57,020 nucleotides of DNA from the NCBI RefSeq assembly GCF_900129125.1, contig NZ_FQVJ01000026.1, forward strand, positions 1-57,020. Reading direction: 5' to 3'. A program made the translations under genes and the position numbers. Below the pieces are notes generated by a model, which searched no databases, had not been told where the DNA came from, and was given only the letters and a program-made list of their open reading frames with translations. Shown here piece after piece: positions 1 to 57,020 of the stretch. How positions within the stretch are numbered: the first letter of the stretch is position 1; each line of letters starts with the position of its first letter. The DNA comes from Acidocella aminolytica 101 = DSM 11237 (GTDB taxonomy: Bacteria > Pseudomonadota > Alphaproteobacteria > Acetobacterales > Acetobacteraceae).

Positions 1-1275
1 TTACAGTACAGCTTTCACCTGCAAGCCGAAGACCCATGCATTGGGGATATGGGTGTAGGAGAACGTGCCTGGATCCATCACATATTGCATATTCGGATGG
101 ATAGTCAGCCAGGGCGTGGCGCGGAAGCCATAGCCAAATTCAAGAACGCCTTCGCCTGTGGACAGGTTGGTTAAAGTCCCGTTTGACGCTGCTTCCTTCG
201 CGTCCACGGCACGCTTGTTGAGAATGGCGCGGACATAGCCTAGATCGATAAAGTCATTCGGCCGTGAGGCGAAGGGGCCTTGCGCGATCAACCCGCCCAG
301 CACGGAACCTTGGAACAATGCTGTGGTCGGATCGGAATAAGAGACCATGGCAATGGCAACCAACCCCCTCTTCGGTGTACCGAAATTCACCAGCATCTGA
401 TGGCCGATGGCATAAAAGCCATAGCGCCCGCTCTGCATGTCAGAGCTGTTGGTGACGGAAGCCGCATCGCTGGTATCGTAATAAGCGCCAACCTTGTACT
501 CGCCAGGCAAGCCGCCCAGCGTCATCTTGTACCCGGCCTCAACGGGGATCAGCGCGCCGGTGGAGCCGGACATACTGATCTTCAGGCCATTATTCTTCTC
601 GTAATAGCCGGGGTTCACATCATACACGCCGGTTTCGAGATAGAGAGATGGCACTGGCGTAATCTTGATCCGCCCGCCCCATTTTCCTGTGGGGTAATCC
701 GACCAGCCGGAAGACGCTGGCAGGTTCTGCGCATGCGCGCAGAAGCCAACGTTCTGGAAGTCGCAGCCATCCTCGATCTCGCCAAAGTCGTTACCCATCG
801 GCGCGAATCCCACCTTGGTGTTGACCACGCCATGGTCGAAATTCTGCTCATAAGAGAGCTCGGTGAGGCGTAGCGTTTCACCCGCGCCGTAAACTTCCTG
901 CACCGCTAGACGGTTGCCGATGAAGTCCGACGAGACAGAGCGACCCTGACGCTGGTTGAAGGCAATATGCAGCGTTCCCCCCTGCAGCCCAAACAGTTTA
1001 CCCATATCAAGGTTCACGCCAAAGCCAAGCTGCTGCGCATAGCCATTGCCCTGCCGCTTGCCGCCGGAAAAGGCGTCCGCAAAATTGCCGTCATAGAACC
1101 CTTTGAAGGTCAAACCGGCATCTTCAAGCTTCGTCCGACCGCCATTCCAGTTCCCCGTCATCGTCGGACGTGTCAGAAAACTGTCAATAAAAGAACTCTG
1201 CGCGTGGGCAACTGACGCAAAACCCAAAGCTGTTATGCCACTTAGAAGTAATTGCTGTAGTCTTTTATTATTCAT
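1..1275 (-). CDS. OprB-family carbohydrate-selective porin
   Basis: An outer-membrane porin of the OprB type, 424 aa. A Sec signal peptide (basic MNNKR start, hydrophobic stretch, AHA cut near residue 25) is followed by a Gly/aromatic-rich sequence with alternating beta-strand pattern; the opening LTRPTMTGNWNGGRTKLEDAG resembles the start of OprB-type porins, in which a helical N-terminus precedes a 16-strand barrel. I chose the ATG at 1275 rather than the in-frame ATG at 1290 because the GGGAGG at 1283-1288 is a good ribosome-binding site for 1275 and lies inside the longer reading. It is the last gene of the minus-strand ABC-transporter operon, so it is probably the outer-membrane entry route for the same substrate rather than a sugar porin; that substrate role is inference. 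Confidence 0.85.
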   Translation of the reverse strand: MNNKRLQQLLLSGITALGFASVAHAQSSFIDSFLTRPTMTGNWNGGRTKLEDAGLTFKGFYDGNFADAFSGGKRQGNGYAQQLGFGVNLDMGKLFGLQGGTLHIAFNQRQGRSVSSDFIGNRLAVQEVYGAGETLRLTELSYEQNFDHGVVNTKVGFAPMGNDFGEIEDGCDFQNVGFCAHAQNLPASSGWSDYPTGKWGGRIKITPVPSLYLETGVYDVNPGYYEKNNGLKISMSGSTGALIPVEAGYKMTLGGLPGEYKVGAYYDTSDAASVTNSSDMQSGRYGFYAIGHQMLVNFGTPKRGLVAIAMVSYSDPTTALFQGSVLGGLIAQGPFASRPNDFIDLGYVRAILNKRAVDAKEAASNGTLTNLSTGEGVLEFGYGFRATPWLTIHPNMQYVMDPGTFSYTHIPNAWVFGLQVKAVL

Positions 1276-1323
1276 AAGATTTCCTCCCATTGTGCCGATA
1301 TTTTGAGGTCACGCCTCTCCTGT

Positions 1324-1347
1324 CCGGGTGCCAAGCCTGGCACCCGG
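1324..1347 (-). terminator. Hairpin between ABC transporter and porin genes
   Basis: A perfect 10-bp inverted repeat, CCGGGTGCCA and TGGCACCCGG, with a 4-base AGCC loop, in the 103-base gap between the transporter gene and the porin. There is no T-run on either side, so it may be an attenuator or an mRNA 3'-end stabiliser that lowers or separates porin expression rather than a full terminator. Confidence 0.6.
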
Positions 1348-1378
1348 CGCATCTCATTCAGAAAATTAGTCGCTTCAG

Positions 1379-3880
1379 CTACGCAGCGTCAGCATGCACT
1401 ACGCCAAGAAGCTTCGCCTGTAGCGCTTCGTCTGCGGCCAACGCCTCTGAAGATCCTTCATAGGCAACCTGACCATTAACCAGCACTACGGCACGGTCTA
1501 CAATCGACAAGACCGATTCCGCGTGATGCTCTACGATAATCAAGCTCGCCTTGCTGCGCAGCTTTACAACCGCTTCCATCACTTCCTTCACCACTGAGGG
1601 GGCCAAGCCTTCAAATGGTTCGTCGAGAAGAATGATACGGCTTGGAACCATCAGCGCCCTGGCCACTGCCACCATCTGCCGCTCCCCTCCGGACAAAGCC
1701 GAAGCTCGAGACCGTGACAGCACTTTTAATTTTGGAAACAGCTCATACACGTCTTCCAAAGATGCTCCCCCTGGACGCATGGCCAAACGTAGATTCTCCA
1801 GAACCGTGAGGTTCGGGAACAAACGCCGCCCTTCAGGCACCAGGGAAAGCCCGCGCCGGTTGATCTCAAACGGCTTACGGCCTGTAATGTCCTTGCCGTC
1901 GAGTAGAATCTCACCGCCGCTGATATCTACACTGCCCATCAGGCTGTTCAGCGTCGTGGTCTTACCCACACCGTTACGACCCAGAATGGCGACTGCCTCG
2001 CCTTCGCGTACCGTGAAACTGACGCCATCAATAATCACGCTGCCTGCATAGCCCGCCGTGAGGTTTTTTACTTCCAGGACCGGTTTGCCGATTTTGGCCT
2101 GCTCCATTGGGTGAATTTCATGCGCAGCTTCCTTCTCGGCCCCCAGATACGCATCGATCACAGCAGGATTTGCAGCAACTTCAGCCGGCTTTCCATCCGC
2201 AATCAGGGCCCCTTGATGCAACACAGTAATTCGGTCAGACAGCGTCAACACGCGATCCATATCATGCTCTATCAAAAGTACCGCATGCGCGTCGGCCAAG
2301 CGGCGGATCAAAGCACCGACTACCTGCCGGTCCGCCTGCGCAAGCCCGGCCAGCGGCTCGTCCAGCAGCAACAGCTTCGCATCTGTCGCTAGGGAAATTG
2401 CAATCTCAAGAAGTCTTTGCTCGCCATGCGACAGATTTGAACATATTTCCGCTGCCCTTTGATCAAGCCCAACGGCTGCCAGCAAGGTCCAGGTCCGTGC
2501 ATTGATCTGATCGATCTTGTATGCATCGTGAAAATACTGAATTGGACTCAACTTATGCCTGCGCTGCACGGCAATACGGACATTTTCAAACGCCGTTAGA
2601 TTCTTGAATACACTTACAATCTGAAATGAACGACTCAGCCCCATCCTTACCCGCTGGTACGGCTTCAGTGCCGTAATTTCCTTTCCGGCAAAGTTGATCT
2701 GTCCTTCAGTTGGCTTAAGCAACCCCGTTAGAAGATTAAAAAAAGTGGTCTTTCCTGCGCCATTCGGACCAATAAAGCTGTGCAGTTGGCACGGCATTAC
2801 ATCAAGATCTATATTGCGAGCTGTATAAAGCGAACCAAATCGGTTGGTAAGGTTACGTACTGTCAAAACAGGTACATTCATGTCCACACCTTTAAAGCTC
2901 GGCTGATAAGGAGCAATCACCTCCGGACGGTTTGGAATTTCATTACGAGTCAGCGTCCATCGTGACTTTCCAATCAAACGCTGCACCATTCCTTGAATGC
3001 CTTCAGGTGAAGCAAGAGCAAACCCCATGATAATCGGCGCAAAGATCAGCCACCAATTCGCGGTCAGCAAGGAGAGCCTGTCCTGAAGTGTAATGAAGAC
3101 GATAGCACCCCAAAGTGGCCCCAAAAACTGGTGTACGCCTCCTAGGACCGTCATCAGCAGAGCATCACCTGCGTGCTCCCAGCCCAGATTGTCCGCATAC
3201 GCTCCTTGCAGCAACAGCGCCAGCAACCCCCCGGCAATCCCCACCACTACACCGCACAAGCAAAACGCAACCAGCTTGAGGTGCCCGGTGTTATAACCCA
3301 GGCAGGACATACGCTGTTCATTATCCCGCAACGCCTGTAAGGCCCTGCCGAACGGCGCATGTGCTAGACGCCACAACAGACCAACCACAGCCACAGCAAG
3401 ACAAACTGTAAAAATGTAAAGCCGTAAAGGCGTTGTCAGCACGGAAAGCGGGACATTCTGTAAGCCATTCTCACCGCCGGTAACAGCCGTCCATTTAAAA
3501 GCAACCTCAAATGCAATCTGTGAAGCTGCGAGAGTCAGCAATGAAAAATACAAACCACGGCGTCGCAGAATAAGCAGGCCAAGCAGGAACGCCAACACCA
3601 GAGATGCCAACACCGCAAATCCTAGTGCCAGAAATTCATTATCTCCCGTGTTTATCATGAATACCGCAACAAAATAGGTGGCGCAGCCAAAGAACACAGA
3701 AGCCCCAAAAGGCACCAGCCCGGTATAGCCAACCAGCATATTCACGCCGAAACCATACAACACGTAAATTGCGATTTCGGTCAGTTTACTTAACGGCATA
3801 CCGACCGCGGGGCCAATGAACCCAAGAAGCACCAGAACCGCCCCCAAGATCAGGACGGGATTTTTCAGAACGGCGTTCAT
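1379..3880 (-). CDS. Fused LivM-LivG-LivF: ABC permease plus two ATPases in one protein
   Basis: A single 833-aa protein that carries a whole branched-chain-type permease and both ATPases. Residues about 1-310 are a LivM-type permease with many membrane segments (for example ALRDNEQRMSCLG and the GGVHQFLGPLWGA loop). ATPase 1 (about 335-590) has Walker A GPNGAGKT near 371, signature LSHGEQ near 483 and Walker B LLLLDEP near 503. ATPase 2 (about 600-833) has Walker A GRNGVGKT near 634, signature LSGGERQ near 729 and Walker B IILLDEP near 749. The ATG at 3880 overlaps the livH stop in ATGA form; an in-frame ATG lies at 3895. Methionines at the domain joins (MNVPVLTVRN, MEQAKIGKP) look like the old livG and livF starts, suggesting fusion by loss of stop codons. 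It works with LivH and the binding protein; the substrate is probably an aromatic or hydroaromatic acid (inference from context). Confidence 0.9.
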   Translation of the reverse strand: MNAVLKNPVLILGAVLVLLGFIGPAVGMPLSKLTEIAIYVLYGFGVNMLVGYTGLVPFGASVFFGCATYFVAVFMINTGDNEFLALGFAVLASLVLAFLLGLLILRRRGLYFSLLTLAASQIAFEVAFKWTAVTGGENGLQNVPLSVLTTPLRLYIFTVCLAVAVVGLLWRLAHAPFGRALQALRDNEQRMSCLGYNTGHLKLVAFCLCGVVVGIAGGLLALLLQGAYADNLGWEHAGDALLMTVLGGVHQFLGPLWGAIVFITLQDRLSLLTANWWLIFAPIIMGFALASPEGIQGMVQRLIGKSRWTLTRNEIPNRPEVIAPYQPSFKGVDMNVPVLTVRNLTNRFGSLYTARNIDLDVMPCQLHSFIGPNGAGKTTFFNLLTGLLKPTEGQINFAGKEITALKPYQRVRMGLSRSFQIVSVFKNLTAFENVRIAVQRRHKLSPIQYFHDAYKIDQINARTWTLLAAVGLDQRAAEICSNLSHGEQRLLEIAISLATDAKLLLLDEPLAGLAQADRQVVGALIRRLADAHAVLLIEHDMDRVLTLSDRITVLHQGALIADGKPAEVAANPAVIDAYLGAEKEAAHEIHPMEQAKIGKPVLEVKNLTAGYAGSVIIDGVSFTVREGEAVAILGRNGVGKTTTLNSLMGSVDISGGEILLDGKDITGRKPFEINRRGLSLVPEGRRLFPNLTVLENLRLAMRPGGASLEDVYELFPKLKVLSRSRASALSGGERQMVAVARALMVPSRIILLDEPFEGLAPSVVKEVMEAVVKLRSKASLIIVEHHAESVLSIVDRAVVLVNGQVAYEGSSEALAADEALQAKLLGVVHADAA

Positions 3881-4746
3881 TCGAAGCGCTCCCATTGCTC
3901 GCCAAACAATCCCCGCGGACGCAGCAGCAGCACAACAGCCATCAGCATATACATCGCAGCCGTGGAGGCTTCAGGCAGAAATTGAATCGTTAGTGATTGT
4001 ACAAGACCAACCGCCAGCCCGGCCACGATGGCTCCCGCATAAGAGCCAAGCCCACCAATGGTGACCACGACAAAGGCGGGCATAATCGCGTTTGTTCCCA
4101 TTGTCGGCGCCACTGTCCAAATCGGCGCCGCGAGGAAACCAGCGATAGCCGCCAGCAAACAGCCCAGCCCAAACGTGCCCGTCAAAACATGCGGCAAATT
4201 AATTCCAAGCAGTTGAACCATCTGCGGATCACGTGACCCGGCGCGCAAAACCCGCCCAAAAGGCGTGAAGTTCATAAACATCCAGAACCCGAACAAAATC
4301 ACGATGGCGCACACCATGATCGCAACACGATAGCTGGCAATAATGAACGGCCCCATTATGATAACGCCATTCAACCAGGCTGGCGCACTAAATGGTTGTC
4401 CCTGCGGGCCCCAAATGGCGCGGATCACTGCTTCCGCCAGCAATGCCAATCCAAATGTCACAACCAAACTTATTAATGGTTCTTTATCATATAGTCTGCG
4501 GATCAGCAGAACTTCAGTTATCATGCCGATCACGCAGACAATGACCAAGGCCAGCGGTATCCCCCACCACCCCATTAGATTGAACAAGGTCAGTGAAAAA
4601 TAAGCTCCCAGCGCAAAGAACACGCCATGTGCGAAATTAACGATGCCAAGCAGGCCAAAAATAATAGACAGCCCCAGGGCGATCAAAACATATAGAAACC
4701 CCAATGCAAGACCGTTTCCAGCCTGCATGATCATCATATCGAGCAT
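3877..4746 (-). CDS. livH: LivH-type ABC transporter permease
   Basis: Inner-membrane permease of the branched-chain amino acid (HAAT) ABC family, 289 aa, the usual LivH length. The hydrophobic helices and the motif LGLSIIFGLLGIVNFAHGVFFALGAY near the N-terminus and GGLGSYAGAIVAGLAVG near the C-terminus are LivH hallmarks. It pairs with the LivM part of the downstream fused protein, with which it overlaps by 4 bases, so translation is probably coupled. AGAGGAG precedes the ATG at 4746. Despite the symbol, the substrate need not be an amino acid: HAAT systems next to aromatic-degradation genes usually carry aromatic acids. Confidence 0.9.
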   Translation of the reverse strand: MLDMMIMQAGNGLALGFLYVLIALGLSIIFGLLGIVNFAHGVFFALGAYFSLTLFNLMGWWGIPLALVIVCVIGMITEVLLIRRLYDKEPLISLVVTFGLALLAEAVIRAIWGPQGQPFSAPAWLNGVIIMGPFIIASYRVAIMVCAIVILFGFWMFMNFTPFGRVLRAGSRDPQMVQLLGINLPHVLTGTFGLGCLLAAIAGFLAAPIWTVAPTMGTNAIMPAFVVVTIGGLGSYAGAIVAGLAVGLVQSLTIQFLPEASTAAMYMLMAVVLLLRPRGLFGEQWERFE

Positions 4747-4768
4747 GGCGGAGACTCCTCTCTCCCCG

Positions 4769-6019
4769 TTACAGCGGCGTCATATGGCAGGCACTGTCCG
4801 CCGCCGTGCCAAAAGCCTTTTCGGCTGCTTCATTATTTTCAGGAATTGAGCGGAGGACATCGAAATAGTTCCAATTATCTGGAATATGCTTTTTCACACC
4901 CACAACCAGGAAGCGATGCACAAGCTGGTTATTCCACTTATCAAAATGCACGGTAATACCGCCATCCTCCTCATGCCAATTCTGCAGTGCTTCAACAATG
5001 GCATCAGGTTTGGTTGACCCCGCTGCATTTATCGCCTGGAATAAAATTTTTGCTGAATACCAGCCCATCCAAGCTTTATCTGCGGCCGGACGGTTATATT
5101 TAGCCTGATAGGCTGCGGCAAAAGCCTTGTCGGAAGGTGAGTTATTTGGGTCTTTGTAATACCACAACGTCGTATATGTACCAGCGACATTATCCTTGCC
5201 CACAGCCCAAAGATCCGTATCCCCCACCGCAATTTCAGTGAAGGGAATCTTATCGCTCATCCCAAACTGCTTCCATTGCTTCAAGAAGTTCGACAGATCC
5301 GCGGAGGTCAGACCACCGATGATTAAATCCGGCTTAGCTTCACGAATTTTGAGGATGTAAGAGCTGAAATCTGAGCTACCCAAAGGTACGGAGTCATCCC
5401 CTACAACTGTTCCCCCAATCCCGGCCAGAAGCTTTTTGAACGAGGACGCAATGTCTTGGCCAAACGCATAAGACGAAGTAATAAAGTACCAGCGCTTACC
5501 AATGCTTTGCAGATAAGGCAGCATCGCCGCTGCCTGCACCGGTACAGGCGGCTGCAGCCGGAAGGTGTACGGATTGCACTTCGCCCCCGTGATTTCCTCC
5601 GCCGCAGCATTATTGATCACGAACGGAATCTTATGCTGTCCAGCAACGGCTTCTTCGGCCAACGCGTCGGAGCTGAGCGACCCGCCCAGCAGCGCGACAA
5701 CCTTATTCTGCTGAATCAATTGCAGTGCATTCTGCCCTGCCCCCTGTGCGGAGGGTTCGTCATCCCACACAATCTCTGCCGGCCGCCCCAGCAGCTCATT
5801 ATTCAACTGCTCCAGCGCCAAAAAAGTCCCTTGTTGGAGATACTGCGCCTGCACTGCAATGGAGCCTTCCTTCGCTTGCAACAGGCCAATACGAATCGGC
5901 TCCGCCGCACGTGCGATATGCGGCATCGCCAACGTCGAGGCCGTTGCCGCTCCTGCAGCCACCCCCAACAGACGGCGGCGGCCAGTCATGAGAAACGGCT
6001 GAGTCTTATCGTGATTCAT
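4769..6019 (-). CDS. HAAT-family ABC transporter substrate-binding protein
   Basis: Periplasmic solute-binding protein (Peripla_BP_6, LivJ/LivK-like), 416 aa. The N-terminus has a twin-arginine-like leader, TGRRRLLGVAAGAATASTLA, with a likely ARA cut near residue 39, then IRIGLLQAKEGSIAVQAQY typical of the first lobe. Motifs such as VVALLGGSLSSDALAEEAVAGQHKIPFVI fit the ligand-binding fold. It is the first gene of the minus-strand transporter operon (binding protein, LivH, LivMGF, porin) and starts from the intergenic region that also drives the hydroaromatic operon, so the two are probably co-regulated. Confidence 0.9.
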   Translation of the reverse strand: MNHDKTQPFLMTGRRRLLGVAAGAATASTLAMPHIARAAEPIRIGLLQAKEGSIAVQAQYLQQGTFLALEQLNNELLGRPAEIVWDDEPSAQGAGQNALQLIQQNKVVALLGGSLSSDALAEEAVAGQHKIPFVINNAAAEEITGAKCNPYTFRLQPPVPVQAAAMLPYLQSIGKRWYFITSSYAFGQDIASSFKKLLAGIGGTVVGDDSVPLGSSDFSSYILKIREAKPDLIIGGLTSADLSNFLKQWKQFGMSDKIPFTEIAVGDTDLWAVGKDNVAGTYTTLWYYKDPNNSPSDKAFAAAYQAKYNRPAADKAWMGWYSAKILFQAINAAGSTKPDAIVEALQNWHEEDGGITVHFDKWNNQLVHRFLVVGVKKHIPDNWNYFDVLRSIPENNEAAEKAFGTAADSACHMTPL

Positions 6020-6365
6020 GGTTCCCTCGTCTTGATGTTTTTGTCGTTTTCTTCCGCCCCAAGCGGTCAGCGGCCCAAAGCATCTCTGACACTTCGAGTC
6101 CCCAATTTATGTAACACCTGTTTAGTTCGCTTTAAAACCCTCCCGGTGCAATTTTATGCTACGGCTCTCATTATTAGCCTTCTGGCATGCAGCATTATGC
6201 ACTTCCTCCACTATCACAGAAAGAAACACAAGCACAATATGGAATGTTATTTCATTTGCTAAAAATATCTGTCATGATTATTTTATGGAATTGAATTCCA
6301 TTAATTAGCTTGATACTGGGCTATTAACTGATAACCGCCGCGTTATAGCTGCAAAAAGAGGGGAA
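6020..6365. promoter_or_regulatory. Divergent promoter region of transporter and flavoprotein operons
   Basis: 346 bases with no gene. It separates the substrate-binding-protein gene (minus) from the first flavoprotein gene (plus) and therefore must hold both promoters. Its right half is AT-rich and contains the IclR-like palindrome at 6285-6301. I could not place -35/-10 boxes with confidence. Confidence 0.7.
6285..6301. promoter_or_regulatory. IclR-type operator candidate
   Basis: A perfect 17-bp palindrome, ATGGAATTGAATTCCAT. Its core TGGAATTGAATTCCA has the TGGAA...TTCCA arms and single central base of the classical IclR-family operator (recalled consensus TGGAAATNATTTCCA). It sits 65 bases upstream of the first flavoprotein start and faces the transporter operon on the other side. 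A related site lies at 14601-14615. The obvious regulator is the IclR protein at 12652-13491. Confidence 0.6.
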
Positions 6366-8084
6366 ATGGTCGAAAACGCCACCAACTTGCCACCAGTCCG
6401 CCGGGTGGACGTGCTCGTCATTGGTTCCGGCGCCGCAGGGCTTGCCGCCGCCGTTACAGCCGCCGTGCGCGGGCTATCCGTGCTGGTCGCGGAAAAGGCT
6501 CCACAGTTCGGCGGTACCACCGCCTTTTCTGGCGGCTGGCTCTGGGTGCCCCACAATCCGGATGTCCGCGCCGCCGGCATTGAGGAATCGGAGGAAGAGC
6601 CGCGCCAGTATCTGCGCAATATCCTGGGCAAACGATATGACGACCGCAAAATCGACACCTATTTAAAAGCCGGCCCGCAAATGGCCGACTTTTTCATCCG
6701 CAATACAGAAGTCAAATTCTTGCCGGGTTCCGCGGCACCAGATTTTCATGGCCAGTTGCCGGCTGCGGCCAAGGGTGGACGCTCCATGGTCGCTGCGCCT
6801 TATGACGGCAATGTGCTCGGCCCGCTTCTCTCTAGGCTACGCCAGCCGATTCCCGAAACGACCTTCCTCGGCATGGGTATCGCCTCCGGAGCGGATCTTT
6901 ACCATTTCCTGCACGCCACCAGAAAGACATTATCTTTTCTACATGTTTCAAGACGCGTGACTAGGCATTTGAAGGATCTCGTCATCCACCGACGATCCAC
7001 GCAACTCGTTAACGGCAACGCCCTCGCCGCCCGACTACTTCGCTCGGCGGCTGATAAGGGGGTGGCATTGCATGAAAATCTAGAGGCCACACGCTTGACT
7101 ATTGAAAATGGTCGTGTCACCGGCGCCATTCTATCTGGCCCACAAGGCACTTGTCCTATCAAAGCCCAGGCGGTGATTCTCGCCACCGGAGGCTTCCCAC
7201 ACGACACACTGCGCCAGCAAAGTCACTTTCCGCACACAAGCACCGGTACGCCTCACGCCTCCGCCGCGCCGCAAGAAAATAACGGTGGGGGCCTGCGCCT
7301 GGGTGAGCAAGCAGGCGGCCATGTGCGGGAAGACCTTGCCGATTCCGGCGCATGGTCACCTGTCTCCTTACCCCCGCGCCGTGACCTCACAACCGGCCGA
7401 TTTCCTCATCTTGTTGACCGCGCCAAGCCCGGTCTCATCGCCGTCACCGCCGACGGCAAGCGCTTCGCGAACGAATCGGGCCCGTATCATGATTTCATGC
7501 GCGCTCTTTTCGCCGCCTTACCACCAGGCGAGCCTGTGCAAGCTTGGCTCATCTGCGACACAATCTTCCTCCATCGCTACGGTCTCGGCGCGGTCAAGCC
7601 CTTCCCAGTTCCGAAAGGTTTTTATCTGCGCAAAGGGTATCTGAAGCGTGGCAAAACCATCACGGACCTGGCCACCGCCTGCGGCATTAATCCAACAGTT
7701 CTGACCCAGACCATCGCCACCCATAATGCAGGCGTGACACGCGGTGAGGACATTGAATTCGGCCGTGGCTCTACGCTATTCCAGCGTGTCAGCGGCGACC
7801 CGGATATCGGCCCTAATCCCTGCCTCGCACCCATCGCCAAAGCGCCATTCTACGCTGTGAGAATAGTCCCCGGCAGCCTCGGCACCTTCGCTGGACTGGA
7901 TACGGACGAACACGCCCGCGTGCTGGACGAAAACAGCCAGCCCATCCCCGGCCTCTTCGCCGTCGGCAACGACATGTCGAGCATCATGGGCGGCCACTAC
8001 CCCAGCGGCGGCATCACACTCGGTCCGGCCATGACCTTCGGCTGGCTCGCCGCCAATTTCATCGCAAATCAACAGGAAAGTTAG
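6366..8084 (+). CDS. KstD/fumarate-reductase-type FAD dehydrogenase (desaturase) 1
   Basis: Flavoprotein of the FAD_binding_2 superfamily, 572 aa. The N-terminal dinucleotide motif VIGSGAAGLAAA (about 18-29) and FGGTTAFSGGWLW are followed near the C-terminus by AVGNDMSSIMGGHYPSGG and TLGPAMTFGW, which match 3-ketosteroid delta-1-dehydrogenases. The KstD catalytic Tyr and the Gly four residues on (Tyr487/Gly491 in the Rhodococcus enzyme) correspond to Y545 and G549 here. Such enzymes introduce a ring C=C next to a carbonyl and pass electrons to the respiratory chain or a carrier. It starts a tight operon with NIPSNAP, AroE-like and TIM-barrel genes and a second flavoprotein, so a non-steroid alicyclic keto acid is the likelier substrate (inference). 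AGAGGGG lies just before the ATG. Confidence 0.85.
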   Translation: MVENATNLPPVRRVDVLVIGSGAAGLAAAVTAAVRGLSVLVAEKAPQFGGTTAFSGGWLWVPHNPDVRAAGIEESEEEPRQYLRNILGKRYDDRKIDTYLKAGPQMADFFIRNTEVKFLPGSAAPDFHGQLPAAAKGGRSMVAAPYDGNVLGPLLSRLRQPIPETTFLGMGIASGADLYHFLHATRKTLSFLHVSRRVTRHLKDLVIHRRSTQLVNGNALAARLLRSAADKGVALHENLEATRLTIENGRVTGAILSGPQGTCPIKAQAVILATGGFPHDTLRQQSHFPHTSTGTPHASAAPQENNGGGLRLGEQAGGHVREDLADSGAWSPVSLPPRRDLTTGRFPHLVDRAKPGLIAVTADGKRFANESGPYHDFMRALFAALPPGEPVQAWLICDTIFLHRYGLGAVKPFPVPKGFYLRKGYLKRGKTITDLATACGINPTVLTQTIATHNAGVTRGEDIEFGRGSTLFQRVSGDPDIGPNPCLAPIAKAPFYAVRIVPGSLGTFAGLDTDEHARVLDENSQPIPGLFAVGNDMSSIMGGHYPSGGITLGPAMTFGWLAANFIANQQES

Positions 8085-8087
8085 AAA

Positions 8088-8699
8088 ATGACCAAACGCT
8101 ATGAGCTCGCCACCCTCTCCATTCAGATGGGCAGCGCTCCGAAATTCATCCAGGGTGCCGAAGCTTATGTAAAGGAAGGCAAAGGCCGCCTGCTCGGCGC
8201 CTGGGTCTCTGATGTCGGCAACCTGAACAAACTCGTCCTCCTCCGTGAATTCGAGAATGACGCGGAATTGCAGCAGGAACGTCAGCGCGGCCTCACCGCT
8301 TCAAACCCTTTCGGCGCCGCGGAATTCCTCACCAGGCTGGAGATGGAAAGCTACGCCCCCTTCCCCGACCTTCCGCCCGTGGAACCCGGTAGCTTGGGCA
8401 GTCTTTATGAAATCCGAAGCTATGTCTTAAAAACCGGGGGCCTGTTGCCCACCTTCGAAGGCTGGGCAGAGAAACTGGCCGAACGCACCGCTATCTCCCC
8501 GCTAACCATCGCGCTTTACGGGCTGGATGGCACGCCCCGTATCACCCATATCTGGCCTTACGCGGATGCCAATGCCCGCTTTGCCAAGCGAGCTGAATCC
8601 GTGGCCGCCGGTGCTTGGCCACCGCGCAGCGCCGTGTGGCTTACGCCTGAAATGGTCTCTGGTCTTTACGTGCCCACAACCATTTCCCCGCTGCGCTGA
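8088..8699 (+). CDS. NIPSNAP-family protein with two domains
   Basis: 203 aa, two tandem NIPSNAP (dimeric alpha/beta-barrel) units: YELATLSIQMG...LVLLREFEND (about 5-75) and YEIRSYVLKTGGLLPTFEGW...ITHIWPYADANARFAKR (about 106-170), each ending with the typical xHxWxY-like or xREFxx strand. NIPSNAP proteins are often found beside catabolic dehydrogenases; the biochemical role is unknown. The start is 3 bases after the upstream stop with AGGAAAG as ribosome-binding site, so it is translated with the flavoprotein. A role as an accessory ring isomerase or product-channelling protein is speculation. Confidence 0.8.
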   Translation: MTKRYELATLSIQMGSAPKFIQGAEAYVKEGKGRLLGAWVSDVGNLNKLVLLREFENDAELQQERQRGLTASNPFGAAEFLTRLEMESYAPFPDLPPVEPGSLGSLYEIRSYVLKTGGLLPTFEGWAEKLAERTAISPLTIALYGLDGTPRITHIWPYADANARFAKRAESVAAGAWPPRSAVWLTPEMVSGLYVPTTISPLR

Positions 8700-8726
8700 A
8701 GCCAAAAGCCCCAAGGAAACGTTCAA

Positions 8727-9548
8727 ATGAACCTAACAACCTCCCTCAACGGCGCCACGTCTGTCATTGGCATCGTCGGTGACCCTATCGCTCAGGTAAA
8801 ATCCCCTGCGGGCATGACAGCTGGCCTAACCGCGCGCGGGCTCAATTCCATCGTCGTGCCTTTCCATGTCACGCCCGATAATCTCACGACTTTCGCTACC
8901 GGCGTTTCGCTGGCCAAGAACCTTACCGGCCTTATCGTCACCGTGCCGCATAAATTCGCCTTCTACGACCTCTGTGCCACCAGTTCTGCCCGCTCCAAGC
9001 TCATGCGCACCGTCAACGTGCTACGCCGAAACGAGGATGGTAGCTGGTATGGGGATATTTTCGATGGCGAGGGCTTCGTCGTCTCACTCATCCGTGGCGG
9101 CGGCGCGCCCCAGGGCAAGCGCGTTCTGCTAGTGGGGGCAGGCGGAGCCGGCACCGCTATCGCCATGGCACTTCTCGACGCCGGCGTGACAGAACTCGCC
9201 ATTCACGATGGCAATGCGGAACGCCGCAACACTCTTCTTACCCAACTTGCCCCTGTCGCCGATGGCCGCCTCACCCAAGGTAGCGCGGACCCATCGGGGT
9301 TCGACATCGTGGTCAACGCCACCCCGTCCGGCATGCGCTCGAGCGATCCTTTGCCGGTTGATGTCTCCCGCCTGTCTCCCACCGCCTTCGCGGCGGACGT
9401 GATCACCGCCCCGATGGAAACGCCCTTCCTGCAAGCCGCCAAATCGCTCGGCTGCGGCACCCGTACAGGCATTCAGATGTTTAACAGCGTTTGTGAACTG
9501 ATGCTGGATTTCTACACCCCGTCCGCCAGCAACACTCAGGCCGCCTAA
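8727..9548 (+). CDS. Shikimate/quinate dehydrogenase-like protein
   Basis: AroE-superfamily NAD(P)-dependent dehydrogenase, 273 aa, normal length. The N-terminal substrate domain keeps GDPIAQVKSP, TVPHK with the catalytic Lys76, TVNVL with Asn97 and DGEG with Asp113; the cofactor domain has VGAGGAGTA (about 136-144). One of the two shikimate-contacting serines is replaced (Val24 where AroE has Ser14, E. coli numbering; Ser26 is kept), and the second cofactor strand ends in HDG rather than NRT, which may favour NAD over NADP. These changes and the operon context suggest a catabolic enzyme acting on quinate, shikimate or a related hydroaromatic acid rather than biosynthetic AroE. AAGGAAA precedes the ATG. 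Confidence 0.82.
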   Translation: MNLTTSLNGATSVIGIVGDPIAQVKSPAGMTAGLTARGLNSIVVPFHVTPDNLTTFATGVSLAKNLTGLIVTVPHKFAFYDLCATSSARSKLMRTVNVLRRNEDGSWYGDIFDGEGFVVSLIRGGGAPQGKRVLLVGAGGAGTAIAMALLDAGVTELAIHDGNAERRNTLLTQLAPVADGRLTQGSADPSGFDIVVNATPSGMRSSDPLPVDVSRLSPTAFAADVITAPMETPFLQAAKSLGCGTRTGIQMFNSVCELMLDFYTPSASNTQAA

Positions 9549-9549
9549 G

Positions 9550-10365
9550 ATGCGCCCTTACTCCCTCGCCCATCTAACAGTTCTCAACTTGCCGCCGCCG
9601 GCGGTCATCGAAACCGCCCACGCTGCGGGCTATACCCATGCAGGGCTGCGCCTGCTCCCCGCCTCCCCCGGCGGGGTGTTCTACGACCTCGCCAATAACG
9701 CCCCGCTGCTGCGCGAAACCCAGTCCCGGCTGAAGGACACCGGCATCGAAATCTTCGATGTCGAAATCGTCCGTCTCGGTCCGGATTTCCGGGTTGAATC
9801 CACCTTCCCCTTCCTGGACAACGCCGCCACCCTCGGTGCGCGCGCCGTGCTTGTGGCAGGGGACGACCCTGACCAATCTCGCCTTGCCGCCAGCTACGCC
9901 GCCTTTTGCGAGGCCGCCGCGCCACGCAACCTAACTGGCGACATCGAGTTCATGCCGTGGACCGAGGTGCCCGACATCGCCGCCGCACGCCGCTTGGTGA
10001 AAGCCGCCGGTACCCCCGCCAATGCTGGCATCCTTGTGGACGCTCTGCATTACGGCCGCAGTTCCGGCGGGCCGGAGGCCGTCGCCGCCATTCCACGCAA
10101 TTTGCTGCATTATGGCCAAATCTGCGACGCCCCGGCGGAAATCCCCACCACCGTCGAAGGTCTTATCCAAACCGCCCGGCAGGAGCGTCTGCTCCCTGGC
10201 ACTGGCGGTATCGACATTCTCGGTATGCTCGGCGCTTTGCCGCCGGAACTGCCGCTTAGCGTCGAACTTCCCAACTTCAAACTCGCCCCCGCGCGCGGCC
10301 CGCTAAACTGGGCGAAGGAATGCCTCGCCGCCGCCCGCAAAATTGCCGAGAAGGCCACACCATGA
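9550..10365 (+). CDS. TIM-barrel sugar isomerase/dehydratase-fold protein
   Basis: 271-aa protein of the xylose-isomerase-like TIM-barrel (AP_endonuc_2) superfamily. Candidate metal ligands are spaced as in the family: Glu133 (DIEFMPW), Asp164 and His167 (LVDALHYGRS), Gln190 (YGQICDAP) and Glu239 (SVELPN). The same fold includes 3-dehydroshikimate dehydratases (AsbF/QuiC-like), sugar-phosphate epimerases and myo-inosose dehydratases. With an AroE-like gene one base upstream, conversion of 3-dehydroshikimate to protocatechuate is an attractive but unproven role. The stop overlaps the next start (ATGA), so expression is coupled. Confidence 0.78.
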   Translation: MRPYSLAHLTVLNLPPPAVIETAHAAGYTHAGLRLLPASPGGVFYDLANNAPLLRETQSRLKDTGIEIFDVEIVRLGPDFRVESTFPFLDNAATLGARAVLVAGDDPDQSRLAASYAAFCEAAAPRNLTGDIEFMPWTEVPDIAAARRLVKAAGTPANAGILVDALHYGRSSGGPEAVAAIPRNLLHYGQICDAPAEIPTTVEGLIQTARQERLLPGTGGIDILGMLGALPPELPLSVELPNFKLAPARGPLNWAKECLAAARKIAEKATP

Positions 10366-12047
10366 AATCCGCCTATGACGTCATCGTGCTGGGCTCTGGA
10401 GGGGCAGGCATGGCTGCTTGCCTCTTCGCCCGGCTCAACGGTCTTTCCACCTTGCTAGTTGAACGTACGGAATATCTCGGTGGCACCACCGCCTTTTCCG
10501 CAGCAACTGCCTGGGTACCGGGCTCCCTGCTTGCCGCCAGCGTCGGCGCCCCGCCAGACGATATTACGCAAGCCCGAACCTTCCTGAACGAAACCGTTGG
10601 TAACCATTCGAACGCGACCATGCGTGATGCCTTTTTGCACTGGGGCCCGCAGGCTATTGCCCGACTGCAAGGCGAAACCCAAGTACAATTCCGCGCCCGC
10701 CCCTTGCACCCGGACTATATCCAGGACGCCCCTGGCGCTACATTACGCGGCCGCGCCCTGGAGCCTCTTCCCTTCGATGGCCGCAAGCTCGGCAAACGGC
10801 TGGATCTCATTCGCCCGCCCATCCCCGAATTCACTATTCTCGGCGGACTGATGATCGACCGGGACGACATTGCCCATCTTCTGAAGATGACGAAGACCTC
10901 TGAAAGCTTTCTCTACGCCGCCAAACTCATCGGCCGCTACGGGATCGACCGCCTCACCCATAAGCGCGGCACGAGGTTAGTAATGGGCAACGCCCTCATT
11001 GGCCGTCTGCTCTCCTCGCTGGACGCAACAGGTGCAGACATCGTCACCCAGACGGAAACCGAAACGCTGCTTAACGAAAACGGCCGCATCACTGGCGTCC
11101 GCCTGCGCCAGAATAGCCGTGTGTTGGACATCATAGCCCAGCGCGGCGTGGTGATGGCCACGGGCGGCTTCAATCGCCATCCCACCCGTCGCGCGGAGAT
11201 GCTGCTCCAACCCACCGCCGCTTATTCCCCCAGCGCACCAGGCCATACGGGCGAGATCCACGATCTAGCCTTGTCCCTCGGCGCGCATTACGGCGAAGGT
11301 GCCATGGACAATGCCTTTTGGGCGCCGGTCTCCATCCGTCGCCGGGCGGACGGCACTACCGCCGTGTTCCCGCACTTCGTGCTGGACCGCGGCAAGCCTG
11401 GCACTATATCGGTAAACGCGGCGGGACGGCGTTTCGTCAACGAGTCTACCTCCTATCATCTCTTCACCCGCGCCATGTATGAGTCCAACAAAACCGTGCC
11501 CACCATCCCCGCTTTCCTGATCGCGGATGCCGAGGCGCTGCGTAAATACGGGCTCGGCATGGTCCGCCCCGGCGGACGTCGGCTAAAACCCTTCCTAGAT
11601 GACGGTTATCTGGTGGAAGCCCCAACTCTTTCCGCTCTTGCCGATAAGCTCGACATCAATGCGGCGGGGTTAGAGGAAAGTGTGAAGCGCATGAACGAAT
11701 TTGCCCGCACCGGGGTGGATACGGAATTCGGACGCGGCAGCACAGATTATCACCGCGTGAATGGCGATGCCACGCACGGCCCAAACCCTAATATCGGCCC
11801 CATCACCGCAGCGCCCTTCTACGCGGTGCGGCTGCTGCCGGGCGATATCGGGGCCGCGACCGGCATGGTTACTAACGCCTACGCCCAGGTCATGAAACGC
11901 GACGGTACTCCCATTCCCAGTCTCTATGCGGTGGGGAATGACATGCAGTCCGTCATGGGCGGCGTCTATCCGGGCCCCGGCATAACAGTGGGCCCCGGCC
12001 TGGCCTTCGCTTACGCCGCCGCTACTCATTTAACCGGCAGCCTTTAA
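10362..12047 (+). CDS. KstD/fumarate-reductase-type FAD dehydrogenase (desaturase) 2
   Basis: Second KstD-like flavoprotein, 561 aa, paralogous to the one at 6366. It has VIVLGSGGAGMAA (about 7-19), LGGTTAFSAATAWVPG, and C-terminal AVGNDMQSVMGGVYPGPG followed by TVGPGLAFAY, keeping the KstD-like Tyr (Y536) and Gly (G540). I chose the ATG at 10362, which overlaps the previous stop as ATGA and follows GAGAAGG, over a longer in-frame reading from 10320 inside the TIM-barrel gene. Two such enzymes in one operon recall the consecutive desaturases that aromatise 4-oxocyclohexanecarboxylate to 4-hydroxybenzoate; pobA lies 4 kb away. Confidence 0.85.
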   Translation: MKSAYDVIVLGSGGAGMAACLFARLNGLSTLLVERTEYLGGTTAFSAATAWVPGSLLAASVGAPPDDITQARTFLNETVGNHSNATMRDAFLHWGPQAIARLQGETQVQFRARPLHPDYIQDAPGATLRGRALEPLPFDGRKLGKRLDLIRPPIPEFTILGGLMIDRDDIAHLLKMTKTSESFLYAAKLIGRYGIDRLTHKRGTRLVMGNALIGRLLSSLDATGADIVTQTETETLLNENGRITGVRLRQNSRVLDIIAQRGVVMATGGFNRHPTRRAEMLLQPTAAYSPSAPGHTGEIHDLALSLGAHYGEGAMDNAFWAPVSIRRRADGTTAVFPHFVLDRGKPGTISVNAAGRRFVNESTSYHLFTRAMYESNKTVPTIPAFLIADAEALRKYGLGMVRPGGRRLKPFLDDGYLVEAPTLSALADKLDINAAGLEESVKRMNEFARTGVDTEFGRGSTDYHRVNGDATHGPNPNIGPITAAPFYAVRLLPGDIGAATGMVTNAYAQVMKRDGTPIPSLYAVGNDMQSVMGGVYPGPGITVGPGLAFAYAAATHLTGSL

Positions 12048-12160
12048 GGATGCACCGGCTTCCTCCCATTTATCAGACGGCATGGAGGAGGCCACGCCTA
12101 GTCAAGAAAAAGGGAAACGCCAGGGCAAGACCATCAGAGCAGCGGAACCTGCAGCGCGAG

Positions 12161-12606
12161 ATGGGCCGAGTGCTGGTCACTGGCGGCAGTGGCATTCGGC
12201 CTTACATCGTCTACGGCCCCGGCAAAGGCTCCGGCATGAGCGCCAGCACTAGGTCGGCCTACCGCGCGGCACTCCAGGGGCAGCATTTTGAAATCAAATT
12301 CAACAGCCGCGTCGGCTTCGTCCATGTCCGGACGTTGCTAACACCTTTGCTGCTGCCATCCAAGCGGAGCGCCAAAGCGCGGAGGTCCTCAATCTCTGCG
12401 GCGAAACCGCCAGTGTTTCGGCTTTCATCGCGACGCTGTCCACGCTGGCGCCTGAGGCGAAGGTAGACTGTGCCGGCCCACCAATGCCCATCGCGCCTGA
12501 ACTTTCCTCCGGCCCCTTACCTGCATGGCTGACAGATCTACCTGTCACAACATTGGAGCAAGGCATCGCCCGAACTTTGGCCAGTTTGCGGACTTCCAAC
12601 ATATAG
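12161..12606 (+). pseudogene. Decayed NAD-dependent epimerase/dehydratase gene
   Basis: Remnant of an extended-SDR (NAD-dependent epimerase) gene. It opens with MGRVLVTGGSG, the Rossmann start, then jumps directly to RPYIVYGPGKGSGMSAST...EIKFNSRVGFVHV from the C-terminal half: about 150 codons are missing. After VHVR one base has been lost near 12330; the following frame reads DVANTFAAAIQAERQSAEVL and continues through LNLCGETASVSAFIATLSTL to LASLRTSNI and a TAG at 12604-12606. The gene lies at the 3' end of the hydroaromatic operon and would have been its last enzyme. Confidence 0.8.
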
Positions 12607-12651
12607 GGGCCGGACCAAGCAACTTGGCTTTATTCTTTTGCAGCGCCCGCC

Positions 12652-13491
12652 TCAGCCTGAATCACCCAGGGACTTCGCGGCGGAAAGCTCTGCCTCCCGG
12701 CCCAGCCGCCAAGTTCCGCCGAAATAGACCGAGCCCAGGCTTGCCGCCGAAAGCTCCGCCGCCGAGGCCAGCAGATCCGGCACCAGCGCGCGCAGCCTCT
12801 CCTCCGGCAACCGCATGGCAGGCCCAGCAATACTCAAAACCCCAATCGTCCGTGCACCATCCTTTGTACGTATCGGCGTCGAAATGGCCGACAGCCCTGG
12901 TGCGGAATTTTCCACCACCAACGCATAACCATCCCGCCGGGCTAGCTCGATGCGTTGTAGCAGCGCCTGCACGGTCGCCACCGCATTAGGCCCCAACTGG
13001 CGCGGATCACCAAAGCCCTGGCGGCTCACCAGCCGTACTGCTTCCTCGTCGGACATGGTGGAAAGCCACGCATGACCGGAAGAGGTTGATGCCAGATGCG
13101 CCTCCGCGCCGGCATCAGGGTCGTACCGGAACCCTGTCCGCGCCCCTTGCGCCTTCGCCACCCAAGTCAGCCGCTCATTGCTGACAATAGAAAGCCGCAC
13201 AAGCTCGCCCGCCTTCTCCGCCAGCGCATCTAATATCGGCTGAGCAATATCGAGAATCCCGTTAAGGGACAGGAAGGTCTGCCCCAGAGCCGAAATTTTC
13301 AGCGTCAGCCGATAGATTTCTGAAACCGGATCCTGCTCCACATACCCCAGCCGGTTAAGATCAGCCAGCAGCCTGTGCGCGGCGCTGCGCGGTATATCCA
13401 GCCGCTCCGCAATCACGTAAAGCTGCAGGCCGCCAGGGCTATGGGCCAAGCATTCAAGAATATTCAGGGCACGGTCGAGTACGGAAGACAT
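12652..13491 (-). CDS. IclR-family transcriptional regulator
   Basis: 279-aa IclR regulator: N-terminal winged helix-turn-helix (SVLDRALNILECLAHSPGGLQLYVIAERLDIPRSAAHRLLADLNRLGYVE, residues about 2-55) and C-terminal effector domain (ISTPIRTKDGARTIGVLSIAGPAMRL). I chose the ATG at 13491 because AAAGGAAC lies 6-13 bases upstream; a TTG at 13527 would overlap the preceding gene. It is co-transcribed with the Gfo/Idh/MocA gene (20-base gap) and convergent with the flavoprotein operon. It probably reads the palindromes at 6285 and 14601 and controls both divergent halves of the cluster. Confidence 0.88.
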   Translation of the reverse strand: MSSVLDRALNILECLAHSPGGLQLYVIAERLDIPRSAAHRLLADLNRLGYVEQDPVSEIYRLTLKISALGQTFLSLNGILDIAQPILDALAEKAGELVRLSIVSNERLTWVAKAQGARTGFRYDPDAGAEAHLASTSSGHAWLSTMSDEEAVRLVSRQGFGDPRQLGPNAVATVQALLQRIELARRDGYALVVENSAPGLSAISTPIRTKDGARTIGVLSIAGPAMRLPEERLRALVPDLLASAAELSAASLGSVYFGGTWRLGREAELSAAKSLGDSG

Positions 13492-13511
13492 ATCCCGTTC
13501 CTTTCCAAATT

Positions 13512-14570
13512 TTAGGCAGGCTGGCAATTGCGTGCCGGGGTTACGGTCCGGCCGGTTCGCGCGGCCTCGAGCACCGCCATGGTGGCTGCCAACGTCGCCG
13601 CGCCATCCTTGCCGGAGACCATGGGCTGTTCCTCCCGCCGCGCGACGCGCAGAAAATGGTCAAGCTGTAACGCCAGCGGATCACCCGGCTCATAAGCCAA
13701 TGGCTGGGCGGAAAGCGGCTGTGTCCAGCCTTTCTGGCCTGCATAATGCCAACGGATCAGCCCCGGCAGTTCCAACGCTGCCTCTGTTCCGCACAGCCGA
13801 TAACATTGGCCTTGGTGCCGCGCGAAATCCTTATTCTCACCGGACGTCTGGTCCCAGCACCAGGGCGAGGGGGTCGCGTCAGACAAAGTTAGCGTCGCCA
13901 GCGCGCCGGAGGTAAAGCGCAGTAACACCGCCGCGGTATCCTCCACCTCAAAGCCCCGCGCCGCATTGCTGGTCACGGCCTGCACGCTTTCAATTTCACC
14001 GCATAGATAACGCAGCGCATCAATATCATGCACCAGATTGATCAATACCGGCCCGCCGCCCGACTGGGTGCGCCAGGGCACGTTGAAATAAGCGTCAGGT
14101 TTGCACACGGTCACATCCGCATTCACTGAAACCAGCCGCCCCAGTCCACCCTTGGCCAGCAAATCCCGCGCCGCGCGCATAACCGGATTATGCCGGCGGA
14201 AATGCCCCACTAACAGCGGCACATCCCGTTCCTCCGCCAAGTGCGCCAGGGCAAATGCGTCCGCGACATTATCCGCCAGCGGCTTTTCCACCAGCAGCGG
14301 GATATTACGGGCGATGCAAGCTCCCGCCATCTCAACATGCAGCGCATTTGGTGAGGCAATAATGACCGCATCCGGCCGCCACTCATCCAGCGCCCGCACA
14401 AGATGTTCACTATACCTCACCCCCAACATCTCAGCCTGAGCCTGGGCCTGGGGCATTGGGTCGATAATTCCCTTCAGCCAACCTCGCCTAGCCGGAAGCG
14501 CCTGAATTAACCTGATATGCGCCTGACCGATAACCCCCGCCCCGCAAACCGCAATCGAAAGACCGGACAT
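13512..14570 (-). CDS. Gfo/Idh/MocA-family oxidoreductase
   Basis: 352-aa NAD(P)-dependent dehydrogenase. The N-terminal Rossmann domain has VCGAGVIGQAHI, IIDPMP, IASPNALHVEMA and EKPLAD with the catalytic Lys96; the C-terminal half has SGGGPVLINLVHDIDALRYL, the usual substrate/oligomer region of inositol-dehydrogenase-like enzymes. Members oxidise secondary alcohols of sugars, cyclitols and related rings, which fits oxidation of a ring hydroxyl in a hydroaromatic acid pathway (inference). GAGGAAGT precedes the ATG. Upstream lies the second IclR-like palindrome. Confidence 0.88.
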   Translation of the reverse strand: MSGLSIAVCGAGVIGQAHIRLIQALPARRGWLKGIIDPMPQAQAQAEMLGVRYSEHLVRALDEWRPDAVIIASPNALHVEMAGACIARNIPLLVEKPLADNVADAFALAHLAEERDVPLLVGHFRRHNPVMRAARDLLAKGGLGRLVSVNADVTVCKPDAYFNVPWRTQSGGGPVLINLVHDIDALRYLCGEIESVQAVTSNAARGFEVEDTAAVLLRFTSGALATLTLSDATPSPWCWDQTSGENKDFARHQGQCYRLCGTEAALELPGLIRWHYAGQKGWTQPLSAQPLAYEPGDPLALQLDHFLRVARREEQPMVSGKDGAATLAATMAVLEAARTGRTVTPARNCQPA

Positions 14571-14600
14571 ACTTCCTCACCATTGACTACAATTCTTTTT

Positions 14601-14615
14601 TAGAATTAAGTTCTA
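14601..14615. promoter_or_regulatory. Second IclR-type operator candidate
   Basis: TAGAATTAAGTTCTA, a 15-base near-palindrome (one mismatched pair) whose arms TAGAA/TTCTA resemble TGGAA/TTCCA at 6286-6300. It begins 31 bases upstream of the Gfo/Idh/MocA start. An overlapping inverted repeat, AATTCT-N5-AGAATT at 14591-14607, gives alternating TTCT/AGAA blocks, possibly two adjacent dimer sites. Confidence 0.5.
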
Positions 14616-14649
14616 TTATAGTGAGTTGCGCTGATTTGCAAATATTCGC

Positions 14650-16053
14650 CTAAACTTTCGCGGGCTTGCCGCGAGACACATTAGCGCCAGCCTCACGCGA
14701 TAACGTCAGAGAATCCGCAACACCCAGCAGAGATACCAGCGCCACCAGCAGGAATGCGATGCGAAACGGCAGGGCGGCCGACGCATCCGGCGGTGCCATC
14801 ACCTCCCCCAATCTCCAGGAAATGGCACCCAGCGCAATTCCCAGTCCCATGGCAAGTTGGAACAAGGTGGAAAACAACGTATTCGCCGCAGTCATTTCGG
14901 CTTGCGGGACATCCGCGAAAGCCAGCGTATTGAAAGCGGTAAATTGCATCGACCGAGTCGCACCGCTGACGAACAGGATCGCGCAAATAGCCGGCACTGG
15001 CATGCCACCGCCAATGACCGCGCAAGCCGCGATTGCCAACGCGTTCAAAAGCCCGTTTACGATCAACACCGGGCGAAATCCAAACCGACGCAGGATGGGG
15101 GTGGTGATGGTTTTCATCGCCAAATTCCCCGCAAAAACCGCCATCAACATAGAGCCCGCCGCGAAAGCGCTATAGCCAAAGCCAATCTGGAACATCACCG
15201 GCAACAGAAACGGCACAGCGCTGACCCCCATGCGGAATAGTGATCCGCCCCAAATTGTGACTGCAAAGCTTTTCAATTTCAGGGCTGACAAATCTAGCAT
15301 CGGATGCGTCACCCTGCGCAAATGCAGGGTGGCCATAACCAGCAAAACAATTCCCGCAGCGGTCAACAGCAACACCAAATACCATGCCAGACGTGGCGCC
15401 CCCACCAGTTCCGCCACATAAAGCAGGCAGAACAAGCCGGCGCTGCATAAGGCAAATCCAAGCCAGTCGAACCCCGCCCCGCGCTCATGCCGCGTATCCG
15501 GCACAACCAGCCAAGCCAGTATAAAAGCCACCACGCCCAAGGGCAGGTTAAGATAGAAGATCCACCGCCAGTTGGCATAATCCGCGATCCAGCCACCCAG
15601 AGGCGGACCCAGCACAGGCGCGACAAGGGCAGGCCAAGTCAGAATGGCGATGGCGTCTATGAGTTTCTCCTTCGGGGTAGCGCGCAACACCACCAACCGC
15701 CCCACGGGCACCATCATCGCCCCGCCTATCCCTTGCAGAATACGCAACATCACGAATTCCGGCAGGCTCTGGGCAAGCCCGCACAGCAAGGAAGTCACTG
15801 TGAACAACGCAATCGCCAGGCCGAAAATCCGGCGCGCGCCGAACCTGTCCGCGACCCAGCCGCTGGCGGGAATAAAAACCCCCAGCGCCAGCATGTAAGC
15901 ACTTACACCGCTATTCAATGCCACGGGGCTGACCGCGAAGCTATGCGCCATCTGCGGCACTGCCGGGGTGATCACAGTGGCGTCCAGGTTTTCCATAAAA
16001 AACGTCCCCGCCACCAGCAGGGCGATCGCGGTTTGTTTGTTGAACCGGCTCAC
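14650..16053 (-). CDS. DHA2-type MFS transporter (EmrB/QacA-like)
   Basis: Inner-membrane drug:H+ antiporter-type transporter with about 14 membrane helices. The motif FFMENLDATVITPAVPQMA in helix 1 and GWVADRFGARRIFG in loop 2-3 are DHA2 signatures; WRWIFYLNLPLG is also typical. I favour the GTG at 16053 (VSRFNKQT, with GGAGAAG upstream), giving 467 aa; the GTG at 16065 (MEKHVSRF) has no good ribosome-binding site. It precedes the Gfo/Idh/MocA-IclR pair on the same strand with a 79-base gap. It may export a toxic aromatic intermediate or import substrate; DHA2 members mostly export. Confidence 0.85.
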   Translation of the reverse strand: MSRFNKQTAIALLVAGTFFMENLDATVITPAVPQMAHSFAVSPVALNSGVSAYMLALGVFIPASGWVADRFGARRIFGLAIALFTVTSLLCGLAQSLPEFVMLRILQGIGGAMMVPVGRLVVLRATPKEKLIDAIAILTWPALVAPVLGPPLGGWIADYANWRWIFYLNLPLGVVAFILAWLVVPDTRHERGAGFDWLGFALCSAGLFCLLYVAELVGAPRLAWYLVLLLTAAGIVLLVMATLHLRRVTHPMLDLSALKLKSFAVTIWGGSLFRMGVSAVPFLLPVMFQIGFGYSAFAAGSMLMAVFAGNLAMKTITTPILRRFGFRPVLIVNGLLNALAIAACAVIGGGMPVPAICAILFVSGATRSMQFTAFNTLAFADVPQAEMTAANTLFSTLFQLAMGLGIALGAISWRLGEVMAPPDASAALPFRIAFLLVALVSLLGVADSLTLSREAGANVSRGKPAKV

Positions 16054-16068
16054 ATGCTTCTCCACACA

Positions 16069-16083
16069 CCAGTATCGTACTGG
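16069..16083. promoter_or_regulatory. Perfect palindrome upstream of the DHA2 exporter
   Basis: CCAGTATCGTACTGG, 15 bp, arms CCAGTA/TACTGG around TCG. It ends 16 bases from the chosen GTG start, a suitable place for a repressor operator. It does not resemble the TGGAA/TTCCA sites, so a different regulator is implied. Confidence 0.45.
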
Positions 16084-16160
16084 ATGTTATCTGTTATCGC
16101 ACTCACGCAGCCCACCATGTCATACCGAAAACAAGAATACAGCAGACAAGCTCCCTATAG

Positions 16161-17480
<1,320 letters not shown>

Positions 17481-17487
17481 GCACGGT

Positions 17488-18285
17488 TCAACCCAGCGCC
17501 ACGCGCGCCAGATGCGCCGCAGCCGCCTGCAGTTCCGGCAGAGCCGTCTGTAACAGCCAATCCTGGCTTCGGTGCGCGGATTGGGTGGCGAGGTTAAGCG
17601 CCGCCACAACCTGCCCTTCAGCCCCACGCACCGGCACGGCAATCGACCGCAGCCCAGCTTCCAGCTCGCCATCAATCATAGCAAACCCCTGGCCGCGAAC
17701 CTTCTCCAACTCCGTGCGCAACGCTGCTGCCTGGGTCAGCGTTCGCGGGGTGCGGGCGGGAAACGGCGCCTGTGTGAGAAACCGCTCCAACTCAGCCTCC
17801 GGCAGCTCAGCCAGCAAGGCCCGCCCCATGGAGGCGCAATAGCTGGGCAAGGTAGCGCCAGCGAATAAAGGCACCGAAATAATGCGCGACGTTTCCGCAC
17901 GGCAGACATACACAACGCAGTGATATTGGCTGCGTGTGTCGAACATGGCGAGCGAGCTGGATTCCCCCAGCCGGTCACGCAGGGCGTCCACCACCGCCTG
18001 CCCTGCGCGGACCAGTGGATTCCCCACGGAAAAAGCGCGTGCCATGGGCAGCAGGGCCGGACACAACGCATAGCTCGTGCCTTCGGCAACCACATAACCA
18101 AGGCGCTCCAACGTAAACAAACAACGCCCGGCCGCCGACCGGGACATCCCGGTGGCCTTGGCGGCCTGCGTTACCGTGAGGCGTGATTGCGTCTCGAAAG
18201 CTGCCAAAACCTCCAACCCACGGGCCAGGGAGGTCATGAAACGCGGGTCTTCCATGGACGATTTTTCCTTGACTTCTCCTGCCAT
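17488..18285 (-). CDS. IclR-family regulator, PcaR/PobR/PcaU type
   Basis: 265-aa IclR protein. DPRFMTSLARGLEVLAAFE followed by LTVTQAAKATGMSRSAAGRCLFTLERLGYV is the characteristic start of the PcaR/PcaU/PobR subfamily, which bind beta-ketoadipate, protocatechuate or 4-hydroxybenzoate; the effector domain contains SIAVPVRGAEGQVVAALNLA. Three starts are possible (18333, 18285, 18255); I give 18285 (MAGEVKEK, with GGAG upstream), since an N-terminal extension before the DPxFM motif is normal in PcaR. It is divergent from pcaIJ and convergent with pobA, and the CGATAATCG box lies in its promoter. Confidence 0.88.
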   Translation of the reverse strand: MAGEVKEKSSMEDPRFMTSLARGLEVLAAFETQSRLTVTQAAKATGMSRSAAGRCLFTLERLGYVVAEGTSYALCPALLPMARAFSVGNPLVRAGQAVVDALRDRLGESSSLAMFDTRSQYHCVVYVCRAETSRIISVPLFAGATLPSYCASMGRALLAELPEAELERFLTQAPFPARTPRTLTQAAALRTELEKVRGQGFAMIDGELEAGLRSIAVPVRGAEGQVVAALNLATQSAHRSQDWLLQTALPELQAAAAHLARVALG

Positions 18286-18299
18286 CGGCGCGATATCTC

Positions 18300-18328
18300 C
18301 GATTAACGAATATTTTATCCGATAATCG
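18300..18328. promoter_or_regulatory. PcaR-like double operator
   Basis: Between the IclR gene and pcaI are CGATTAACG (18300-18308) and CGATAATCG (18320-18328), imperfect inverted copies whose centres are 20 bp, about two helical turns, apart. CGATAATCG is the core of the PcaR binding site recalled from Pseudomonas putida (GTTCGATAATCGCAC); alignment of the 15 bases here gives 11 identities. This would be the site through which the adjacent regulator controls itself and pcaIJ. Confidence 0.6.
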
Positions 18329-18358
18329 ACCATTACAGGTTAGAACGCAAGAGGGAAA

Positions 18359-19066
18359 ATGCAAAAAATCTACGCGAGTCCGAAGGCGGCGCTGGAAGGC
18401 GTTTTGTTTGATGGCATGACCATCATGTCGGGCGGGTTTGGCCTCTCCGGCAATCCGGAAAGCCTGATCCCGGCCATCCGCGATGCCGGCGTGAAAAACC
18501 TTACCGTGATCTCCAACAATTGCGGCGCCGACGGGTTCGGGTTGTGGATGCTGCTGAACAACCGGCAGATCAAGAAAATGATCTCCTCTTATGTGGGCGA
18601 GAACAAGCTGTTCGAGCAGCTTTACCTTTCCGGCGAGTTGGAGCTGGAGCTAAATCCGCAGGGCACGCTGGCCGAGCGTATCCGCGCCGGTGGCGCTGGC
18701 ATTCCGGCGTTTTACACCCGCACCGGCGTTGGCACCGTGGTGGCCGAAGGCAAGCCGGTTGAGGAGTTCGAGGGTCATAAATATGTGCGCGAGACTTGGC
18801 TGCGGTCCGATCTTTCCATCGTGAAAGCGTGGAAGGCGGATGAAGCCGGGAACCTCGTGTACCGCAAGACGGCGCGCAACTTCAATCCGAACATGGCCAC
18901 AGCTGGAAAGATTACGATCGCCGAGGTTGAAGAGATCGTGCCTGCCGGGTCGCTGGACCCGGACAACATCCACACGCCGGGGATTTTCGTGGACCGCATC
19001 ATCAAGAGCACCATCAACGAGAAGCGCATTGAAAAGCTGACTGTGCGCGAGAAGGAGACCGCCTGA
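18359..19066 (+). CDS. pcaI: 3-oxoadipate CoA-transferase subunit A
   Basis: Alpha subunit (235 aa) of a class I CoA-transferase. Motifs: [16 protein letters not shown] near the N-terminus (the CoA-binding GGFGxxGxP) and [16 protein letters not shown]. It transfers CoA from succinyl-CoA to beta-ketoadipate, together with the B subunit. By sequence alone it could equally be a succinyl-CoA:acetoacetate transferase (ScoA); the position between the pca regulator and pcaF supports pcaI. Start preceded by AAGAGGG. One base overlaps the next gene (TGATG). Confidence 0.85.
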
Positions 19067-19701
19067 TGCCCTGGACACGCGATGAAATGGCCGCCCGCGC
19101 TGCCAAGGAGTTGAAGGACGGGTATTACGTGAATCTCGGCATTGGCATTCCAACGCTGGTGGCCAATTACATTCCCGAAGGCGTGGATGTGACACTGCAA
19201 AGCGAGAATGGCATGCTGGGCATCGGCCCCTTCCCGTTTCGTGGGGATGAGGACCCGGATCTGATCAACGCTGGCAAGCAGACGGTGACGGCGCTGCCGA
19301 CCTCCAGCTTTTTCTCCTCTGCTGACAGTTTCGGGATGATTCGCGGCGGGCATATCGACATGGCCATTCTGGGCGCCATGGAAGTGTCCGACAAGGGCGA
19401 CATCGCCAACTGGACCATCCCCGGCAAGATGGTAAAGGGCATGGGCGGGGCTATGGATCTCGTGGCGGGCGTGAAGCGCGTGGTGGTGGTGATGGACCAT
19501 AACGCCAAGGACGGCTCACCGAAGATCAAGGAAAGCTGTGACCTGCCATTGACCGGTGCGGGCGTGGTGGACCTGATTATCACCGATCTTTGCGTATTGG
19601 AATGCGACAAGGAAAAAGGTGGGCTGACGCTGCTGGAGCTCGCCCCCGGCGTAACGAAGGAAGACGTGATCGCCAAAACCGCGGCGCCCGTAAGGGCCTG
19701 A
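19066..19701 (+). CDS. pcaJ: 3-oxoadipate CoA-transferase subunit B
   Basis: Beta subunit (211 aa) of the same transferase. The catalytic glutamate is Glu47 in [14 protein letters not shown], which forms the glutamyl-CoA thioester intermediate. [14 protein letters not shown] and [15 protein letters not shown] are further family signatures. Translation is coupled to pcaI by the TGATG overlap. Followed by a structured spacer before pcaF. Confidence 0.87.
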
Positions 19702-19709
19702 CCGCGCCT

Positions 19710-19795
19710 CTCCATGGGGGTTTAATGCCCCCATGGAGCCATAGATTGCGGCCTAGCGCCCAACAGTTTTTGGCACCGCTTTTTCTAAAAAGCGG
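19710..19795 (+). repeat. Two hairpins in the pcaJ-pcaF spacer
   Basis: Hairpin 1: perfect 11-bp stem CTCCATGGGGG/CCCCCATGGAG with a 7-base loop (19710-19738). Hairpin 2: 9-bp stem CCGCTTTTT/AAAAAGCGG with a 2-base loop (19776-19795), followed by CTTCTTC. The second resembles a weak intrinsic terminator, the first a REP-like palindrome. Between co-directional operon genes they would work as attenuator or mRNA-stability elements. Confidence 0.55.
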
Positions 19796-19815
19796 CTTCT
19801 TCAAAGGAACCCTTC

Positions 19816-21018
19816 ATGACCGAAGCTTTCATCTGCGATGCCGTGCGCACGCCCATCGGCCGCTTCGCGGGCGGTCTTTCTCCAATGCGCAGCGATGATC
19901 TGGCCGCCGTGCCGATAGCCGCCCTGCTGGCGCGCAACCCGAATTTGGACCGCGAGGCGATCGAAGAAGTCGTGTTCGGCTGCGCCAACCAGGCGGGCGA
20001 GGATAACCGTAACGTGGCACGCATGGCCGCTCTGTTGGCGGGGCTGCCAGTTTCCATTCCGGGCACCACCATGAACCGGCTCTGCGCCAGCGGTGCGGAT
20101 GCGGTGGGCACCGCCGCGCGGGCGGTGATGACCGGGCAGATCGACCTCGCCATCGCGGGCGGCGTGGAGAGCATGAGCCGCGCGCCTTATGTGATGGCAA
20201 AGTCTGGCACGCCCTTCGCGCGGGACATGAAGATCGAGGACACGGTGGTCGGTTGGCGGCTGGTGAACCCGAAGATGCACAAGCTATACGGCACCGCCTC
20301 TATGCCGGAAACGGGTGAGAATGTGGCGCAGCGTTATAGTGTAAGCCGCGAGGACCAGGATGGGTTTGCCCTGCGCTCCCAGCAACGTACGGCGGCTGCC
20401 GTGGCATCTGGCTATTTCGCTGAGGAAATCGTGCCCGTGACCATCGTGGGCAAGAAAAGCGAGACCGTCATCTCCGCCGACGAGCATCCCCGCCCGGGCA
20501 CAACCCTGGAAGCGCTGGCCAAGCTGAAACCGATCGTGCGGGCGGATGGCACGGTGACGGCTGGCAATGCCTCCGGTGTGAATGACGGCGCGGCGGCAAT
20601 GTTCGTGGCCTCTGAAGCAGCGGCGAAGAAACACGGCCTCACCCCGCGCGCTCGGATTCTGGGCATGGCCACGGCAGGCGTTGAGCCGGACGTGATGGGC
20701 ATTGGCCCCGTTCCGGCCAGCCGCAAGCTGATGGCCAAGCTGGGGCTGAGCATTGGAGACTTTGACCTGATCGAGCTGAATGAAGCTTTTGCCTCGCAGG
20801 TGATCGCGTCGATGCGTGAACTCGGAGTGGACCCAACTGCGGATTATCTGAACCCGCATGGCGGAGCGATTGCGCTGGGGCATCCGTTGGGCTGCTCTGG
20901 TGCGCGCCTGGCAATGACGGCAGTGCACGGGCTGGAAAAGCGCGGCGGCAAGCGGGCGCTGGTGACAATGTGCATCGGCGTTGGCCAGGGGCTGGCTCTG
21001 GCTGTTGAGCGCGTGTGA
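19816..21018 (+). CDS. pcaF: Beta-ketoadipyl-CoA thiolase
   Basis: Thiolase, 400 aa, cleaving beta-ketoadipyl-CoA to succinyl-CoA and acetyl-CoA. Catalytic residues are visible: Cys90 in MNRLCASGADAV, His356 in GGAIALGHPLGCSGAR, Cys386 in VTMCIGVGQGLAL. RTPIGRFAGGLSPMRSDDLAA and AGGVESMSRAPYVMAK are typical of the PcaF/PaaJ group. Generic acetyl-CoA acetyltransferase is the alternative; context favours PcaF. Stop overlaps the next ATG by one base. Confidence 0.9.
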   Translation: MTEAFICDAVRTPIGRFAGGLSPMRSDDLAAVPIAALLARNPNLDREAIEEVVFGCANQAGEDNRNVARMAALLAGLPVSIPGTTMNRLCASGADAVGTAARAVMTGQIDLAIAGGVESMSRAPYVMAKSGTPFARDMKIEDTVVGWRLVNPKMHKLYGTASMPETGENVAQRYSVSREDQDGFALRSQQRTAAAVASGYFAEEIVPVTIVGKKSETVISADEHPRPGTTLEALAKLKPIVRADGTVTAGNASGVNDGAAAMFVASEAAAKKHGLTPRARILGMATAGVEPDVMGIGPVPASRKLMAKLGLSIGDFDLIELNEAFASQVIASMRELGVDPTADYLNPHGGAIALGHPLGCSGARLAMTAVHGLEKRGGKRALVTMCIGVGQGLALAVERV

Positions 21019-21848
21019 TGCAGCGCCTCACCAACGCCAACCGGCTGAATATGCCCAAGCTCGGCCTCGGTACCTGGCCGATGCTGGGCGAGGATTGCAC
21101 CAAGGCCGTGATGCAGGCGCTTGAGCTTGGCTACCGCCATATCGACACCGCCGCCGCCTATGACAATGAGGAAGCGGTGGGAGCGGCCCTGACCGCCACC
21201 TCCGTGCCGCGTGAGGAGATTCACGTCACCACAAAGGTCTGGTGGGACCAGCTTGAACCTCAAAAGCTACACGCCTCGTTCGAGCGCTCCTTAAAGGCGC
21301 TGAGCAGCGATTATGTGGATCTGTTCCTGATCCATTGGCCCACGAAGGACTGGGACTTACCGCGAACCATCAAGGCTTTGGTGGCGCTGAAGGAGAGCGG
21401 CAAAGCGAAAGCCATCGGCGTTGCGAATTTCCCTCTGCCGTTGCTGCGTGAGGTGGTGGAAGGACTTGGCGCCCCACTGGCGGCGTTGCAGGTTGAATTT
21501 CATGTGCTGCTCGGCCAAGCGAAGCTGCTGGATTACTGCCTTGCGCACGACATAGCCCTGACGGCCTACAGCCCGCTAGCGCGCAACAAGGTCTCCGAGG
21601 TACCGGAGCTCATCGCCATCGCGGACAAACATGGCATGCTGCCCACGCAGGTGGCACTGGCTTGGCTACTGGACCAGCAAGGCGTGGCCGCCGTGCCCAA
21701 GGCGGCGGGACGGACGAACCAGCTTTCCAACCTCAACGCCCTGAACATCCGCCTGGATGACGAAGACCGCGCAAAGATCGCCGCTTTGCCAAAGGATCAG
21801 CGTTTGGTGAACCCGGCTTTCGCGCCGAATTGGTCAGACGGGGAATGA
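21018..21848 (+). CDS. Aldo/keto reductase (DkgB-like)
   Basis: 276-aa NADPH-dependent aldo/keto reductase of the 2,5-diketogluconate reductase type. The catalytic tetrad is present: Asp43 and Tyr48 (HIDTAAAYDNE), Lys73 (VTTKVW), His106 (LIHWPT); the cofactor-binding loop has VPKAAGRTNQL. ATG 21018 overlaps the pcaF stop (TGATG). It is not a known pathway step; it may detoxify an aldehyde or reduce a keto side product. Its last 52 bases overlap the 3' end of pcaQ on the other strand. Confidence 0.85.
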   Translation: MQRLTNANRLNMPKLGLGTWPMLGEDCTKAVMQALELGYRHIDTAAAYDNEEAVGAALTATSVPREEIHVTTKVWWDQLEPQKLHASFERSLKALSSDYVDLFLIHWPTKDWDLPRTIKALVALKESGKAKAIGVANFPLPLLREVVEGLGAPLAALQVEFHVLLGQAKLLDYCLAHDIALTAYSPLARNKVSEVPELIAIADKHGMLPTQVALAWLLDQQGVAAVPKAAGRTNQLSNLNALNIRLDDEDRAKIAALPKDQRLVNPAFAPNWSDGE

Positions 21849-22786
21849 ACCGCCAGCGCCGCCACGGCGGCGCGGACGGATTGCGCGAAAAGCTGGGCAG
21901 GCATGGAGGGCTGAATATCCGTACGGGTGGTCAGCCCCACCGGGCCCAGCGTGGCGCTGGTATCGGCCGGTAAACGGGCCAGGAAGCCATGGGCCAGTTC
22001 CTCCGCCACGACGCCTTCCGAGATAATCCAGACGGCGTCAGATCCACGCACATAGGCACGGGCGAAATTATCGGAGATGGTCTCGATCTCTGCGGCAAAC
22101 GGCCCCAGTGCATGAGCTGTGAGATAACGCTGCACAGTAGGGCGAATGATGGAGCCGGGCGGAGGCATGAGAAGCTGATAATGCGCGATTTGTGCGAGAT
22201 CGAAGCGCTTGGCGTGCAGCATCGGGTGACCCGGCCGCACCACCAAAGCAATAGCTTCCTCATACAAATGCTCGAACGCAAACCCGCGCATCATTTCCTG
22301 CTCAGCCATGCGGCCAAGCACGAGATCCACCTCCCCGAGCCGAAGCTGAGACAACAAATAGGCATTCGGCCCGGTGACAATACGCGGCTTGAGACCAAGA
22401 TTTTGCGCCGTGAAATGCGCTGCCGCGCGGGGCAATATACGCGCCGAGACAGTCGGCAACGCACCAATGGCGAAAGCCGCCGCCTCATCCTGCCTCACCT
22501 GCGCCATGGAGCGCATGCCCTGCTTCAACGCCGTGAGGCTGGCCCCGGCATAGCGGTGAAACACCTCGCCAAAGCTGGTGAGCTTCAACGTACGACCAGA
22601 ACGGTCGAACAATTTAACCCCGAGAATCTCCTCCAACTCCGCAATGGTTTTGGACAAGGCCGGCTGGGTGAGGCCCAGGCTTTCTGCCGCGTGGACCACG
22701 CCGGAGAGACGCACCACCTCCAGAAAGGCGCTAAGATGGCGAAGCTTGATGCGTGGATCCAAACCTTCACCGCGCAGCGTTGGCAT
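21797..22786 (-). CDS. pcaQ: LysR-type regulator of the pca operon
   Basis: 329-aa LysR protein. Helix-turn-helix: LRHLSAFLEVVRLSGVVHAAESLGLTQPALSKTIAELEEILGVKLF (about 15-60); the DPRIKLRHL opening, LTQPALSKT and the C-terminal ISEGVVAEEL are typical of PcaQ. It activates pcaDCHGB in response to beta-carboxymuconolactone and related compounds in Rhizobiaceae. It is divergent from pcaD with the dyad ATAACC-N4-GGTTAT between them; that dyad contains the pcaQ ribosome-binding site (TGGAGG), so autorepression at translation or transcription start is likely. Its 3' end overlaps the aldo/keto reductase gene by 52 bases. Confidence 0.92.
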   Translation of the reverse strand: MPTLRGEGLDPRIKLRHLSAFLEVVRLSGVVHAAESLGLTQPALSKTIAELEEILGVKLFDRSGRTLKLTSFGEVFHRYAGASLTALKQGMRSMAQVRQDEAAAFAIGALPTVSARILPRAAAHFTAQNLGLKPRIVTGPNAYLLSQLRLGEVDLVLGRMAEQEMMRGFAFEHLYEEAIALVVRPGHPMLHAKRFDLAQIAHYQLLMPPPGSIIRPTVQRYLTAHALGPFAAEIETISDNFARAYVRGSDAVWIISEGVVAEELAHGFLARLPADTSATLGPVGLTTRTDIQPSMPAQLFAQSVRAAVAALAVHSPSDQFGAKAGFTKR

Positions 22787-22802
22787 ATAACCTCCAGGTT
22801 AT
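22787..22802. promoter_or_regulatory. PcaQ binding site
   Basis: ATAACCTCCAGGTTAT is a perfect 16-bp dyad. It matches the PcaQ consensus ATAACC-N4-GGTTAA described for Sinorhizobium meliloti, with only the last base differing. It ends 89 bases before the pcaD start and directly abuts the pcaQ ATG, covering its Shine-Dalgarno sequence. Confidence 0.88.
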
Positions 22803-22891
22803 GATTTATGCGTAATATCTCATTTTACATGAAACTCTGAAAGTATTTTATTCACAGCAACGGGGCCAAGCGCCCAGGAGGAACACAGACC

Positions 22892-23686
22892 ATGGCATTC
22901 ACCAAGCTGAATAATGTGCGGCTGCACTGGCGTGAGACCGGACGTAAGGATGCGCCGGCGGTCATCTTCGCCAACTCGCTGGGCACAGATTGCCGGTTAT
23001 GGGACGAGGTGGCGGCAGCACTCTCCGCCAAATACCGTGTAGTGCTGTACGACAAGCGCGGCCACGGCCTTTCAGAAAACGCACCGGGTCCCTACAGCAT
23101 CGACATGCTGGCGGATGACGTGCTGGCGCTTGCGGACCATCTGGAGCTGGCCCAATTCGCATTTGTCGGGCTCTCCGTTGGCGGGTTGATCGCACAGCAG
23201 CTTGCTGTGAAGGCGCCTGAGCGGCTCTCAGCACTGGTAATCTGCGACAGCGCCGCGAAAATCGGCAATGACGAAAGCTGGAATGCGCGCATTGAGGCGG
23301 TCATAACCAACGGGCTAGCGAGCATTACGGGCCCGGTGATGGAGCGCTGGTTCACCCCCGCCTACCACGCTGAGAAGCAGATGGAGCTGGCAGGATGGAT
23401 TCAGATGCTGCTCGGCACGCCGAATGACGGCTATGCCGCTACCTGCGCGGCATTGCGCGAGGCGGATCTAACTAGGGTCGTTACCAACATTAAAACACCG
23501 ACGCTGGTAATCTGCGGTGACGGCGACCAATCCACCCCGCCGGAACTGGTAAAGCAAACAGCGGATCTAATCCCCGGCGCAAAATTCGAAATCATCAAAG
23601 GCTGCGGCCATATCCCGCCCGCCGAACAGCCCGAGGCGCTGCTGACGCTTCTGACCAAGCATTTTGAGGAGCATATCCATGTCTAA
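22892..23686 (+). CDS. pcaD: 3-oxoadipate enol-lactonase
   Basis: Alpha/beta hydrolase, 264 aa, opening beta-ketoadipate enol-lactone to beta-ketoadipate. Catalytic triad by motif: Ser95 in FVGLSVGGLIAQ, Asp212 in ICGDGDQSTPPE, His240 in KGCGHIPPAEQP. ANSLGTDCRLWDEV near residue 27 is diagnostic of PcaD. First gene of pcaDCHGB; AGGAGG precedes the ATG. It overlaps pcaC by 8 bases. Confidence 0.95.
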   Translation: MAFTKLNNVRLHWRETGRKDAPAVIFANSLGTDCRLWDEVAAALSAKYRVVLYDKRGHGLSENAPGPYSIDMLADDVLALADHLELAQFAFVGLSVGGLIAQQLAVKAPERLSALVICDSAAKIGNDESWNARIEAVITNGLASITGPVMERWFTPAYHAEKQMELAGWIQMLLGTPNDGYAATCAALREADLTRVVTNIKTPTLVICGDGDQSTPPELVKQTADLIPGAKFEIIKGCGHIPPAEQPEALLTLLTKHFEEHIHV

Positions 23687-24086
23687 CCCTTCGCCCCGCT
23701 ACATTCAGGGGATGAAGACCCGCCGCAAGGTACTGGGTGAAAAATATGTGGACGCAGCGGTGACCAATACCTCGCCCTTTACCGAAGATTTCCAGGAACT
23801 GATCACCGAGACCGCCTGGGGGAATGTTTGGTCCCGCAACACCATTCCACTGCGCGAGCGCTCCATGCTCACTATCGCGCTGCTGGCCGCCCTTGGCCAT
23901 TATGACGAGGTGGCGATGCATGTGCGTGCCACCCGGAATACGGGGGCCAGCCTAGAAGACATTAAAGAGGCGCTGCTGCACGTGGCGATTTATGCCGGGG
24001 TGCCCGCCGCCAACCATGCATTCAAGATTGCCGCCAAGGCTTATGCCGAGATTGAAGCGGCAGAAAAGGAGGAAGACCATGCGTAA
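23679..24086 (+). CDS. pcaC: 4-carboxymuconolactone decarboxylase
   Basis: 135-aa member of the CMD/AhpD family, converting gamma-carboxymuconolactone to beta-ketoadipate enol-lactone. [17 protein letters not shown] at the N-terminus and [21 protein letters not shown] [20 protein letters not shown], plus [24 protein letters not shown] residues near the end, are PcaC signatures. Start chosen at 23679, where GAGGAG stands 8 bases upstream; the ATG lies inside the end of pcaD. Overlaps pcaH by 8 bases in the same ATG...TAA manner. Confidence 0.95.
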
Positions 24087-24822
24087 CGAGCCAGCGCCCA
24101 ACCATAACGGCGCTTTCTATCAGCGTGACAGGTCCTGGCACCCCCCGGCCTTCACGCCAGATTACAAGACCTCCGTGCTGCGCAGCCCCAAGCACGCGCT
24201 GCTATCCCTCACCAACACGCTCTCGGAAATGACCGGCCCGGTATTCGGCCATTCCATGCTGGGACCGCTGGATAACGACCTGATCCGCAATTTCGCCACC
24301 ACCGGCGATGCGATCGGCCCGCGCATTATCGTGCATGGGCAGGTGCTGGATGAGGATGGCCGCCCAGTGCCCGGTGCGCTGGTTGAATATTGGCAAGCCA
24401 ATGCGGGCGGGCGCTACCGCCACAAGAAGGAAAGCTACCTGGCCGCCATCGACCCGAATTTCGGCGGCTGCGGGCGCAGCATCACCGATGAGGAAGGCCG
24501 CTATTGGTTCCGCACCATCAAGCCCGGCGCCTACCCATGGCCGAACGGCGTGAATGACTGGCGTCCTGCGCATATTCATTTCTCGATCTTCGGCCACGCC
24601 TTCGCGCAGCGCCTGATCACGCAGATGTATTTCGAAGGCGATCCGATGATCTGGCAATGCCCGATCGTGATGGGAATTCCCAGTAAGGAAGCTGTAGAAA
24701 CACTCGTCGCTGCCCTGGACCGAGCCGCGACAATCCCGATGGATACGCTGGCATATAAGTTCGATATCATACTGCGCGGCCGCCGTTCGACGATGTTCGA
24801 AAACCGGATGGAAGGAAACTGA
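24079..24822 (+). CDS. pcaH: Protocatechuate 3,4-dioxygenase beta chain
   Basis: 247-aa beta subunit carrying the non-haem Fe(III) of protocatechuate 3,4-dioxygenase. Ligands are visible with the family spacing: Tyr113 (GGRYRHKK), Tyr152 ([10 protein letters not shown]), His165 and His167 ([10 protein letters not shown]). [20 protein letters not shown] is the usual N-terminal arm. ATG 24079 is preceded by AAAAGGAGG; a longer in-frame reading from 23992 lies inside pcaC and is not credible. The enzyme cleaves the ring between the two hydroxyls to beta-carboxy-cis,cis-muconate. Confidence 0.96.
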
Positions 24823-24825
24823 GCC

Positions 24826-25452
24826 ATGGTGCAATCTCTTAACCGGCTGCAGGAAAGCCCCTCGCAGACCGCTGGCCCGTATGTGCATATCGGCACAACG
24901 CCAAATTTCATCGGCATCAACTCCGTCTATCCTGAAGATCTGGGCTTGCGCCCCTGCCCGGCCGAAGCCAAGGGCGAGCGCATTATCGTCACGGGGCAGA
25001 TCTTCGATGGTTCCGGCTCCGTGCTGCGCGATGCGCTGATCGAGATCTGGCAGGCGGATGCGGACGGGCTCTATCCGGGGCGCGGCGAGCATCGCGGGGC
25101 GGCGGACCCGAACTTCCCCGGCTGGTTCCGCCAGCCCGTGGACGGCAGCACCGGCGTGTACCGTTTCGAGACCATCAAGCCCGGCCAAGTGCCGTATCCG
25201 GACGGGCGGAAAATGGCGCCGCACATCACCTTCTGGATCGTGGCGCGCGGCATCAATGTCGGTTTGCACACTCGGATGTATTTCGGTGATGAGCCAGCCG
25301 CCAACGAAGCAGACCCGCTGCTCGGCCGCGTGGAGCTGAAGGTACGCGTGCCGACGCTGATCGCCGAGCGCCGTGAGGATAATGGCGTGCCTTGCTATAA
25401 GTTCGATATTCATCTGCAGGGCGACAAGGAAACCATTTTCCTGGATATCTGA
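24826..25452 (+). CDS. pcaG: Protocatechuate 3,4-dioxygenase alpha chain
   Basis: 208-aa alpha subunit, homologous to PcaH but without the iron ligands (PYPDGRKMAPHITFWIVARG replaces the Tyr/His cluster). QESPSQTAGPYVHIGTTPNFIGI at the N-terminus is characteristic; the alpha chain contributes to the substrate pocket. It follows pcaH after 3 bases and precedes pcaB by 7. Confidence 0.95.
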   Translation: MVQSLNRLQESPSQTAGPYVHIGTTPNFIGINSVYPEDLGLRPCPAEAKGERIIVTGQIFDGSGSVLRDALIEIWQADADGLYPGRGEHRGAADPNFPGWFRQPVDGSTGVYRFETIKPGQVPYPDGRKMAPHITFWIVARGINVGLHTRMYFGDEPAANEADPLLGRVELKVRVPTLIAERREDNGVPCYKFDIHLQGDKETIFLDI

Positions 25453-25459
25453 ACACATC

Positions 25460-26512
25460 ATGACACTACCCTTCACCGCCGCGCTCTGCGCGGATGCCGA
25501 GATCGAGAACTGCCTGGCCCCCAAAGCGGAGCTGGAAGCCATGCTGGCCTTCGAAACCGCCTTGGCGGATGCCCAGGCCGAGGCCGGGTTAATCCCGGCC
25601 GAAGCAGCGGCGGCGATTGCGCGGGGTTGCGCGGCGTTTGAAGCGAACGAGGCCGCGCTGACCTCCGGATTGTTTAAAGACGGCGTGCTGGGGCCAGGCT
25701 TCGTGAAAGCGCTGCGCCAGAGCCTGCCGGAGGCTGCGCGGCCGCATCTGCATTTCGGAGCCACCAGCCAGGACATCACCGACACGGCTTTGACCTTGCG
25801 ACTGAAGCCGGTGCTCATGGCGCTGGACGCTCGGCTGGCTTTGTTGATTGATGGGTTGGAAGCGTTGGCCCGGGAACAAGGCAGCCTGACATTGATGGCG
25901 CAAACGCGCATGCAGGCAGCGCTGCCCATTACAGTGTACGACAAGCTTGAAGCTTGGCTGCGGCCTTTACGGCGACACCAGGAGCGACTGGCGGCCCTGG
26001 CGCCACGCCTGCTGGTGATTCAGTTTGGCGGCCCGGTGGGCGCGCGGACGGAGCTGGGCGACAAGGCCGATGCCGTGGCTGCTGGGCTGGCCGTAAGGCT
26101 GGGGCTGGGCAACGCCCCCTGCTGGCATACCTCCCGGGACAATATTGTGGAGTTTGGCGCAACGCTGGCGCTGGTCGCGGGCGCTGTGGGTAAAATCGGC
26201 CAGGATACGGCGTTGCTGGCACAGACTGAAAATGGCGCGTTGAAAATTGCCGGGGGCGGATCATCCTCCGCCATGGCCCATAAGGCCAATCCTGTAACAG
26301 CAGAGTTGCTCGTGGCACTGGCGCGCTACGCGGCGGGACTTTCCGGCACTCTAAACCAAGCTTTGGTGCATGAGAACGAGCGTTCCGGCGCGGCCTGGAC
26401 GCTGGAATGGTTCACGCTGCCGCCTCTGGCCGTGGCCACGGGGGCGGCGTTGCGTGAGGCCATCGGGCTGGTGCCCCGGATGCAGTTTCAGACTAAGACG
26501 CAAGCCCGCTAA
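25460..26512 (+). CDS. pcaB: 3-carboxy-cis,cis-muconate cycloisomerase
   Basis: 350-aa member of the fumarase/aspartase superfamily, lactonising beta-carboxymuconate to gamma-carboxymuconolactone. HFGATSQDITDTA (about 98-110) and the signature GGGSSSAMAHKANPV (265-279) are present. The chosen ATG at 25460 lies 7 bases past the pcaG stop; an in-frame start at 25373 lies inside pcaG. The length is of the short bacterial type (Pseudomonas PcaB is about 450), so the C-terminal domain is reduced. The stop codon lies in the loop of the hairpin at 26497-26522. Confidence 0.93.
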   Translation: MTLPFTAALCADAEIENCLAPKAELEAMLAFETALADAQAEAGLIPAEAAAAIARGCAAFEANEAALTSGLFKDGVLGPGFVKALRQSLPEAARPHLHFGATSQDITDTALTLRLKPVLMALDARLALLIDGLEALAREQGSLTLMAQTRMQAALPITVYDKLEAWLRPLRRHQERLAALAPRLLVIQFGGPVGARTELGDKADAVAAGLAVRLGLGNAPCWHTSRDNIVEFGATLALVAGAVGKIGQDTALLAQTENGALKIAGGGSSSAMAHKANPVTAELLVALARYAAGLSGTLNQALVHENERSGAAWTLEWFTLPPLAVATGAALREAIGLVPRMQFQTKTQAR

Positions 26513-26522
26513 GGCTTGCGTC
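26497..26522. terminator. Hairpin at the end of pcaB
   Basis: Perfect 10-bp stem GACGCAAGCC/GGCTTGCGTC with loop CGCTAA, whose TAA is the pcaB stop. It lies between convergent pcaB and the amidase gene (stop at 26542). No T-run follows on either strand; it is probably a bidirectional transcript-end or stability structure. Confidence 0.6.
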
Positions 26523-26541
26523 TGCCTCAGACCATCGCGGT

Positions 26542-27933
26542 CTAGCCAGCAAACATATCTTCCAGAGCCGCGGCCAGGGACAAAACGCGGGAATCCGCGC
26601 CGCGCGCGCCAATCACCTGCATCGCCACCGGCAAGCCCGCCTTTGTGGTACCGCAAGGTGTCACGGCGGCGGGCTGCTGGGACAAATTGATGGGAAAGCT
26701 GAAGCCTGCCCACTCCGTCCAGCGTTTCAGCCCGGACTCGGCCGGCTGCTCCGCCCCTGCCTCAAAAGCGGGAATGGTGGTGCCGGGAGAGAGGATGAAG
26801 TCATGCTTCACCAACGCCGCATCCATCGCGGCGCCGAAATCCGCGCGGCGGACCTGCGCCTGAACCAGTTGAATGGCATTCATAGCCGCGCCCTCACGCG
26901 CAATCTCCAACAGGCCGGGATCGATGCGCTCCAGCCGGTCTTCTGGCAAAGCCGCTAAACGCGCTGCCGCGCCGGTAAACCAATGAGCGTGAAACAGCGC
27001 CAGCAGGTCATCACCGGGTAGTTCAAAGGGCGTGATCTCAGCCCCCGCAGCGGCCAGTTGCGCTATCCTGGAATCAATTATAGATGCCACCTCCGTATCC
27101 ACCTGTCCGACGGGCGGTTGGCGCCAATAGCCGATTTTCAGCCCATTTAGCGCCATGGACGTCAGTTGCAGAGGCGGCAAGATGCCGGCGCACTGGTGCC
27201 AGTCCCGCAGATCGCGACCAGACATGATTTTCAGCATCGCCATCACATCGGCTGTGCTGCGAGCCATGGGGCCAATATGCGCCACCGTGCCAAAAGCGCT
27301 GGCAGGGTAAGCTGGTACACGCCCGAATGTGGGTTTGAGCCCGCTAATGCCGCAAAACGCGGCGGGAATACGGATGGAGCCACCTCCATCCGTGCCCAGA
27401 TGGAACACGCCCGCCCCAGCCGCCGCTGCTGCCGCCGCGCCACCGGAAGAACCACCTGGTGTTTTGGAAAGATCATGCGGGTTGCGTGTGATGCCAAAAG
27501 CTGGACTATCCGTCACGGCCTTCCAACCAAATTCAGGCATTGTCGTTTGGCCGATAAACACCACCCCGTGCTCACGCAACAAACGCACGGCGGGAGCATC
27601 GTCCTCATACAGCGCGTCGGATGTCGTCAGACTGCCATACCGGACATGCCAGTCTTTGACCCAGACAATGTCTTTCAGCGTTGTGGGGATGCCATCAGCA
27701 TCGGAATGCGGCTCTCCTCTTCCCCAGCGCGCTTCTGACGCCTTGGCCGCCGCTAAAGCGCCCTCATGATCAATGAAAGTAAAGGCGTTGAGGCGGGGAT
27801 TGATCTCTTCTGCCCGCGCCAGGCAGGCTTGGGTGACCTCAACTGGAGAGAGCCGGCCGGCTTTGTAAGCCTCCGCCAATGATGCCGCATCCAGGCGGCA
27901 AAGTGCCTCGGGGCTGGAAACCGTCTCAATCAT
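26542..27933 (-). CDS. Amidase-signature-family hydrolase
   Basis: 463-aa amidase. The Ser-cisSer-Lys triad is visible: Lys87 (PTTLKDIVW), Ser162 (TPGGSSGGAAAA) and Ser186 (GTDGGGSIRIPAAFCGI). I chose ATG 27933 (GAGG upstream), not the in-frame start at 28023. It could release an aromatic or hydroaromatic acid from an amide, which would feed the neighbouring pathway; that is inference. GatA is unlikely because no gatB or gatC accompanies it. Divergent from a LysR gene, with an inverted repeat between them. Confidence 0.87.
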   Translation of the reverse strand: MIETVSSPEALCRLDAASLAEAYKAGRLSPVEVTQACLARAEEINPRLNAFTFIDHEGALAAAKASEARWGRGEPHSDADGIPTTLKDIVWVKDWHVRYGSLTTSDALYEDDAPAVRLLREHGVVFIGQTTMPEFGWKAVTDSPAFGITRNPHDLSKTPGGSSGGAAAAAAAGAGVFHLGTDGGGSIRIPAAFCGISGLKPTFGRVPAYPASAFGTVAHIGPMARSTADVMAMLKIMSGRDLRDWHQCAGILPPLQLTSMALNGLKIGYWRQPPVGQVDTEVASIIDSRIAQLAAAGAEITPFELPGDDLLALFHAHWFTGAAARLAALPEDRLERIDPGLLEIAREGAAMNAIQLVQAQVRRADFGAAMDAALVKHDFILSPGTTIPAFEAGAEQPAESGLKRWTEWAGFSFPINLSQQPAAVTPCGTTKAGLPVAMQVIGARGADSRVLSLAAALEDMFAG

Positions 27934-27989
27934 CGCAACACCTCGTTTGTAAAAAGATTGCTTAAGGTCGCAGATCTGTTGCCGCCGGA

Positions 27990-28012
27990 CAGGAAATAGA
28001 TAAACTTTCCTG
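27990..28012. promoter_or_regulatory. LysR-type operator candidate
   Basis: CAGGAAA-N9-TTTCCTG, a perfect 7-bp-arm inverted repeat of 23 bp in the 110-base gap between the divergent amidase and LysR genes. Size and position suit a LysR recognition site controlling both. Confidence 0.55.
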
Positions 28013-28043
28013 ACTTCGCACATTTATTAAAGGATACCACGCA

Positions 28044-29000
28044 TTGAAGCTGACCATCCGCCAGTTGCGCTATGTGCATGAGGTAGCGCTTCTGGGTAGC
28101 GTGCAGGCCGCGTCGCGTGCGCTGAACATCTCGCAATCCTCGATCCTGGCGGCCATTTCCGTCGCAGAAGCCGAGATTGGCGCACGGCTGTTCGATCGCA
28201 AACCCGCGCGCGGTGTGAAACTGACCCCGGCTGGGGAGAGATACATTAATGCCGGACACTATCTGTTGGAGGCTGAGAAGGAGTTTGACCGGACCATCGG
28301 AACACTCTCCAGCCGCGTCCCACCTGTGCTCCGTATCGGCTGTTTCGAACCTCTCGGCGCGATTTTTATGGCGGATTTCCTGCGCGCCTATCTTGATGAA
28401 ATCGGAGGGCAGATAGAGGTATTTCTGCAAGAAGGCGACCAACTCGAAGTACGAAACTGGCTGGAGCAAGGTCGCGTGGATCTGGCCGTGCTTTACGATG
28501 TAGGGCCTGAAATCCCCGGGTCTACCACCCGCATTTGCAAAGTGCCTGCCCATGCGTTGCTTTGCGCAGATGACCCTCTGGGAAGCAAAGCCGCGCTTAG
28601 CCTTTCTGAGCTTGCGACCCGGCCGCTGGTCCTGCTCGACACACCGCAGACCTCCACTTACCTGTTGGCATTGTTCGATGTGCTGGCGCACCGGCCCGTG
28701 GTGAAATTCCGCACGCGCTCTTACGAAACCGTCCGCGCGGCGGTGGGGGCCGGGCTTGGTATATCGGTTCTCAATATGCGCCCAATGGGCCGAGCCACGA
28801 TGGATGGGCCAGGCATCGTGCGCCGCCCCCTTTTGGACGATTTGCCGCCACCCACGCTGCTGGTCGCGGATATGTATGGCGGTATGAAACCAATGTTTCT
28901 GCGCGTTTTCATCGATACAATGAGGGCATTTTTCCACCGGCTCGGCCCAGCAGGGTTTGCCGTCACCACGCCGGATCGGCAAAGCCAACTGCTGCTCTGA
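28044..29000 (+). CDS. LysR-family transcriptional regulator
   Basis: 318-aa LysR protein: helix-turn-helix LTIRQLRYVHEVALLGSVQAASRALNISQSSILAAISVAEAEIGARLF (about 3-50), then a substrate-binding domain (VLRIGCFEPLGAIFM, AGLGISVLNMRP). The start appears to be TTG at 28044, with AAAGGA 11 bases upstream; there is no better ATG that keeps the helix-turn-helix. Likely regulator of the divergent amidase. Confidence 0.85.
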   Translation: MKLTIRQLRYVHEVALLGSVQAASRALNISQSSILAAISVAEAEIGARLFDRKPARGVKLTPAGERYINAGHYLLEAEKEFDRTIGTLSSRVPPVLRIGCFEPLGAIFMADFLRAYLDEIGGQIEVFLQEGDQLEVRNWLEQGRVDLAVLYDVGPEIPGSTTRICKVPAHALLCADDPLGSKAALSLSELATRPLVLLDTPQTSTYLLALFDVLAHRPVVKFRTRSYETVRAAVGAGLGISVLNMRPMGRATMDGPGIVRRPLLDDLPPPTLLVADMYGGMKPMFLRVFIDTMRAFFHRLGPAGFAVTTPDRQSQLLL

Positions 29001-29877
29001 GCATAGCTTATGTTCCACTTGGCACCACACTTCCACCCTACAATACGTGCTTTGACAGGAGCCAAGCTTAACAACGGCCAAGACTTTACGAAAAATATAT
29101 AATTTAAAAAAACTTCTGCCATTTTATGTTGGAACAGTGCCTCTTAGCCAGTATTTCCCCCAGAAATTATGTGGATTGTTAAGTAGAACTTTCTCCGCAG
29201 AGTGCTTGAGGAGATTTGGATGCAACAGCCAAAATACAGAAACGAAGATTCTTGCTATTTTGTGCGAGGTCGAGAGCAATATGCCTGTAGGAGAAATTGT
29301 GCCGTGAACACGGGTTGAGCACCACCTCAATCTATACCTATGGACGGCTCTCCCTTTGCAAGTAGAACTTGAACAGCACTGCATGATCAGTTGCAAACAC
29401 TTATCCGGGGTCGACCAGCTTTCGCCGGAACGCCCAAAGAGCCAGCGCCTTGCCATTATCCTCAATGCAATGAAGCTGGAAAGCCAAATTGGTCATTTCC
29501 AGGCCAACTATGGCAATCCGCTTCATAGAATGGTCCTTCCTCTTTGTAGCATTCAACGCAACCACGTTAGGTATCTCCCATGCCATTTCGACGGGCCATT
29601 CCACATCATCATCTTGCTGTTATTTGGGGGATATGCTTTGGCCGCTTCATTGGGAGTATCTTGCAGAATGCCTCCGCGCATCATCACCACGGCCACCGAT
29701 CTCACGCACGACCCAACGCCAGATTGGTTGTACATGGTCAGCGCCAACCGCCCATTAGGCCGCCTCATAAGAAGGACGCGCTCTGAATTGCGTAGTAGCG
29801 GGACAATCTCGTATTCTCACCATGATCGGTAATCGCGGCCGGTCCAGCTTTTCGTCCACCTGCAAATATACAAAATT
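29001..29877. other. Gene-poor 877-base stretch with an IS110-like scrap
   Basis: No intact gene can be supported. Several short open frames on both strands lack family resemblance, and the left third (29060-29330) is AT-rich. The only recognisable item is the transposase start at 29401-29526. The stretch marks the boundary between the catabolic cluster and the accessory region. Confidence 0.5.
29401..29526 (-). pseudogene. IS110-family transposase N-terminal remnant
   Basis: 41 codons reading MKRIAIVGLEMTNLAFQLHC followed by IEDNGKALALWAFRRKLV. This resembles the start of IS110/IS1111-type transposases (MKxIxxIGLDxAKxxFQxHGxDxxGKVVLRRxLRR), including the first catalytic-Asp region, here changed to Glu-Met. 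It then stops. No further transposase sequence was recognised in any frame. Resemblance is by eye only. Confidence 0.4.
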
Positions 29878-30954
29878 ATGTCAAAAAATTTGAAACAAAA
29901 AAAACTTTCTCCACAAAATGATACGCCGCATGCAGGGCAGGACCGAATCGCCTTCTTCTTCGGCGCGTTACTTGTTTATCTTATCGGCATCACGGCTCGT
30001 GTTACCGCCTTTCATAGCCTCTGGCGCGGAGTGCAATGCACGCTCATTGTCGATACCACTGCATTGTTGCTTGTACTGGTGAACCGACACCTGCTGCATG
30101 CCGTACAAAAACATCTTCGTAACGGCTATGCTTTGGCCGGTTATATCCTCACAAGCGCCGCTCTGTCCGCCGGAGTTATTATTCTCTTCACGCGTTTTCT
30201 CGGCACTATACTGCCGCTCCTCGCCTCTCCTTGGACACGATTGCCAAATGCACAATTTGTCTATTTCACATATTTGTTCAGCGCTTGGGCTGTCGCTGGA
30301 CGTTGGCTTGACGAACGTGCACGTTATAACAACGAACGCATCGATGCCCTCGCAGCTCATAATGCGATGGTGCAGTCAGAAATGCAGCGGCTACGGCTTC
30401 AGCTCAGCCCTCACTTCCTCTTCAACACCCTCAATATGCTCGCCGTGGAGATTCCCGAACATTCCCGCCGTGCCTTGCTCGTGCTGCGCGAACTGAATCA
30501 TTATCTACGTTACACACTGGATAATGCTGAGCGAAGCTTGTTGCCTGCAACACAGGAAATCGCAGGTTTACGCTCATTCGTACGGCTCCAGCAGATGCGT
30601 TACGGTGAATCACTAAGACTGACCATCAAGGTAGAGGGATCGCCACAAGGGCATTGCATGCCAACCTTTCTTCTGCAACCGATCGTTGAAAATGCAATAA
30701 AACATAGTATGATCAGCGCCAATGGAACCATCGATGTGCATATCCACATCGTTACGAAACCGGGAATAGTGAGCGTCCAGGTTAGTAATTGTGGTGATCT
30801 TGAAACACCATCTGAGCTACCAGGCACCGGAACGGGACTGCGCAATATTGGTCGCCGCCTCGCGCTACATTATCCGGAACGGCACAATTTCTTGCTTGAG
30901 CAGCAAGGCGAACTTGTAGTGGCACAACTCATGCTGCGCGGTGAACCATGCTAA
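29878..30954 (+). CDS. LytS/YehU-type sensor histidine kinase
   Basis: 358-aa membrane histidine kinase of the His_kinase (PF06580) class. About four hydrophobic segments occupy residues 24-140, then a short coiled linker and the phosphoacceptor His179 in LRLQLSPHFLFNTLNMLAVE. The ATPase part has LQPIVENAIKHSM (N box) and GTGTGLRNIGRRL (G box). No extracytoplasmic sensor domain of note. Overlaps the response-regulator gene by 7 bases, so the two form one unit. Confidence 0.9.
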   Translation: MSKNLKQKKLSPQNDTPHAGQDRIAFFFGALLVYLIGITARVTAFHSLWRGVQCTLIVDTTALLLVLVNRHLLHAVQKHLRNGYALAGYILTSAALSAGVIILFTRFLGTILPLLASPWTRLPNAQFVYFTYLFSAWAVAGRWLDERARYNNERIDALAAHNAMVQSEMQRLRLQLSPHFLFNTLNMLAVEIPEHSRRALLVLRELNHYLRYTLDNAERSLLPATQEIAGLRSFVRLQQMRYGESLRLTIKVEGSPQGHCMPTFLLQPIVENAIKHSMISANGTIDVHIHIVTKPGIVSVQVSNCGDLETPSELPGTGTGLRNIGRRLALHYPERHNFLLEQQGELVVAQLMLRGEPC

Positions 30955-31673
30955 ATGTCATCGTCGCTGACGACGAGCCAGCCGGTAGACTAGCCTTGAC
31001 CCGGCTCATTTCACGAAACTCTAATCTAAAACTTTCTGGAGAAGCGGCCTCCGCGGCGGCCGCGATCAGACTGATCGAATGTTGTCAACCCGATGTCGCT
31101 TTCCTCGATATCGAAATGACCGGCGGTAATGGCTTCAGTGTCGTTGCAGACATGGCTCGACCGCCGAAACTCGTTTTCGTTACCGCACATGCGAACTATG
31201 CCGCCCAAGCCTTTGACGTGGAAGCAGTGGATTTCCTGTTAAAACCGGTTGAGCCACAACGTTTCATGCGTACGGTACGGCGGCTGCAAAAACTGCTCGT
31301 GCCAAGCACCGCTGAACGGCCACCAATAGCGCGGCATACAGAACTAGTCCCGATCCCGGTTACCGGTGGCCAGAGACTGCTGCCAGCCAATGATATACTC
31401 GCGGTGCTGGCCGATGGCGACGATAGCCGGTTGCTCCTGACGGGTAATGCAGAACTACGCGCGCGACGGCCAATCGGCGCGTTCTCTGGTAGCCTGCCAA
31501 GCCCGCCATTCCAGCGCCTCGGCCGTTCACTTATCCTAAATCTCGAAAGCTTGTACGGAATCCGCACAATCTCCCGTGATACCACCTACATAGCCCTGCG
31601 CGGGCACAGCCAAACCCTACAGCTTGGGCGTAACGCGACCGCCATGTTACGCCGGCAGCTAGCACAACTTTAA
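30948..31673 (+). CDS. LytTR-family response regulator
   Basis: 241-aa regulator: receiver domain (acidic pair Asp8/Asp9, phospho-acceptor Asp54 in VAFLDIEMTGG, Lys in DFLLKPVEP) and a C-terminal LytTR DNA-binding domain (ILAVLADGDDSRLLL...FQRLGRSLILNLESLYGIR). Pairs with the upstream kinase. The natural target is unknown; the giant autotransporter gene that faces it is a candidate, though the genes are convergent and share no promoter. Confidence 0.9.
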   Translation: MLNVIVADDEPAGRLALTRLISRNSNLKLSGEAASAAAAIRLIECCQPDVAFLDIEMTGGNGFSVVADMARPPKLVFVTAHANYAAQAFDVEAVDFLLKPVEPQRFMRTVRRLQKLLVPSTAERPPIARHTELVPIPVTGGQRLLPANDILAVLADGDDSRLLLTGNAELRARRPIGAFSGSLPSPPFQRLGRSLILNLESLYGIRTISRDTTYIALRGHSQTLQLGRNATAMLRRQLAQL

Positions 31674-31943
31674 TATATCTCCCTTAGAGAATATCTCTCT
31701 AGCTAACCGCATAAGACCCCGTGGAGACACGGACTGGCGTAGTGTGGGCATGATATAAAAGGGCTCATCAGACAAAGGCTTCAATCTTTATAGCTGTTTG
31801 CTGCCGGTCTACGGCAGAGCATGACGGATGCTGAACCGCGCCAGATCTCCCAGCGCGGTCTTGTTAGATTTCTACGCGGCTATGGCCGTAACCACAAGCT
31901 CTACTTCAGCCGCCGACAGACAACGTCCATCTCCGTGTTATGC

Positions 31944-34900
31944 TTAGAAAGTGGCGTGCAATGCAATGTCTCCTGCATTGACGCTTGTATGCTTGGAGAA
32001 AGCTCCATTATATTCAGCGCGCAAACTGTAGCGCCCCATTTTCACAAGCTGCAGTCCCACCCCAATCCGCGCTGTGGCAGTGTCCATCGCCACAGTTGTA
32101 TTAAAATCGGGAGTCCCTGCTGGCGCGGCGATAAAGCCATAGGACTGCGTCCAACTATCGCTGGATTGCAAACTTACCCCCGTAAGGAAGCTCAAACGCA
32201 ATTCCATCCCATGACGCAGCGTAAAGCTCTTTCCAAACTCTACAGATGGGGTTGCAACGAAAATGCCCTGACTGCTGCCATTAGATTTTGTTACATCAAC
32301 GGAAGAGCCGCTTTCAGTATAACCCGGCATGTTGATATAAAGTCCATCCAACGTCAGCCGCGGTCGAATATAGGCACTACCAAAGCCAAACATATACGCC
32401 GCACCAGTCCGCACACCAACGGCATCAATCGCTGGAGAGCCTTTAACTATCGACTGCTCCCCAGGCAAATTAATGACACGCGATGTGGTATAGGCGCCCC
32501 CTGAACCGAACAGGCCACCCATAAACGACCAGTCCCCCACCTCATCGCGCAAGCCAACGCCACCGTAACCTGCTTGGCCAGAGCCTTTTAGTGTGTTGCC
32601 CTGCGCACTCAACCAGCTGTTTTGGTAAGCGAGTGCCGCATCCAGGTATAGATTGTGCGAGAGACGCGTCTCTCCACCGATCGCATAAGTACTCTGATTC
32701 AGCGCGAACCGGGCGGCACCATAGCTGCTCGATTGGCTCGTTAAGTTGCCGCTCAGCGTAAACCAAGCGCACCGTCCATTTGATAAGGCGAGATAGTCGC
32801 CCCCATTTCGATCGCAGCCATCCAAATCGCCAGCGAAATCTTCTAAATTGCTTACCTCGCGTGAGGCATAATCTACTGCGGCCTCCGGGGCGAGGTTCGC
32901 GAGTGCGCCTGTATAACTCCCAATACTACCCTGCGCCAGATTGTCGAGAGCACCATATAATGTACCAAAGGACGCATTTCCCCCAGCCTCCCAACTCGAG
33001 AACAAGGCGCGCGCGATGGAGCTTTGAAGCGCGCTGAGCTTAACCCCAGAAGGATCGAAATCAGCTGAAACATTGGTCAGCAGGTATTGCGTTTCATTGC
33101 CCCCTATCGAAGCATCCGACGAAGCCGCGGTCTTGGTGATTTCATACCCAAACAAAGGCGAAGAGCCTGCGCTCAGTCGGCCACTTACCGTTCCATCTAC
33201 AGTCATGATCGGCACACTCACCCAGGGGAGCACACTCTGCGCTACTGGTTCAACAATCCCAGCGAGTTGGGCATTGCCCGTCACCAGGAGCATATCCGCC
33301 TTTCTAGTATCGAATTGCACATTCGGCGCATAGACACCACTTGCCGTCTGCTGGAAATCACCCGCAACCGAGACAGCTTCATAATTATTCGCCAGCAGCG
33401 GGGCGATCCGCCCAGCATTAACAAAGTTGCCGCTAAGCGAGCCGCTCGAAATCCAAAGACCACCCGCTTCGTTAGTGAAAGTGCCCAGTGTAGAGTTCTT
33501 GTCCTTTAACGTTACCGTCCCGATGACTGTCCCGTAATTCTGTACATTAGTGATACCATACCCTGTAGACACAATGGCTTGTTTGGAAGCCGATCTAACC
33601 AAGCCCGACGAACCGATGGTGACATTATTGGTCGAATAATCACTATCCACCCATATTCCGCGCCCCTGCGTGCCGGATCCGCCCGAAAGGCTGCCGTTAA
33701 CCGTAATGGCAACGCCGGCACTATTGCCAAGCCCGCTGCCGTTTTGCCCGATTGATTGCGCAAATATGCCGACGGCATTGACCCCTGACGCATTAATCGT
33801 GCCATTATCGAACACCGTTACCAGACCGCCAGTGCCGCTCGACCCAGTGGCACCGGTGGTGCCGGCGATTTCCGAAACGCCGTCATTGCCGGATTCCAAG
33901 CCGCCACCCGCCCCAACGCTTTGTGCGAAGATGCCATAAGCGCTGGCGCCCGTGGTGATAACCGAGGTGCCGCCGGTATTAACAGTTACATCACCGCCGT
34001 TGCCGGTCGTGACGTAGCCGCTCCCATTTGCCGCACTCGCCTCATAAAGCAGCGTTGAGCCAGAAGCGAAGCCCGCGATACCGCCACCGCCACCCACCGA
34101 CTGGGCGAAGATCGCGTGGCTGCCATCGCCGGTGGTCTTAATAATACCATCGCCGACCTGGATGCTGACGGCGCCGCCATTCGCGACTGTCCCGTTCCCT
34201 CCGCCGAGTTGATAGACGCTGCGCGCACCGAGTTGAGTAAACGCGACCCCGCCGCCGCCGCCAATACTTTGCGCCAGAATGCCATAAGCGCTGGCGCCGC
34301 CGGTGCTGATAGTCGCATAGGCGCCGGTCGAGACAAAGCTGACCGCACCGCCATCGCCGGCCGTGCCCGTGCCGCCGTCACGCAGCTTAATGTTCGTCGA
34401 AATCGGCAGAATGCCTGGGGTCAGAGTAAAGCCATCCCCGGCTTCACCACCGCCGCCGCCGACTGATTGCAGGAACACTGCATGCGCGACGTCGCCCGCC
34501 GTTGCGATCGTGCTGGGGCTAGAACTGGGCTGCCCGCTCGTCGGCGGTGATATTGTCAGCATGACGCTGCCACCATTGCCACCGGCGGAGCCGCCCGCCG
34601 ATCCGGAAGCGCCGAGCGAAAAATAGCCGCTGGCATCTGTCTCCGCGGAGCCCGCCGTGCCGCCCCCGCGGCCCACGCTCTGCGCGAACACGCCATAGGC
34701 GGCATAGCCCTGTGTGGTCAGACTCGAATTTCCGAGGAAGAGGCTGACGGCGCCGCCGGCGCCGCCATCGCCCCCGCTGGCACCGAGAGCGAAATTAGCG
34801 TTGATCTTCATGAAGCTGCCAAGACCGGACGAACCGCCCGCGACCGCACCGCCGCCAATACCGCCGCCGCCGCCGATCGATTGCGCCAGAATCGCGTCCG

Positions 34901-37900
34901 CATAGTCGCCCTTGGTCGTAACCGAACTGCCCGTGAACGTCGTACTCACCGAACCGCCCACGCCGCCGCTGCCGCCACTGCCGCCGACCGAGATGTTGAG
35001 ATTAAGCGAGGGGTAGAAATTGTTCAACGCGCTGACCGCCGCGCTGGTCCAGCCGCTGCCACCCTGCACCGCCTTGACAACATCGCTAAGGTAGCCGCCG
35101 AGTGCGTTAGCGAATTTCTTGCCTGCTTTCAGCTGTGAAATGCCGCAACACGACGACTCAACGATATTTGGATCGTCGGACGAGCCCGTGGAACCAGCAG
35201 AGCCGCCAATACCGCCGCCGCCGCCGACACTTTGCGCGACAATACCATCTGCGGCCTGGCCATTGGTGATGATGGTAGTGCCATCCAAGATGAGGACGAC
35301 CTGTCCGCCACTTCCCCCGCCAGTACCGCTGGTACCCAGCGTGAGCGTGGCGCCTGAGGTGAGCTGACCTACTCCACCGACATCCTGACCGTTGAGGACC
35401 TGGTTTACTGCGCTGAGCGACGGCAGGCCAAGCTGGTACGAACTGCCCGAGGACGTGCCGCCGCCACCGCCAATGGACTGTCCCTCGATGCCATAGGCGG
35501 AATCGCCGAATGTTTCGATAGCGGTTCCCGCATAGGAGGACAAGCCAGCATAGCCGCCATTACCACCGCTGCTACCTGCCGCGCCAAGTGTTACCCCCAG
35601 CGTCAGTGCGGTGGAGGAACTGGTGCCATTCTGCGTCGACCCGCTGCCTTCCCCCGCATTGCCGCCGCCACCACCAATCGATTGCAGGAGTACGCCGTCG
35701 GCATTGTCGCCAAGTGTCACGATCTGCGCCGGCGCGTTCTGGGAATTCGGATCGACACCGCTCATATTGCCACCCAGATTCACTAGGGCCGACCCGCCAT
35801 TGCCGCTGGCGCCGCCACTACCACCGAGCGAAACCTCTAAATCTAGGTTATAATTGGTCACGCCGGTCACCTTGGAAGCTGTCTTGAAGCCAAAGGCGGT
35901 CGATTGCGCGGAAGAATCCCCACCATCGCCGCCACCGCCGCCAATGGACTGCGCCATCACTGCATGGGCGCCGTTGCCATAGGTCAGGATGCTGTCGCCA
36001 CTGGATAAGTTGACTGCTGCGCTCCCCCCATTGCCGCCGGCCCCGCCGCTGCCACCTTGCGACCAGGTACCCGAGACCGCGAAGCCGACCAGAGATTCGG
36101 TCGTGGGAAGGGTGAGATCCTGGACGAAAGCCTTGGCCAGGGACGAGCCGCCTATGCCGCCGCCGCCGCCGACACTGAGCGCCAAGACACCATAGGAATC
36201 GGTCGCAAGCGGCACCATCACGCTATTGTCAGATAGCGTTGTCGGGTCAATCGCGTTCTGCACGCTGCTCGCGGTGACGATGCGGGTCTGACCGAGATTG
36301 ACGGTGGCATTTCCGCCATTGCCGCCATCTCCGCCTTTGCCGCCGACGGCAAGCGAAACGCCAAGACCAGCGCTGACGCTAACCGAATAGGCCGCCCCGC
36401 CGACACCACCGCCGCCACCGGCCGATTCGGCCGCGACACCGGTCGAATTCCCGCCGGATGTTTGTTCGGACAGGCTATTGCCGTTTACCGTGGCTGCACC
36501 ACCCGCTCCGCCGCTGCCGCCGCTGCCGCCGATCGTCAGGCTGACAATGCCGGAATAGGAGGTCACATCGCTGGCCTTTCCGCCACCACCACCGATCGAT
36601 TGCGCCACGACGCCAGCCCCGAGGTCCCCCGTAGTGTTGACACTGCCGCCAGCATCGATGGTCACATTGCCACCGCCACCGCCACCACCGCCGGCGCCGC
36701 CGACCGCGACAATGTTGTCTGCCGAGCCGCCGATACCCCCGCCGCCGCCGATCGACTGGTCGAGAATCCCAAACGAATCATAGCCGGAGGTGGTGATGAT
36801 CCCATTGCTGGATACCTCGGCCGCGCCAGCGTTCGCAGCAAAGGAGGCTGAGCCGCCGATACCAGAATTGGCAAAATCCAAATTGCCACCATCACCGCCT
36901 CCGCCGGAGATCGATTGCGCGAGCAGCGCGGTCGAGTCTGAGCCGCTGGTCGCGATCGACGCACCCGCTAAATTCTGCGCGGTGACAAGACCGACCGCCC
37001 CAGCCGTGGCACCCGTGCCGCCCTCGGCGAAAATGCCACCCGCCGTACCACCGGCGCCGCCGCCGCCGGACTGCGCCTGCGCGAGCAGGCCCGGTGAATC
37101 GGCGCCCTGGGTGGTGATGCTACCGCCATTGCTGGCCTGCACCGCAGTCAACACGCCGTTCAACTGGGAGCCCGCCTGACCGCCAGTGCCGCCCGGCCCG
37201 CCCTGACTCGAAATAATATTCGAACTTGTGTTGCCGTTGCCCCCGGCGCCGCTGAGGCTGACCGCGGTGAAGCCTGGCGAACTATTCCCAGCGGTAGAGA
37301 TCGAAGCGCCACTCTCGAGTGTGGCGGTGACAAGGCCGCTAGTGCCACCATTGCCGCCGGGCCGCGGGCTGCCGGTCATATTCGCACTTCCGGTGCCGCC
37401 ATTGCCACCGGCACCGCCATCGGATTCCGCCACGACGCCCGGCGACTTGCTACCGGTAGTCGTGATACCGGTGCCTGACTGGATGTCGACCGTCACATCG
37501 CCACCCGCCCCGGCATTTCCGCCGCCGCCAGCGTCGCCCGAATTGCCGTCACGGTTGCCACCCCCGCCGCCATTGCCACCCGTAGAGAAGGCGACGATCC
37601 CGGAAGACAGACTGCCCGTGGTCAAGACACTACTGCCCGCGAGATTGACTATGACATCGCCAGCATTGCCGCCGGCGCCTCCATTCCCGGCGTCGTGGCC
37701 GAAAGTGCCCTCATAGGTCGCCCCATCACCACCAGCGCCGCCCTGTGCCGCAGCAACGATCCCGGGGGACTCTATGCCCGCGGTATTAACCGCGGCACCG
37801 CTGGAAAGCTCCACCTGCACATCATAGGTGCCGCCGCCACTGCCGCCATCCGCCTCGTACCCGCCAACAGGCGTGGACTGGCCCGTGTCTGAATTGCAGC

Positions 37901-39338
37901 AGACCGTCATATAATTGCCATCGCCCCCGGCGCCGCCGATGTTGCGCGCTTCGATGCCTGCCATGTTGTTGCCATAAGTCCCAACCGATGCACCTTGGTC
38001 GCTGACGCCGGTGATTTCGCTACTTAAGGCCGAATCGTTGCTCGTATTCGCCCCTGCGGTACCGCCGGCGCCAGCCGTCACCCCTCCGCCATCGACCTGC
38101 CCGCCCGCCCCGCCCTGCGACAGCGCCGCAACGGCCGCCCCCGTCAACGGCGGAATGATACCTTCGTTCGGCAGACCGCTCCCGGTGTTCAGCGCGGACA
38201 CATACACATCGCCGGAGGCGATCAGGCTAACGCTCGCCTGTCCGCTAGAGCCGCCGGGACCGCCATTCTGCCCCTTCTCGGCCCGGTTCGCGTTTTTTCC
38301 GCCAATGGAGGAGGCCAAAAGGCCGTACAGAGTAGCCGAACTGGGCGCGCCGTTGTTCTGCCAACTCCAATACAGGGTGACCGGCTGAGTGTTATAGATA
38401 CTGGCAGGGCCACCGGCCCCGCCAATGCGCTCGGCAGCCGCCGCACTTTCACCGCCCGCTCCACCTTGCGACAGCGCTTCAAGCGCGACCCCGCCTGAAT
38501 CTCCACTGGCCTGCGAGATATTCGTCCCGATCGTCACCGGGGCATAATTCTCAAGCTGCACCACACCGCCATAACCGCCCGAACCGCCGCTGGCGCCACT
38601 ACCGCCATTACCGCCGAGACCGTTGGCCTCTAGCGCGGTGACACCCTTGGGAAATTCGCCGGTTAGCGTAACCGGCTGGTAATTGCCCACATACACATTG
38701 CCGAGCGCACTACCGCCGTTGCCGCCGTTATAATTATCGTTGCCCTGGGTGTAGTTACCGCCATTGCCGCCAATCGACTGCGCCAGCAACCCATATTCCC
38801 AGACCGCCAGATCGGCCGACCCTGTGAGGTTAAGCGCGCCGTTGCTGAGGAGGCCCGTACTCTCATATCCTGCGGCCGTCCCGGTACCCGCATTGCCGGA
38901 ACTCGAATTGGCGCCATTGACGCCGCGAGATATGAAATTGAGGCCGTAATCGCCCGCGCTGGATGCCTGGATATTGAATGTGCCTTGGTCGCTGACCAAA
39001 AGGGCGCCCGCGCTCTCCGTCAACGGCTCGGTATACGTGCCCGCCGGCACTGTGCATCCGTAGCCGCCGCCGCTCTGGCTGCAGGAAGGGCTGGCGCTTT
39101 GCGCCATGGCACCACCGCCCGAAAAAACCGCCCCCAAAAGTGCCAGCGCGCCGATCAGCCTCTTTCTTGGCCATACGCCCCGCCCCCGCCGGGCGCCAAG
39201 ACTTGAACTGGACTTGTGTGTGTCGTTCGGGCGCACGGTCATGTCTCCAGGGGCCACATGGCGGCCAATGTGAGGTTCTGGCTGGAAGTTAGCGCGCTGG
39301 CGGACGCTGCGGTTGCACGGCGTTAAAGACGCTGGCAT
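31944..39338 (-). CDS. Giant glycine-rich autotransporter adhesin
   Basis: Type V secreted protein of up to 2,464 aa. An extended signal peptide (WPRKRLIGALALLGAVFSGG then AMA cut before QSAS) leads to a huge Gly/Ser/Ala-rich passenger. By eye at least 17 copies of an AQSIGGGGGxGG-type motif recur about every 70-110 residues, as expected for a beta-solenoid. After a linker (about 1950-2170) the last ~290 residues form the autotransporter beta-barrel, ending in the C-terminal aromatic LHATF. A Cys pair (LDGCDRNGG...NGRCAWF) stands at the barrel entrance. The start is uncertain: ATG 39338 has no ribosome-binding site; ATG 39242 (MTVRPNDTHK) has GGAG close by and would give 2,432 aa. Function probably adhesion or surface coating. 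Confidence 0.88.
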   Translation of the reverse strand: MPASLTPCNRSVRQRANFQPEPHIGRHVAPGDMTVRPNDTHKSSSSLGARRGRGVWPRKRLIGALALLGAVFSGGGAMAQSASPSCSQSGGGYGCTVPAGTYTEPLTESAGALLVSDQGTFNIQASSAGDYGLNFISRGVNGANSSSGNAGTGTAAGYESTGLLSNGALNLTGSADLAVWEYGLLAQSIGGNGGNYTQGNDNYNGGNGGSALGNVYVGNYQPVTLTGEFPKGVTALEANGLGGNGGSGASGGSGGYGGVVQLENYAPVTIGTNISQASGDSGGVALEALSQGGAGGESAAAAERIGGAGGPASIYNTQPVTLYWSWQNNGAPSSATLYGLLASSIGGKNANRAEKGQNGGPGGSSGQASVSLIASGDVYVSALNTGSGLPNEGIIPPLTGAAVAALSQGGAGGQVDGGGVTAGAGGTAGANTSNDSALSSEITGVSDQGASVGTYGNNMAGIEARNIGGAGGDGNYMTVCCNSDTGQSTPVGGYEADGGSGGGTYDVQVELSSGAAVNTAGIESPGIVAAAQGGAGGDGATYEGTFGHDAGNGGAGGNAGDVIVNLAGSSVLTTGSLSSGIVAFSTGGNGGGGGNRDGNSGDAGGGGNAGAGGDVTVDIQSGTGITTTGSKSPGVVAESDGGAGGNGGTGSANMTGSPRPGGNGGTSGLVTATLESGASISTAGNSSPGFTAVSLSGAGGNGNTSSNIISSQGGPGGTGGQAGSQLNGVLTAVQASNGGSITTQGADSPGLLAQAQSGGGGAGGTAGGIFAEGGTGATAGAVGLVTAQNLAGASIATSGSDSTALLAQSISGGGGDGGNLDFANSGIGGSASFAANAGAAEVSSNGIITTSGYDSFGILDQSIGGGGGIGGSADNIVAVGGAGGGGGGGGNVTIDAGGSVNTTGDLGAGVVAQSIGGGGGKASDVTSYSGIVSLTIGGSGGSGGAGGAATVNGNSLSEQTSGGNSTGVAAESAGGGGGVGGAAYSVSVSAGLGVSLAVGGKGGDGGNGGNATVNLGQTRIVTASSVQNAIDPTTLSDNSVMVPLATDSYGVLALSVGGGGGIGGSSLAKAFVQDLTLPTTESLVGFAVSGTWSQGGSGGAGGNGGSAAVNLSSGDSILTYGNGAHAVMAQSIGGGGGDGGDSSAQSTAFGFKTASKVTGVTNYNLDLEVSLGGSGGASGNGGSALVNLGGNMSGVDPNSQNAPAQIVTLGDNADGVLLQSIGGGGGNAGEGSGSTQNGTSSSTALTLGVTLGAAGSSGGNGGYAGLSSYAGTAIETFGDSAYGIEGQSIGGGGGTSSGSSYQLGLPSLSAVNQVLNGQDVGGVGQLTSGATLTLGTSGTGGGSGGQVVLILDGTTIITNGQAADGIVAQSVGGGGGIGGSAGSTGSSDDPNIVESSCCGISQLKAGKKFANALGGYLSDVVKAVQGGSGWTSAAVSALNNFYPSLNLNISVGGSGGSGGVGGSVSTTFTGSSVTTKGDYADAILAQSIGGGGGIGGGAVAGGSSGLGSFMKINANFALGASGGDGGAGGAVSLFLGNSSLTTQGYAAYGVFAQSVGRGGGTAGSAETDASGYFSLGASGSAGGSAGGNGGSVMLTISPPTSGQPSSSPSTIATAGDVAHAVFLQSVGGGGGEAGDGFTLTPGILPISTNIKLRDGGTGTAGDGGAVSFVSTGAYATISTGGASAYGILAQSIGGGGGVAFTQLGARSVYQLGGGNGTVANGGAVSIQVGDGIIKTTGDGSHAIFAQSVGGGGGIAGFASGSTLLYEASAANGSGYVTTGNGGDVTVNTGGTSVITTGASAYGIFAQSVGAGGGLESGNDGVSEIAGTTGATGSSGTGGLVTVFDNGTINASGVNAVGIFAQSIGQNGSGLGNSAGVAITVNGSLSGGSGTQGRGIWVDSDYSTNNVTIGSSGLVRSASKQAIVSTGYGITNVQNYGTVIGTVTLKDKNSTLGTFTNEAGGLWISSGSLSGNFVNAGRIAPLLANNYEAVSVAGDFQQTASGVYAPNVQFDTRKADMLLVTGNAQLAGIVEPVAQSVLPWVSVPIMTVDGTVSGRLSAGSSPLFGYEITKTAASSDASIGGNETQYLLTNVSADFDPSGVKLSALQSSIARALFSSWEAGGNASFGTLYGALDNLAQGSIGSYTGALANLAPEAAVDYASREVSNLEDFAGDLDGCDRNGGDYLALSNGRCAWFTLSGNLTSQSSSYGAARFALNQSTYAIGGETRLSHNLYLDAALAYQNSWLSAQGNTLKGSGQAGYGGVGLRDEVGDWSFMGGLFGSGGAYTTSRVINLPGEQSIVKGSPAIDAVGVRTGAAYMFGFGSAYIRPRLTLDGLYINMPGYTESGSSVDVTKSNGSSQGIFVATPSVEFGKSFTLRHGMELRLSFLTGVSLQSSDSWTQSYGFIAAPAGTPDFNTTVAMDTATARIGVGLQLVKMGRYSLRAEYNGAFSKHTSVNAGDIALHATF
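33735..38793 (-). repeat. Repeat region of the autotransporter passenger
   Basis: DNA coding the recurring QSIGGGGG/QSVGGGGG motifs, from the first (LLAQSIGGNGGNY, near 38790) to the last (FAQSIGQNGSG, near 33740). Runs of CCGCCGCC on the plus strand mark each copy. In the first third GGAGG-type motifs replace the full QSIGGGGG. Diverged enough that frame is stable, but it is a candidate for recombination between copies and for assembly error. Confidence 0.75.
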
Positions 39339-39851
39339 GTGCGTCCGAAACCGAGAACAGCCGCGACACGGTCATCTGCGTCGGCCGCGACCTCGGCAAC
39401 ACCCAGGGCACCGCCAGTACCCAGTCTCATCTCTCGCACGCCACGTTGTATCGAACCGCTCATTGCCTTTTAGCCAATGTTAACGTGGTAGCAGTGCCGG
39501 ATGCCGCCGCACGCGGCAATGTAAATTCGATGAACAAGGCAGATTCCCCGATGAACCCGGCGAGAGCGAAAATACTACGCGGACGGATTGCGCATCGGCG
39601 ATTTGATATCGTAAACTCTACTGCGGCCGGCGGGAGGACCAGCCTGAGTTCTCCATTGACCAGCAGATATACGTAATCATATCAGACGCTTTAAGACCGC
39701 AGCCAATACACGCGCATCATGATGCACCCCATGCGTTGCAAGATTGTGCTGCCTTCCTGTTAGGTGGACTGCTTGTACATCTGATCCAAATGACGTTCCA
39801 CAACTCTGACAGCTGGTCAGAATGACACTGCCGGCAAGGCCGGACGAACTA
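39339..39851. other. Upstream region of the autotransporter, no gene seen
   Basis: 513 bases with no supportable gene; one 76-codon open frame at 39446-39676 has no family resemblance. The part next to 39338 must contain the autotransporter promoter. The rest looks like decayed DNA adjoining the IS5 remnant. Confidence 0.5.
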
Positions 39852-40372
39852 TCACAGATAGAGTAGCTTTAGGGGTCCGTTTTTACAAACGGAAATAATG
39901 ACTTTGGCACCGCGTACGTAAATGACGGCGTAGCAGTTACGTGTGTCATAGGCACCTTCCGCGCTCACAGTTTTAATCGGCTCCTCACTGTGAATGTTTG
40001 CCCGAAGGTCTCTCTGGGAGTGTAGGACAACGCCTACTTCGTTGGTTATAACCTTAATCGCCCGAATATACTGCATATAGGTATCGAGTCTTAGATGAAC
40101 CTTCTACCATCGACGGCGATAGGACGCGCGGTGCTTTCGGGTTTTCCATTCGCCTTCTCCTACTATCTTGATAGCAGTGTTGTCGACCAGCAGATGCAGT
40201 CCGCCCAAATTCACGCGGCCAGCCAACGCCCCCGCCGCTTTAATGACGCATTATAGGAACGCCAATTCGTCGTACGGTAATTCGGTTTTATAGGCTTGGG
40301 CATAACAAACAGCTACGCCTTTAAAAACAAATAGGGATTCCTAACCAACTACCAAATTTATGCAACAAGGCC
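39852..40372 (-). mobile_element. Decayed IS5-family insertion sequence
   Basis: Read on the minus strand, GGCCTTGTTGCATAAATTT (40372-40354) is a typical IS5/IS903-group terminal repeat. Then ATG 40303 starts MPKPIKPNYRTTNWRSYNAS (the conserved transposase opening), followed by an internal deletion of about 85 codons. It continues as LHLLVDNTAIKIVGEGEW (first DDE Asp region), a stop, then fragments ending SAEGAYDTRNCYAVIYVRGA (second Asp region). The C-terminal Glu region and the far terminal repeat are missing. Several stops and frame breaks show it is dead. Confidence 0.8.
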
Positions 40373-40779
40373 ACTTTCATCCCACCATTCAAACGTTGGC
40401 AATCGTGGTATAGACAATGCGGTGACCACTCTCAGGCCCCCTCCCCCCGACCTTGCATCCATCGGCCATGACGAAGACTTCCAACCTGATGATATGAAGC
40501 CCCAGAATGTGCGCAGAGCCTATATCACACAAACCCAAACGATATAAATTTTATTATGATACATGAGAATATTGGCATTTGACGACAGCAAATCACTCGA
40601 TTTAATTATAATCTGAATTCAAAGACAATTAAATGTTCTTTTATAGGAATAGTTATGTGAGGATTTTCTATCTGAGCAATTTGGAAAGGCACATTGACTA
40701 AATACAAATGGTAGAGCTTTCACGTAATTCCCGCAGATACGTCTGTTGAAATGAAACCTTATTAGTTTGGATTCATAAC
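40373..40779. other. AT-rich upstream region of the FAH-family gene
   Basis: 407 bases without a supportable gene. The left part on the minus strand reads VFVMADGCKVGGRGPESGHR followed by IVYTTIANV and a stop, an unidentified gene tail next to the IS end. From about 40540 the sequence becomes strongly AT-rich and probably contains the promoter of the gene at 40780; I could not fix its boxes. Confidence 0.45.
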
Positions 40780-41898
40780 ATGTTTAACGAGACAAGTATC
40801 ACAAAAATTTTGCCTTCTGATTGGAGGAAAGGTCTGTTTCTTGGGCGCATCCAGACTGCCGACGGCCCCTCTCCTATCCTTGTACAAGATGGAATGGCCT
40901 ATGACCTAAGCAAAACTGCACCGACAACGTCAGAATTGGCCAATCTGATACCTATTAATGCTAAAGCAAATACGCTGCTTGGGCCTCTCGAAGCTTTGGA
41001 GTTTCCTCTTCTTTCGCCCGTTGATTTACAATGCATCAAAGCTTGTGGGGTTACGTTTGCTTCATCGGCATTGGAACGCGTAATTGAAGAAGCCTCACGA
41101 GGCAATGCAGGAAATGCTTTAAAAGTGCGTGAGCGCATAGAAGCACAAATCAGCAGTTCATTACGAAAGGTTGTGCCAGGATCCACCGAAGCCCAAGCAC
41201 TAAAGGAAATATTGATTGAAAATCATTTGTGGTCACAATATCTCGAAGTCGCCATTGGTCCCTATGCTGAAGTGTTTACCAAGGCGCCTGTTCTGTCTAC
41301 GGTAGGCCCGCATGCCGAGGTCGGTATCCGATCTGATTCAAAATGGAATAACCCAGAGCCAGAAATTGTATTGGTTATTAATGCTCGCGGCGAAGCCATT
41401 GGTGCCACTCTAGGAAATGATGTAAATTTAAGAGACCTCGAAGGCCGCAGCGCCTTGCTTCTAGGTAAGGCCAAAGACAACAATGCATCTTGCGCTATAG
41501 GTCCGCTTATTCGTTTATTTGACGATGATTTTACGCTTTCTCACATACGTGAATCCGAAGTTGATTTGCTCATTGAAGGCAAAGACGGTTTTCGCTTGGA
41601 AGGAAAGTCCAACATGTCGGATATAAGCCGCGAACCCTTGGATCTTGTTAGCCAAACGTTAAGTGAACACCAGTATCCTGATGGCTTTGCCTTATTTCTT
41701 GGGACGATGTTTACACCTGTAAAAGATAGAGACGTTAAAGGCGAAGGATTCACACATAAAGTTGGAGATGTTGTAAAAATTTCGAATTCATATCTCGGGG
41801 TGCTAAGCAATACCGTTACCACTTCTGCTAATGCCAAACCGTGGACAATTGGCATCGCGGAGTTTTACAAAAACTTGTCATTACGCGGATTAATTTAA
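40780..41898 (+). CDS. Fumarylacetoacetate hydrolase-family protein
   Basis: 372-aa FAH-family enzyme of the long type. The metal and substrate motifs are clear: SKWNNPEPEIVLVINARGEA (Glu ligands) and GATLGNDVNLRDLEGRSALL (Asp) followed by LGKAKDNNASCAIGP, then QYPDGFALFLGTMFTP. Relatives cleave or dehydrate 2,4-diketo or 2-keto-3-deoxy acids. Here the substrate cannot be set. The gene is much richer in A and T than its neighbours and lies beside an IS remnant, so acquisition from another lineage is likely. No strong Shine-Dalgarno sequence precedes the ATG. Confidence 0.85.
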   Translation: MFNETSITKILPSDWRKGLFLGRIQTADGPSPILVQDGMAYDLSKTAPTTSELANLIPINAKANTLLGPLEALEFPLLSPVDLQCIKACGVTFASSALERVIEEASRGNAGNALKVRERIEAQISSSLRKVVPGSTEAQALKEILIENHLWSQYLEVAIGPYAEVFTKAPVLSTVGPHAEVGIRSDSKWNNPEPEIVLVINARGEAIGATLGNDVNLRDLEGRSALLLGKAKDNNASCAIGPLIRLFDDDFTLSHIRESEVDLLIEGKDGFRLEGKSNMSDISREPLDLVSQTLSEHQYPDGFALFLGTMFTPVKDRDVKGEGFTHKVGDVVKISNSYLGVLSNTVTTSANAKPWTIGIAEFYKNLSLRGLI

Positions 41899-42169
41899 GG
41901 AGTGATCACAAGGAAAGCTGACTTGGCTTGTTGCTGAAGAACTCCGTTTCTCGGCGATGGGTCAATATTTTTCGCCATTATGGAAGCTAAACTCCCTGCG
42001 CAGGCGAACTGACCTATCCGCTAGTTGGCCCTCGATCACAAGCTTAACTTACTTTTCACCAAACTGGCAGAATTCACTGCGGAGTTTCTTTTTGCCCCTA
42101 CACTCGTTTAACTAATCCAGAGTTTTTTGTTCGATTTCCTTTGATCTGTCTCAGCAGATAAAGGTCCTC

Positions 42170-43462
42170 CTAAAACCGCTCAAGCTGAAATGCGGCCGGA
42201 TCAACCACAGGCTCGTCTCCGGTCACGATATCGGCCATCAGCCGCCCCGCGCCTGGAGCGATGCCGAATCCGTGACCTGAGAAGCCGGTGGCAATGTAGA
42301 AGCCAGGTTGGGTTTCGACATTTGAAATTACTGGAATGGAGTCGGGCGTTCCATCAATGAAGCCTGCCCAGCTTTGCGCTACTTTTGCACCTGCGAAGAT
42401 CGGCAAATCCTTTACCAGATGCTTCATCGCCAAACGCAAGCCACCCATCTGCGGGGCCGGATCGAGGATGCGTTCTTGCTCAAACGGCGTGGTGAGACTC
42501 GAGAGATAATCGCGCTCCTGTTTCCATTCCCTTAGGAATTGTCTGGAGATGTGCGGGCGTAGATAATTTCTCTCGGAAAAAAACTCCGGCATGAATTTGG
42601 GAAAAAGGCGAAAAACATCCGGCGTGATCTCCGGGCTGGAGATCCAACCATTGGCGATGGTATAGCCGCCATCCAGCCGCTTACGAAAAGCGTACTGATG
42701 CGCAGATGCGGAAAACTCTGGTCCGTCCAGCTTTTCCGTGCGCAACACGGAGGAACGTACCTTCAGTTGTGGCAGCGCCACGCCATGCTTGCGGCAGAAG
42801 AGACGCGACCAGGCACCACCCGCCAGCACCACTTTCGGGCAAGCGATGCGGCCATGCTCGGTCTCCACCGCGGTGATAAAGCGGCCGTCGCGCACCAGCC
42901 CGCGTACAGCACAATTTTGCAGAATCACCACCCCTATGGCCTGGGCGGCGCGAGCCATGGCGGGTGCCGCAAGTTGCGGTTCAGCCCGCGCATCGCTGGC
43001 TGTGTAGAGCGCACCCACAAAGCGACGCCTGCTGCCGGGCAGCAAGGCGGCGGAAGCTGCGGTATCCAGCATTGTGGAGGCAGCGCCCAGGGGAACTGCC
43101 TTGGCTGCCCATTTCGTACGCTCGCGCTGTTCTTTCTGGTTGGTATTGAGATAAGCAATGCCGCAGACGCGGAAACCGGTTTCCTCGCCGGTGAGGTCAT
43201 TCATCCGATGCCAGAGTTTCTGTGCCTCGAACATCAAGGGCAGTTCCCGCACATCGCGCCCCTGCACGCGTATCCAGCCCCAGTTGCGGCTGGATTGCTC
43301 GGCGGCAATACAACCTTTCTCGCACAACACGACCTTCGCCCCCTTCTGCGCCAAACTCCATGCCGTGCAGACGCCGATAATGCCCCCGCCGATTACCACC
43401 ACATCCGCCATGACAGGGGCAACCGCGAATCGCGTGTCTACAATGCTGATTTCAGGACCCAT
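42170..43462 (-). CDS. DAO-type FAD-dependent amine/amino-acid oxidoreductase
   Basis: 430-aa flavoprotein of the glycine/D-amino-acid oxidase (DAO) family. VVVIGGGIIGVCTAWSLAQKG (about 20-40) binds FAD; SSRNWGWIRVQGRD is typical of the bacterial DadA-like subgroup; the C-terminal GFYIATGFSGHGFGIAPGAG closes the FAD site. It oxidises an amine or amino acid, substrate unknown. It follows the Fsr-type exporter on the same strand after 101 bases. Confidence 0.87.
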   Translation of the reverse strand: MGPEISIVDTRFAVAPVMADVVVIGGGIIGVCTAWSLAQKGAKVVLCEKGCIAAEQSSRNWGWIRVQGRDVRELPLMFEAQKLWHRMNDLTGEETGFRVCGIAYLNTNQKEQRERTKWAAKAVPLGAASTMLDTAASAALLPGSRRRFVGALYTASDARAEPQLAAPAMARAAQAIGVVILQNCAVRGLVRDGRFITAVETEHGRIACPKVVLAGGAWSRLFCRKHGVALPQLKVRSSVLRTEKLDGPEFSASAHQYAFRKRLDGGYTIANGWISSPEITPDVFRLFPKFMPEFFSERNYLRPHISRQFLREWKQERDYLSSLTTPFEQERILDPAPQMGGLRLAMKHLVKDLPIFAGAKVAQSWAGFIDGTPDSIPVISNVETQPGFYIATGFSGHGFGIAPGAGRLMADIVTGDEPVVDPAAFQLERF

Positions 43463-43563
43463 GAGGGGTGTCTCCGTCTAGCTGGCATTAAGGTCAAGGG
43501 GATTAACGTTAACGGCGGTTGGTTATCAAATAACAACAATCATCTCGGCTTAATTTGAAAAGT

Positions 43564-44766
43564 TCATAGCGATTCTCTACCAAAATTCGGCAGGAAGGCA
43601 GCTGTGAGACCAATCAATGGCAGGAAAGAGCAAACATGGTAAACAAACCCGATACTGGTATGGTCGGCTAAAACCCCCAGTACCGCTGCGCCCAAGCCGC
43701 CCATACCAAATGCCAACCCGAAGAATAACCCAGACACTGTCCCGACCCGGCCGGGCAGCAGCTCTTGTGCATAAACCACTATGGCGGCAAAGGCAGACGA
43801 TAGCACTAGCCCAATAATGACGCTTAGCCCAATGGTCGCGCTCAGCCCCACATAAGGCAACGCCAGCGTAAAGGGCAACACACCCGCGATTGAACCCCAA
43901 ATCACGCGCTTACGGCCGATTCGGTCACCAACGGGACCACCAATCACAGTACCTGCCGCCGAAGCCGCCATGAAGATGAACAAATCAACCTGCGCGGCCT
44001 GCACGCCCAAATGAAAGCGCTGGATGAGGTAGAAAATATAGTAGCTAGTGAAACTGGCAAGGTAGAAGAACTTCGAAAAGATCAGCGCCACCAGAACCGC
44101 GAGCGAGAGTGTGACCCGGCGGGTAGAGAGCCCCAAAGGCGCCGTTCCGACGTTACGTGCCGGGCGCTTGGCATGGCCATTGGCTTGATACCAACGGCCG
44201 AGCAGCGAAAGGATTGCCATGCCCAGCACGGCCGCGAAGCCAAACCAGGCGATGCTCGCACGCCCGCGCGGCAGCACAAAGAATGCCGCCAGCAGCGGCC
44301 CCAGTGCCTGCCCGAAATTACCACCAACCTGAAACACCGATTGGGCCAAACCATGCCGCCCACCCGAGGCCAGCCGCGCAATGCGTGAGGATTCTGGGTG
44401 GAAAATAGACGAGCCCGTCCCCAGTAGCGCAGCTCCTGCGAGCAACACGGTATAGCTTGGCGCCAGCGCAAGAGTGACCAATCCGAGCAGCGTGAACATC
44501 ATGCCTATAGGTAACGAGAATGGTTGCGGGCGGCGGTCGGTGTAAAGGCCGATAAGCGGCTGCAGTAGCGAGGCCGTGACCTGATAGGTCAACGTCAGGA
44601 TACCAATCTGCCCAAAATTCAAATCAAACCCTCCCTTAAGGATAGGGTAAACAGCTGGTAACAGCGACTGCAGCATGTCGTTTAATAAATGACAAAAGCT
44701 GATGGCTCCCAGCACTGGCGCGGCGGTGCCTGACGCGCGCGAAGGCGCCGTTATCGTTTGCGTCAT
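43564..44766 (-). CDS. fsr: Fosmidomycin-resistance-type MFS exporter
   Basis: 400-aa, about 12-helix MFS protein. SFCHLLNDMLQSLLPAVYPIL, LTYQVTASLLQPLIGLYTDRRP, LLGTGSSIFHPESSRIARLA and QVGGNFGQALGPLLAA are close to E. coli Fsr throughout. Such proteins export fosmidomycin or other small anionic drugs. It is divergent from the AraC regulator (134-base gap), which probably controls it, and is followed by a DAO-type oxidoreductase. Confidence 0.88.
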   Translation of the reverse strand: MTQTITAPSRASGTAAPVLGAISFCHLLNDMLQSLLPAVYPILKGGFDLNFGQIGILTLTYQVTASLLQPLIGLYTDRRPQPFSLPIGMMFTLLGLVTLALAPSYTVLLAGAALLGTGSSIFHPESSRIARLASGGRHGLAQSVFQVGGNFGQALGPLLAAFFVLPRGRASIAWFGFAAVLGMAILSLLGRWYQANGHAKRPARNVGTAPLGLSTRRVTLSLAVLVALIFSKFFYLASFTSYYIFYLIQRFHLGVQAAQVDLFIFMAASAAGTVIGGPVGDRIGRKRVIWGSIAGVLPFTLALPYVGLSATIGLSVIIGLVLSSAFAAIVVYAQELLPGRVGTVSGLFFGLAFGMGGLGAAVLGVLADHTSIGFVYHVCSFLPLIGLTAAFLPNFGRESL

Positions 44767-44900
44767 ATCTTAACTACATTCCCCTGCCGCATCCGTGTTT
44801 ACAGTTGGATCGGCCTCTTGCGTGTGACTAAAGGCTAGAATAGCTATGGGCCAGACCGGCCTACCACCGCAAATAGGCCGAATATTTACGAGAGTGGGCC

Positions 44901-45689
44901 ATGGTCCGGAATAGCAGGGTCGAGTTTTTCGATGACATACAGCGCCCACTCATCGCACTAGGCAATGATTTCCCAAGCGGCCACAAAGTACTGCCGCATA
45001 GCCATCGGCGCCACCAATTGCTTTATGGCGCGTCGGGCACTGTGGTCGTGGGCACGGTGGCTGGCACCTGGATGATCCCACCTCAGCACGGCATGTGGAT
45101 CCCCAGCGGCGTAGTGCATGATGTGCTGATGCGCGGTGATGTCGCCACTCATAGTCTCTATCTTGAACCTAACGCGCTCGACGGCGTACCTAAGACATGT
45201 CAGGTGGTTAGCATTTCCCCGTTCATGCGCAATCTGATGATGGAAGCGGTCGACCTGCCAGTCGAATACGATCCCGAAAGCCGCGCAGGCGCGCTGATGA
45301 CGCTTATCCAGCACGAGCTGCGCCAGTTGCCGGAAAGACCACTGGCCCTGCCCTTGCCTATTCATGCCGGACTAATGGCGCGCTGCCAAACGTTCCTCAC
45401 CCAGCCAACCCCCCATGAACATATTGACGCCTGGAGCGCCGATCTTGGCTTGAGTCGGCGCGCCTTCACCCGACTGTTTCGATCCGAAACGGGCTTGAGC
45501 TTTGTTGCTTGGCGTCAACAAGCTTGCTTACTTACCGCCCTACCCCGCTTGATTGCTGGCGAGCCAGTGACGCTGGTTGCACTTGATCTTGGCTACGACA
45601 ATCCTGCTGCCTTCACCGCCATGTTCAAGCGTACCCTTGGGCTATCACCACGTCATTACTTCAAGCAATACGCCCATCCAGGCGGATAA
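44901..45689 (+). CDS. AraC-family transcriptional regulator
   Basis: 262-aa regulator with an N-terminal cupin-like sensor (LPHSHRRHQLLYGASGTVVV...WMIPPQHGMWIPSGVVHDV, about 30-75) and a C-terminal AraC helix-turn-helix pair (DLGLSRRAFTRLFRSETGLSFVAWRQQA; ALDLGYDNPAAFTAMFKRTLGLSPRHYF). Divergent from the Fsr-type exporter, the usual layout for this regulator class and its target. Confidence 0.9.
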   Translation: MVRNSRVEFFDDIQRPLIALGNDFPSGHKVLPHSHRRHQLLYGASGTVVVGTVAGTWMIPPQHGMWIPSGVVHDVLMRGDVATHSLYLEPNALDGVPKTCQVVSISPFMRNLMMEAVDLPVEYDPESRAGALMTLIQHELRQLPERPLALPLPIHAGLMARCQTFLTQPTPHEHIDAWSADLGLSRRAFTRLFRSETGLSFVAWRQQACLLTALPRLIAGEPVTLVALDLGYDNPAAFTAMFKRTLGLSPRHYFKQYAHPGG

Positions 45690-46151
45690 ACTTGGCTAAA
45701 CAAGCTGGAATGCCATCCCACTTGAACAACTCGTGGGAAAACATTCGCCTAGATATTGTAAGAAATACGTCGCCTCTCGGTCCCACCCAGATATAGGGAG
45801 GCGGCACAACTCATGCGCCAGCCAAGAAAATCTAGCGCCACGCTCTTCAGAGGCTGGTCTAAGCGTGCACAGGTGTGAAGCTAAGTAGCGCATCTGGCGA
45901 AAATGGGCATTCCATCGTTGCTCCAAATCATTGGGTACAACCGCCTGATTGGGGTTGCAGGAATGCTGTTTGTAAGTGGCTTGTATCCATGACATCATGA
46001 TGAGATAGCTGCAAAAAAGCACAGTCGGCAATGAAGGTTCAGCCGAAAACAACATGTCTTTACATCCACAACTAGCTCGAATTCGTAACATAATGCTTGC
46101 CCCTATGCCGCGCGCTCCATACGATGCCGCCAGGGTCAAGGAGGCTTTTTA
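45690..46151. other. 462-base gap before the sulfatase, no gene seen
   Basis: One 147-codon minus-strand frame covers most of it but has no family resemblance, odd Cys/Trp-rich composition and no ribosome-binding site, so I do not call it. AAGGAGG at 46137-46143 is the sulfatase ribosome-binding site. A weak CCCAC/GTGGG hairpin near 45717-45737 may end the AraC transcript. Confidence 0.5.
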
Positions 46152-47936
46152 ATGCAGGAAAGAAACGACAAAAACGCACCTCAGAGCGGCGTTGGCCGCC
46201 GCACTGTGCTCGGTAGCCTCGGTGCGGGTCTGGGGGCTGTTGGTCTTGCCGGGCGGCCCGTCGGCGCTGCGGTGCCAGAGCTTACTCCAAAGCCCGCCGC
46301 GCCTTCGGCGCCGTTTCCGGCCAGCCGCAGCGCGCCGCTTGGCCGCCCCTATAATATGATACTTATCACAACCGATGAAGAAGCCTATCATCTGCGCCCA
46401 GCTGACGGGTACAGCACACCAGCGCGCGCCGAATTACAGCGCCGGGGAACAAGTTTCCTCAATCACTATATCGCCTCGGCCATGTGCACGCCCTCACGCG
46501 GTGTCATGTATTCTGGCCAACCACCCCAGATAAACGGAGTGTTTGACCAGATGGAGACGGGCTATGTGCCGAGCCTACGCACAGACCGACCGAGCATCGG
46601 CACTGTGTTTCGCGAACTTGGCTACCATACCGCCTATTTCGGTAAATTCGAGCTGCGGCGCAGCATCGTCGCGCCTAACCCGGACATAAATTACAGCAGC
46701 GCGCTCAGCGCCTATGGTTTTGATAGTTTCTCGCCGGACGGCGACAAGATCGGTACACCCGACCAAGGGTACGATACGGACATCTTCACCGCAGGCGAAG
46801 CGATCCGCTGGATGCGCACGCATGGCCAAGCACTGAACGCGCAGAATATTCCTTGGCTACTAGTGGTGAGTTTTGTTTCGCCACACGACATCATGTATGC
46901 TGATGTCAACCAGCCTGGCCAGAATGTGCAAACCTCGCAAACCGGCGGGACGCTTACCCCACCGCCAGCCGATGGCATATTCGCGACACGCTGGACCTTC
47001 CCGCCCTCACCCAGCGCGCTAGAGCCGCTGGACAAGCCCGGCCGTCCTCCCGCCCAACTTGCCTATAATAAAGGCTGGTCGGCTTGGCTTGGGCAGATTC
47101 CGCCGGGAGAGAGCGCGATGTGGAACGATTATTATAATTTCTACCTCAACCTCATACGCGACAATGACAACACGCTGCAGACCGTGCTCGACACCCTCTC
47201 AGCGCTGGATCTATGGCCTACGACGGCTGTTGTGCGCACAGCGCACCATGGCGAGCTAGGCGGCGCACATGGAGGGTTACGCGGCAAAGGGCCGATGCCC
47301 TATGAGCAGGAAACGCATGTACCTATGGTCGTGGTCCATCCTGAATATCCCGGCGGCCGCAGTTGCAAGGCAGTGACGAGCCATATTGACTTGATAACGA
47401 CACTCGCGGGCCTCACCAACGCGCCAGCGTCGCGCCGCACCGCCGCGCTTGCCGGTTTGCCCGGGCTTGATTTCAGTACCCTGCTGAAAAATCCAGAACA
47501 AGCTGCCTACACGACCCTGCGCGAAGGGGCGCTATTCAATTATGTCGGACTGTGGACCGTTGATGCCGCCTACATGACGAACACCGCATGGGATCTTAGC
47601 AAAGGGCAGACCGTGCCACCCTTCGGCGCTCTGCGACCGTCGCTGACGCCACGCGGCTTTCTCAGCTTCTGCTTTGACGGGCGGTACAAATTTGCCCGCT
47701 ATTACGCACCGGACAATTTCAACACCCCCACGAGCTTCGGGGCGCTGGTCAAACATAACGATCTTGAGCTCTATGATCTCGCTAATGATCCCGACGAAAT
47801 GCATAATCTCGCTACCGCTCCGGACGCCAGACGCGACCTCATTATGGCCAATAATGAGCTGTTGAATCGACTGATGGAGCGCGAGGTCGGCGAAAATGAT
47901 GGCAGCTTCCTCCCCGCGGCGCTGCGGCAAGCATAA
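46152..47936 (+). CDS. Tat-exported type I sulfatase
   Basis: 594-aa sulfatase of the alkaline-phosphatase superfamily. A twin-arginine leader (GVGRRTVLGSLGAGLGAVG, residues 14-32) sends it folded to the periplasm. The activation motif CTPSRG places the residue to be oxidised to formylglycine at Cys112; Asp75 (ITTDEE), FVSPHD and AHHGELGGAHGG provide metal and sulfate ligands. It needs a formylglycine-generating enzyme, not found in this window. The substrate is unknown (alkyl, aryl or choline sulfate). AAGGAGG stands 8 bases before the ATG. Confidence 0.9.
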   Translation: MQERNDKNAPQSGVGRRTVLGSLGAGLGAVGLAGRPVGAAVPELTPKPAAPSAPFPASRSAPLGRPYNMILITTDEEAYHLRPADGYSTPARAELQRRGTSFLNHYIASAMCTPSRGVMYSGQPPQINGVFDQMETGYVPSLRTDRPSIGTVFRELGYHTAYFGKFELRRSIVAPNPDINYSSALSAYGFDSFSPDGDKIGTPDQGYDTDIFTAGEAIRWMRTHGQALNAQNIPWLLVVSFVSPHDIMYADVNQPGQNVQTSQTGGTLTPPPADGIFATRWTFPPSPSALEPLDKPGRPPAQLAYNKGWSAWLGQIPPGESAMWNDYYNFYLNLIRDNDNTLQTVLDTLSALDLWPTTAVVRTAHHGELGGAHGGLRGKGPMPYEQETHVPMVVVHPEYPGGRSCKAVTSHIDLITTLAGLTNAPASRRTAALAGLPGLDFSTLLKNPEQAAYTTLREGALFNYVGLWTVDAAYMTNTAWDLSKGQTVPPFGALRPSLTPRGFLSFCFDGRYKFARYYAPDNFNTPTSFGALVKHNDLELYDLANDPDEMHNLATAPDARRDLIMANNELLNRLMEREVGENDGSFLPAALRQA

Positions 47937-48731
47937 GGAGGAACTGCTTGTCCACGGCATGGGTATCTGCGCCTTGGTAAGGTACGGCCGTCAGCCCCCC
48001 ATGCCCTGCTCTTTTCCGGTAAATTCAAATATGATCCGAACGTTATGGCTGGATAGTTCAGGCGCTCTATGGGGAGGTTCTGGTGCCTGCTCACATTAAC
48101 ACGGCATTCATGTTCGTTAGAAGCACTGCTCCAGGCTTTGCTCGTCCACCTGCTCCAGAAGCCGGACGCGGCATCCGGCTGACGCTTCGCCCTTGCCGAA
48201 AAGAGATTGCGGGTGGCAATCGTTGCCATGAACCGCTTTCCGCGCCAATATAGCCGCCGGGTCAGTGGCGCACATCCGTTGCCCGCGTCAGCCTGGCTAG
48301 CCTCATGACCAGCCGCTAAGATACAAAGAATAGAATGCTGGACCGGACAATTCTCCTGCCTACGCGATAGCGAGGTTTCCCGTTGGCTGTCCGGCGCTAA
48401 ATTCTCAGGGCAGTTGCGTCGGCAGGCCGTAGCCACCGAGGCCGAGCACGTCCACTTCTTCCTGGTCATCTCGCAGTCAATGGACGAGATCATACTGGGC
48501 GAAGATGACCGGGGCCACGACTTCCGCGTCTCGCTTCTGCTTCGCCAAAAAAGTCATAGCAGCGGCGCCGAACTGATCGCGCTGACCATCGTGATCGGCC
48601 TCGGCCTCATGGACAGAGCCTATATCTTCGCACTCACACTCTCTCATTGGCCCGTCATTCGCACCAACCTCGCTGCCACTGCGCGCGACTGAAAGAGATG
48701 CAACCTGGCGGATCAAAGCCGGCCTCCCGGC
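47937..48731. other. 795-base stretch after the sulfatase, probably decayed
   Basis: AAGGAGG lies directly after the sulfatase stop (47936-47942) and a TTG follows at suitable spacing, but it opens only 10 codons: perhaps the start of a lost operon partner. Further on a 92-codon plus-strand frame (48414-48692, AELIALTIVIGLGLMDRAYI) has a hydrophobic C-terminal half but no family I recognise and no ribosome-binding site. I see no intact gene. Confidence 0.45.
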
Positions 48732-49676
48732 TCAGTCCACTTCCTTTCGCGCGGCTCGGCGGATGGCCTGCGGCGGAACGCCATGGAGCTTGACGAAAGC
48801 TCGGCGCATCCGCTCGGGATCGGTGAATCCCACGCCGCGTGCGATTTGCTCGACCGGCTCCGCCCCATCCCGCAGCCGCAGGCGCGCGGCCTCGACGCGC
48901 AGACGTTCGACAGCGCGGGCAGGCGTTTCCCCCGTCTCCCGACGGAAGGCACGGCTGAATTGCCGCGGGCTAAGATGCGCGGCCTCGGCCAGACGCTCCA
49001 CGCCCAGCTGCTCTGACAGATGATCCCGCGCGAAGGCGAGCGCAAGGCGAATGCGATCTGTCGCTGGCTCCATCTCCGACAACGAAGAGAACTGCGACTG
49101 TCCTCCCGAGCGCCGATGGTAGACGACAAGTTCGCGCGCGACCCCACGCGCCACCTCGATCCCGTGGTCAGCTTCGATCAGTGCCAGGGCGAGATCTATG
49201 CCTGCCGTTATCCCGGCCGAGGTCCAAACGCCACGATCGGCGATGAAGATGTGATCAGCCTCGACCCTGACTGCTGGATACTCCCGCTGCAGCAGATGCG
49301 CGACCCTCCAATGCGTTGTCGCCCGGCGCCCCGCCAGCAGCCCTACCTCCGCCAGCAGAAACGCACCGGTGCAGACGCTGGCGATACGTACTGTCTCCTG
49401 CGCAAGCGCGCGCACCGCGGCGACCTGGCCGGGCGCCCGCATCGGCGTGATGTCTCCTCCGACGACGATAAGCGTGTCCAGCGCGACTTCTTTTGCTGCA
49501 CGGCTTTCTACCAGGGCTCCGCCACTGCCGCGCACCAAGCCACCTGCCTGCGACAGGGCCTCCAGTTCATAGAGTGGCCGGCCGGCGATCCTGGCAACCG
49601 CCTCGAATGCGCCGAAGGGCCCAGCGAAATCCAGGATCTGGTGGCCTGGGTAGAGAAAGAATCCGATCCTATGCAT
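48732..49676 (-). CDS. GlxA-family regulator (DJ-1/PfpI sensor plus AraC DNA-binding domain)
   Basis: 314 aa. Residues 1-185 form a DJ-1/PfpI domain (IGFFLYPGHQILDFAGPFGAFE; ASVCTGAFLLAEVGLLAGRRATTHW), used as ligand sensor; residues about 205-310 an AraC helix-turn-helix (LAEAAHLSPRQFSRAFRRETGETP; ARGVGFTDPERMRRAFVKLHGVPPQ). ATG 49676 chosen since the family starts with this strand; a longer in-frame reading from 49772 crosses the divergent promoter. Divergent from the DJ-1-family enzyme gene at 49756 with an inverted repeat between. Confidence 0.88.
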   Translation of the reverse strand: MHRIGFFLYPGHQILDFAGPFGAFEAVARIAGRPLYELEALSQAGGLVRGSGGALVESRAAKEVALDTLIVVGGDITPMRAPGQVAAVRALAQETVRIASVCTGAFLLAEVGLLAGRRATTHWRVAHLLQREYPAVRVEADHIFIADRGVWTSAGITAGIDLALALIEADHGIEVARGVARELVVYHRRSGGQSQFSSLSEMEPATDRIRLALAFARDHLSEQLGVERLAEAAHLSPRQFSRAFRRETGETPARAVERLRVEAARLRLRDGAEPVEQIARGVGFTDPERMRRAFVKLHGVPPQAIRRAARKEVD

Positions 49677-49677
49677 G

Positions 49678-49698
49678 ATATCCCAAATTAAGGGATAT
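49678..49698. promoter_or_regulatory. Operator candidate between GlxA regulator and DJ-1 gene
   Basis: ATATCCC-N7-GGGATAT, a perfect 7-bp-arm dyad, one base upstream of the GlxA regulator ATG and 57 bases before the divergent DJ-1-family start. Position suits autoregulation. Confidence 0.5.
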
Positions 49699-49755
49699 AC
49701 GTCATTTAAGCCACAAACTTTTTCCGCCACTTTCGTCGGTAAAAGGAGACTTACT

Positions 49756-50439
49756 ATGACACATGTCGTCATCCCCCTCTACGAAGGAGTGACACCGCTC
49801 GACTTCACGGGCCCTTATCAACTCCTCCGCGTCTTGCCGGAGATGGATATCACGTTGGCTTCAATCAGCCGGAAAGAAATCGTCGCAGACGGGCTGACTT
49901 TCGGCGCGCTCAACGATCTGGAGAGGATAGATTCCTGTGACATCCTCCTCGTTCCCGGCGGCCTCGGCTGCATTGCGGCGCTGGAGACCCCGCGGTTCCT
50001 CGCCGCAATCCGGCGTCTCGCTGAAGGCGCAACCTATGTCACCTCGGTCTGCACTGGCTCACTGATCCTCGCCGCAGCTGGGCTGCTGGATGGCCGCCGA
50101 GCAGCCTGCCACTGGGCCTTCAGGGGCCTGCTTGCGGCATTCGGGGCGATCCCGGACGCTGGCCGGGTGGTACGCGACGGCAACCGCATTACCGGTGGCG
50201 GCGTAACTGCAGGAATCGACTTCGCCCTCTCGCTAATTGCCGAGTTACGCGGGAAAGAGGCCGCGCAGGGCGCTCAGCTTCTGCTGGAATACGCGCCAGA
50301 ACCACCCTTTGCGGCGGGTTTGCCGGAAACGGCGCCACAGGCCGTCATGGATGCGATCAATGCCCGCCTCTCCAACGCCATTGGCGATGCCGAACGACGC
50401 ATCGCGATCGTCGCCGAACAGGTGCGGCAAGCCGGCTGA
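49756..50439 (+). CDS. DJ-1/PfpI-family protein, isonitrile-hydratase-like (copy 1)
   Basis: 227 aa, single DJ-1/PfpI domain. IPLYEGVTPLDFTGPYQLL near the start and TSVCTGSLILAAAGLLDGRR with the nucleophile Cys are as in isonitrile hydratase InhA; GGGVTAGIDFALSLIAEL is also shared. That enzyme hydrates isonitriles to N-formamides; whether this one does is unproven. ATG 49756 is preceded by AAAAGGAG. Close paralogue at 53601-54299. Followed by an SDR gene on the same strand. Confidence 0.82.
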   Translation: MTHVVIPLYEGVTPLDFTGPYQLLRVLPEMDITLASISRKEIVADGLTFGALNDLERIDSCDILLVPGGLGCIAALETPRFLAAIRRLAEGATYVTSVCTGSLILAAAGLLDGRRAACHWAFRGLLAAFGAIPDAGRVVRDGNRITGGGVTAGIDFALSLIAELRGKEAAQGAQLLLEYAPEPPFAAGLPETAPQAVMDAINARLSNAIGDAERRIAIVAEQVRQAG

Positions 50440-50466
50440 TATCTTTGCTTCGAAAGGAATATGAAC

Positions 50467-51210
50467 ATGAGACTGAAGGACAAAACCGCCCTCATCACCG
50501 GTGGTACCAGCGGCATTGGCCTAGCCACCGCGAAGCTCTTCCTCCGCGAAGGCGCGCGTGTGGCCGTCACCGGGCGCGATACCAGCCGCTTCGAGGCGGT
50601 GCGCGCCGAGCTTGGCGAAGAGGCGCTGATCCTGCATGCCGACGTCAGGTCGGTCGCGGATATGCAGGCGGCCAGCAAGGAAGTCGCGAAAGCCTTCGGT
50701 GAACTCGATATCTTCTTCGCCAATGCCGGCATCGCCTATGGCACCCCACTCGCCGAGACCGACGAGGCGCGTTACGACGAGATCATGGATATCGACGTCA
50801 AGGGCGTCTTCTTCTCCATGCAGACCGTGGCCCCGATCCTCCGTCACGGCGCCTCGGTCATCCTGACCACCTCGTTCATCATCCATGTGGGCCGGCCTGG
50901 CCTTTCCCTGCTCTCGGCCGCCAAGGCAGCTGTGCGGTCCCTCGCACGAACCTGGTCTCGCGAATTTATGGATCGAACGATCCGCGTCAACACCATCAGT
51001 CCTGGTTTTATCGACACGCCACTGATCGGTCGGCATCGCAGCCCGGAAGAGCTTCAGGCGTTCCGCGACAAAGCCGCTGCGACGGTACCCATCGGACGTA
51101 TAGGGAAAGCGGAGGACATTGCCGCCGCGGCGCTCTATCTGGCCAGCGACGAGTCCAGCTACGTCGTCGGCGCGAAACTGGTCGTAGATGGCGGTGTCTC
51201 GCAGATTTAA
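50467..51210 (+). CDS. SDR-family protein with altered active site
   Basis: 247-aa classical-size short-chain dehydrogenase/reductase. The cofactor motif ALITGGTSGIGLATA and FFANAGIAYG are intact, as are the catalytic Ser136 (ILTTSFI) and Lys153 (SAAKAAV). The catalytic Tyr is Leu149 (LLSAAK where YxxxK is expected) and the tetrad Asn is Asp (DIDVKGVFF where N-x-K-G is usual). So either it does not reduce carbonyls or it uses another acid. Start at 50467, which AAAGGA fits better than the ATG at 50461. Co-directional with the DJ-1 gene (27-base gap). Confidence 0.85.
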   Translation: MRLKDKTALITGGTSGIGLATAKLFLREGARVAVTGRDTSRFEAVRAELGEEALILHADVRSVADMQAASKEVAKAFGELDIFFANAGIAYGTPLAETDEARYDEIMDIDVKGVFFSMQTVAPILRHGASVILTTSFIIHVGRPGLSLLSAAKAAVRSLARTWSREFMDRTIRVNTISPGFIDTPLIGRHRSPEELQAFRDKAAATVPIGRIGKAEDIAAAALYLASDESSYVVGAKLVVDGGVSQI

Positions 51211-51253
51211 GGCTGAGCCATGGTAGCAGGCAAAATGCCCGCAAGCTTCTCCT

Positions 51254-52675
51254 CTATCTTTCAGCACGCCTGACATCGTCCAAACGGCGCGGCAACCGGC
51301 GTGCGGCGAGGAAAACACCGGCCTGGAGCATACAAAGAAGCAGAAAGGCCCAGGCGTAAGCGCTTGTTACCGCCGGGCCGGAACCATGCGCCCCCAGCCT
51401 CCAGGCGAGGAGTGTCGCGCAAAGCGTTGTCATGATCGGCCCGCCGAGGCGCTGAGCGATGTTCAGCGAGGTGGTTGCCATGGGCAGATCTTGCTTGGAG
51501 ATAGCAGCATACGCAGCGGTCATGGATGGCAAGCCGACAGCGCTCATGCCCAAGCCCCGCAGGAACAGCGCGGGGATTAGTATGAACAGGTTGAGCCCGT
51601 GGAGCGCCAGATAAAGAAACGCCATCGTGGCTATGAAACCCAGCAGAGCACCGCCCGCCGATAGGGCACGGATGCCAAACCTGTCGGTTAGTGCACCCAT
51701 CTGCGGATAAGTCACCATCATGCCCAGCCCGAGCGGCGCCAGCATCCAGCCCATCTCGGCGGGCGCGCGGCCGCAAGCCTGAATCAGAAAGGCGGGGATG
51801 AGCATTTGCCCCGCGAATTGTATGCCGTTCGAGAGGAACTGCGTTATGACGGCGGCCGAAAACACCCGAATCTTGAACAGCCGCAGATCAACCAACGCCG
51901 CATCTCCTTTGCCCCGCGCCGTCCAGAGAAAACATGAAATCATGATGACACCGGAAGCGAGGGTTGCACGACCCGTCATCCGACCGATCTTGTCCGCACC
52001 ATAGAGGCACAGCGCCAATCCCGGCGAAAGCAATACAAGGCCCAACCAGTCCAGCTTCTTATGAGCGACCTCTTCCCGGTCTCGCGGCAGGAACAGGAAC
52101 GCCAAAAGAAAAGCGAGCGTCCCAACCGGCAAATTGACCAAAAAGAGCCAGCGCCATGACGCATATTGCAGGATGGCACCGGCAATGATCGGACCAAAGA
52201 CCGGCGCCAGAAGAACCGGGAGCGCCATGTAACCAGCCACGCGCGCCATATGTCTGCCAGCCGCCTTGGCGATCATCATCTGTGCCATAGGGGCAAGTAG
52301 CCCGCCGCTGATGCCCTGAAAAACGCGGAACGCGATCAAGGCATCCGCTGACCAAGCCAACCCGCACAGCGCCGAGGACAAGGTGAAGCCCGCAAAACAC
52401 CAAAGGTAAAGCGATTTCGCACCGATGCGGCCAACCAGCCATCCATTCAGCGGCAGTGCCAGGGCTAATGCCAAAAGATAGCCGCTGGTGACCCACTGAA
52501 TGATTGAGAAACTTGCGTGCAGATCTGCTGCCAGACTCGACAGGGACACATTGACGATGGTGGCATCGAGTTGCGCCAGCAGACCGCCAAACAAGGCGAC
52601 GGCGGCAATTCTCCATACCGAAGGATCGAGTTGCGTATCCTTCGCGACGTCTTCCGAGGCCGGGCCTTGGGGCAT
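51254..52675 (-). CDS. DHA2-type MFS exporter (EmrB/QacA-like)
   Basis: 473 aa, about 14 membrane helices. LLAQLDATIVNVSLSSLAAD (helix 1), GWLVGRIGAKSLYLW (loop 2-3) and SWRWLFLVNLPVG are DHA2 signatures. It starts 3 bases after the stop of the small membrane-protein gene, with no Shine-Dalgarno, implying coupling. Together with the MarR gene upstream on the same strand this is the usual MarR-regulated multidrug export layout. Confidence 0.88.
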   Translation of the reverse strand: MPQGPASEDVAKDTQLDPSVWRIAAVALFGGLLAQLDATIVNVSLSSLAADLHASFSIIQWVTSGYLLALALALPLNGWLVGRIGAKSLYLWCFAGFTLSSALCGLAWSADALIAFRVFQGISGGLLAPMAQMMIAKAAGRHMARVAGYMALPVLLAPVFGPIIAGAILQYASWRWLFLVNLPVGTLAFLLAFLFLPRDREEVAHKKLDWLGLVLLSPGLALCLYGADKIGRMTGRATLASGVIMISCFLWTARGKGDAALVDLRLFKIRVFSAAVITQFLSNGIQFAGQMLIPAFLIQACGRAPAEMGWMLAPLGLGMMVTYPQMGALTDRFGIRALSAGGALLGFIATMAFLYLALHGLNLFILIPALFLRGLGMSAVGLPSMTAAYAAISKQDLPMATTSLNIAQRLGGPIMTTLCATLLAWRLGAHGSGPAVTSAYAWAFLLLCMLQAGVFLAARRLPRRLDDVRRAER

Positions 52676-52678
52676 ACG

Positions 52679-53008
52679 TTATGAATGCTTCGGCGAATGG
52701 CCACCGTGGAAACGCCCGAATGTGCGGGCGGAAAACAGGCCGATCAGCAGAACGCCCGCGCCGGCGGCGATGACCTGATCGGCGGCATGCAGATTGAAAT
52801 TGCCGACGCGAATAAGGAGCAGATAAGCCAAGACAAGGTTCGCAAATCCCCAAAGGACATTGACGGTGGAAGAGGAAAGCCCCTGCCCCGGCGGCTTGGC
52901 GAACGGGCTTTGAAACGCCTGCCCCATCGTGCCGCTGACAAAATGCGGAACGGCATTGGCGAGAAAAACCCCGCCGAACAGATAAGATACGTCATGAAGC
53001 CAATTCAT
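52679..53008 (-). CDS. Small membrane protein of unknown function
   Basis: 109 aa with three to four hydrophobic segments (YLFGGVFLANAVPHFVSGT, VNVLWGFANLVLAYLLLI, VIAAGAGVLLIGLFSA) and a His-rich tail (GRFHGGHSPKHS). I do not know a function. GGGAG precedes the ATG. Forms a unit with the downstream DHA2 exporter and probably the upstream MarR gene. Confidence 0.75.
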   Translation of the reverse strand: MNWLHDVSYLFGGVFLANAVPHFVSGTMGQAFQSPFAKPPGQGLSSSTVNVLWGFANLVLAYLLLIRVGNFNLHAADQVIAAGAGVLLIGLFSARTFGRFHGGHSPKHS

Positions 53009-53076
53009 GATTAAGGGCTCCCTTTCAAAAGATGAATTTCAGCCGCCATATTGGGGTTGGGACTCTGCGCAGTTGC

Positions 53077-53535
53077 CTATTCCGCCTCACCCAGACGCTT
53101 GATCAGCACGACCGCGGACATAAGCGTCTCTCGCTCTGAGGGGGAGAGTTTGGCCATGGCTTCGAGCAGCCATTTCTGTTTCGCGGCACTGCGCCGATGC
53201 CGCGCCTGAATGCCGGCCTCCGTCAAAGCGAACAGAATCTGCCGGCCATCGGTTGGATGCGGATGGCGCGATACCAGCCCCTCACCTTCCAATTCCGCGA
53301 GAGTGGCACCCATGGATTGCGGCTTAACCCCCTCTGCCCGCGCGAGGTCGGCTGTCGTCATCGGGCCGGCTTTATCGAGCCGTGCCAGCACCATGGTCTG
53401 GGACCATGTCAGCCCGTCCGGATTGGTATCGGCACGCAGGCGCCGCAAGAGTTGGCCCACCGCCAGCGAAAGCTCGGTGACGGCCGTTTCAAGAGACGTT
53501 GGCATGTCGTAGGACCGATCCATGTCTAACGTCAT
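53077..53535 (-). CDS. MarR-family transcriptional regulator
   Basis: 152-aa winged-helix regulator: LTWSQTMVLARLDKAGPMTTADLARAEGVKPQSMGATLAELEGEGLVSRHPHPTDGRQILFALTEAG (about 42-108) with the basic wing DGRQ. Three in-frame ATGs exist (53535, 53523, 53505), none with a ribosome-binding site; the first is only 3 bases from the large palindrome, so translation from a short leader is possible. Probably represses itself and the membrane protein/DHA2 exporter. Confidence 0.88.
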   Translation of the reverse strand: MTLDMDRSYDMPTSLETAVTELSLAVGQLLRRLRADTNPDGLTWSQTMVLARLDKAGPMTTADLARAEGVKPQSMGATLAELEGEGLVSRHPHPTDGRQILFALTEAGIQARHRRSAAKQKWLLEAMAKLSPSERETLMSAVVLIKRLGEAE

Positions 53536-53537
53536 AC

Positions 53538-53575
53538 AACACAGCAGTTAAACTTGCAAGTTTAGCTGCTGTGTT
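53538..53575. promoter_or_regulatory. 38-bp palindrome, MarR operator candidate
   Basis: Two 19-base halves, starting AACACAGCAG and ending CTGCTGTGTT, mirror each other with one mismatch (18 of 19 pairs) and no spacer; the core is TAAACTTGCAAGTTTA. It lies immediately upstream of the MarR start and 25 bases from the end of the convergently spaced DJ-1 gene. Length would admit two MarR dimers. Confidence 0.75.
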
Positions 53576-53600
53576 TCAAGCGAAATGAACTAACACTCCT

Positions 53601-54299
53601 TCAAGCCCGCCCCGCACCCAAACGTCTCGCAGCCTCGCGGACTTCTGCTTCGCGGCGGGGCTGAACATACGCCATCTGGCCCCGAAACGCGGCGAGGCTG
53701 CTGGCCGGAGCAGTCTCCGGGCGCCCAGCATCGAACGGCGGCGCAGGCGCATATTCGAGGCCAAGCTGAACGGTCTGCGCCAGTTCCACGCCGCCGATCT
53801 CGGCCAGCACAGCCAATGCGAAATCGATACCAGCCGTTACGCCGCCACCGGTCATAATATTGCCATCACGCACCACCCTCCCGTCATCGGGGACCGCGCC
53901 GAACAACGGCAAAAGATACCTCCAAGCCCAGTGACAGGCGGCGCGTCGGCCAGCCAACAAACCAGCGGCGCCGAGGATCAACGAGCCGGTACAAACCGAG
54001 GTGATATAGCGCGCTGCCAGTCCCAGACGCCGGACCTCGGCAATGAAGGCCGTATCCAGCGCCACTGCGGTCGCGCTGGCGCCGCCTGGTACGCAGATCA
54101 GATCGCACGCGCCAATATCCGCCAGTCGCTTGGTTCCCGCAAAGATCAGCCCTTCGCTCAGCACGTCGCCCCCGGCGGGGCTGGCGATGATCACCTCGCT
54201 GCCCGGCAGGCGTGAAAGAAACTGGTGCGGCCCTGTGAAATCGAGGTGCGTCATACCGGGATAGATGGCGAAAACGATGCGGAAAGGGTGTTCGGTCAT
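53601..54299 (-). CDS. DJ-1/PfpI-family protein, isonitrile-hydratase-like (copy 2)
   Basis: 232 aa, close paralogue of the protein at 49756: TSVCTGSLILGAAGLLAGRR with nucleophile Cys, HWAWRYLLPLFGAVP, VRDGNIMTGGGVTAGIDFAL and LEYAPAPPFDAGRPETAP can be aligned nearly without gaps. IYPGMTHLDFTGPHQFL at the start is the InhA-like substrate loop. Divergent from the second GlxA regulator. Confidence 0.82.
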   Translation of the reverse strand: MTEHPFRIVFAIYPGMTHLDFTGPHQFLSRLPGSEVIIASPAGGDVLSEGLIFAGTKRLADIGACDLICVPGGASATAVALDTAFIAEVRRLGLAARYITSVCTGSLILGAAGLLAGRRAACHWAWRYLLPLFGAVPDDGRVVRDGNIMTGGGVTAGIDFALAVLAEIGGVELAQTVQLGLEYAPAPPFDAGRPETAPASSLAAFRGQMAYVQPRREAEVREAARRLGAGRA

Positions 54300-54311
54300 G
54301 GATGACTCCTG

Positions 54312-54347
54312 ATGCTGACGACAGCATGCCCGAGCCGGTCAATTGAC
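54312..54347. promoter_or_regulatory. Two dyads between DJ-1 copy 2 and GlxA regulator 2
   Basis: ATGCTG-ACGA-CAGCAT (54312-54327) and GTCAATTGAC (54338-54347), both perfect, in the divergent promoter. Neither matches the ATATCCC dyad at the first pair, so the two GlxA regulators probably have separate specificities. Confidence 0.4.
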
Positions 54348-54380
54348 TAAATGACAATGATCCCTCATTTTCTGCCTCCG

Positions 54381-55370
54381 ATGAAAAATATCGCAATCTT
54401 TTTGTTCGAGGATTTCCAGATCCTCGATGCTACCGGTCCAATCGCTGCTTTCGAGATTGCCGAAAGGATCGCACCCGGTTCCTACCATTTAAAGGTTCTC
54501 TCGATGGAAGGCGGAACGGTCCGTAGCTCGTCCGGTATCACCATCGACAGCGCCATAGCCGACAGTTCGCAATCTTTGGACACGCTGATTGTGGTTGGCG
54601 GCAAGGGCAGCCGTCAAGCAATGCACGATCATGAGAGTACCGCATATCTGCGTGCCCGCGCCGAGAATACGCGGCGTCTCTGCAGTGTCTGTTCCGGTGC
54701 TTTTCTGTTAGCCGCAGCAGGGTTACTTGAGGGCAAACGAGCAACGACCCACTGGCATCGGTCGGAGGAATTGCAGCGCCTCTTTCCGGCAATACGGGTT
54801 GAAGCAGACCGCATCCATATTCGTGATGGCACAATCTGGACATCTGCTGGAATCAGCGCCGGGATCGATTTGGCGTTGGCGTTAACCGCAGAGGATCTGG
54901 GAGAAGCGATCGCAAAGCGCGTTGCGCAACAGATGGTCGTTTATTATCGCAGGCCCGGCGGGCAGTCGCAATTTTCCGCGTTGGCTGAACTGGGTAGCGA
55001 TGCGACGTCCTTCTCCTCCCTATTTGAGTACATGCGTACCCATCTTTCCGAGCGCCTGACCGTGGAGCAGCTTGCGGCACACATCGCAATGAGCCCTCGC
55101 AACTTTGCCCGTGCCTTTGTACGCGAGGTGGGTATCAGCCCGGCGAAGGCAGTAGAGCGGTTAAGGCTGGAAGTTGCCCGCGAACGCGTCGAAACCTCCC
55201 GCGAGCCAATCGAACAAATCGCTTCATCGACCGGTTTTAATGACCCTGAACGGATGCGCCGGGCATTTGTCCGCCATTTTGGTCAACCACCGCAGGCACT
55301 GCGCCGCGTTTACGCGCAACCAAATACCGCCGGTTCTCTACGGTCCAAACAGCATCCTTTTATCAAATAG
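54381..55370 (+). CDS. GlxA-family regulator 2 (DJ-1/PfpI sensor plus AraC domain)
   Basis: 329 aa. DJ-1/PfpI domain (IAIFLFEDFQILDATGPIAAFE; SVCSGAFLLAAAGLLEGKRATTHW) then AraC helix-turn-helix (LAAHIAMSPRNFARAFVREVGISPAKAVERL; IASSTGFNDPERMRRAFVRHFGQPP). Same architecture as the protein at 48732. Start uncertain: ATG 54381 begins at the first strand as in relatives; ATG 54351 would add ten residues; neither has a clear ribosome-binding site. Confidence 0.87.
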   Translation: MKNIAIFLFEDFQILDATGPIAAFEIAERIAPGSYHLKVLSMEGGTVRSSSGITIDSAIADSSQSLDTLIVVGGKGSRQAMHDHESTAYLRARAENTRRLCSVCSGAFLLAAAGLLEGKRATTHWHRSEELQRLFPAIRVEADRIHIRDGTIWTSAGISAGIDLALALTAEDLGEAIAKRVAQQMVVYYRRPGGQSQFSALAELGSDATSFSSLFEYMRTHLSERLTVEQLAAHIAMSPRNFARAFVREVGISPAKAVERLRLEVARERVETSREPIEQIASSTGFNDPERMRRAFVRHFGQPPQALRRVYAQPNTAGSLRSKQHPFIK

Positions 55371-55395
55371 CCTCCCGATTGGTCGTTCCGAATCG

Positions 55396-55434
55396 CTTGG
55401 CGGAAGCACTCCGCCTTCAAGCGCTCCTGCCAAG
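55396..55434 (+). terminator. Nested hairpin after GlxA regulator 2
   Basis: Inner stem GGCGGA/TCCGCC (55399-55415, 5-base loop) inside an outer CTTGGC/GCCAAG pairing. No T-run, so a weak or Rho-assisted end is possible. It lies in the 250-base gap before the DUF302 gene, which otherwise shows no gene. Confidence 0.4.
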
Positions 55435-55621
55435 CATAAAAGGGCTGCACGCCGAAGTCCTGACTAGCCATTCATCGGCTGCTTCTTGTAAGGCTCTGCA
55501 CCCTTCTGGTCATCTCTGAGCAGAGATATTTATCCCTCAATTAGCCCTTCAGATTGGTTTGGTTTGGCGTACAACTCAAGAATTTTTGAAATAAAATCTG
55601 CAGACCAAGACGGAAGGAAAA

Positions 55622-56032
55622 ATACCCAAGCCCTATCACTTTTCGGTCAGCGTACAGAAGCCCTTCGAAGAGGTTATTGACCAAACAAAATTGGTTTTGA
55701 AACGACATGGTTTTGGCGTGCTCACAACCATCGACGTGCAGGCGAGGCTGAAAGAAAAACTAGGCGTGGAGTTCAGGCCATATCTGATTCTGGGGGCCTG
55801 CAATCCGCAAATGGCCTACAAGGCATTACAGGCCGAAGATAAAATTGGCACAATGCTGCCTTGTAATGTCATCATACAAGACAGCGGAGACGGTGTGATT
55901 GAGATATCAGCCGTTGATCCCGTAGCTTCAATGAAAGCCATTCAGAATCCTGCGCTTTGTGAGGTCGCACAATACGTGCGAGGCCAACTGAAGGCCGTGA
56001 TCGCAGATATAGCCCCGACAGCAAAGGTTTGA
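55622..56032 (+). pseudogene. DUF302 protein gene with lost or ATA start
   Basis: The reading frame codes a complete DUF302 domain: PKPYHFSVSVQKPFEEVIDQ then LVLKRHGFGVLTTIDVQARL, LILGACNPQMAYKALQAEDK and LPCNVIIQDSGDGVIEISAV. No ATG, GTG or TTG stands where the family begins. Instead ATA (55622) occupies that position, 4 bases after GGAAGG, as if an ATG had mutated. A TTG at 55691 would remove the first strand. The gene may be silent or weakly translated. DUF302 proteins have unknown roles, often near metal or sulfur genes. Confidence 0.65.
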
Positions 56033-56115
56033 ACCTCATACGCTCGCACGAGCTCGACGCCACTGGTTTGACATCTGTCAATATTAAACCAGCTTGGTCA
56101 TTGCCTATTAGGAAT

Positions 56116-56713
56116 ATGTCCAAAGATCTGCTTCCACTTTTCGGCTTTCAGCTGTAGCGGCCGCCTTGCTTTCTGCTGGAGTAGCCTTTGCCCGGCCCGG
56201 GCTGGGGACCAGGATACAGCATGGGTCCCGGCATGATGGGTGGTAGAATGATGGGCGGGGTCATGGGTAATTATCCCATCACGCCAGGCTGGGGAGGTAA
56301 GGTTCTCGATTATGCCGCGGCGCAAAGCTACATCCGATACGGCGAGACCCATGGTAAGGCGGATTCCAAGGCCAACAGTGTCACTTTCACGGGTAGTGAC
56401 GCGGTAATTAATCTCGTCGCTGTCCAGCCTGAATTTGAAGATCAGACATTTGAGCTGTACGGCCTTACCACCCTCGCAATCATCGTGCCGCTTAGGGCCA
56501 AAGTTCCATTTAATCTCCTCAACATGGATTAAGGCAACAACATGGAGCACACGACAGTGATTACCACGACGCCACCGCCTTACCCCTATATGGCCATGAT
56601 GTATCTTGGGCAGCCGCAAGTGCCACCCATGCCAGAACTCCCCTGGCGTAGCCATAACGACATAAAATCCGCGCACTACGCGGCGCTGGGAGAAAACCTT
56701 ATTGCCAGCGCAC
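56116..56713 (+). pseudogene. Decayed cupredoxin-like gene cut by IS630
   Basis: Four lesions in one gene. ATG 56116 (MSKDLLPLF) leads into a signal peptide continuing in another frame as RLSAVAAALLSAGVAFARPG; a second shift gives the mature start PGPGWGPGYSMGPGMMGG; a TAA at 56530-56532 interrupts NLLNMD*GNNMEHTTVITTT in frame; the end LIASAP stops matching at the CTAG of 56714. The Met-rich GPGMMGG segment and ITTTPPPYPYMAMMY are as in small periplasmic copper-type cupredoxins; the C-terminal Cys/His copper ligands are missing. The resemblance is from memory, not a search. Confidence 0.7.
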
Positions 56714-57020
56714 CTAGTGTCCTGATCGGAAAGTAGTCTACATTCTGGCTAAACCTTAAACTTGGGGAGGCTAGGATGTCGAAGGGTCGTGCGGTTGCTG
56801 TCATGTTGGATGATGCTGAGGAAGCTGCCCTGACGGCTCTGATCCGCAAGCATGGAGCGCCACAGTCGCTGGCATTACGTGCCCGCATCGTGCTTGCCGC
56901 GGCGGACGGTCTAACCAACAAGGATATTGCGACGAAGCTGAATGTCTGCGCCCATACCGCTGGCGTGTGGCGCAATCGGTTTGCTCGCGATGGTCTGGAT
57001 GGGCTGTACGATGAGCCCCG
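56714..57020 (+). mobile_element. IS630-family insertion sequence, left part
   Basis: Begins at CTAG 56714-56717, the kind of TA target IS630 elements use, exactly where the cupredoxin reading is lost. Some 60 bases of terminal sequence precede the transposase. The right end lies beyond the window, so the terminal repeats cannot be compared. Confidence 0.65.
56776..57020 (+). CDS. IS630-family transposase, N-terminal part (runs off window)
   Basis: First 81 codons. The helix-turn-helix LALRARIVLAAADGLTNKDI followed by ATKLNV and GVWRNRFARDGLDGLYDEPR is the classic IS630 opening; the DDE domain lies beyond the edge. ATG 56776 with GGGAGG 5 bases upstream. Frame intact as far as visible, so the element may be functional and recent. 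Confidence 0.85.
   Translation, partial: MSKGRAVAVMLDDAEEAALTALIRKHGAPQSLALRARIVLAAADGLTNKDIATKLNVCAHTAGVWRNRFARDGLDGLYDEP

Follow-up and report, generated by a model that had tools for sequence, protein, structure and literature searches.

The operon that lies beside pobA and the pca genes in Acidocella aminolytica raises the question of which compound it feeds into aromatic-acid catabolism. We analyzed 57,020 nucleotides of contig NZ_FQVJ01000026.1 (the window), which contain five genes in the order FAD1, NIPSNAP, AroE-like, TIM barrel (AP) and FAD2 (Table 1). The intergenic gaps, in that order, are 3, 27, 1 and -4 nt, and the genes are therefore read as one operon; the last value follows from a likely FAD2 start at 10362 rather than 10320, which overlaps the AP stop by 4 nt. 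On balance, we lean toward regarding the operon as a module for the catabolism of reduced ring carboxylates of the shikimate family, which would be converted by oxidation, KstD-type desaturation and QuiC-like dehydration to protocatechuate. The genes named in an earlier, sequence-only reading (flavoproteins, NIPSNAP, AroE-like, TIM barrel, Gfo/Idh/MocA, porin and HAAT) were all present at the positions listed, and the adjacency that it claimed was confirmed, with pobA at 16185-17480 and pca genes of the protocatechuate beta-ketoadipate route downstream up to 26512. The IclR regulator and the epimerase-type remnant were both absent from that reading.

Table 1. Features of the module and its surroundings in the A. 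aminolytica window.
Feature	Position	Strand	Evidence
OprB-type porin	1..1290	-	Pfam OprB 302.6 bits
HAAT ABC transporter, permease fused to two ATPases	1379..3895	-	two Walker A motifs (by eye)
HAAT ABC permease	3877..4746	-	sequence read by eye; relatives adjoin module elsewhere
HAAT substrate-binding protein	4769..6019	-	Pfam Peripla_BP_6 245.6 bits
FAD1, KstD-like flavoprotein desaturase (NF004789/PRK06134 type)	6366..8084	+	NF004789 813 bits, cut-off 747
NIPSNAP-family protein	8088..8699	+	PF07978 82.3 bits
AroE-like NAD(P)-dependent dehydrogenase, altered substrate pocket	8727..9548	+	TIGR00507 145.8 bits, cut-off 200.2
AP, single-domain TIM barrel, QuiC-like dehydratase candidate	9550..10365	+	hhalign, active-site residues, Foldseek
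FAD2, KstD-like flavoprotein desaturase (NF009477/PRK12843 type)	10320..12047	+	NF009477 857 bits, cut-off 758
Decayed NAD-epimerase-type gene remnant	about 12164..12591	+	tblastn with 23 intact relatives from module loci
IclR-family regulator	12652..13491	-	PF01614, PF09339
Gfo/Idh/MocA dehydrogenase	13512..14570	-	PF01408, PF22725, PF02894
MFS (DHA2-type) transporter, between module and pob/pca	14650..16065	-	TIGR00711 234.6 bits, cut-off 230.2
pobA, 4-hydroxybenzoate 3-monooxygenase	16185..17480	+	TIGR02360 650 bits, cut-off 538.7
pca block (PcaR-like regulator, pcaI, pcaJ, pcaF, aldo-keto reductase, pcaQ, pcaD, pcaH, pcaG, pcaB-like)	17488..26512	.	NCBIfam and Pfam matches

The OprB-type porin is the probable outer-membrane uptake route of the substrate, and relatives of the HAAT permease-ATPase adjoin the module in Bradyrhizobium, Bosea, Xanthobacter and Acidimangrovimonas. 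A gene whose start resembles that of the porin (by eye) flanks a plain shikimate cluster on contig C68 of the same genome.

All matching steroid KstD models of NCBIfam stayed under their cut-offs for both flavoproteins, with best scores on NF009478 (cut-off 789) of 417 bits for FAD1 and 464 bits for FAD2, whereas NF004789 and NF009477, respectively, were exceeded. NCBIfam names these two families merely 'FAD-dependent oxidoreductase'. We compared both proteins with KstD Tyr119, Tyr318, Tyr487 and Gly491, which we take to be the catalytic residues, at positions hand-counted on the 4c3x and 8jbz alignments. The equivalents in FAD2, numbered from the start at 10362, are Y119, Y365, Y536 and G540 (22/22 aligned sequences). 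FAD1 Y374, Y545 and G549 correspond to Tyr318, Tyr487 and Gly491 and are kept in 25/25 aligned sequences, but a Phe occupies the Tyr119 position, which counts against the favored reading. The retained Tyr/Tyr/Gly set, and the fact that the nearest PDB entries are the steroid dehydrogenases 7p18, 4c3x and 8jbz, would also suit true 3-ketosteroid dehydrogenases acting in steroid or terpenoid ring dehydrogenation. Given the model scores, and with no steroid-ring cleavage gene recognized by eye among the conserved neighbor clusters, we consider this extremely improbable.

AP aligned with the QuiC family by hhalign (98.7%, E 1.5e-16), and the top Foldseek match of its model was QuiC1 (5hmq). Among the ten active-site residues of the dehydroshikimate dehydratases QuiC1/QsuB listed in PMC7442255, eight are identical in AP (R64, L97, E134, D165, H168, Q191, R210 and E239), and the remaining two are substituted (L136 by M and S206 by A), the S206 change counting against the favored reading; a different TIM barrel encoded in this genome has about 3/10 of these residues by eye. 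AP is 271 aa long and scored 32.5 bits on the two-domain QuiC/QsuB model NF042435 (cut-off 1200), which defines the class by a TIM barrel plus an HPPD-like domain with a score over a cut-off so strict that 0/250 genomes of the order and 0/49 module genomes passed it. AP falls outside this two-domain class and may work like a 3-dehydroshikimate dehydratase. In structural Z, IolI, an inosose isomerase (29.8), and QuiC1 (29.0) are tied, and since IolI is slightly ahead, an isomerase role may apply to AP, a point against the favored reading. Such a role would fit a route for cyclitols or deoxy-/amino-cyclitols, in which AP is an IolI-like isomerase and the Gfo/Idh/MocA protein an inositol-type dehydrogenase. 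This route is very unlikely, as the module in several lineages is linked with QuiC, catabolic shikimate dehydrogenase, pob and pca, AP has the equivalents of QuiC R64 and R210 (in a comparison made with QuiC), and to our knowledge cyclitol catabolism requires no KstD-type desaturation. The Gfo/Idh/MocA protein reached 128.8 bits on the inositol dehydrogenase (IolG) model TIGR04380 (cut-off 355).

The AroE-like protein scored below the shikimate dehydrogenase cut-off of TIGR00507. We take E. coli AroE S14 and S16 to be the carboxylate-binding Ser pair and K65 and D102 the catalytic Lys/Asp. The catalytic residues (K76 and D113) and the second Ser are kept in 24/24 AroE-like sequences, but the first Ser position is Val in all 24, a pattern that departs from that of AroE and contrasts with the AroE encoded on contig C84. 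The closest PDB entry, 4k28, a shikimate dehydrogenase-family protein presumably from P. putida, aligns with Val at the same position. The NIPSNAP protein belongs to its family (PF07978 gathering cut-off 22.3 bits) and was modeled as a tandem ABM-like ferredoxin fold (pLDDT 93.3), with Foldseek matches to putative ABM monooxygenases, an anthrone oxidase-like protein, chlorite dismutase and coproheme decarboxylase. The IclR protein, which probably regulates the module, scored 127.8 bits on the PcaR/PcaU/PobR subfamily, under the cut-off of 284.75.

To follow the gene neighborhood, 80 loci were selected in public genomes by the NIPSNAP protein alone. FAD1 was present in 50 of them, termed module loci, and these contained the AroE-like gene in 50/50, the TIM barrel in 48/50, FAD2 in 45/50, IclR in 36/50 and Gfo in 32/50. 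The 30 loci without FAD1 contained one AroE-like gene (in L114, which ends at a contig edge and may be a truncated module) and otherwise none of these genes. The distance from NIPSNAP is at most 300 nt for FAD1 in 48/50 module loci and for AP in 42/50. The module occurs across alpha-, beta- and gammaproteobacteria, and the FAD1-TIM barrel pair is also found in Rhodococcus. The five-gene association is beyond chance and the module is widespread. The neighborhood search that the sequence-only reading had suggested thus bore out the co-occurrence of both flavoproteins with NIPSNAP and AroE-like genes. No publication describing the module was found in a library of open-access papers. The combination, which that reading did not recognize as described, is not restricted to this genome but conserved over three proteobacterial classes. 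An epimerase-type gene is present in 18/50 module loci and intact in related clusters; in A. aminolytica it has lost most of its N-terminal part and its frame is disrupted, so the pathway may be partial in this strain, which counts against the favored reading.

A parallel with cyclohexanecarboxylate degraders had been drawn from the KstD-like flavoproteins. In a route of that type, FAD1 and FAD2 would desaturate 4-hydroxy- or 4-oxocyclohexanecarboxylate twice to 4-hydroxybenzoate, which PobA and the Pca enzymes would degrade, with AP and NIPSNAP as accessories. Both flavoproteins do score on ChcC2 (NF053677; FAD1 508 and FAD2 429 bits) and ChcC1 (NF053676; 307 and 288 bits), as do, on ChcB2, SDRs encoded in a related cluster and on contig C22 (179.5 and 163.4 bits, cut-off 350), and pobA adjoins the module here, directly follows NIPSNAP in Rhizobium Leaf306 (L102) and lies near it in Nitrincola (L125). 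However, the scores are far under the curated ChcC2 and ChcC1 cut-offs of 900 and 1000 bits, pobA was unmatched in the A. facilis block seen, no P450 gene was seen among the window genes scanned, and a simple 4-oxo route needs no AP, which brings a dehydratase-type active site to 48/50 module loci. We therefore retain the cyclohexanecarboxylate analogy as one of chemistry and not of membership, and consider a route of this type unlikely.

We investigated how the module relates to known shikimate catabolism. Neither a catabolic shikimate dehydrogenase nor QuiC was found in the window, which thus holds no qui/qsu cluster, but contig C68 of the same genome carries the plain shikimate route (catabolic shikimate dehydrogenase, two-domain QuiC and an MFS transporter). 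The absence of a dehydroquinase gene from the window, previously used as an argument against the plain quinate route, says little, because a dehydroquinase is encoded on C84; the route on C68 is the better reason to think that the cluster does something else, and makes the module an addition to it. In A. facilis, a single contig carries the module together with the pca block, QuiC and catabolic shikimate dehydrogenase, with an MFS transporter between IclR and pca and the Gfo/Idh/MocA gene unmatched in the locus. A Gluconacetobacter genome has AP flanked by the genes for catabolic shikimate dehydrogenase and QuiC, following pcaIJF. Genes for pca, pob or QuiC were found in 9/50 module loci versus 0/30 others (one-sided Fisher 0.011); the other 41 had none over thresholds within the sequence viewed, at most 10 kb per side, which counts against the favored reading. 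At the genome level, QuiC was matched in 43/49 module genomes, the six without a match being a further point against. In the same-order sample, QuiC was present in 7/7 genomes carrying the module (5) or a portion of it (2) versus 43/243 others, an association that weakens to p = 0.006 once near relatives are collapsed to three, again to the detriment of the favored reading. Protocatechuate 3,4-dioxygenase was found in 33/49 module genomes and LigA in 15 of the remaining 16, but the 3,4-dioxygenase is commoner in control genomes (28/30) and therefore carries no weight as evidence.

A second plain quinate/shikimate route, in which the AroE-like protein and AP convert shikimate to protocatechuate and the flavoproteins are incidental, would account for the resemblance of this pair to shikimate dehydrogenase and dehydratase, for the AP active site near that of QuiC, and for two partial loci (G139 and G203) that hold Gfo, IclR, NIPSNAP and AP with FAD1/FAD2 unmatched within the 20 kb seen. 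We find it quite unlikely, because QuiC already exists in most module genomes and the plain route on C68 here, FAD1 keeps so close to NIPSNAP, as does AP, and the AroE-like protein lacks the first carboxylate-binding Ser throughout.

The evidence on gene context and active-site residues supports the core of the earlier proposal, namely a cluster that would convert a cyclic carboxylate to an aromatic acid for pob/pca with desaturases and an AroE/dehydratase-type pair; for the substrate, we infer hydroaromatic acids more saturated than shikimate, such as dihydroshikimate or 3,4-dihydroxycyclohexanecarboxylate. The OprB porin and the HAAT transporter would take up the acid, and a ring alcohol would be oxidized to a ketone by the AroE-like and/or the Gfo/Idh/MocA enzyme. 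By KstD-type chemistry, FAD1 would place a double bond beside the ketone, giving a 3-dehydroshikimate-like enone, from which AP, as a single-domain QuiC relative, would remove water to form the aromatic product, protocatechuate or a close analogue; we assume that a second dehydratase is needed beside QuiC. FAD2 would carry out a second desaturation, aromatizing substrates without a leaving hydroxyl, NIPSNAP may be an isomerase or tautomerase, and the probable signal for IclR is the acid or an intermediate. Protocatechuate, or 4-hydroxybenzoate via PobA, would then enter the pca route.

More tentatively, and with the balance tipping slightly the other way, the module may represent a widespread, undescribed desaturase-dependent branch of hydroaromatic catabolism, in which KstD-type flavoproteins bring fully saturated shikimate-family acids back to the level of 3-dehydroshikimate and aromatization is completed by a new class of single-domain, QuiC-like dehydratase, giving bacteria access to ring acids beyond the reach of the classical quinate/shikimate route. 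Saturated shikimate-type acids are products of reductive quinate metabolism. If correct, the proposal would explain their return to aromatic catabolism, assign a function to a NIPSNAP subfamily as well as to members of the two large families NF004789 and NF009477, and provide a new class of protocatechuate-forming dehydratase candidate; specific tests are feasible with few purified proteins.

Among known systems, the chc aromatization of cyclohexanecarboxylate in Sinomonas cyclohexanicum (Yamamoto 2021), as outlined in the introduction of PMC9795900, similarly turns a ring alcohol into a ketone and, by two desaturations, into an aromatic hydroxy acid and then protocatechuate. The module differs in its distant flavoproteins, its AroE-like protein and QuiC-like TIM barrel, the addition of NIPSNAP and Gfo, and the lack of a P450 among the window genes scanned. 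The qui/qsu system (shikimate or quinate dehydrogenase, dehydroquinase and QuiC/QsuB dehydratase) shares an AroE-superfamily dehydrogenase, a QuiC-like dehydratase active site and protocatechuate as the likely product; it coexists with the module in most module genomes, through QuiC, and in A. facilis and Gluconacetobacter the two are physically linked. The module differs from it by two flavoprotein desaturases, another AroE subfamily, a single-domain TIM barrel and NIPSNAP. With the KstD 3-ketosteroid delta1-dehydrogenases (4c3x and 7p18), the flavoproteins share the family and the catalytic Tyr/Tyr/Gly set, but they score under the steroid cut-offs, FAD1 has Phe for Tyr119, and their context is aromatic-acid catabolism.

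The window, a 57-kb contig (C103) of the 3.96-Mb genome, contained every gene that the sequence-only reading had named for a cluster turning a cyclic carboxylate into an aromatic acid. Five of them form an operon on the + strand in the order FAD1, NIPSNAP, AroE-like, AP and FAD2, with intergenic gaps of 3, 27, 1 and -4 nt; FAD1 and FAD2 encode KstD-like flavoproteins, and AP encodes a single-domain TIM barrel resembling QuiC, the two-domain 3-dehydroshikimate dehydratase. Genes for an IclR regulator and a Gfo/Idh/MocA dehydrogenase (Gfo) lie opposite the operon, HAAT transporter genes and an OprB porin gene lie upstream on the other strand, and an MFS gene, pobA and the pca block lie downstream. 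Between FAD2 and IclR lies the broken remnant of an NAD-epimerase-type gene, recognised when 23 intact copies from related clusters were aligned to the region. An aldo-keto reductase gene (DkgB-like, below the cut-off) separates pcaF from pcaQ in the pca block; no match to it was found at the corresponding place in the Acidocella facilis pca block. Elsewhere in the window, a Gly/Ser-rich open reading frame of 2464 aa gave no Pfam match at 1e-6; its repetitive passenger and barrel-like C-terminal end, judged by eye, suggest a large autotransporter-type surface protein. Three DJ-1/PfpI-domain proteins are clustered, and two also have an AraC-type DNA-binding domain.

Coordinates of features in the window, elsewhere in the genome and in Klebsiella pneumoniae
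Feature	Contig or locus	Coordinates	Strand
NAD-epimerase-type remnant	C103 (window)	~12164-12591	
Aldo-keto reductase gene	C103 (window)	21015-21848	+
2464-aa open reading frame	C103 (window)	31944-39338	-
DJ-1/PfpI-domain genes (three)	C103 (window)	48732-55370	
Plain shikimate-use cluster	C68 (L144)	1-6370	
Second partial set	C22 (L150)	152-5160	
K. pneumoniae module genes	L055	12000-17400	

Active-site residues were counted in family alignments of the window protein plus extracted sequences chosen for diversity (NIPSNAP, 34 of 50; AP, 33 of 45; FAD1, 24 of 50; FAD2, 21 of 43; AroE-like, 23 of 47). Profile alignment of AP with four QuiC proteins gave 98.7% probability and an E value of 1.5e-16. 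Against the QuiC1 and QsuB active-site residues listed in PMC7442255, AP is identical at R64, L97, E134, D165, H168, Q191, R210 and E239, and differs at two positions, where Met replaces L136 and Ala replaces S206. Each active-site position held one residue in at least 31 of the 34 AP sequences; a control TIM barrel from the same genome kept, by eye, about three active-site residues, the metal-type ones only. The AP model (pLDDT 96.5) had QuiC1 as its best Foldseek match, and its VIA-align Z scores were 31.6 with Lmo2234, 29.8 with IolI, 29.0 with QuiC1 and 23.6 with AsbF.

For the flavoproteins, we counted positions by hand on the 4c3x and 8jbz alignments, using Tyr119, Tyr318, Tyr487 and Gly491, the catalytic residues of KstD. 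The equivalents of Tyr318, Tyr487 and Gly491 were present in all 25 FAD1 and all 22 FAD2 sequences, and the Tyr119 position is Tyr in FAD2 and Phe in FAD1. Both proteins score above the cut-offs of two families without an assigned function (NF004789 and NF009477) and below those of the ChcC1 and ChcC2 models and of the matching steroid KstD models; a steroid reading was rejected on these cut-offs. AroE-like keeps the catalytic Lys and Asp, and the first carboxylate-binding Ser is replaced by Val in 24 of 24 sequences, a feature in which the AroE encoded on contig C84 of the same genome differs. The NIPSNAP protein was predicted to adopt a tandem ABM-like fold (pLDDT 93.3), and a search of the PDB with its sequence returned no match.

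We scanned public bacterial genomes with the NIPSNAP alignment alone and retained the top 80 among 190 confirmed places. Parts were located by tblastn with the window proteins, FAD1 being scored as present at 45% identity or more; the presence thresholds and the definition of linkage were chosen after the data had been seen. Clustering of all open reading frames gave many wrong-frame shadow clusters; the analysis was restricted to those clusters whose proteins could be recognised. FAD1 was found in 50 of the 80 loci, and all 50 also had AroE-like; AP was present in 48 of them and FAD2 in 45, and the counts for IclR, Gfo and the epimerase-type gene were 36, 32 and 18. The gene set is a conserved module. 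The two loci counted as lacking AP are L080, which ends at a contig end shortly after NIPSNAP, and L102, which has pobA there. The distance to NIPSNAP was at most 300 nt for FAD1 in 48 of the 50 loci and for AP in 42. The 30 control loci had AroE-like once, in L114, which is cut by a contig end and may be a truncated module, and no other module part (0/30).

Module hosts include Rhizobium, Bradyrhizobium, Bosea, Paracoccus, Xanthobacter, Azohydromonas, Sphaerotilus, Diaphorobacter, Marinobacterium, Thiothrix, Nitrincola and Acinetobacter, and many control hosts are Streptomyces, Amycolatopsis and Paraburkholderia. The adjoining transporters vary (fused HAAT, other HAAT types, tripartite tricarboxylate and TRAP). 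On Rhodococcus plasmids, relatives of FAD1 and AP adjoin each other. Among named contigs, the nearest were those of A. facilis ATCC 35904 (NIPSNAP 81% identical) and the metagenome-assembled Proteobacteria BP5.bin5 (73%). Since NIPSNAP occurred in three of nine sampled genomes of the window's genus, the module is an accessory trait there. The control loci (L068, L077, L078, L105 and 26 others) have close NIPSNAP relatives (45-52%) in surroundings without the module, some with a distant FAD3-like gene. A K. pneumoniae chromosome, filed in the plasmid collection, carries AroE-like, FAD2, an annotated NIPSNAP, FAD1 and AP near cyoABCDE, with the flavoprotein genes split into several pieces by sequencing error or decay.

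The surroundings point to shikimate and aromatic catabolism. A single A. facilis contig combines QuiC and catabolic shikimate dehydrogenase genes, a TetR-like gene (by eye) and a second TIM barrel with the porin and HAAT genes, the module (with no Gfo match), IclR, MFS, a PcaR-like gene and the pca block. In G145, which belongs to the same genus as Gluconacetobacter dulcium, one strand has in succession pcaI, pcaJ and pcaF, a putative transporter (by eye), catabolic shikimate dehydrogenase, AP and QuiC, and the G. dulcium locus has this order as far as its edge. Within the stretch seen, pob, pca or QuiC genes occurred in 9/50 module loci versus 0/30 others. QuiC was encoded in 43 of the 49 module genomes searched (L095 left out), every match at E 1e-178 or better. 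In the same-order sample, 50 of 250 genomes had a near-full-length QuiC (E below 1e-150). We examined the loci around 68 NIPSNAP places outside the own genome and found module parts in six genomes besides it, so that five genomes carry the module and two (G139 and G203) the Gfo, IclR, NIPSNAP and AP part, with no FAD1 or FAD2 match within the 20 kb seen. All seven had QuiC versus 43 of the other 243 genomes (one-sided Fisher test, 9e-6; p = 0.006 with near relatives collapsed to three), the others including 187 genomes without a NIPSNAP match, classed on NIPSNAP alone, which may hide NIPSNAP-less modules. Protocatechuate ring cleavage was encoded in 48 of the 49 module genomes (3,4-dioxygenase in 33, LigA in 15 of the other 16). 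The 3,4-dioxygenase was dropped as evidence and these genes are compatible rather than diagnostic, because 28 of the 30 control genomes carry it too.

The genome encodes a plain quinate/shikimate route outside the window. On contig C68, genes for a catabolic shikimate dehydrogenase (424.5 bits to NF009201; cut-off 235) and a two-domain QuiC are accompanied by an MFS transporter gene and, by eye, porin-like and TetR-like genes, and a dehydroquinase gene lies on C84. This QuiC scores 754 bits and misses the curated cut-off of 1200, which no QuiC match in the module and order genomes reached. Because of the route on C68, the organism does not depend on the module alone to take shikimate to protocatechuate, and the plain quinate route was rejected as the main reading because it is encoded elsewhere and because the desaturases are constant in the module. 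The 5.4-kb contig C22 has a second partial set, made up of FAD3 (48% to FAD1), an SDR, an HpaA-like AraC regulator (below the cut-off), another TIM barrel and a second NIPSNAP, which is 39% to a Paracoccus gene with that annotation. In Paracoccus, Xanthobacter, Acidimangrovimonas, Azohydromonas and Rhizobium, the FAD3 and SDR part of this second set adjoins the first.

We propose that the module aromatises hydroaromatic acids. A saturated or partly saturated acid would be imported, a ring alcohol would be oxidised to the ketone by AroE-like and/or Gfo, FAD1 would desaturate next to the ketone, and AP would dehydrate the product to the aromatic ring, with FAD2 making a second desaturation where a leaving hydroxyl is absent. 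The product would enter pca directly or via PobA. Dihydroshikimate, for example, would pass through 3-dehydro-dihydroshikimate and 3-dehydroshikimate to protocatechuate. This is probably the order of steps, judging from known KstD and QuiC chemistry and gene adjacency.

Searches of an open-access library found no paper on this gene set. AroE-like, Gfo and AP fall below the cut-offs for AroE, inositol dehydrogenase and two-domain QuiC, respectively. By these cut-offs the module belongs to neither the cyclohexanecarboxylate (chc) nor the quinate/shikimate (qui) route, and it would work like parts of both. The enzymes are of known kinds; the combination and its probable substrates are new to us.
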